Position numbers and translations under genes: made by a program | Notes under the pieces: generated by a model | What the model saw: the letters and a program-made list of their open reading frames with translations, nothing else | What the model was told of the DNA's origin: nothing | Databases searched by the model: none | From: a virus | Strand: one strand, 5' to 3' | Length of the DNA: 26,068 nucleotides | IMG/VR virus record: IMGVR_UViG_3300044846_003384 | Span: 1-26,068 of that record | In this document: piece by piece, positions 1 to 26,068 of the stretch | Layout of the letters: every line of letters starts with the position of its first letter | Numbering within the stretch: the first letter of the stretch is position 1

Positions 1-1
1 A

Positions 2-352
2 TACAGAACTTATTATTCTGATAAAAGGAGAAAGGAATCTAATGAAGTTAGAATGTCTGAAAATATTAGACGAAGAATAAATCATTTTTTAAAAACATCC
101 AATACCCCTAAGAAAGGGTCAACTTTTAATATTGTTGGTTGTACCCCCCAGTTTTTAAAAGAGCATCTTGAGAAACAATTTAAGGATGGGATGTCTTGGG
201 ACAATTATGGTCTATATGGTTGGCACATTGACCATATTTTACCATTATCGTCAGCAAAAAATGAAGATGAGATATATAAATTATGTCATTATACTAATTT
301 ACAACCTTTATGGGCGAAAGAAAATTTAAGTAAATCCAACAAGATTATATAA
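2..352 (+). CDS. HNH endonuclease, 5'-truncated by window edge
   Basis: The C-terminal part is an HNH nuclease domain: it has W-H-I-D-H-I (the first His and the DH pair), then N-L-Q-P-L-W and the terminal N-L-S-K-S-N-K that normally closes a phage HNH fold. The first ATG is at 53, but the frame is open from base 2 with no stop. The upstream residues (YYSDKRRKES, then NIRRRIN) look like the basic arm that precedes the HNH core in longer phage HNH proteins. I therefore read the gene as running in from outside the window, and the ATG at 53 as probably internal. Proteins of this kind are usually free-standing or intron-borne homing-type nickases or endonucleases. The gene ends 3 bases from the end of a convergent gene. 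No intron boundary can be judged from here. Confidence 0.8.
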   Translation, partial: YRTYYSDKRRKESNEVRMSENIRRRINHFLKTSNTPKKGSTFNIVGCTPQFLKEHLEKQFKDGMSWDNYGLYGWHIDHILPLSSAKNEDEIYKLCHYTNLQPLWAKENLSKSNKII

Positions 353-354
353 TT

Positions 355-702
355 TCATTCTATTTTTAATCCGTCACTACTCATTATGTACCACCCGTTC
401 TCAATAAATTGAAATTCAACACAGGCACCTTTATCGATTAATATCTCATCATATTCATCATCAATTTTACCAATTAAAGGAACAATTAAAACTTTAGTCA
501 TTGCTTTAATTTTAATGTGTTTACTAAAATGTGGATCTAATGATATTTTAGAACTATTAATATTTTTAACTAAAATAATTTCTTCACCTGACGTTTTATA
601 TTGTGGTATGGATACTATTTTGTATTTTGTATAATCTAAATTCATATTCTCCTGAATATATACTTTTTCACCAATTCTTTTTTTATTAATTAATGTTTTC
701 AT
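355..702 (-). CDS. Small beta-rich protein of unknown function downstream of neck gene
   Basis: This encodes 115 residues that I cannot assign to a family. Alternating hydrophobic and polar stretches predict mostly beta strands. The C-terminus (VEFQFIENGWYIMSSDGLKIE region, residues about 94-115) resembles the short beta domains common on phage fibre and head-decoration proteins, but that resemblance is weak. There is no signal peptide or membrane segment. Its ATG lies 3 bases after the neck gene's stop codon and has no promoter-like element of its own, so it is probably co-transcribed and perhaps translationally coupled with the neck gene. That placement suggests a minor virion or neck component (inference). 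Confidence 0.6.
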   Translation of the reverse strand: MKTLINKKRIGEKVYIQENMNLDYTKYKIVSIPQYKTSGEEIILVKNINSSKISLDPHFSKHIKIKAMTKVLIVPLIGKIDDEYDEILIDKGACVEFQFIENGWYIMSSDGLKIE

Positions 703-705
703 AAA

Positions 706-1827
706 TTAAATTACATAAATTTGTCTTGGCATTGCTCTGAATTTAAGTTGTTTGTTTAGATTTTCCGCCAATAACGCTTCCCTCTCCATTACTTTTTCAG
801 GTCTTAATCTTGTAAGTCTCCCTTCAGCACCAATTAATTCTTCAATCAATTTACTTTTTTCATCTTTTGATTCAGTTGCCAATGATTGATAATCTAAAGT
901 TAATTCAGAATCAGGAGTTTTCAAGTTTCCACTATATTTTCCTCTAACTTTTGATAAAGTTTCTTTACAATATGCGATAAACCAACGTCTAACCCATTGT
1001 TGTGCGGGATTATTTAAATCAACCCATGCTAAATTATCAAATGGAACATCTGACGGTAATTTAATAATATCAGGATTATCTTTAAGACATTTATCTCTTT
1101 CTCCTTGACTTGTATCATAATACCAATACCATACTTTACCTTTCATTAGTGTCGCATTACCAAAGTCAAACTTACCACCAGGTGTGTTCATTAGGTGGAC
1201 AGCCTTTTTACCATCAGGGAGAGCGGTTATTCTATATGTTAAATCACCAGCAATAATCCTCCTCTTTAAATTGATGTCTTGCATTCTTAACATCATATCA
1301 AAACCTGGCATCATAAAATATGAACCAACGGCACCCATTTGAGAATATCCAGCGGGTCCACCAAAACCAGCTCCTCCTAAAGCCCCAAAAGACCAAGGGT
1401 CAAATAACACATTATTTAACGCATTTGGTGTGAACCATAATAACTCATTTAGTTCTCTATCAGCAGGAATTTCGTAAATTTGTTGGTTAGGTTGTAATTG
1501 TATATAATCTTTTTTTAATTCCCAATCTCCACCGGCCTGTAATCCTACGATTTTAGAATAAGCGTATGTATATCTTGTCTCATAATCTAAACTTTTTGTA
1601 ATAAATGCACGAGATAAAGATTGTGTGTCTAAGTTTAGATTATATAGTGAAGTCCATTGAGATTCTATTAACCAATCTTGTACATACTGAGCGTATTCAC
1701 CAATTGAAAACTCTAATAACGTATCCATCTGTTCATCTTCTAATTCAACAGATCTTAAAGGTGCACCTAATAAATGTCTAACCTTTCTATAAAGGTCACT
1801 TCTTTCTGGTTCGGGAATAACTGCCAT
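706..1827 (-). CDS. Neck protein, T4 gp13-like
   Basis: This 373-residue protein probably forms part of the ring that closes the head and joins it to the tail. The N-terminus (residues 9-50, LYRKVRHLLG then a helix with EYAQYVQDWL) looks like a head-completion or adaptor helix bundle. The C-terminal third has a pattern seen in gp13-type neck proteins: an aromatic/basic helix W-V-R-R-W-F-I-A-Y-C-K, then KYSG and a long charged helix. T4 gp13 is shorter, at about 309 residues. The extra length includes a Gly/Met/Phe-rich loop (about residues 143-180) that reads as disordered or membrane-active. The gene starts 15 bases after a TATTTAT element. The neck assignment rests on remembered family patterns and the neighbouring tail genes. 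Confidence 0.55.
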   Translation of the reverse strand: MAVIPEPERSDLYRKVRHLLGAPLRSVELEDEQMDTLLEFSIGEYAQYVQDWLIESQWTSLYNLNLDTQSLSRAFITKSLDYETRYTYAYSKIVGLQAGGDWELKKDYIQLQPNQQIYEIPADRELNELLWFTPNALNNVLFDPWSFGALGGAGFGGPAGYSQMGAVGSYFMMPGFDMMLRMQDINLKRRIIAGDLTYRITALPDGKKAVHLMNTPGGKFDFGNATLMKGKVWYWYYDTSQGERDKCLKDNPDIIKLPSDVPFDNLAWVDLNNPAQQWVRRWFIAYCKETLSKVRGKYSGNLKTPDSELTLDYQSLATESKDEKSKLIEELIGAEGRLTRLRPEKVMEREALLAENLNKQLKFRAMPRQIYVI

Positions 1828-1842
1828 AATGATATTTTATAT

Positions 1843-1849
1843 ATAAATA
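1843..1849 (-). promoter_or_regulatory. TATTTAT element, neck gene
   Basis: Sense-strand TATTTAT lies 15 bases before the neck ATG, inside an imperfect palindrome at 1831-1851 (GATATTTT...AAATATC). Candidate phage promoter. Confidence 0.5.
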
Positions 1850-1857
1850 TCTTATTA

Positions 1858-2934
1858 TTATATAATAGTTTTATTTAATCTACTCTGATAGTAGTTAACC
1901 ATTTCGGTAAGAGTTTCATCTCCACCACCCAATTCTTTTAGTTTATCTTGAAAATATTTTATTCTTTCTTTGTAATACTCAATTTCTTTTTCTTTTTTTC
2001 TTTCAACAGTTTTCTTAGCAGGAACTATTTGAATATCTTTTATCATAGGTAGTTTAAAATTACTATCTAATGGGTTTTCGTAATAGTATATATAAAGTGG
2101 AGGGTATTTTTTTGGATTAGAAACCGTTATCATTTTTTTGTGATCATTTCTAAACATAATGTACAGATTTTTAGTTGTGTCAACATATAAAATAATATCA
2201 ACATTATCTACTTTATATTTAGTTTGATTATGCCAAGAAGCAACTTTAAAATAATATCCTCTATCTCCACCATCAAATAATTGAATTTCATTTTCATCAT
2301 GAAGAAATGGTTTAACTTGGAAATACACTGTTTCATTATTTAAATTTAAAACTAAATCTTGACCTTTTTTTCTATCATTAATATCTCCCGAACAATGGTC
2401 ATAAAGTTCATAAGTTATCCCTTCTTCATCAGGATTTAATTTAAAATAATCTCTAACAATTTTTTTTGCGTATGATTCATTTTCAAGACCTCTTTTAATT
2501 GTTGTAATGTTAACATCAACCAATCTTTCAGTATACATCCCGTCATTTGAAAATAGATCTACGACTTTTGAATATATCCAAGTTTTAAGATCTTCCTTTC
2601 CTTCAGTTTCTTCTTTCCATATTTTTATAATTTCAGTGTGAACTTTAGAGTTAGTGTCAAATTTATTTACAATTGACCAATTACTATCTCCACCGTATTT
2701 TTTTTCGGAATAATCACCACCTAAAACACCTTTTTCTGTAGTACATTTTTTAGTTTGAATTTTACCTACGCAACCATATTTATATTGTTCATTAATACAA
2801 TCTTCATATTGAGAATTTACTAATTTTTTTAATTCATTCGGCTTTATAGGAAAATTTTTTGCAGTAAAATCTTCGTTAATTAAAATTTTATTTTTAAGAA
2901 TATCCAATTGTGATTCAGTAAAGATATATTTCAT
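1858..2934 (-). CDS. Leader-tagged protein with PD-(D/E)XK-like (QxK) nuclease domain
   Basis: This 358-residue protein begins MKYIFTESQLDIL, a leader shared with the HAD protein at 11539 and, more loosely, with the SOD fusion next door. An I-N-E site at residues 19-21 could be a prohead-protease cut. Residues about 150-265 look like a PD-(D/E)XK nuclease fold: an acidic helix (E151/E153), G-Q-D193, then V-Y-F-Q206-V-K208-P-F. This matches the E...D...QxK variant known in Mrr-type nucleases. The same D...QxKPF pattern recurs in the upstream gene. Residues 40-65 hold three evenly spaced Cys (C46, C55, C64), and residues 310-336 are a charged coiled coil. The start is supported by TATTTAT four bases upstream. 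That promoter-like element overlaps the 3' end of the SOD fusion. Nuclease activity is predicted, not proven. Confidence 0.6.
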   Translation of the reverse strand: MKYIFTESQLDILKNKILINEDFTAKNFPIKPNELKKLVNSQYEDCINEQYKYGCVGKIQTKKCTTEKGVLGGDYSEKKYGGDSNWSIVNKFDTNSKVHTEIIKIWKEETEGKEDLKTWIYSKVVDLFSNDGMYTERLVDVNITTIKRGLENESYAKKIVRDYFKLNPDEEGITYELYDHCSGDINDRKKGQDLVLNLNNETVYFQVKPFLHDENEIQLFDGGDRGYYFKVASWHNQTKYKVDNVDIILYVDTTKNLYIMFRNDHKKMITVSNPKKYPPLYIYYYENPLDSNFKLPMIKDIQIVPAKKTVERKKEKEIEYYKERIKYFQDKLKELGGGDETLTEMVNYYQSRLNKTII

Positions 2935-2946
2935 ATTAATAAATAT
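2904..2946 (-). repeat. Promoter-plus-leader cassette, copy 1
   Basis: These 43 bases match 11527-11569 at 37 positions: ATATTTATTAATATGAAAT is identical, and the leader codons then differ at 6 places. Most of the differences keep the residues similar. Confidence 0.75.
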
Positions 2947-4465
2947 GTTTAACTAAGTTTGATGTCGGGATTTCAAATACACCATTAATAACTTGGGTAT
3001 TTGAATTGTCAAATATGTAGGCCCCATCACTATTATTAACAAAAATTAAATAATCCGTTTTATAATTTTTAACACCACCAGTGCCAATCATTTTGTATAC
3101 ACCATTATTATCTTCTATTCTACCAAATGGTTTAATTTGTGCGGTATAAACTTTCCCATCTTTAGTAATCTTACAATCAATACCACTAATTGCATCTTCA
3201 AGATTACCTAAACCACCAATTTTTTCAACATTGTCATCACCAAAAAAAGTTTTAAGTTTTTCAATTGCAAGATCTTCATTTTCTTCACCCTTTTTATTTT
3301 TTTCAGTTAATGCGTTCATAATTTTTTCAAATGTAGAAGATTCGATAGAGAAAATCCTGGATTGGTATTCTTTTATAATCTCCATCATTCTTTGAACTTC
3401 TTCAATTTGTTGTTTAACTGTTTTATTCTTAAAAGAAATTAATTCAACATTTTGTTTAGATAAAACTTTATTAATGTCACCAACTAATATACAAAAGGTA
3501 AAATAATTTGTATTAATTTTATTAATCACAGATCTACCTTGAGTTTCAAAATCATAGATACCTTTCATTTGATTTGGACCATATTCATTTTTTTCATAAT
3601 AGTTATCAGGAAAAACTTCGGCCAAAACTTTATCAATTCCAAATTTAAATACATTTCTAACATATTTGTTAGTATTGAATAATGTTCTGTAAAAACTAAT
3701 TTCCTTCACATCGCAATATTCTTTAGTTGATTCGGCTAAAATTTGTTTAATCGAAGTTTCCTCATTTAATTTTGTTTTTGTTTTTGTTTCTAATAACTCA
3801 TTTACAAATTCCCAATTAACTGATTTCCAAAAGTTTTTTATATATTCATCTCTTTTATTTTGGTATTTTAAATAATAAGCGTGTTCCCAAAGATCCAAAC
3901 CAAGAATAGGAAAACCACCATTTTTAATAACATTCATTAATGGGTTATCTTGATTTGCGGTTGATATAATTTTTAATGTGTTTCTTTTTGTTAAAACTAA
4001 CCATACCCATCCTGAACCAAATCGTTTAGTTGCCACGTATTCAAATTTAGATTTAAATTCTTTTAAACTACCAAATGATTGATTTATTTTTTTTAAAACA
4101 AGTCCATTACATTCTTGTTCTTTTGGTGATAACATTTTCCAAAATAATGCATGGTTAAACGCTCCACCAGCATTATTTCTAATTGTTCGGTTATATTTAC
4201 TAATTCTTTTTATTATATTTTCAAGTTCAACATCACCATAATCTTTTTTGGATAAAGCATCGTTTAATTTTTTAACATAACCTTTGTAATGTTTATTGTA
4301 ATGAACATCCATAGTTTCAGCATCAATAAAATTTTTTAATGCGGAATATGAATAAGGTAGTTTTTCAATACCTATTTTTTTTGCTTCTTCGATTAAAGAT
4401 TTTTTTGCAGATTCCATTAATATGGAATTCTCAATAAGTTGAATTTTATTTTCAATATACTTCAT
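2936..4465 (-). CDS. Mn-type superoxide dismutase fused to PD-(D/E)XK-like nuclease domain
   Basis: This 509-residue fusion carries a complete Fe/Mn superoxide dismutase domain at residues about 35-228: LPYSYSAL, ligand H55 in HYNKHYKGYV, H105 in NNAGGAFNH, GSGWVWLV, and D191/H195 in DLWEHAYY. Gly at 101 plus Q172 in STANQDNPLM is the Mn-type arrangement. A linker of unknown fold follows (229-394). The C-terminal domain (395-509) has E-D-L-A-I-E, G-I-D430-C and T-A-Q443-I-K445-P-F, like the nuclease gene downstream. I chose the ATG at 4465 over the in-frame start at 4540. It follows a TATTTAT element by 7 bases and begins MKYIENKIQL, matching the leader of the other cargo-like enzymes. Possible [LI]-x-E cut sites lie at L-M-E (16-18) and L-A-E (243-245). 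The fold is sure for SOD and moderate for the nuclease. Confidence 0.85.
   Translation of the reverse strand: MKYIENKIQLIENSILMESAKKSLIEEAKKIGIEKLPYSYSALKNFIDAETMDVHYNKHYKGYVKKLNDALSKKDYGDVELENIIKRISKYNRTIRNNAGGAFNHALFWKMLSPKEQECNGLVLKKINQSFGSLKEFKSKFEYVATKRFGSGWVWLVLTKRNTLKIISTANQDNPLMNVIKNGGFPILGLDLWEHAYYLKYQNKRDEYIKNFWKSVNWEFVNELLETKTKTKLNEETSIKQILAESTKEYCDVKEISFYRTLFNTNKYVRNVFKFGIDKVLAEVFPDNYYEKNEYGPNQMKGIYDFETQGRSVINKINTNYFTFCILVGDINKVLSKQNVELISFKNKTVKQQIEEVQRMMEIIKEYQSRIFSIESSTFEKIMNALTEKNKKGEENEDLAIEKLKTFFGDDNVEKIGGLGNLEDAISGIDCKITKDGKVYTAQIKPFGRIEDNNGVYKMIGTGGVKNYKTDYLIFVNNSDGAYIFDNSNTQVINGVFEIPTSNLVKHIY
2939..2945 (-). promoter_or_regulatory. TATTTAT element, nuclease gene
   Basis: TATTTAT then TAAT then ATG: a spacing of only 4 bases. 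It lies within the last codons of the upstream SOD-nuclease gene. Confidence 0.5.
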
Positions 4466-4472
4466 ATTACCT

Positions 4473-4479
4473 ATAAATA
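4473..4479 (-). promoter_or_regulatory. TATTTAT element, SOD-nuclease gene
   Basis: TATTTAT lies 7 bases before the ATG at 4465 and supports that start over the longer frame. Confidence 0.5.
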
Positions 4480-4487
4480 CTGAAATT

Positions 4488-6251
4488 TTATAAAGAATTA
4501 ATTCTTGACATAATTTCTTGGACAACATCTGTTTTATCAATGTTATCTCCCATCACAGTATCTATGATATTTTTCTTATTTGATAATATGTCATATATTG
4601 CACCTTCAATAGTATTTTCAAATATAGGATAATATACTGACACACTATTTTTTTGACCATACCTATAAGCCCTGTCCTCGGCTTGTTGATGATCAGATGG
4701 TACAAATGATAAATCATTCATAATACAAGCTTCACCGGCAGTAAGAGTAATACCAACACCCGCAGCTTTTAAGTTTCCAACAAATACTTTTATTTTATCA
4801 TTCTCTTGGAATTGGTCAACAGCGTGTTGACGATGAGGTTTACTACAAGAACCATCTAAATAAACTGCTTGTTTACCAAAATGATCTTTTATTTTATTTA
4901 AAGTATCAGTAAAGTTAGTGAATATTATTACTTTTTTATCTTGATCAATAATATTCTGAGCAAGTTCTATTGTTGTTTTTATTTTCTCATCGGCAATAAC
5001 TTGTCTAACTTTCATTAATTTTGAAAACTGTATGGTTAACGATGAGGACTCTTCTTTTTTGTTGTTATACCAGTCGTAATACTCCCCTACTAAATTTTCA
5101 TATTCTTTTGATTTTAGTCTCAAATAAACAGGTGTAATGATTTTGTCAGGTAAATCTAATACTTCGGTTTTTAATCTTCTTAAAAATTGTCGTGATGTTC
5201 TTTCTCTTAATTCCTCAAGATTTGATGCACCTTGTACATTCCATACTTTTCTTTTCCCAGCATTAAATTGATATCCTTGACAATATCGGATCGCATACGC
5301 CATCCAATTTTGGGCGACGGGACTTTCAATTAATTGTAATAAATTAAAATAATTCATTGGTCTTGAGGTCATCGGGGTCCCTGTTAATAACCAAAGATAT
5401 TTTGAGTTTTTAGCAAAATTATTAACTAATTTCGTTCTTTGGGCTTGACCGTTTTGAATATAATGGGCTTCATCAATTATTATCAAATCAAAATTACCTT
5501 TAATAATTAATGATTCTTCTTTTAGATCGTGGAAGTTTTTTAGAATGTCATAATTAACTATCACAAAATCATGGTCAAGTGAAAAGTTTTTACCTTCAGC
5601 AATATACACACTTCTATCAGTGTAGTTTTTAATTTCACGTTCCCAATTTATTTTAAGTGATGCAGGACAAATAATTAAAATTTTTTTAATCCCTGTCTCT
5701 AAAGCTGCTATGATGGTTGATGTTGTCTTACCAAGACCCATATCATCGGCCAATATAAATCTTTTAGTACCTACTAATTTCTCAATTGCTTCTTTTTGAT
5801 GTGAAAGTGGTGGTCTATGATCGTATTTTGAATAATCAATATTAACCACTTCGGTTTTGTGAGTTTTAATAATCGCCGATTTTGGTAACCATATATCTGA
5901 CAAAGTATTACCCGAAAAAAATTTACCCCAAATATGGTATGACTTATCCTTTTCGACTAAAAGTTTCTCAATCCATATTTGTTCAGGTATTGATGTGAAT
6001 AATTTTTCATCGGCAAATTTCTTAGCAAAATAAGGATCTAAGTCAACCCATTTTTTTGCAACTTTTGGGGTTGTATTTGAGTAGTTAACAATATACTCAC
6101 ATTGTGATCTGGTTGGTACAAAATTTTTATTACTTATTGATTTTTCTTTAAGATAGATTAAATAATTATTCGCACCTTCATATGTCTCCAATATATCAAG
6201 GGCTTTTTTCTCAATGACTTCAAATGTCTTTTTTAAATCGGTATTTTCCAA
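4488..6251 (-). CDS. SNF2-family (SMARCAL1-like) DNA helicase/translocase
   Basis: This superfamily 2 ATPase probably remodels forks or recombination intermediates during phage replication. With the start at 6251 it has 587 residues: an N-terminal domain (1-140), Walker A ADDMGLGKT (168-176), CPASLKINW (195-203), Walker B DEAH (260-263), LTGTP (289-293), then the C-terminal RecA-like half with VGNLKAAGVGITLTAG (491-506) and the arginine-finger motif QAEDRAYRYGQ (523-533). All the catalytic motifs look intact. There is no ATG before Walker A. The open frame reaches 6299, but that extension is a hydrophobic run translated from AT-rich promoter-like DNA. A TTG at 6251 sits 15 bases after TATTTAT, the same spacing as the neck gene. 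In T4 this role belongs to UvsW, which is a different SF2 branch. Confidence 0.88.
   Translation of the reverse strand: MENTDLKKTFEVIEKKALDILETYEGANNYLIYLKEKSISNKNFVPTRSQCEYIVNYSNTTPKVAKKWVDLDPYFAKKFADEKLFTSIPEQIWIEKLLVEKDKSYHIWGKFFSGNTLSDIWLPKSAIIKTHKTEVVNIDYSKYDHRPPLSHQKEAIEKLVGTKRFILADDMGLGKTTSTIIAALETGIKKILIICPASLKINWEREIKNYTDRSVYIAEGKNFSLDHDFVIVNYDILKNFHDLKEESLIIKGNFDLIIIDEAHYIQNGQAQRTKLVNNFAKNSKYLWLLTGTPMTSRPMNYFNLLQLIESPVAQNWMAYAIRYCQGYQFNAGKRKVWNVQGASNLEELRERTSRQFLRRLKTEVLDLPDKIITPVYLRLKSKEYENLVGEYYDWYNNKKEESSSLTIQFSKLMKVRQVIADEKIKTTIELAQNIIDQDKKVIIFTNFTDTLNKIKDHFGKQAVYLDGSCSKPHRQHAVDQFQENDKIKVFVGNLKAAGVGITLTAGEACIMNDLSFVPSDHQQAEDRAYRYGQKNSVSVYYPIFENTIEGAIYDILSNKKNIIDTVMGDNIDKTDVVQEIMSRINSL
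4493..4506. promoter_or_regulatory. 14-base perfect palindrome before SOD-nuclease promoter
   Basis: AAGAATTAATTCTT lies in the last helicase codons, 13 bases upstream of the TATTTAT of the SOD-nuclease gene. Its core AGAATTAATTCT differs by one base from the palindrome upstream of the RHH gene, so it could be a second RHH site. Confidence 0.3.
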
Positions 6252-6266
6252 AACAATACTAAATAT

Positions 6267-6273
6267 ATAAATA
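6267..6273 (-). promoter_or_regulatory. TATTTAT element, helicase gene
   Basis: TATTTAT lies 15 bases before a TTG at 6251, which supports TTG as the helicase start. Confidence 0.45.
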
Positions 6274-6289
6274 ATAATAACTATTAAGA

Positions 6290-6296
6290 TATTTAT
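6290..6296 (+). promoter_or_regulatory. TATTTAT element, gp14-like gene
   Basis: GATATTTATCAATATG: spacing of 4 bases to the start. With the element at 6267 it forms a compact divergent promoter region. Confidence 0.5.
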
Positions 6297-6300
6297 CAAT

Positions 6301-6816
6301 ATGTCAGAGAATAAAGTTCCAATAACGAGGTTAAGTAAATTTTTCGGTGCTGAAGATTATGATTTAGATATCGGAATGGGTGAAGAATGGTTGCATGGAG
6401 ACATGAACTTTACATTAGTTTTATATCGTATTGATAGGGTGAAAACTAAGACTGATGATGTGTATGGAGAAACATTAACTGATGGTATAAAATTTTTACC
6501 ACCCGTTGAGTTCAAAGCTTATGTACAAGTTATGGCACCTGAAAATAAAAATGTGGGGAACTCAAAAATAGATCAATTTGAGCCAGGTAATATGAAATTT
6601 TCTGTTTATCAAAAACATCTTGATGAATTAGAGATTGATATAAATTACGGTGATTATGTTGGTTATTATGAAACAGAAACAAGAGTAAGATACTATACGA
6701 TTAATAATGACGGAAGGGTGACTTCAGATAATAAACATACTTATGCAGGATACAGACCGTACTATAGAACGTTCATTGCGTCAGCGGTTGGTCCTAATGA
6801 ATTTAAAGGTTTATAA
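6301..6816 (+). CDS. Probable neck/head-tail joining protein (gp14-like)
   Basis: This 171-residue beta-rich protein is probably part of the neck. Visible features are a D-D-V-Y-G-E stretch, PPVEFKAYV, and a block reading EPGNMKFSVYQKHL then YGDYVGYYETE, followed by TSDNKHTYAGY. The G-D-x(2)-G-Y-Y and F-x-V-Y pattern recalls neck and tail-joining proteins that anchor a cyclic loop, and T4 gp14 has a similar 'GDL-Y-P' strand. T4 gp14 is longer, at 256 residues. It starts 4 bases after TATTTAT and is followed after 2 bases by the terminator-like gene, so the two form an operon. It diverges from the helicase gene. It could instead be another connector protein. Confidence 0.45.
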   Translation: MSENKVPITRLSKFFGAEDYDLDIGMGEEWLHGDMNFTLVLYRIDRVKTKTDDVYGETLTDGIKFLPPVEFKAYVQVMAPENKNVGNSKIDQFEPGNMKFSVYQKHLDELEIDINYGDYVGYYETETRVRYYTINNDGRVTSDNKHTYAGYRPYYRTFIASAVGPNEFKGL

Positions 6817-6818
6817 AA

Positions 6819-7853
6819 ATGCCATTACCAAAGAAAATAATAAAAGATATTCCTTTAACAACACCTAAAACATTATTCCCACGAAGAGAGGAGTTGTTGA
6901 ATAAAATCAATAAAGATGGTACATATTTACCAAAATCTTTATTACACGCCGATTTGGATGGAGGGATGTTAAACTTTGTGAAAGAGTCATTAAAAACAAC
7001 TGTTGTCGGTAAAACAATCCCAATGATCGATATTTTAGTGACCACTCAAAATTGGTCTCAGTTTGTTGAAACTTGGGATATCCAAAATTTAGATAAAAAT
7101 GTGGAACCACCATTTATTACTGTAGTTAGAATACCCGAAGTTAAATTCGGAACAAATCCATCAACAATATATAACATACCAAATAGAAGACAATATTTTT
7201 ATGCTCAAGTTCCAACTTGGGATGGTCAAAGACATGGGTTGGATATATATAAAATACCTCAGCCAGTTCCCGTAGATATTTCTTTTCAAGTTAAAATAGT
7301 TTGTAATAGAATGAGGGAATTAAACGCATTTAATAAAAATGTTATCGAGACATTTGCATCAAGACAAGCTTATACCGAAATTAAAGGACACTACATTCCA
7401 ATCATTATGAATAATATTAGTGATGAATCTGTCATGGAAGTTGAGAAACGAAAATATTATATACAAAATTATGAATTCACAATGTTAGGGTTTTTAATCG
7501 ATGAAGATGAGTTTGAAGTTTCCCCTGCGGTTTCAAGAGTTTTACAAGTATTAGAAGTTGATCTTAATAAATCAAAAAAACAAAAGAAATCATTCGAGGT
7601 TGAATCGACAGGATTTGATGCTTTATTTATTGTCGGAAACAATACGTTAAGCCAACTTTTTGATTATACAACAGATCTATCAATATTGGGTACTAACAAT
7701 ATAACATCATATGATGTTTACATTAATGATGATTATTATGGAACAGATTTAAATCTTATCCAGTTAAACACTAATGATGTTTTGAAATTTGAAATCGTTA
7801 AAGTAGATGATACTAAAGATAGTGTAATTTATATTAAAGATTCATTGGTTTAG
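6819..7853 (+). CDS. Probable tail terminator/completion protein (gp15-like)
   Basis: This 344-residue protein follows the gp14-like gene with a 2-base gap and has no promoter element of its own. Residues about 35-215 read like a tail-end connector: an N-terminal LPKSLLHADLDGGML, a segment of paired strands (FYAQVPTWDGQ, then PVPVDISFQVKIVCNRM), then a long helix R-E-L-N-A-F-N-K-N-V-I-E-T-F. T4-type gp15 proteins have this order of strands followed by the 'L-N-x-F' helix. The C-terminal 90 residues (about 255-344) look like an added small beta domain, since T4 gp15 is about 272 residues. A gp3-type completion protein is the main alternative. The last 4 bases overlap the convergent RHH gene. 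Confidence 0.5.
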   Translation: MPLPKKIIKDIPLTTPKTLFPRREELLNKINKDGTYLPKSLLHADLDGGMLNFVKESLKTTVVGKTIPMIDILVTTQNWSQFVETWDIQNLDKNVEPPFITVVRIPEVKFGTNPSTIYNIPNRRQYFYAQVPTWDGQRHGLDIYKIPQPVPVDISFQVKIVCNRMRELNAFNKNVIETFASRQAYTEIKGHYIPIIMNNISDESVMEVEKRKYYIQNYEFTMLGFLIDEDEFEVSPAVSRVLQVLEVDLNKSKKQKKSFEVESTGFDALFIVGNNTLSQLFDYTTDLSILGTNNITSYDVYINDDYYGTDLNLIQLNTNDVLKFEIVKVDDTKDSVIYIKDSLV

Positions 7854-8014
7854 TGTTCACCGTAGATATCTTTATTCTCTTTACATTTATCAATAATTAA
7901 TTTCTCTAAAAACCTATACATTTTAATTCCACGTTTATCACAATAGGTTTTTAAGATATCATGAACTTCTTTTGATATTTTCAAATTCTTTATTTCTTTA
8001 TCCTTATTTTCCAT
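7850..8014 (-). CDS. Small ribbon-helix-helix DNA-binding protein
   Basis: This 54-residue protein has a short lysine-rich N-terminus, a strand NLKISKEV, helix HDILKTYCDKRG, turn, then helix KMYRFLEKLIIDKC. That strand-helix-helix order matches Arc/MetJ/CopG-type regulators, which dimerise to put the paired strand in the DNA major groove. It is encoded against the tail genes on both sides, and its stop codon overlaps the stop of the gp15-like gene. Its 5' region holds TATTTAT (35 bases upstream) and two nested inverted repeats that could be an autoregulatory operator. It is likely a transcription regulator made by the phage. Its target is unknown. Confidence 0.65.
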   Translation of the reverse strand: MENKDKEIKNLKISKEVHDILKTYCDKRGIKMYRFLEKLIIDKCKENKDIYGEH

Positions 8015-8043
8015 GGTAGAAAAAAGGCAGAATTTATTCTACC
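8015..8043 (-). promoter_or_regulatory. Inverted repeats upstream of RHH gene (candidate operator)
   Basis: GGTAGAA (8015-8021) and TTCTACC (8037-8043) form an inverted repeat directly before the RHH start. Nested in it is the palindrome AGAATTTATTCT (8029-8040). Either could be an autoregulatory operator or an mRNA hairpin. Confidence 0.45.
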
Positions 8044-8049
8044 TAAATT

Positions 8050-8056
8050 ATAAATA
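8050..8056 (-). promoter_or_regulatory. TATTTAT element, RHH gene
   Basis: TATTTAT lies 35 bases before the RHH start, just upstream of the inverted repeats, as expected for an operator downstream of a promoter. Confidence 0.45.
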
Positions 8057-8093
8057 GTTATTATAAAGTAAAGTACTTTGATATTTTTACTAA

Positions 8094-8100
8094 TATTTAT
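8094..8100 (+). promoter_or_regulatory. TATTTAT element, sheath gene
   Basis: TATTTAT followed by a 42-base, almost pure A/T leader before the sheath ATG. A perfect palindrome AAAGTACTTT sits just upstream at 8070-8079. Confidence 0.5.
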
Positions 8101-8142
8101 CAAAAAGAAATAAAAATAAAATAAATAAAAACAAAAAGAATA

Positions 8143-11100
8143 ATGGCTACAAACAGTAAAGTATTCGTTTCACCAGGGGTTTACACCTCTGAAGTTGATT
8201 TGAGTTTTGTGGCTCAGAGTGTCGGTGTTACTACGTTAGGTATCGTAGGAGAAACATTAAAAGGTCCGGCCTTTGAACCCATATTCATCACGAATTTTGA
8301 TGAGTTTTCCACTTTTTTTGGTGGGACTTCCCCTGAAAAATTTGTTAACACTCAAATACCTAAATACGAGGCGGCGTATATCGCAAAATCTTACTTACAA
8401 CAATCTAACCAATTGTTTGTAACAAGAGTTTTGGGATTATCAGGTTATGATGCAGGACCATCTTGGTCTTTCACAACTAAAGCAAATGTTGATAAAGAAA
8501 CCGTAGGGTTTTTCTGTGAATCAGGAATTACGGTTGATTGTGAATTTCAGTGTGTTGATTATAAAACAATTAACTATACTATCGACTTCTCAGGATGTAA
8601 CAATTCTACAACATCAATAACTTACACAGATTTATCTGGATGTCCTGATGAATTATTGGATAAACTATATCTACCTTATGAAAATTTTGATGGTAGTGTA
8701 TCATCACTTGACGCTGATATTAAAGATCAAATCTTTACAATTTTAAACACACCATCAGCGGCAACTACTAATATTAATTATTATGGTACAATTCCTACAT
8801 CAGAATATGATATGTTATCTACAGTTTTCACAAATGAAAACAATGTGTTTAATGTTGAAGATGTAAGTTCTGAATTGGCTGATTATACATCACCGTTAAA
8901 TGACGCTTGGTATTACGCATTATTTGACAATGTTGGTAGTGGAGTTTATTCAGGGTATTCAATGTTCTCATTTGTATATGACTTACAATTAATACCTGTA
9001 GTTACAACTACAACTGCCGCTCCAACTACAACTACAACAACTACAGATCCTTGTGTTACACCTCTACCAACAACTACAACAACTACAACAACTGCGAAAC
9101 CAGTTAATTGTTACACAGGTAGTTTAATGGGAACAATTTATGTTTATTCAGGTACTGCATATCTTAATTATGATGATTTAGTTATCGCAACTATGAGATC
9201 AAGAGGTTTGGCTACTTATGGTAGTGATAATGGAGCTGCATACGAAGTAACAGGTCTTACAGATGTTAACATAGTTTGTACTAATGGTTATTCAGCCGTT
9301 ACTAAAAACCCATTTGCAACATTTGGAATGAATATTACTAAAAATGATGGTGAAACATTATTCTTTGAAACTTCGTTCTCAAATTCTGACAGTAAATACC
9401 TTACTAAAGTATTTGGTCAATCTAACTTTGGTAAAGATAGAAATTCAGTTCCACTATTTGTTGAGGAAAATTATCCAAACTTATTAGTGTGGGCTTATCG
9501 TAAAGGTTATATTCGTGGACTAAGTTGTGATTTAATTTCATTACCTGAAGCAAGACAAGGGGTTGATCCTACATCAATTGCTTGGTACTTAGAAAAATAT
9601 CAGTCACCTGAATCTCCTTGGGTTGTATCTGAATTGAGAGGTTCTAAAGTTTATAGATTATTCAAGTTCACAACAATTGCGGATGGAGACGCTGCGAATA
9701 CTGAAGTTAAAATTTCAATCGCAAACATTTCATTTAATAATGGAACATTTGATGTGTTAGTTAGAGATTTCTTCGATACTGATAACAATCCAATTGTTAT
9801 TGAAAAATTCACTAACTGTAATATGAATCCTAATGATAATGGATATATAGCTAAAAAAATCGGAACGTCTGATGGTGAATATCAACTAAACTCTAAATAT
9901 GTTATGGTTGAAGTTAACGAAAACGCACCAATAGATGCATTGGCTTGTGGTTTTGAAGGATTTAAAATGAGAGAATACGCTGGGGCTCGTTCACCATTCC
10001 CGATTATTAAATCTAAATACGATTTCCCTGGTGAAGTTGTATTTGACCCACCATTTGGTTTATCATCAGGAGCTAATGATGCTACAATATCTTCAGGTGA
10101 TAATGTTAGAAGAACTTATTTAGGTATTTCAGATACGGTAGGTATTGATCCTTCTTTCTACTACTATAAAGGTAAACAATTACCAACTAGTATTTGTGAT
10201 TCAGTATCGGCACCTGAATGGTCTTACAAAACAAAAGGATTCCACATGGATATAAATGCTTCGGCAATTACAATTCCTAACACATTTGTTACAAGTGGTA
10301 CTCCTGAGTTTGTTTGTGGATCGGCAGAATTTACATCAGACCCTGATAACGAACAAAACCCATACTACAGATTATTCGCAAGAAAATTCTCTTTCTTAGT
10401 ACAAGGTGGATTTGACGGATGGGATATTTACAGAGAATACAGAACTAATGGTGACAGATACCAATTAGGTAGAACAGGATATTTAAAAGGTGCATGTCCT
10501 TCTATAAAATACCCGACAGCTACAGGATGGGGAGCGTTTAAACAAATAACAGTTGGTGATGGTACTCAAAATTACGCTAACACCGATTATTACGCTTATC
10601 TATTGGGTATTGGAACATTCTCAAATCCTGAAGCGGTTAATATTAATGTATTTGTAACACCTGGTATTGATTATGTAAACAACTCTGATTTAGTTGGTTC
10701 GGCAATCGAAATGATTGAATTTGAAAGAGCGGATTCAGTTTATATCACAACAACACCTGACTACAACATGTTTGTTCCGTCTCTTGGTGATGCGACTGAT
10801 TTAATCTTCCCTCAAGAAGCTGTTGATAATCTTGAAACAGCAGGAATTGATTCTAACTATACTGCAACTTACTACCCTTGGATTTTGGTTAGAGATACAG
10901 TTAATAATACACAAATTTATTTACCACCAACAGGTGAGGTAACTAAAAACTTGGCATTAACTGATAACATAGCGTTCCCTTGGTTCGCGGCAGCAGGTTA
11001 CACAAGAGGTATCGTTAGTTCAGTTAAAGCACGTAAGAAGTTGACTCAAGAAGATAGAGATACTCTTTATAAAGGAAGAATCAACCCAATTGCAACTTTC

Positions 11101-11472
11101 TCTGATGTTGGTACGGTAATTTGGGGTAATAAAACTCTTCAAATTAAAGAATCTGCACTTGACAGAATTAACGTGAGAAGATTGTTGTTACAAGCTCGTA
11201 AGTTGATTTCAGCAGTTTCTGTAAGATTGTTGTTCGAACAAAATGATCAGAAAGTAAGACAAGATTTCTTAAACGCTGTTAATCCTATCTTGGACGGAAT
11301 TAGAAGAGATAGAGGTCTTTATGACTTCCGAGTAACAGTTTCTTCAGACGCGGCTGATTTAGATAGAAACCAAATGACAGGTAAAATCTACATCAAACCA
11401 ACTAAGTCACTTGAATTCATTGACATTACATTCTACATCACTCCAACAGGAGCGTCGTTTGAGGATGTTTAA
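8143..11472 (+). CDS. gp18: Contractile tail sheath protein with large insertions
   Basis: This protein forms the contractile sheath around the tail tube. The N-terminus has the sheath signature SPGVYTSEVD, then GIVGETLKGPAFEPI and a helix AAYIAKSYLQQSNQLFVTRV. The C-terminal 170 residues carry the interlocking domain: GRINPIATF, G-T-V-I-W-G, RRLLLQARKLI, then the final strands IYIKPTKSLEFIDITFYITP. At 1109 residues it is far longer than T4 gp18 (659). The excess sits in the middle. It includes a Cys-bearing segment (five Cys starting at C125), a Thr/Pro low-complexity linker (residues about 288-320) and a further beta-rich block. These probably form domains on the outside of the sheath. A long A-rich leader (42 bases after TATTTAT) and a strong terminator make it its own transcription unit. 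Confidence 0.93.
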   Translation: MATNSKVFVSPGVYTSEVDLSFVAQSVGVTTLGIVGETLKGPAFEPIFITNFDEFSTFFGGTSPEKFVNTQIPKYEAAYIAKSYLQQSNQLFVTRVLGLSGYDAGPSWSFTTKANVDKETVGFFCESGITVDCEFQCVDYKTINYTIDFSGCNNSTTSITYTDLSGCPDELLDKLYLPYENFDGSVSSLDADIKDQIFTILNTPSAATTNINYYGTIPTSEYDMLSTVFTNENNVFNVEDVSSELADYTSPLNDAWYYALFDNVGSGVYSGYSMFSFVYDLQLIPVVTTTTAAPTTTTTTTDPCVTPLPTTTTTTTTAKPVNCYTGSLMGTIYVYSGTAYLNYDDLVIATMRSRGLATYGSDNGAAYEVTGLTDVNIVCTNGYSAVTKNPFATFGMNITKNDGETLFFETSFSNSDSKYLTKVFGQSNFGKDRNSVPLFVEENYPNLLVWAYRKGYIRGLSCDLISLPEARQGVDPTSIAWYLEKYQSPESPWVVSELRGSKVYRLFKFTTIADGDAANTEVKISIANISFNNGTFDVLVRDFFDTDNNPIVIEKFTNCNMNPNDNGYIAKKIGTSDGEYQLNSKYVMVEVNENAPIDALACGFEGFKMREYAGARSPFPIIKSKYDFPGEVVFDPPFGLSSGANDATISSGDNVRRTYLGISDTVGIDPSFYYYKGKQLPTSICDSVSAPEWSYKTKGFHMDINASAITIPNTFVTSGTPEFVCGSAEFTSDPDNEQNPYYRLFARKFSFLVQGGFDGWDIYREYRTNGDRYQLGRTGYLKGACPSIKYPTATGWGAFKQITVGDGTQNYANTDYYAYLLGIGTFSNPEAVNINVFVTPGIDYVNNSDLVGSAIEMIEFERADSVYITTTPDYNMFVPSLGDATDLIFPQEAVDNLETAGIDSNYTATYYPWILVRDTVNNTQIYLPPTGEVTKNLALTDNIAFPWFAAAGYTRGIVSSVKARKKLTQEDRDTLYKGRINPIATFSDVGTVIWGNKTLQIKESALDRINVRRLLLQARKLISAVSVRLLFEQNDQKVRQDFLNAVNPILDGIRRDRGLYDFRVTVSSDAADLDRNQMTGKIYIKPTKSLEFIDITFYITPTGASFEDV
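9004..9102 (+). repeat. ACA/ACT threonine-codon tract in sheath gene
   Basis: A run of alternating ACA and ACT codons, broken by GCC GCT CCA and by a short Cys-containing segment, encodes two Thr clusters with Pro caps. The low-complexity DNA could expand or contract by slippage in 3-base units without shifting the frame. The protein segment looks like a flexible linker between surface domains. Confidence 0.8.
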
Positions 11473-11491
11473 TGATAAATTTTAAACAAAG

Positions 11492-11518
11492 AAGGGGGAG
11501 TTAATCCCCCTTTTTTTT
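11492..11518 (+). terminator. Intrinsic terminator after sheath gene
   Basis: AAGGGGG, a 7-base loop, CCCCCTT and a run of eight T. It is a strong hairpin 20 bases after the sheath stop codon. Confidence 0.92.
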
Positions 11519-11526
11519 ATTTCACA

Positions 11527-11569
11527 ATATTTATTAATATGAAATTTATATTAACCGAATCACAACTTG
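11527..11569 (+). repeat. Promoter-plus-leader cassette, copy 2
   Basis: Second copy of the cassette at complement 2904-2946. It covers the TATTTAT element, the start codon and the first ten leader codons. Similarity fades after the leader. Confidence 0.75.
11528..11534 (+). promoter_or_regulatory. TATTTAT element, HAD gene
   Basis: TATTTAT then TAAT then ATG, 4-base spacing, matching the nuclease gene at 2934 base for base across this stretch. Confidence 0.5.
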
Positions 11570-12504
11570 TTTATATTAGAGAAAACAATCAGAAAAAAAA
11601 TCTTAGATTATACGGATTTGATTGGGATGATAATATATTACAAATGCCAACAAAAATATATTTGAAGTCGGATCTTGGAGATGTTGTTGGCATGTCAACT
11701 GAGGATTTTGCGGAATTCAGACACCTAATAGGTAAAGAACCTTTTGATTATGAAGGGGAAACAATTGTAGGTTATGATGAAAATCCATATAGAGACTTCA
11801 CACATTCTGAAACATTTTTAGAAGATACTGCCGAAGCGATAGAAAAGAATAAAAAATCCCCAAGTTTTAATAAGTTCAAGGAAAATTTAATATACGCCAA
11901 CCCTTTTTCTATTATAACAGCTAGAGGTCATAGTCCTAGTGTAATTAAAAAAGGAGTTAAAATGTTTATCAAATTGGTTATGGAACCTGATGAAATAAGA
12001 ACGATGGTTAAAAATATCAAAGACACGTTAAAACATGAGGAAACTTTTTCGGATAGATTTTTAAATCAATTAGACGAACTTTCAGTTGGACAAACAATTG
12101 ACCTTTATCTTGATGAGAGAGGTGATTATTATCCTGTGTCTTCAAAAGAGTTCGGAGAAAAGTTTGGTTTAGAAACAAGTGGTGGGGCATCAAATCCTGA
12201 ACACGCTAAAAAAGTTGCCCTACTTGATTTCATCACAAAATATGATGATTTAATTAAAAGTGGTAAATACGTAAATACCTCTTTAGGGTTTTCAGATGAT
12301 GATCCAAAAAATATTAAAGCAATGGTTGAATTTGTTAATAATGAATTATCAAGAATGTATCCAGAAGTTAAATTTATTATATATGATACTTCAGAAGGAG
12401 GATATTCAAAAATTCATATAGAAGCTAATAAAGAAAATGATAATGATGATTATATGCTAGAATCTTTAATTAAAAGAAGATTATTGAAAATAAAATCAAA
12501 GTAA
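11539..12504 (+). CDS. Leader-tagged HAD-superfamily phosphatase
   Basis: This 321-residue protein has HAD motifs in order: motif I GFDWDDN (nucleophile D28, acid/base D30), motif II S-I-I-T127-A-R-G, a basic motif III candidate (K224/K225) and motif IV GFSDDDPKN (D253/D254). About 90 residues lie between motifs I and II, and a cap-like segment of about 95 between II and III. Substrate cannot be read: nucleotides or DNA/RNA ends are plausible because T4 PseT has a HAD phosphatase domain. The N-terminus MKFILTESQLVYIRE repeats the leader of the nuclease at 2934. L-T-E (5-7) and I-R-E (13-15) could be prohead-protease sites. It sits alone between sheath and tube, four bases after TATTTAT. Confidence 0.75.
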   Translation: MKFILTESQLVYIRENNQKKNLRLYGFDWDDNILQMPTKIYLKSDLGDVVGMSTEDFAEFRHLIGKEPFDYEGETIVGYDENPYRDFTHSETFLEDTAEAIEKNKKSPSFNKFKENLIYANPFSIITARGHSPSVIKKGVKMFIKLVMEPDEIRTMVKNIKDTLKHEETFSDRFLNQLDELSVGQTIDLYLDERGDYYPVSSKEFGEKFGLETSGGASNPEHAKKVALLDFITKYDDLIKSGKYVNTSLGFSDDDPKNIKAMVEFVNNELSRMYPEVKFIIYDTSEGGYSKIHIEANKENDNDDYMLESLIKRRLLKIKSK

Positions 12505-12527
12505 ATAGAAAAAAAAATATATACATA

Positions 12528-12534
12528 TATTTAT
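12528..12534 (+). promoter_or_regulatory. TATTTAT element, tube gene
   Basis: TATTTAT lies 33 bases before the tube ATG, followed by an A-rich leader without a Shine-Dalgarno sequence. Confidence 0.5.
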
Positions 12535-12567
12535 AATAAAAAATAAACTTTAAAAAAATTAGAAAAC

Positions 12568-13056
12568 ATGGCGGATTTATTAATGAAAATGCCAATACCT
12601 TACGAACCTAAAAGACAAAATAGGTTTATAATGAGATTTCCATCTACGTTGGGTATCAATGAATGGTTTGTTGAAACATCGTCGAGACCACATATAACAA
12701 TCGGTACTACTGAGATTCAATTCTTAAATACTTCAACGTATGTTGCAGGTCGATTTACTTGGGGTACAATTAATGTTAAGTTCCGTGACCCTATTGGACC
12801 GTCAGCTTCTCAGGCATTAATGGAGTGGGTTCGTCTATGTGCTGAATCTGTAACAGGACGTATGGGTTATGCCGCTGGTTATAAGAAAAATGTTGATTTG
12901 GAAATGTTAGACCCAACAGGTGTTGTTGTTGAGAAATGGATATTAGAAGGCGCTTGGTTAAGTGATGTGAACTTTGATAGTTTAGCTTATAACTCAGACG
13001 CGATAGCTTCAATTACAGCGACACTTAGACCAGATCGTTGTATATTGGTTTACTAA
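12568..13056 (+). CDS. gp19: Tail tube protein
   Basis: This 162-residue protein is almost exactly the length of T4 gp19 (163). It polymerises into the inner tube through which DNA passes. Residues include YEPKRQNRFIMRFP at the start (the usual P-x(3)-N-R-F opening of T4 tube proteins), IGTTEIQFLNTSTYVAGR, a W-G-T-I-N-V-K-F strand with R-D-P-I-G, a helix A-L-M-E-W-V-R, and WILEGAWLSDVNFDSL near the end. It has its own TATTTAT element 33 bases upstream, an A-rich leader and a strong terminator behind it, as expected for an abundant product needing its own dosage. Confidence 0.9.
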   Translation: MADLLMKMPIPYEPKRQNRFIMRFPSTLGINEWFVETSSRPHITIGTTEIQFLNTSTYVAGRFTWGTINVKFRDPIGPSASQALMEWVRLCAESVTGRMGYAAGYKKNVDLEMLDPTGVVVEKWILEGAWLSDVNFDSLAYNSDAIASITATLRPDRCILVY

Positions 13057-13080
13057 TAATATTATTTACAAGGAAATATT

Positions 13081-13124
13081 AATCCATATATTTATCTTAA
13101 TGGTAAATGTATGGATTTTTTTTT
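13081..13124 (+). terminator. Intrinsic terminator after tube gene
   Basis: Arms at 13081-13094 and 13104-13117 pair over 14 positions with one mismatch, around a 9-base loop, and run into nine T. The left arm contains TATTTAT (13089-13095). Confidence 0.88.
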
Positions 13125-13170
13125 GTCCATATAATGACTATATATCAAACAAATATAATTAAAAATTATT

Positions 13171-13929
13171 ATGGAACAAAATTTAATAGATGCTGGTCAA
13201 CAAAATTTTACATTACCTCATGATGTGGTAACTTTACCTAGCAAAGGAGTTTTTTATAAAAATAAAAAAAGTTCAGTTAAAGTTGGTTATCTAAATGCTA
13301 GTGATGAAAATATTTTAGTAAGTGGTAGTCAGTTAGGTAGAGAAAACATTATCATGACTTTATTACGTAATAAAGTTTATGAACCTGATTTAAAACCTGA
13401 AGAGTTGGTTGAAGGTGATATTGAAGCTATTCTATTATTCCTTAGAAACACATCATTTGGTCCCGAATATTCAGTTAATTTAATTGATCCTAAAACTGAT
13501 AAAATATTTAATCACATTGAAATAATTGATGAGATGATGTATAAAAAAGTTGATTCTCAACCTGATAGTGATGGTTTATTTAGTGCTAAATTACCTAGAA
13601 CGGGGGTGACGGTTAAACTTAAACCATTAACTATGGGTGATACTATGGAATTAGATAGAATGGAGAGTCAATATCCCGCAGGATTGGTAATACCAAAAAT
13701 TACGTGGAGACTTAATAAAATGATACAATCAATTGATGGTAATTCTGATAGAGGTGTAATATCCCAATTTGTAGAAACAATGCCAATTTTAGACTCAAAA
13801 TTTGTTAGAGAGTTTATTAAAAAAAATAATCCAGGTTTAGAATTAACAAGATATGCAATAGCCCCGTCAGGAGAAAGAGTTACATTTGATGTGACTTTTG
13901 GGGTTGAATTTTTTCGCCCTTTCTTCTGA
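13171..13929 (+). CDS. Baseplate/tail assembly protein, T4 gp26-like
   Basis: This 252-residue protein has the pattern of T4 gp26-type baseplate proteins: LPSKGVFY near residue 23, a E-N-I-L segment, G-D-I-E-A-I-L-L-F-L-R and F-G-P-E-Y (about residues 90-110), then a C-terminal strand pair ending V-T-F-G-V-E-F-F-R-P-F-F. In T4-like phages this gene is followed by a small helical partner, and here that partner lies in the +1 frame and appears to be joined by ribosomal frameshifting near the end. The protein is thought to act in hub or wedge assembly rather than as an enzyme. The start has an A-rich upstream. A TATTTAT lies 75 bases before it, inside the terminator hairpin of the tube gene. Confidence 0.65.
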   Translation: MEQNLIDAGQQNFTLPHDVVTLPSKGVFYKNKKSSVKVGYLNASDENILVSGSQLGRENIIMTLLRNKVYEPDLKPEELVEGDIEAILLFLRNTSFGPEYSVNLIDPKTDKIFNHIEIIDEMMYKKVDSQPDSDGLFSAKLPRTGVTVKLKPLTMGDTMELDRMESQYPAGLVIPKITWRLNKMIQSIDGNSDRGVISQFVETMPILDSKFVREFIKKNNPGLELTRYAIAPSGERVTFDVTFGVEFFRPFF

Positions 13930-14071
13930 GTATGGTAAATATTTAATTGATGAATACTATGTGTTGGCTAAAATACTTAGAATGAGCTATAGTGATTTTA
14001 TGGTTATACCGACATATAAAAGAAAATATTTAATAAATAGAATTATAAAAGACAATACCCCGGAAAAATAA
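13895..14071 (+). CDS. +1-frame extension of the gp26-like protein (probable frameshift product)
   Basis: This frame is open from just after a TGA at 13892-13894 to a TAA at 14069-14071. It overlaps the end of the gp26-like gene and has no ATG until 13982, which would leave only 29 codons. Translated from the shift point it gives about 51 residues: SSEYGKYLIDEYYVLAKIL, then MSYSDFMVIPTYKRKYLI and NRIIKD. The 'YxD-x-x-x-I-P-x-x-x-R-K-Y-L' pattern resembles the small helical protein that follows gp26 in other T4-like phages (my recollection of gp51-type or chaperone sequences). The fused product would be 299 residues. TTG starts at 13898 or 13904 are possible alternatives. The stop codon lies inside the terminator hairpin, so the gene ends right there. 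Confidence 0.65.
   Translation, partial: LLGLNFFALSSEYGKYLIDEYYVLAKILRMSYSDFMVIPTYKRKYLINRIIKDNTPEK
13909..13916 (+). other. Candidate +1 ribosomal frameshift site TTT TTT CGC
   Basis: In frame the ribosome reads GAA TTT TTT CGC. If tRNA-Phe in the P site slips from TTT (13912-13914) to TTC (13913-13915), reading resumes at GCC and enters the downstream frame. The sequence is close to the +1 site UCC UUU CGU that produces influenza PA-X. A -2 slip would reach the same frame. Confidence 0.55.
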
Positions 14072-14085
14072 AATTCCGGGGTTTT
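14057..14085 (+). terminator. Intrinsic terminator after gp26-like gene
   Basis: ACCCCGGAA and TTCCGGGGT pair perfectly around an A-rich 8-base loop, followed by a short T run. The stop codon of the frameshift extension falls inside the loop. Confidence 0.88.
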
Positions 14086-14086
14086 A

Positions 14087-14093
14087 TATTTAT
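14087..14093 (+). promoter_or_regulatory. TATTTAT element, tape measure gene
   Basis: TATTTAT directly follows the terminator and lies 14 bases before the tape measure ATG. It overlaps a TATAAATA (14091-14098), the T4 late consensus. Confidence 0.5.
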
Positions 14094-14107
14094 AAATAAA
14101 AAAAGTT

Positions 14108-16063
14108 ATGGATGATGAAGATAGTATATTTGACAGTTTAAAAAACAAGGTTAATGATGTTGTTAAAGAAATTGGTGCTGCGTTTGAAAGTAACATAAAT
14201 CCTGGTAGGATAGGTGAAACTATGGTTGCGTTAGAAAATAATGCGACAGTACTTATTACTAAATTTAATCAAGGACGGGAAAATATTCAAGCGATGAAGG
14301 AGGTTCTTGCTGATTCAGTACATAGTGTTATTGAGTTGGGGGGATCAATGGAAGATGTGTTACAAATACAAGAAAGTATGACCGATGTTTTAGGTAGGAA
14401 TACTTTGTTAATGTCCGATTCATTTAAAGATTTATACGCCGCGTCAAAAGCTTCAGGTGTTGGTGCTGATACAATTGCATCTTCATTTAAAGATGTCGGT
14501 ATATCAGTTTATGATTCATCTAAACAAGTTGAAATGGTTTTAAACACCGCCAGAGAAATCGGGGTTAATGCTAAAGAAGTAACTAGTCAAGTATTGGATA
14601 ATACCGACATGTTAAATAAATACACATTCCAAGGAGGTGTGGAAGGGTTAGCTAAAATGGCAGCTCAAGCAACAAATTTAAGAATTAATGTTTCAGACAT
14701 GGCTACCACATTAGATAAAGCGTTTGATCCTGAAAGTGCGATTGAAATGGCTGCGGCTATGCAAAGATTAGGGGTTACCCAATCTGATTTATTAGATCCC
14801 CTTAGATTGATGGATTTGGCTCAGAATGATCCTGCGGAATTACAAAATCAAATTGCTGAGATGTCAAAACAATTTGTTCAGCTAAATGAAAAAGGTCAAT
14901 TTGAGATTATGCCGGGGGCTAAAAGACAATTAATTGAGATTGAAAAATCTTTAGGTATGGGTTCGGGTACTTTAAGTAAAATGGCGTTGGCAAGTGCGGA
15001 GTTGGGTGATAAAATGAGTAAAATCAAATTTCCTGAAGGTGCTTTCAGTGAAGAACAAAAAACTTTAATTGCCAATATGGCAGAAATGAAAGAAGGTGAA
15101 TATAGAATAACATTGGGTGGTGAAGAATTGGGTATTGATGAAGCGATAGATAGACTTAAAGGTGATGACCAAAAAATGAAAGATTTACTTGAAGCGTCAA
15201 AACCAAAAACTCTTGAAGAATTAACTAAAGACCAATTAGGTGTTATGGGAGCGTTAAATCAAAGTGTTAAAGCTTTGGCGGATAGAATTCCATATGCAAT
15301 TGCTAGCCAAAAAGGTGGAACTGATATGTTCACTAAAGTAGGTAAAGGAGGTCAAGCAATTATGAGTTCATTTGATACTACTTCAACAAGTGTTAAAAAT
15401 TTAAGAGGTCAGTTTGATCAATTTGGTGACGGACTTGGTAAATTACTTAAAGGTGAAAGTAGTTTAGAAGAATTTGGTAAAAGTGTAAAAAAATTAGGCG
15501 ATTTTATGAATGACACATTTATTGAGGTTGCAAAAAATGTTGATAAAAACGTTGAAGGTGCGACTGGGTTAAAGATATATGAAACAGTTCAAAAAATAGA
15601 TAACACATTATCAAATGCTAAAGATGCGAATGATTTTATTATATCTGAAGAAGGGGTTTTAAAAACCGCACCTCAAGATACTATAATTGGTATGACCCAA
15701 GGTGATAAATTAATGGGAATGTTAGAAAAAATGCAAACAATTAATCCTCTTGAGTCAACAAAACCAATCACGGATATGGGAAAAATGCAAACAACGACCC
15801 CTGTCGATATCTCAAACGATTTAGGACTTAACATTCAAGACTTTATAAAAAACATGCCAACGGTAACTACTACAAATGAAAACAATAACACTAATAAAAA
15901 TGAAATGACAATGAATTTAAATGTTAGTGGTTTACCTAGTGGGGTAAATACTGAAGAAGTTATTAAAGTTATTAAAGAAACTTTAGGTAAAACTGAATTT
16001 ATGAGAGAATTTAATAAAATGAATAAAGATACTCAGACAAATGATAATATGACAGTATCTTAA
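14108..16063 (+). CDS. Tail tape measure protein
   Basis: This 651-residue, largely helical protein probably sets tail length and sits inside the tube. It has long amphipathic helices rich in Ala, Met, Lys and Glu, with Gln/Asn-rich turns, from residue 1 to about 520. A low-complexity Thr/Asn segment comes next (about 585-605), then a short C-terminal domain with I-K-V-I-K-E-T-L. No enzymatic motif and no clear membrane segment is visible. It is close in size to T4 gp29 (590 residues), and at the usual 1.5 angstrom per residue it would set a tail of roughly 100 nm. Its place between the gp26-like gene and the baseplate genes fits. It starts 14 bases after TATTTAT. Confidence 0.7.
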   Translation: MDDEDSIFDSLKNKVNDVVKEIGAAFESNINPGRIGETMVALENNATVLITKFNQGRENIQAMKEVLADSVHSVIELGGSMEDVLQIQESMTDVLGRNTLLMSDSFKDLYAASKASGVGADTIASSFKDVGISVYDSSKQVEMVLNTAREIGVNAKEVTSQVLDNTDMLNKYTFQGGVEGLAKMAAQATNLRINVSDMATTLDKAFDPESAIEMAAAMQRLGVTQSDLLDPLRLMDLAQNDPAELQNQIAEMSKQFVQLNEKGQFEIMPGAKRQLIEIEKSLGMGSGTLSKMALASAELGDKMSKIKFPEGAFSEEQKTLIANMAEMKEGEYRITLGGEELGIDEAIDRLKGDDQKMKDLLEASKPKTLEELTKDQLGVMGALNQSVKALADRIPYAIASQKGGTDMFTKVGKGGQAIMSSFDTTSTSVKNLRGQFDQFGDGLGKLLKGESSLEEFGKSVKKLGDFMNDTFIEVAKNVDKNVEGATGLKIYETVQKIDNTLSNAKDANDFIISEEGVLKTAPQDTIIGMTQGDKLMGMLEKMQTINPLESTKPITDMGKMQTTTPVDISNDLGLNIQDFIKNMPTVTTTNENNNTNKNEMTMNLNVSGLPSGVNTEEVIKVIKETLGKTEFMREFNKMNKDTQTNDNMTVS

Positions 16064-16081
16064 AAAAATGAGAATATAATC

Positions 16082-16088
16082 TATTTAT
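16082..16088 (+). promoter_or_regulatory. TATTTAT element, OmpA-domain baseplate gene
   Basis: TATTTAT lies 14 bases before the ATG, the same spacing as for the tape measure gene. Confidence 0.5.
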
Positions 16089-16102
16089 TATAAAAAAGTA
16101 AT

Positions 16103-19100
16103 ATGCCTGATAGTCCATTATCGTTTGCGTCTAGTTCATCTTTTAGAGATGCTTTAATGGTTAAAAATTTACCACCATATAGTGTTGAAGGAGAGTTTAG
16201 CCCTCCATCAGGACCAATTAATTACGAAACGGTTTTAGGTAATTCAAACGTTATTGATTCCCCAAATAATTTAAATGAGACATATCCTAATCAATTATAC
16301 CCATTAAATGAGTATGGACCTGATGGTGGATATAATCTAACAATAGATTTTAATGGACCGCCATTACCTGTAACTCCTAATCAAGGACCATATGAACCAC
16401 TTGAAAGTCAAGTATTACAATTGGGAGGGTTTTATATACAAAATCCGTATATTATTAACATTTATTCACCTGAAGGTGGTTATGATTATGTGTACGATGT
16501 AACAGATATTCAAGTTACAGGACAAATTCATTTACCATATTTTAATAGTTTTGTTTCTTCAAGTTATTCGCCATATTCAATTTTAATTAGTAATAACCCA
16601 ACAGGATCTGATGGTTCATTATCTCAAGATTCTTATATCGCAAAATTAGGTGCAAGTCAGTTACAATTTTTATTTCAAGAACGAATTAATACTGAAATTG
16701 CACAATCAACTGTAGGTGCGGTTAATTTACAATCATTACAAGATCCATTTGAAGCAGCTTTATTAGTTACAGGACAACAACCTTTAATATATAGAAATTG
16801 GAAAATTACGGTTCCTGAAAACGCTATAGTTGCGGCCGTTGATTTTGCGACAAGAATTGCAGGGGCTTATTGGCCTGTATCATTTATACCTGGTGATTAC
16901 TTTACCGAAAATGAATATGGTAATTTAGCGACTAATCAAACCTCAAACGCTTTAAGTACGGTAAACCAATTAACGGGAGGATTATTAGGTCCGATTTTAA
17001 ATTTAAAAAGGAACCCATCTCAGATATTTTTGGCAAACACTGGAAATGGTCAGAGATCGGCATTGTTTTTAAATTTACATTATAATAGATATAGTCCTGA
17101 TTATAATAATGAATTTGGTGGAGGTTTAGGTGTTATACAAGGTTTAGTTAATGCGGTATCAAACTTAATTAATCCTAATGGTACTATAAATGGTGGTTAT
17201 TATGTTGGTAGTTCTAATGCGGAACCATCACAAATTACTAGTCCTGTAAATCAAATACCAATAAATCAATATGGTGAACAAAATCCATCGCCAGTATATG
17301 GGCCGTCAGAATTAGGTCAGTTATATGAAGGTAATATTGAAGGTATTAAATTTGGATTAGCGGGTAAATCATCAACTGACGGGGGTGGTATTGATGGTCA
17401 ATTTGTTTGGGTTTCCCCAAAATATAAAGATAACGCAGGATTTAAAGCAACACCTGGTGGTGGTCCTGGCAGTGCTGATGATGAATTTAATATTATTAGT
17501 TCACAATATAAAAGTAATGAATCAACAAATCTTGATTTAAAAAAAGGATCAATTTTAGACAACACTCAAAAATTAGTTGATTCAGGTGATTTAGTTACAG
17601 GTGCTAACAGGTTAAAACACGTTGGTAACGCAATTAATCAAGTTTCTAAAGTTTTTAATGACGGGTATAAAGAAATGACAAAAGGATCTCAAGTTGTTTC
17701 TTATAAAGATAATACAACAGGGGCAGAAGCCGGAATTGAGTATTGTAGAGTTTTCACAAAAGATACACCATATTACACATTTGCTGATTTACAAAAAACA
17801 GATGGTATTACAACATCAGGTAGAAGATTTACAAATTCAGTTTTAGATAATACATACAATTTAAACATAGCTCCATTAAAAAATCCTGGGTCGACTAATA
17901 TCGTTAAGAATGAGAAAGGTGATTTTTACGCTAAAAAATATATGTTCTCTATTGAGAATTTGGCTTGGAGAACATCAAGTAGACCAGGGTTTACTTATGA
18001 TGAATTACCTGATTGTGAAAAAGGACCTAACGGTGGTAGAGTGATGTGGTTCCCACCATATAACTTATCTTTCAATGACTCAAGTACCGCAAACTGGAAC
18101 CCAACAACATTTTTAGGTAGACCTGAACCCATATATACTTATAAAGACACAACTAGAAGTGGATCATTGAGTTGGACCATTATTGTTGATAGTCCATCAG
18201 TGTTAAATGTTATAGTTAATGAACAACTGAAAAATGTTGATGACGAAAGAATTAACTCAATTTTAGAATCATTTTTTGCGGGTTGTGTGAAATTTGATAT
18301 ATATGAATTGGCTAAAAAATATAATAAAATACCTTTTACCGAATTACAACAAATTCAAGAAACATTAAACAACCCAAAATTAACTGCTGAAGAATTAGCA
18401 CAATTAAAAAATCAAATTCCTGCAGATAACACTAAAACAGATGGTGAACAAGGTAATAATGAGGGTAGTGGGAGCCAAACAAAAACAACAAATGATACGA
18501 CCGCAGATGACTTTAAAAATAAATTTAAGGAATTTGCATTTTATTTTGATAATGATATACCTGGACCCCCTAAAACAGGTACTAATACCACTTCAGTAAA
18601 TTATGATACAACATATTCGGCTTATATTGCTAAAAAAAGTCAATACGCTGAAAAATCTAAAACCGCATTTTTACCTGGTAGTATTGAAACAAATACTGAT
18701 GGTTTCTTTACTACTGTTATAGAATCTAACTATCAAGAAATTGCTGGTGAAAAAGATGGTTTTATTGTAAAAGCAATTGAATTACTTGAAAAAGGTTATG
18801 GACCTATTAAAGTAACATTAGAAGGATCGGCATCTGCGGTTGCTAGTAATGAATATAACAAATCATTATCTCAAAGAAGGATTGATTCTGTTAGAAATTT
18901 CTTTAAAACTAAAACCATTGGTGGTAAAAGTTTAGGGACTTATATGAAAGGTAACCCTGATGATAAATTTATTATTGAGTCGGCTAAAGGATTTGGTGAA
19001 GATGTTGTTATACCTAAAACATCAACAGCTACAGATGCAACAGGAGGGGATTCACCAACAGGTAGTACTGAATCAGGAACTGCTAATGATGTTAATTGTC

Positions 19101-21157
19101 GGGACTTACAAAAATCACAAGTTCAAGGAGTTCCGAATAGTGTTGCTCAAATTTATTCAACAAGTGCAATGGCTTGTAGACGTGTGGCGATTAAAACTAT
19201 TGACGTTAAATCACCACCACCTGTTAATGACGTGACTCCTGAAGAACCTAATGTTGTTGAAAATCCTAATGGTGTACTTAACCCACCATTGAGACCATTA
19301 CCAACCACTTCGGTAACAACCAAGTTAAAAGAAGGTTTAAGTAAAAAAGTTTTAAGAGCGTTATTATCTGAATGTGATTATTTTGAAATGATCAAGGAAA
19401 ATGAACCAATGGTTTATAAAACTTTTAAAGATAAAATAAAACATTTTAATCCCGCGTTCCATTCAATGACACCTGAAGGACTAAATGCAAGATTAACGTT
19501 TTTAAATCAATGTGTAAGACCTGGTGAAACAATACCAACTATCGATGCTGATGGTAGACCAAAATACAATGACGCAATAAACACATCATTTGGTGCTCCA
19601 CCTGTATTAATTTTAAGAATAGGTGATTTTTATAATACTAAAATAATTCCAGGATCATTATCATTTCAATATGAACCGTTACAATTTGATCTTAATCCTG
19701 AAGGTATTGGAGTTCAACCAATGTTGGTTAAGGTTTCCTTACAGTTTAATATAATAGGGGGGATGGGACTTGCAAAACCTGTGGAACAGTTGCAAAACGC
19801 ATTATCATTTAACTATTACGCAAATACTGAAATATATGATGAAAGAGCGGTTTGGACTGAAGATACGTCAGCATTAGATAAAGAAGTATTTGATGCAATT
19901 AAATCATCTCAAGATATTCCACCACCTAAAATTACCAATCAACAATCAAATGAAGGTGGTAAGTCTATTGGTGATATAAAAACAACTATACTTGGTAATC
20001 CTTCTGGTGAAACAGGTGAATTAGTTTATCAACAAGTTATGGATTCTTTATTGGAAACGGCTAAAACATATTTTGTATCAACGACTAGTCAATTAGAAAA
20101 AATTGTTAGACAACAAAACAATGGTGTACTACAATTAATTAACAATTATGATACTAATAGACAATATACTAAAGGTAAAATAGGGTCAATTAACGGAGAA
20201 ATTTATGGTAAACCTCAATACGAAAAAGTTATTAATTATATTTTTGATAAATGTATAAGTAAATTTGAACCTAATGGTCAAGACATATTTTATCAAAGAT
20301 TAACTGAAAATGGATATCCTGATAGTGGAGAAAACTCGGCTAACTTAACAATACTAAAGCAAAATATAAAACAGTATCTTGAAAATTTAAAACCGACTTT
20401 TTCAAGTGATGTCGCTGTTATTATTAACGATCTTGTTAGTGCTGAAAATGAATTAATATATGCGGTCTCAAGATTAAACGTTGTATATAATCAGTTTGAT
20501 GGTAAATTTTTAGGTAGTAAAATTTTTCTATATCAAACAAGTGGATCGACTAAAGCTGGAGACGCAGTTACCCCAGGTTTTAACGATACTTACCTTGAAT
20601 TTAAAAATGATTATGACAAATTACCAAAGGCGTTGAATGATTATATTGTGTTACTTAAAGAACAAAGTATAATAACTGTCAATGCTACGGATATCAATAC
20701 ATTTGAATTTAGTAAAATAACTGAATATAATACAGATGAAGCGTACAAAACATTCTTTTTAGTTATGTCAAGAATTTTTAATGATCCCGTTAAATTTCAA
20801 GAGTTTAGGACATTTGTGTTGACCACTAATATAATAAGTTCTAGTACAGGGGATAAATTAGTTAAAAAATTCGATAAAATTTGTGATGATTTAAAGAATG
20901 ATTATAAAAAAGAATTAGATAAAGAACAGGAAAACTTTACAAAATTTAAAAATACATCAGATTATAAGAAATATGATAATAAGATTACAGAAACTTTGTA
21001 CACTAAAGGTAAACCAAGGAAATTTGATTATACGACTAGTGTTGACCCAACTAAAAAGACTGAATGGGAAAACACAATTAAAAATATTTATGGTACAGTG
21101 AATTATGGTGATAAAGCTAATGATGTATCAACCTTTGAAGGAAAAATTAATATATAA
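16103..21157 (+). CDS. Giant baseplate protein with OmpA-like domain
   Basis: This encodes 1684 residues. The N-terminal 250 are Pro/Tyr/Asn-rich. Residues about 611-703 form a beta domain (ENLAWRTSSRPG, GGRVMWFPPY, PIYTYKDTTRSGSLSW). Residues about 880-1033 resemble an OmpA-type peptidoglycan-binding domain: VTLEGSAS, YNKSLSQRRIDSVRNFF, and the closing CRRVAIKT. A disordered Thr/Ser/Gly stretch interrupts the domain. The usual Asp after the Gly in this motif appears to be Ser, so cell-wall binding is uncertain. Residues about 1168-1249 hold a second tube-like beta domain (GSLSFQYEPLQFDLNPEG, then LQNALSFNYYANT), which recalls tube-cap or hub adaptor proteins. The last third is helical. The stop overlaps the next start (TAATG). 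A baseplate hub or tube-cap role is likely. Confidence 0.6.
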   Translation: MPDSPLSFASSSSFRDALMVKNLPPYSVEGEFSPPSGPINYETVLGNSNVIDSPNNLNETYPNQLYPLNEYGPDGGYNLTIDFNGPPLPVTPNQGPYEPLESQVLQLGGFYIQNPYIINIYSPEGGYDYVYDVTDIQVTGQIHLPYFNSFVSSSYSPYSILISNNPTGSDGSLSQDSYIAKLGASQLQFLFQERINTEIAQSTVGAVNLQSLQDPFEAALLVTGQQPLIYRNWKITVPENAIVAAVDFATRIAGAYWPVSFIPGDYFTENEYGNLATNQTSNALSTVNQLTGGLLGPILNLKRNPSQIFLANTGNGQRSALFLNLHYNRYSPDYNNEFGGGLGVIQGLVNAVSNLINPNGTINGGYYVGSSNAEPSQITSPVNQIPINQYGEQNPSPVYGPSELGQLYEGNIEGIKFGLAGKSSTDGGGIDGQFVWVSPKYKDNAGFKATPGGGPGSADDEFNIISSQYKSNESTNLDLKKGSILDNTQKLVDSGDLVTGANRLKHVGNAINQVSKVFNDGYKEMTKGSQVVSYKDNTTGAEAGIEYCRVFTKDTPYYTFADLQKTDGITTSGRRFTNSVLDNTYNLNIAPLKNPGSTNIVKNEKGDFYAKKYMFSIENLAWRTSSRPGFTYDELPDCEKGPNGGRVMWFPPYNLSFNDSSTANWNPTTFLGRPEPIYTYKDTTRSGSLSWTIIVDSPSVLNVIVNEQLKNVDDERINSILESFFAGCVKFDIYELAKKYNKIPFTELQQIQETLNNPKLTAEELAQLKNQIPADNTKTDGEQGNNEGSGSQTKTTNDTTADDFKNKFKEFAFYFDNDIPGPPKTGTNTTSVNYDTTYSAYIAKKSQYAEKSKTAFLPGSIETNTDGFFTTVIESNYQEIAGEKDGFIVKAIELLEKGYGPIKVTLEGSASAVASNEYNKSLSQRRIDSVRNFFKTKTIGGKSLGTYMKGNPDDKFIIESAKGFGEDVVIPKTSTATDATGGDSPTGSTESGTANDVNCRDLQKSQVQGVPNSVAQIYSTSAMACRRVAIKTIDVKSPPPVNDVTPEEPNVVENPNGVLNPPLRPLPTTSVTTKLKEGLSKKVLRALLSECDYFEMIKENEPMVYKTFKDKIKHFNPAFHSMTPEGLNARLTFLNQCVRPGETIPTIDADGRPKYNDAINTSFGAPPVLILRIGDFYNTKIIPGSLSFQYEPLQFDLNPEGIGVQPMLVKVSLQFNIIGGMGLAKPVEQLQNALSFNYYANTEIYDERAVWTEDTSALDKEVFDAIKSSQDIPPPKITNQQSNEGGKSIGDIKTTILGNPSGETGELVYQQVMDSLLETAKTYFVSTTSQLEKIVRQQNNGVLQLINNYDTNRQYTKGKIGSINGEIYGKPQYEKVINYIFDKCISKFEPNGQDIFYQRLTENGYPDSGENSANLTILKQNIKQYLENLKPTFSSDVAVIINDLVSAENELIYAVSRLNVVYNQFDGKFLGSKIFLYQTSGSTKAGDAVTPGFNDTYLEFKNDYDKLPKALNDYIVLLKEQSIITVNATDINTFEFSKITEYNTDEAYKTFFLVMSRIFNDPVKFQEFRTFVLTTNIISSSTGDKLVKKFDKICDDLKNDYKKELDKEQENFTKFKNTSDYKKYDNKITETLYTKGKPRKFDYTTSVDPTKKTEWENTIKNIYGTVNYGDKANDVSTFEGKINI

Positions 21158-21483
21158 TGGCAGGTAGACAATATTATAACAGATATAATAATTTTTTGTT
21201 AAATGGACAACAAACGGTTGTTCCGTATATAAACTTACCAACAAAAACAACTGACAAAAAATATATTTATAAAGTTGGTCAATCACGTTTGGATAAAATT
21301 TCTCAACAATATTATGGTGCTGCTTATTTTGGTTGGTTAATACTTATGGCGAACCCAATGTATGGGGGCCAAGAATGGAATATCAATGATGGTGATATTT
21401 TAATCATACCATTTCCTTTAGTAACATCATTACAAGATTATAAAAATACATTAGACAACCATTTCTTCTATTATGGCAGATAA
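21157..21483 (+). CDS. Small baseplate protein with LysM-like domain (gp53-like)
   Basis: This 108-residue protein has one LysM/tail-protein-X type module at about residues 40-86: YIYKVGQSRLDKISQQYYG, then YFGWLILMANP and NINDGDILIIP. The pattern 'D-x-I-x-x-x-Y-Y-G ... W-x-I-x-x-A-N ... G-x-x-L-x-I-P' is that of T4 gp53 wedge proteins and gpX proteins, which bind at the baseplate. It starts 1 base before the end of the preceding gene (TAATG) and overlaps the next start by 11 bases, so the three genes are translationally coupled. Confidence 0.7.
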   Translation: MAGRQYYNRYNNFLLNGQQTVVPYINLPTKTTDKKYIYKVGQSRLDKISQQYYGAAYFGWLILMANPMYGGQEWNINDGDILIIPFPLVTSLQDYKNTLDNHFFYYGR

Positions 21484-24400
21484 GACAGAAAACATTTTAG
21501 TTGAATTTGATTATAACAATATAACCATAGTTGACCCAAATAAAGTAATTGATTTAGATGGGAATATTAAAGATCGCTATGTTAATCAAGAAGATTTGGT
21601 TATGTATGCTAATTTGGAATGTAAGGTATTACCTAGAACTAAATTGGCCGTTGGAGTTTCAATGGACTCGATTCAAACTGTCACAATTGCGACACTTAAT
21701 TTTTTAAATCCCGGTAATAAAAGTATATTAGATAATGCTTATACTGATGAGATAACAGGACTTGGATCATTACAGGGTAAAGGTGTTAATCAACCTGGAC
21801 CATCGGATTTAGGTAAAACCAAAAAAAGTGACGAGTTTTATAATCAACAAGTGTTAAGATCAAATGGTAAGGTAGGAGCGACTGATAATGGTTTATTGGG
21901 TATTACTAATATATCCATAAATCAAGATTTATCATTTTTACCTACAGTAGATATGATGTTAGAAGATGTTAAAGGTAAAGCATTATTTGAGGGAGGTAAT
22001 AATTCACCATATGCAGCATTTTTTAATTTACCGTATCCTTTATTTACGTTAACAATTAAGGGTTATTATGGTAAAGCAATTAAACTAGCTCTTATGTTAC
22101 AAAACTTTAGTAGTCGTTATGACACTAGTAAAGGTAATTTTATGGTTAGTTGTAAGTTTTATACTTACAAATATACTATGCTGAGTGAAATTAGTATGGG
22201 TTATTTAGTTGCAACCCCACATATGTATCAATCAAGATTAAAAGTACAAACTCAACAAGGAGGTCCCAGTAATTTTACAAATGTGGAAGATCAAGTTGTT
22301 GAAAGAGGGTATCAGAAAATAAAAGAAATGTACAATGAGTACAAATCTAAAGGTTTAATTCCTGATAATTTCCCTGAATTAACAATAGTACAATTAAGAA
22401 ATAATATTGAAAATTTTGTTAAGAATACTTTAGAATCTTTTACCAAACAAAATTTAGATCCATTAACTGATTTAGATTTATATTCAAGTCAGTTAGCCGA
22501 ATTTGAAAAAGATGTGTATTACTATCTGAATGGTAAGTCTTGGTTTGATAAAAACATGGATAGAACAAATTTTTTAGTGTTAAAAAATAAAGAAAAAGTT
22601 TACACATTCAAACCAGAAATAACTACAGATCAGGCAAAAAGTAATGCTAAAACAGAACTTGATGCTAAAATAAAAGAATATCAAAAAAAACTTGAAGAAA
22701 ATAAAACTGTTGGTAAAAATGGCGCGTATACTGTAAATGGTAAACAAAAGGCGATATCGATACCTTTTGAAATAACTATGGATACGTTTAGTGCACCAAT
22801 TAATGAACAACTAGTTGATTTAAAAGAGACTTATAGAGCAGTTAAAAAAGTAAAAACTGAACCAACTGATCCTGAATTAACTAATTTTAAAAATGAATTG
22901 ATTAAAAATGGTGTCTTTAACAATTATGATGGTAAAGATATTTTAGGGTTTAAATTAAAAACAACTGAATGGTTTAAATTTGAAGGTAATCAAACTTTCT
23001 TATTTAAAACTGGCGAAATGAGTAAAAAATTAAAAGTTTTTAGAGAAGAAATTGAAAGTGCGTTAACAGACGCTTTATCAACTTTATTACAAAGTAGTGA
23101 CAATGGTATTGGATTTACTCCAACAATCCGAAATGTGATGGCGGTTGTATTCGCTAATGGTGAAGGTTTCATACGATTAATGGATGAGGTTCATACTAAA
23201 GCATGGGATGTAAGAGAGGATGAAGATAGAAAGAAATCAGTATTATCTAAAGAGATTATAGGTAGTCCCGATAATTTAGAGAGTGGTGCTAATGAAACAA
23301 CACCAATATATCCATGGCCATCATTTATTGTTGCAACACCGGGTGATGATGGACAAGAAAAATATGAAATACAATATCCTGGTGATCCAAAATACATTAA
23401 TAAAACTAAAGGTTATGTTTTTGATATTTGGCCTGAGATTGAATTTGTTGAGGAGTTTATAAAAGGATATGTCCAAAGAACAACACCACCAGCCGATCCT
23501 ACTGCGGGTAATAATTCTGCAACTGAAGCTCAAAGAGTTTCATTAAATGCGATTGAATATCCTATAACTGATGAGGTATTTGCTAATAAAGAAGAGGTTA
23601 AATATCTTTACGAAATTTATGAAAGATTAATACTTTATCATTATTACTCAAGATTAAGTAGAACTGTTTTAAATAGTGAAGTTGATGCTATTGCCTCATT
23701 AATTGCCGAAGCCGAATCAACAAACATCTTAAAAAGTTTATCAAATGATAATCCATTTTTAATTAAAACATTAAAAGAATATGGGATAAATTCCGCTAAT
23801 TTTGTATCAATATTAAAAGGGATATCGAATGGTGGGGTTGGAGAAAATTGGCAGAATTTCATAAGAGGAATTTTTAATACAACATACATTAAAAATTTAA
23901 CTGAGTCTTCAAGTTTTGAAATATTAAATTTTAATGACCCAATTTCTTTAATTAATAATTTAGCGAATTCATCAGGAACTCAAAGTTTAGTTTCATTAAA
24001 AAATGAAAATAAATTAATTGAATATTTAAACTCAACATCAAGTAACGTTTATAAGTTTGGTGATCTATATCCTTTCACTAATACTCAATGGGTTAGAAAT
24101 AGTTTGGCCAATGGTATAACAATTAGTTCCGCTGAAAATAGTTTCAACACTACTAAAGTGATTACTTTCAATGGGACTAAAAAAATAATTAGTAATTTTA
24201 TTGATGCTGATAACAATTATAAAAAAAGACCTTTTAGTAATTTTTTAGGTGAAGGTGGTGTAACAAACAATTTTACACCGTTTTTTGTCGATTCATCAAT
24301 TTTCTATTCAAATAGGGTTGTTAAATACGATAGACAAAATTTTACTGAAGGTAATTTAAACTACATTAATTATAGTGGAAATGTGTCGGCATCACAAACG

Positions 24401-26068
24401 GTGTCTATGTTAAACACTCCATATTTTGTTAACGCAATACAAGATGGTGTTGAAAAATTCAGAAATTCTGATCAGTATCCTTATAAAGCGGCTGCTTATC
24501 TATTCTTAAACAGTTTGCCATTATCGACATTTAGGGAAAAATATAAAAGTTACGAAAATGGTGCAACGGTAGATTTAGATTATATTTTTGCAACTCTTAA
24601 AAAGTTTGGTGCTATACATAAAGTTCCATATGCTTGGTTATTAAAAATTGGGTCAGTATGGCATCGATATAAAACATTTGTTGAGACAGGTGTTGATATT
24701 ATTAGTTCTTCATGGTCAGGTTTTAATTACACATATAATTTTGATCCAGTAACTAATAATCCACAAACTGATTATATTCTTGATATTGGTAATGGGAATA
24801 ATGTTGATATAATTTTAGAAAAAACAACAACTATAGGTACGGGTGATACATCAACATTAATTAATGTTGGATTTTATCCAAAAACAATAAATGACTTTAA
24901 TGTTTTTTATCAAGGATTACAATTATTTACAGGGTACACATCTCAAGATATTCAAAGTGGATTTACATATGGGATGCAAATGATTTACATACCTGAAGCT
25001 ATTATAAGTAGAAATAAAGGATTTGACCCTAATAACCTTAATAGGGATTTAAGAATTATACCTTGGACTGTTTATTCAAAAAGTTCGGATGGAAATACTT
25101 TTTACTTATTACCATCTGAAGGATCATTTTATAATCAAACCATAGATGAATGTTTTTCGGGGTTCAATAAAAATACATTAACCTTAGAAGTTGCCGGAAA
25201 TAACGCAATATATAATGGATCTGTTAGAACATTTTGGGCGGCACCAAATTATGGTTATTTTGATGTTAATAAGGTTATTAAACCAACACCATTAGAATAT
25301 TTAAAACAAGTATTTTCAGGTCAATCAAATCAACAAAATTTTTCTATAAATGGAAATTCTTCGGGATATACTGAAATTAGTGAAATGTTTAGTGTTTTTG
25401 ATAAAGAAATATTGGACATGTTTGAGGGTATGTACTTAGATTATTCTAAATCAGTGTATGATTCTTTAGATGGTAATTTTTTAAAGAATTTCCAATCAAT
25501 GATGAGAACTATATCTGCGGTTCCTAAATCAACAGGAACAACTAGTCAAGAAATATTGGCGGATTTAGGACAATCACAGATTAAAAATGTTAATAATTAT
25601 GTTAAAGATTTCTTAAATCTTAATGTGTATATAAAATATGGGAATCCGATAAACTATAACAAAAAATTATTTTACTCGTTTTCACAGTTAGAAATTGTTG
25701 ATCCGATAACATATAATTTTTATTCGGTATCAACACCAAATGCTTTACCTTATAATGGTGGTGGTATAAGTTTGTCGTCGTCTAAATCAAATTATCCTGA
25801 TGAGTGGAAAGAATTGGAAACATATGTAGGATTTTCTGAAGTTTCAGGTTTGACATACAGTAGTAATGGGTCATATATAACAGATTTCTTTATTGATCTT
25901 AATGTTGCATTTACAACATTTAATATACAAACATTTGCGCCATTAATTAAAATATACGCAACTGAAAAATTAAAAGATAATACTTTAGATAAAACTAAAT
26001 TTATAAACTTAGTAACAAATTACATATTAGAAGTTGATTCCTTCCAAGATAAAGTTGTTAATAATTTA
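21473..26068 (+). CDS. Giant baseplate structural protein, 3'-truncated by window edge
   Basis: An ATG at 21473 (MADKTENILVEFDYNN) opens a frame with no stop to the right edge, 1532 codons. It overlaps the LysM-like gene by 11 bases. Residues about 150-255 look like a structured hub-type beta domain: SPYAAFFNLPYPLFTLTIKG, then GYYGKAIKLAL, FSSRYDTSKGNFMVSCKF and a strand leading to ISMGYLVATP. That pattern (F-x-L-P-x-F-x-L-T-I-K-G-Y-Y-G ... G-N-F) is common in baseplate proteins of environmental T4-like phages, as I recall. The rest is a long mix of helices and Asn/Ser-rich beta segments without an enzymatic motif. The size and place indicate a major baseplate or hub part. It is too incomplete for a firm name. 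Confidence 0.7.
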   Translation, partial: MADKTENILVEFDYNNITIVDPNKVIDLDGNIKDRYVNQEDLVMYANLECKVLPRTKLAVGVSMDSIQTVTIATLNFLNPGNKSILDNAYTDEITGLGSLQGKGVNQPGPSDLGKTKKSDEFYNQQVLRSNGKVGATDNGLLGITNISINQDLSFLPTVDMMLEDVKGKALFEGGNNSPYAAFFNLPYPLFTLTIKGYYGKAIKLALMLQNFSSRYDTSKGNFMVSCKFYTYKYTMLSEISMGYLVATPHMYQSRLKVQTQQGGPSNFTNVEDQVVERGYQKIKEMYNEYKSKGLIPDNFPELTIVQLRNNIENFVKNTLESFTKQNLDPLTDLDLYSSQLAEFEKDVYYYLNGKSWFDKNMDRTNFLVLKNKEKVYTFKPEITTDQAKSNAKTELDAKIKEYQKKLEENKTVGKNGAYTVNGKQKAISIPFEITMDTFSAPINEQLVDLKETYRAVKKVKTEPTDPELTNFKNELIKNGVFNNYDGKDILGFKLKTTEWFKFEGNQTFLFKTGEMSKKLKVFREEIESALTDALSTLLQSSDNGIGFTPTIRNVMAVVFANGEGFIRLMDEVHTKAWDVREDEDRKKSVLSKEIIGSPDNLESGANETTPIYPWPSFIVATPGDDGQEKYEIQYPGDPKYINKTKGYVFDIWPEIEFVEEFIKGYVQRTTPPADPTAGNNSATEAQRVSLNAIEYPITDEVFANKEEVKYLYEIYERLILYHYYSRLSRTVLNSEVDAIASLIAEAESTNILKSLSNDNPFLIKTLKEYGINSANFVSILKGISNGGVGENWQNFIRGIFNTTYIKNLTESSSFEILNFNDPISLINNLANSSGTQSLVSLKNENKLIEYLNSTSSNVYKFGDLYPFTNTQWVRNSLANGITISSAENSFNTTKVITFNGTKKIISNFIDADNNYKKRPFSNFLGEGGVTNNFTPFFVDSSIFYSNRVVKYDRQNFTEGNLNYINYSGNVSASQTVSMLNTPYFVNAIQDGVEKFRNSDQYPYKAAAYLFLNSLPLSTFREKYKSYENGATVDLDYIFATLKKFGAIHKVPYAWLLKIGSVWHRYKTFVETGVDIISSSWSGFNYTYNFDPVTNNPQTDYILDIGNGNNVDIILEKTTTIGTGDTSTLINVGFYPKTINDFNVFYQGLQLFTGYTSQDIQSGFTYGMQMIYIPEAIISRNKGFDPNNLNRDLRIIPWTVYSKSSDGNTFYLLPSEGSFYNQTIDECFSGFNKNTLTLEVAGNNAIYNGSVRTFWAAPNYGYFDVNKVIKPTPLEYLKQVFSGQSNQQNFSINGNSSGYTEISEMFSVFDKEILDMFEGMYLDYSKSVYDSLDGNFLKNFQSMMRTISAVPKSTGTTSQEILADLGQSQIKNVNNYVKDFLNLNVYIKYGNPINYNKKLFYSFSQLEIVDPITYNFYSVSTPNALPYNGGGISLSSSKSNYPDEWKELETYVGFSEVSGLTYSSNGSYITDFFIDLNVAFTTFNIQTFAPLIKIYATEKLKDNTLDKTKFINLVTNYILEVDSFQDKVVNNL

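Follow-up and report, generated by a model that had tools for sequence, protein, structure and literature searches.

The stretch of DNA analysed here (the window, 26,068 nucleotides of IMG/VR record IMGVR_UViG_3300044846_003384) carries on its minus strand, at 2936..4465, an open reading frame for a 509-residue putative cargo polyprotein, P0001, composed of a short leader, a superoxide dismutase (SOD), a double-site linker and a nuclease-like domain. The frame runs from an ATG at 4465 to a stop codon at 2936-2938; this ATG is the start common to the relatives of P0001, and a longer frame from a TTG is also present. Its conserved neighbours, both on the minus strand, are an SNF2-type helicase gene upstream (4488..6299) and a head-tail connector (neck) gene downstream (706..1827; phrog_211 head-tail adaptor). 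The order helicase-fusion-neck is found in 77 of 82 loci, the remaining 5 each being without one neighbour. A single base separates the P0001 stop codon from the start of P0002 (1858..2934, minus strand), whose 358-residue product bears a leader and a QxK domain related to that of P0001. Elsewhere in the window, the 1109-residue tail sheath (8143-11472, plus strand) has long threonine-rich low-complexity stretches, which sit in an insert ahead of the conserved C-terminal sheath domain, and a 1684-residue baseplate-region protein (16103-21157, plus strand) contains a stretch, EGSASAVASNEYNKSLSQRRIDSVRNFF, that resembles the OmpA-type peptidoglycan-binding motif.

The SOD module of P0001 occupies residues 28-235 (3761..4384, minus strand). 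A sequence-only reading of this DNA had described a full SOD domain with four metal ligands, and this description holds: Pfam Sod_Fe_N (PF00081) matches residues 33-113 (E 9e-23, 81 bits versus a cut-off of 27), Sod_Fe_C (PF02777) matches residues 123-223 (E 1.5e-39, 134.6 bits versus a cut-off of 20.9), and the ligands H55, H105, D191 and H195 (codons 4301-4303, 4151-4153, 3893-3895 and 3881-3883, respectively, minus strand) are invariant in 91/91 distinct phage SODs. The Mn-type Gly/Gln pair of the same reading, G101 and Q172, is equally invariant in these 91 proteins, as are H59, Y63, G189-L190, E194 and Y198. The Mn-type Gly aligns to G101, four residues ahead of ligand H105, while G189-L190 adjoin the Asp ligand D191; together, G101/Q172 and G189-L190 point to a preference for Mn. 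By its residues, the phage SOD appears to be an intact Mn-type enzyme with predicted dismutase activity, and the possibility of a degenerate SOD was rejected on the invariance of the active-site residues in the 91 distinct proteins. Matches to the NCBIfam SOD equivalogs all fell under the cut-off. Structure prediction combined with a fold search, proposed earlier as a check, gave no loss of the SOD fold; the predicted fold matches 6gsc in Foldseek (TM 0.87 by target length, E 1e-19), and the nearest solved SOD structures are the Sphingobacterium Mn enzymes. Fe/Mn-family SODs usually act as dimers or tetramers.

The C-terminal module (residues 246-509; 2939..3730, minus strand), modelled as a separate unit with an AF2 pLDDT of 91.6, consists of a helical part (about residues 250-389) and a PD-(D/E)XK-like domain (residues 390-509; 2939..3298, minus strand). 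In the latter, G393, E397, D424, G428, D430, Q443, K445 and P446 do not vary among 84 distinct proteins (codons on the minus strand: E397 3275-3277, D430 3176-3178, Q443 3137-3139, K445 3131-3133), so that the C-terminal D...QxK domain first recognised by eye in P0001 is borne out by its relatives and by the fold predicted for residues ~390-509. The top Foldseek match of this domain is I-Ssp6803I (E 4e-3), and VIA-align returned Hjc (Z 8.4), SPARDA DREN (Z 8.0), NhoI (Z 7.8) and DpnI (Z 6.5); PD-(D/E)XK enzymes fill the top places in both searches, which gives the fold moderate support, as Z values near 8 can arise by chance. The catalytic residues of SPARDA DREN, D41/Q60/K62, form the same D, Q, K set (PMC12205087). 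A PD-(D/E)XK-like nuclease fold is predicted for the C-terminal domain, and with it nuclease activity. A sequence search of the C module against solved structures gave no credible match, no C module was found in bacterial genomes searched with one short pattern, and PADLOC returned a marginal HerA match only. For the helical part (250-389), no match to known folds was seen in a match list filled by the nuclease fold, and no relative was identified outside these phages.

Relatives, ancestry and phage type

At least 596 stretches in IMG/VR encode relatives of P0001; the best 80 of these align over nearly the whole protein at 52-66% identity, save for one identical copy among them, and contigs with fusion relatives reach 322 kb. 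Profiles for an HExxH module (H), the SOD (S), the C module (C) and the P0002-type domain (P) recovered, as proteins with both domains of P0001, 84 distinct S-C ORFs, in which all catalytic residues are invariant in both halves. An assembly artefact or chance fusion, the error that would have undermined the earlier reading, was rejected, since the same ORF recurs in dozens of independent contigs.

In a tree of 30 phage SODs and 80 bacterial SODs, mostly from Bacteroidota, the phage SODs form one clade (100/100 support) on a long stem of 0.72 changes per site. This topology points to one old acquisition; within this sample, the SOD appears to have been acquired once and long ago, and a recent pick-up of a host SOD gene was rejected on the single clade and its long stem. 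Among isolated phages, a tblastn search of 50,697 phage records with the C module and P0002 gave no match, and the SOD matches in these records span the SOD part only. Stand-alone SODs do occur in isolated phages, for example Pseudomonas phage PA5oct and Vibrio phage 2.275.O. Several of these matches lie in short unannotated 'phage' records, such as OR850395, OR845917 and OR851122, which carry bacterial-type SOD genes and look like host DNA contamination.

The proposal that the gene is phage-encoded is upheld. Two 322-kb relatives (G001 and G002) encode a Peptidase_S77 (gp21-family prohead protease) and gp23-type capsid proteins, the window itself being a 26-kb fragment. Close to its N terminus, the G001 gp23 reads HLINE/ATS (the slash marking the putative cut, here and below), and the gp23 of Flavobacterium phage immuto has IVSE/AN in a similar position; a literature search found no paper on the proteomics of immuto. 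By capsid protein, the top isolate match is a Microcystis phage, and Flavobacterium phages, immuto included, are among the nearest isolates. The source of P0001 is probably a T4-like jumbo phage, its probable Bacteroidota host being suggested by the SOD relatives and by these Flavobacterium phages.

Leader and linker motifs and the arrangement of modules

The N-terminal leader of P0001 (residues 1-27; 4385..4465, minus strand) ends LIEE/AKK and is predicted to be a capsid-targeting propeptide with an [LI]-x-E cut site, and the inter-module linker (residues 236-245; 3731..3760, minus strand) is bounded by two putative cut sites of the prohead protease, LNE235/ and LAE245/. In the full P0001 model, pLDDT drops below 50 only at residues 19-29 and 232-248, stretches that are variable and predicted to be disordered, yet hold near-invariant [LI]-x-E motifs. 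Among the relatives, 77/81 have [LIVM]xE at residue 27, 81/81 at residue 235 and 80/81 at residue 245. For a set of 37 non-redundant proteins (less than 80% identical to one another), the linker sites occur in 37/37 and 36/37 versus a permutation maximum of 8 (2000 trials), and the leader-column site in 35/37 versus at most 9 in 1000 permutations. The double site is present in 83/84 S-C and 43/44 S-P linkers, as opposed to 2.4% of random windows. Because [LI]xE is short, with a single [LIVM]xE appearing by chance in 27% of random 23-residue windows from inside modules, such motifs gain evidential weight only from their conservation and position. The conserved Glu of the linker could also do something else. 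A literature search yielded no description of the leader motif or of a phage SOD fusion.

Leaders of this kind recur in many other proteins of three ~300-kb phages: a pattern of [LIV][TSN]E near the start followed by [LIVM]xE marks 24, 19 and 23 of their N termini, versus 2.0, 1.3 and 1.7 expected from internal windows, and its most frequent form in G001 is MKK[IV]xRLTESDLxxIVKRIIxE. The N terminus of P0002 reads MKYIFTESQL...ILINE/D, and the G001 homologue of P0002 is located between the prohead protease and the scaffold/capsid genes. Within the window, a 321-residue ORF between the tail sheath and tube-like genes (11539-12504, plus strand) opens with a leader of the same type, MKFILTESQL, after which comes a DWDDN motif reminiscent of HAD-type hydrolases; Pfam and PHROG gave no match for it, and the examined loci had no homologue beside the fusion. 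Next to the HExxH gene, L093 (6053-6868, minus strand; G001 66053-66868) encodes a protein that has a leader (MRKLLITEEEKSHIKKLHNINEQ) and a glycoside hydrolase 19 domain and is possibly a packaged wall-degrading enzyme. Two unrelated proteins of the isolated relative Flavobacterium phage immuto (L272 25061-25456 and L274 11675-12139) have in common the leader MKKQILSEQF.RMQ.LAGIITES, a second leader type.

The modules themselves occur in several arrangements, the distinct ORF architectures comprising S-C (84), H-S-P (43), H-S (30), P (26), C (15), H (13), S (1) and S-P (1). By hhalign, P is a homologue of C (probability 95.5%, E 1.5e-8), and the HExxH module, which precedes the SOD in 73 distinct ORFs, has a gene to itself in G001. 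Where C is encoded alone, it begins with a leader that ends LSE/S at the position corresponding to the junction of the fusion, and in one locus (L150) SOD and C are adjoining separate genes with a leader on each. At the other extreme, a 962-residue ORF (L336) strings together five modules, H-S-X-X-P, with INES ahead of each X; among the 316 genes of G001, X finds its closest kin in small tandem genes whose products begin MK[YF]LITES (E 2e-5 to 2e-4). Tandem genes of 103-121 residues with this start, kin of the L336 beads, lie in L091 at 12040-14179 (minus strand; G001 32040-34179). In the windows tested, [LIVM]xE precedes S in 84/84 S-C proteins and in 73/73 cases after H, and it precedes C in 84/84 S-C proteins and P after S in 44/44. 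It is rarer where modules are encoded alone (C 25/33, P 20/26), about a quarter of these being without it in the tested window.

Proposed maturation and possible role of P0001

The linkers of P0001 resemble sequences cleaved by a protease with which the phage assembles its head, and P0001 is thus probably carried in the particle as separable beads. On balance, P0001 is best regarded as a virion cargo polyprotein from which the prohead protease would release the SOD and the nuclease-like protein as free molecules, with its packaging, cutting, ejection, activities and role all presumed from the features described above. The leader and the leader-like linker would target the P0001 chain to the prohead core, where, as the head matures, a gp21-type prohead protease would cut behind the [LI]-x-E motifs that end at residues 27, 235 and 245, freeing a Mn-type SOD of ~208 residues and a PD-(D/E)XK-like nuclease of ~264 residues. 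The two products would remain alongside the DNA within the head until infection brings them into the cell, where the SOD may reduce superoxide and thereby afford protection, and the nuclease-like domain may act on nucleic acid of the host or of a competitor. In its mature state, P0001 most likely exists as two separate proteins, whose delivery into the host, already suggested by the earlier reading, is upheld by inference. The passage of a folded SOD through the phage tail is doubtful.

The other half of the earlier reading, a single fused bifunctional enzyme, fares less well. That P0001 is a one-piece bifunctional enzyme made in the infected cell, with the linker Glu serving a structural or docking role, would agree with the retention of a single ORF in at least 84 distinct S-C proteins, conserved throughout at about 53-66% identity, but the joining segment is predicted to be disordered and its best-conserved feature is nonetheless a protease-type motif, present as a double [LI]-x-E in nearly every S-C linker. 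Furthermore, both parts exist as separate leader-bearing genes in L150, and the SOD is also found beside unrelated modules, which implies that conservation does not act on a partnership of the SOD with this nuclease; this alternative appears unlikely. In another alternative, it would not be gp21 but the HExxH module, as a zincin-type metallopeptidase, that frees the beads of a packaged polyprotein. The position of this module N-terminal to the SOD in so many ORFs, its existence as a separate gene in G001 and the zincin processing proposed for polyvalent proteins (PMC5512222) speak for such a release, which is nevertheless judged quite improbable: the junction motif fits the specificity of gp21, [LI]xE is found in the capsid proteins too, and P0001 is without an HExxH module (within the 26-kb fragment). 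Little credence is given, finally, to an ordinary auxiliary metabolic gene, in which the SOD would be active during infection and the C-terminal domain would merely bind nucleic acid or structural partners. The intact SOD active site and the stand-alone SODs of PA5oct and 2.275.O are in keeping with this explanation, but it does not account for the invariance of the nuclease residues E397, D430, Q443 and K445, leaves the leader and linker motifs without explanation, and sits poorly with the location of the nearest module relative among head genes.

The cargo polyprotein reading extends to a more general picture, for and against which the evidence is about evenly poised, of beads on a string: modules with their own head-targeting, cleavable leaders, freely fused or split and diced in the prohead by its protease, one bead being an antioxidant enzyme delivered at infection. 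If this is true, superoxide at infection would be a hazard or a defence for the phage to disarm. A leader or linker ending [LI]-x-E would provide a list of head cargo readable from genomes alone, amounting to about 20 head-carried proteins, mostly of unknown function, per uncultured T4-like jumbo phage. On this reading, a bacterial virus is expected to carry a SOD in its head, and the role of superoxide in phage infection becomes directly testable.

Comparison with known systems

The phage SODs share with the Fe/Mn SODs of Bacteroidota (Sphingobacterium 6GSC; Segetibacter, Ferruginibacter) about 45-56% identity, the same fold, ligands and Mn-type residues, but differ in forming one long-stemmed clade and in being embedded in a polyprotein. 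Residues 390-509 resemble I-Ssp6803I-like SPARDA DREN and Hjc resolvases in their fold and conserved D..QxK, whereas the C module of P0001 has an extra helical part (250-389) in comparison with the PD-(D/E)XK nucleases examined. The predicted structure of a 501-residue protein from an uncultured Caudovirales phage (UniProt A0A6J5L953) contains the same C module (TM 0.92, 38% identical); its name, 'superoxide dismutase', and its length appear to fit the same two-module architecture. The name covers the SOD half only, and no characterisation of this protein was found in the literature. A precedent for a packaged viral SOD is provided by chlorovirus PBCV-1, the virions of which contain a Cu/Zn SOD thought to lower superoxide at infection (PMC7019647), although that enzyme is unrelated, stands alone and belongs to an algal virus.

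In T4, the gp21 prohead protease cuts after L/I-X-E, and internal proteins are targeted to the head by N-terminal propeptides of 10-19 residues that gp21 removes (PMC9026906). Like the T4 internal head proteins (IPI-III, Alt), P0001 has a short N-terminal leader that ends [LI]-x-E; the likeness lies in the N-terminal place and the [LI]-x-E end, capsid targeting being predicted. The relatives of its phage, like T4, encode a T4-type protease and capsid genes, and numerous unrelated putative cargo proteins bear one leader type, as the T4 internal proteins do. Unlike these, the modules of P0001, a SOD among them, are chained by leader-like linkers, and their packaging is presumed. With the polyvalent proteins of phages and conjugative elements, multidomain proteins believed to reach the host together with the DNA (Iyer et al. 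2017; PMC5512222), P0001 and its relatives share a build in which a single chain combines dissimilar enzymatic domains, L336 having as many as five modules. The zincin-like HExxH domain, common but not obligatory in polyvalent proteins, is absent from P0001 and present in its H-S and H-S-P relatives. Superoxide is not mentioned in the main text of that study, and no T4 internal or polyvalent protein was found described in the literature with a SOD or with protease-site linkers. In contrast to polyvalent proteins, P0001 has prohead-protease-type motifs at its junctions, and its modules also occur as separate leader-bearing genes. What would be new in P0001, relative to both the T4 internal and the polyvalent proteins, is a SOD as putative cargo and the protease-site linkers between its modules.

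Follow-up and report, generated by a model that had tools for sequence, protein, structure and literature searches.

Sequence evidence for a probable +1 frameshift at a UUU_CGN site, with a covarying upstream stem-loop, in gp26-type tail assembly chaperone genes

Frameshifts in tail chaperone genes are classic. In the lambda G/GT system, two overlapping frames between the tube and tape-measure genes give a short and, through a -1 shift, a long isoform. In some T4-like phages, the short and the long form each have a gene of their own (PMC10885494, citing Vladimirov et al. 2022), and poly-T -1 signals are also described in T4-like phages (PMC12846349, citing Vladimirov et al. 2022). An unannotated -1 shift at GTTTTT was found by comparison in the tail assembly chaperone (TAC) of Pakpunavirus (Adele) (PMC12846349). 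Shifts in the +1 direction have been proposed for the tail chaperones of archaeal viruses, at a TTT-CGC site in the HF1-group haloviruses (PMC7230728) and in the tail assembly chaperone of HSTV-2 (PMC5009743). In the influenza PA-X site, UCC_UUU_CGU, the UUU_C sequence with a CGN codon in the A site is consistent with tRNA-Phe slipping to UUC in the P site (Firth et al., PMC3498833), a shift which takes place on the eukaryotic ribosome with low efficiency and without an evident stimulator (PMC5009743). The bacterial prfB (RF2) gene uses a CUU_U slip (PMC10885494) at a stop codon. Its internal Shine-Dalgarno duplex, located beside the E site, promotes the +1 movement.

The stretch of DNA analysed here at its full length, referred to as the window, is a 26 kb (26,068 nucleotides) virus fragment from IMG/VR with a G+C content of 30.3%. 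ORF1 (13171..13929, + strand) encodes a gp26-like protein of 252 aa, the putative short chaperone isoform (TAC-N). Its end is overlapped by an open +1 frame at 13895-14071, which consists of 58 codons and a stop codon at 14069-14071; the part from 13913 to 14071 (+ strand, stop included) is designated ORF2 and would supply the long isoform (TAC-NC) with its C-terminal domain. This designation is based on the open, protein-like +1 frame, on a three-helix structural model and on an HMM match to the C-terminus of a continuous gene in the relatives L047/L049. Across the overlap, frame 0 reads GAA TTT TTT CGC CCT TTC TTC TGA, and the +1 frame from the overlap onward reads FFALSSEYGKYLIDEYYVLAKILRMSYSDFMVIPTYKRKYLINRIIKDNTPEK. 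A first-pass annotation, made from the sequence alone, had described a +1 frame without a good start overlapping the end of a gp26-like gene, and both frames exist as it described. Its proposals of a +1 reading, of a UUU_CGN site and of a gp26-like protein were supported, whereas its interpretation of the second frame as a hidden small gene had to be corrected, and the covarying stem-loop described below was not foreseen by it.

The gene preceding the chaperone (12568..13056, + strand) encodes a gp19-like tail tube protein (phrog_4542 tail tube, 1e-29; Pfam Phage_T4_gp19, E 4.6e-6, under its cut-off), which resembles the tube proteins of Flavobacterium, Rhodothermus and Microcystis phages. The gene following it (14108..16063, + strand, 651 aa) occupies the tape-measure position, and this position is the only basis for its naming: it had no Pfam match above cut-off and no tblastn match among phages, and the gene at the matching place in LIS04 and immuto is an annotated tape measure. 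Inspection of 13 window genes by eye revealed no clear Shine-Dalgarno sites, three genes being preceded merely by short stretches of purines. This and the resemblance of the tube protein make a host from the Bacteroidota likely, but it is not shown. No tRNA genes were found in the window.

Several other genes of the window deserve mention in their own right. A 534-aa frame on the minus strand (2936-4540) carries an Fe/Mn superoxide dismutase at residues 58-248 (Sod_Fe_C 1.6e-39, Sod_Fe_N 9.7e-23), while the roughly 285 residues after it match nothing in Pfam and form an unknown C-terminal part. A SNF2-type helicase (4488-6299, 3.8e-30) lies on the same minus strand, as do the neighbours of the superoxide dismutase gene. 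The tail sheath protein (8143-11472, + strand) comprises 1109 aa, with the sheath domains confined to residues 811-1100 and threonine-rich runs within the long N-terminal part. A 1684-aa protein of the tail region (16103-21157, + strand) contains a weak OmpA-like stretch at residues 889-953 (E 0.00025, under cut-off).

Compared with the described systems, the locus shares with lambda G/GT its place between the tube gene and the tape-measure position, the two overlapping frames and the predicted short and long isoforms, and it also meets the G/GT-type criterion of an overlapping second frame which lacks its own start and is conserved in relatives. It differs in the direction of the shift (+1 instead of -1), in the protein family and in the presence of a conserved upstream stem-loop. 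The T4 proteins gp26 and gp51 belong to the same family (PF12322/phrog_150) and likewise constitute a short and a long form, but T4 encodes them in two separate genes, whereas the window would use one gene with a +1 shift. The HF1 group and HSTV-2 are similar in the proposed +1 shift and different in being archaeal viruses, for which no upstream hairpin is mentioned in the relevant sections of the cited papers. With PA-X, the locus would have in common the UUU_C P-site slip and CGN in the A site, and with prfB the +1 P-site slip and a stimulator just upstream; it would, however, rely on a sense codon and a hairpin in place of prfB's stop codon and its Shine-Dalgarno sequence. The chaperone of Adele was also a case of an unannotated frameshift recognised by comparison, in that case of the -1 type.

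The profile match shows that ORF1 is a member of the gp26/gp51-type chaperone family, while the chaperone function itself is inferred. ORF1 matched phrog_150 with an E-value of 2e-6 over positions 12-232 of the 282 in the profile, on which T4 gp26 spans 14-235 and T4 gp51 13-280. The match to PF12322 (0.0011, 19.2 bits) remained under the cut-off of 24.5 bits, which was passed by the relatives L016 (28.6 bits) and L026 (30.5 bits). The AlphaFold models of ORF1 (pLDDT 87.7) and of ORF2 (pLDDT 92.6, three helices) were produced separately. Among 990 aligned PDB chains, the two best for the ORF1 model were YqbN (3klu; Z 5.5, rmsd 3.3, 81 aligned) and the HK97 tail assembly chaperone (2ob9; Z 5.4, rmsd 3.9, 92 aligned), both being modest similarities with Z <8, and among its best viral structural matches are T4-like hub assembly proteins and the baseplate hub subunit of SP-15. 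For ORF2 taken by itself, only weak matches were obtained against Pfam and PHROGs, and none by tblastn against phages. The fold search gave no BFVD match with E <0.001, several of the 45 weak matches being named tail assembly chaperone, and of PDB chains only one was aligned, none reaching Z 2. An hhalign comparison with the C-terminus of T4 gp51 was in register but not significant (probability 0.35% and 2.7%), hmmsearch with the ORF2 profile reported no domain in T4 gp51, and no profile comparison with T4 gp51, gp26 or gp28 was significant. Joining ORF2 to ORF1 increased the phrog_150 score of the relative L025 from 47.8 to 53.8 bits, with the match extending to position 252, and slightly that of the window (28.5 to 29.9 bits); no gain was observed for L016 (44.8 to 44.5) or immuto (36.3 to 35.2).

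The slip site TTT TTT CGC (13909..13917, + strand), with the second TTT (13912-13914) proposed to occupy the P site and CGC the A site, was compared in related phages, as the first-pass annotation had suggested. In the first scan, the search peptides excluded the junction, so that the 48 loci obtained were not biased towards the site, and in 43 of them the +1 frame runs into the same small domain; of the remaining five, two end short of the junction (L012 and L046) and L047-L049 have another architecture. The arrangement is not due to chance: an IMG/VR contig identical to the window over ORF1 (L002) has an identical junction. From the second scan, 80 of 581 confirmed relatives were kept, and these are biased towards the junction because one of the two peptide patterns includes FFRP. 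Both scans together with the window gave 126 rows, 124 of them usable after skipping L012 and L046 (ORF1 cut), with 88 distinct junctions. The motif TT[T/C] TTT CGN with an open +1 frame was present in all 88 distinct junctions of the window's clade. It begins with TTT TTT in 83 and with TTC TTT in 5, and in the latter the second TTT is therefore the only good +1 slip codon. The A-site codon was CGG in 43, CGC in 28, CGT in 11 and CGA in 6 cases, whereas elsewhere in ORF1 (768 arginine codons) AGA/AGG account for 85%, CGG for 0.3% and CGC for none. The conservation of CGN may be partly explained by dual coding, because its third base sets the +1 residue (Gly, Ala, Val or Asp), and dual coding of both proteins is a possible partial explanation for the conserved CCT and TTC of the overlap as well. 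In 85 of the 88 junctions, frame 0 terminates four codons beyond CGN, and in L111, L132/L133 and L134 it does so two codons later; since the placement of this stop varies, it is not part of the shift site.

Conserved coding in the +1 frame is also shown. For protein work, L042, L068 and L126 (ORF2 cut) were left out, which gave 85 joined proteins; 48 of these have a single in-frame TTTC word, and 21 were used for alignment A4. After removal of near-duplicates, 57 of the 85 sequences entered the frame-constraint analysis. Frame 0 is protein-constrained up to the site, where all 1050 of 1050 pairwise codon differences at CGN are synonymous and none nonsynonymous, and the +1 frame is not conserved before the site and protein-like after it.

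A further line of evidence comes from relatives with 33% identity to ORF1 (L047/L049), in which a short gp26-like gene is followed directly by a second gene of this type, continuous and about 310 aa long. The ORF2 profile aligns from its first residue with the C-terminus of the second gene (i-E 7.2e-6 and 3.7e-6, in a small search of chosen sequences), and IFALDPSY or IFSLDPSY is found where the window has FFALSSEY. The domain is thus shown to be fused in one frame in a relative, and for this reason ORF2 is regarded as the C-terminal domain of a long isoform and not as a gene of its own. The pair of a short copy and a continuous long copy resembles the two-gene arrangement of T4. The first-pass annotation had named two observations that would refute its reading, namely a clear separate start codon in relatives, or a continuous frame indicating a sequencing indel. 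The continuous frame was met only as a second, paralogous gene, with no indel at the junction, and a separate start only in one distant phage (L050), in another shifted frame. In this 595 kb phage (LR756511.1, 3322-3474), an ATG that overlaps the stop of ORF1 begins the ORF2 domain, which is read in the -1/+2 frame. Because this frame stays open upstream of the ATG as well, the domain might there also be reached by a -1 shift.

The region upstream of the slip site contains a stem-loop, the covariation of which is shown and the role of which is inferred. Counting from the first base of the slip codon as 0, it extends 8-51 nt upstream of that codon, and the alignment from -54 to +19 is gap-free in 75 distinct sequences, which means a fixed spacing to the slip site. 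In helix 1, GCCCC (-51..-47; 13861..13865, + strand) pairs with GGGG(U/C) (-12..-8; GGGGT at 13900..13904, + strand) in 100% of cells of the 75 sequences; only L118 changes the middle pair, with both sides altered, to A-U. The GGG codon of the 3' arm is present in 87/88 junctions, compared with 12% of glycine codons elsewhere in ORF1. Helix 2 is formed by -37..-30 (13875..13882, + strand) and -20..-13 (13892..13899, + strand); 73.8% of its cells are paired, all 8 pairs form in the window as read from the sequence, and 44 both-side changes were counted against 11.3 in shuffles (0/500). Between the 5' arms lies an unpaired, conserved TCAGGAG (13867..13873, + strand), whose GGA codon at -42 is kept in 87/88. 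For both helices together, 83.9% of cells were paired against 79.1% in shuffles, both-side changes numbered 45 against 11.4 and the covariation score was 0.187 against 0.102 (0/500 each), although these shuffles do not correct fully for the relatedness of the sequences. Shuffles keeping the amino acid of the 3' codon gave the same indication for the third-codon pairs -34/-16 (65 vs 47.9 of 75, 0/5000) and -31/-19 (49 vs 34.9 of 75, 0/5000). Moreover, the four most constrained synonymous codons among the 80 ORF1 columns tested, GCC at -51, CCT at +6, GGA at -42 and GGG at -12, all belong to the final 22 codons, and all but one precede the overlap.

RNAalifold by itself predicted helix 1 alone, longer by one pair, and Rfam gave no family at the gathering level, with one chance match to SNORD69 (E 0.66). 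A pseudoknot between AGGAGAAA (-43..-36) and CUUUCUUCU (+7..+15) was rejected, as it showed no covariation and shuffles equalled the observed pairing in 380/500; no covariation was seen between TCAGGAG and the downstream pyrimidine run either. An internal Shine-Dalgarno role of AGGAG or GGGG is not favoured, because the 13 inspected window genes lack clear Shine-Dalgarno sites.

The +1 arrangement is not limited to the window's clade but extends, at related slip sites, to two more distant groups. In the group of immuto, Microcystis phages and LR756508 (A9), 80 loci were collected, of which 76 remained after excluding two cut and two duplicate ones. ORF2 is open in +1 in 76/76, in 67 of them in +1 alone and in 9 with the third frame also open. 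The site is TTT YTT followed by TGG (70), TAC (4) or TTC (2), with an invariant YTT T core, and no comparable upstream hairpin was seen in this group. The SP-15 group (A10) comprises 35 loci, 32 of which were analysed, the partial matches L262-L264 being left out; after setting aside 3 cut and 5 duplicate loci, ORF2 lies in +1 in 24/24 distinct loci (both frames being open in one). Sites counted by eye were TTT CGN in 14, TTT CAN in 2, TTT TGG in 1 and none of these in 7. Four SP-15-like loci with a +1 ORF2 and no TTT CGN (L249, L252, L254 and L258) have the overlap AAT CCC AGT, read by eye, where the slip perhaps occurs on CCC_A. Cultured phages with the +1 arrangement are SP-15, LIS04, GXN1, QdP_Psa3, immuto and Mel-JY01; they include phages of Bacillus, Listeria, Streptococcus, Pseudomonas, Flavobacterium and Microcystis. 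In RM378 (L140), no gp26-like gene was recognised in the three frames read after the tube gene, and a scan of genome contigs gave one distant match, in a Deltaproteobacteria MAG (L138).

It is very likely, in the absence of protein or ribosome data, that ORF1 and ORF2 form one recoded tail assembly chaperone gene with a +1 shift at UUU_CGN. The occurrence of the shift, its efficiency, the P-site assignment and the making of both products are inferred. In this model, most ribosomes would terminate at 13927 and release the short isoform, and some would slip one base forward at UUU_CGN and produce a long isoform of 299 aa, extended by a three-helix domain. With the A site holding a rare CGN codon, the peptidyl-tRNA-Phe would shift its pairing from UUU to UUC. 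The stem-loop, whose end is separated from the slip codon by 7 nt, would probably push the ribosome forward by refolding behind it; a refolding upstream hairpin is reported to stimulate a +1 shift in yeast and on 70S ribosomes (Huang et al., PMC6321510). That the stem-loop substitutes for the Shine-Dalgarno duplex of prfB is an inference which remains no more than possible. By analogy with lambda G/GT, the two isoforms would cover the tape measure protein and bring in the tube protein. In immuto, the expected +1 product would contain a peptide through ...IPIGVSFFGLTPEYR.

Among the alternative explanations, the one that survives best accepts the frameshift and denies the hairpin the role of stimulator, attributing it to mRNA stability, other control or codon constraints. 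This may be the case, given that A9 and A10 keep the +1 arrangement, A9 without a comparable hairpin, and that the lower helix (helix 1) would sit within the ribosome at the moment of slipping, which counts against the hairpin as a stimulator. Against this explanation stand the fixed spacing to the slip site and the clustering of the four most constrained synonymous codons towards the end of ORF1, three of these before the overlap.

Separate production of ORF2, with ribosomes either starting internally at the TTG at 13898 or re-initiating past the ORF1 stop, is very unlikely. In its favour, a +1 TTG occurs upstream of the conserved core in 85/88 loci, in most of them as a mere consequence of the TTT GGG sequence, and L050 has its ATG-started ORF2 beside the ORF1 stop. 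In the window, TTGs, the first at 13898, are the only start-like codons in the +1 frame before the core. However, the open +1 frame of L109 and L122 reaches back just 5 nt before the slip codon and contains no ATG, GTG, TTG, CTG, ATA, ATC or ATT up to the core, and so no usable start. The first downstream +1 ATG usually lies 52-94 nt beyond the site, and a start there would lose the conserved FxLSS part. The lack of conservation of the +1 frame upstream of the site, the absence of clear Shine-Dalgarno sites before window genes and the fused form in L047/L049 also argue against separate synthesis.

A -2 slip, as in phage Mu (PMC3498833), would reach the same frame and add one Phe, and the T-run permits re-pairing of the P-site tRNA two bases back in 83/88 loci; it is nevertheless improbable to a similar degree, as the TTC TTT sites (5/88) and the CTT variants of A9 (19/76) pair poorly after -2 and well after +1. 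Slippage of RNA polymerase on the T-run, which would give two mRNAs without ribosomal recoding, could be suspected from the six T's in most loci but is made extremely unlikely by the TTC TTT loci, which have just three consecutive T's before CGN and retain the +1 arrangement.

The preferred reading, a +1 ribosomal shift, is not without precedent. The earlier statement that such a site was not known to be described in a gp26/gp51 pair held in part: the +1 TTT-CGN site has been proposed in the HF1-group haloviruses, for a chaperone without a PF12322 match (none was found in the first CDS of HF2). No description of the site together with the hairpin in gp26-type genes was recognised in the literature searched, and Vladimirov et al. 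2022 may partly cover the +1 shift. A bolder reading is that the locus represents a natural +1 shift of the bacterial ribosome driven by a conserved upstream stem-loop instead of a Shine-Dalgarno duplex, in hosts seemingly without Shine-Dalgarno use, and that in the gp26-type superfamily +1 recoding at several types of slip site is the rule, the two-gene layout of T4 being an alternative. Both parts taken jointly could as easily prove wrong as right.

Summarizing, the chaperone is cut in two, or its second half missed, in the annotated genomes of SP-15, LIS04, immuto and Mel-JY01, and the putative long isoform is therefore unannotated there. The group also represents a large natural data set for bacterial +1 frameshifting in contractile-tailed phages, with one slip site accompanied by an upstream hairpin, another (YUU_U) for which no hairpin was found, and relatives in which a second gene replaces the shift. 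These contrasts make the role of the ratio of short to long isoform in contractile-tail assembly, as well as the idea of a hairpin pushing the ribosome forward, directly testable.
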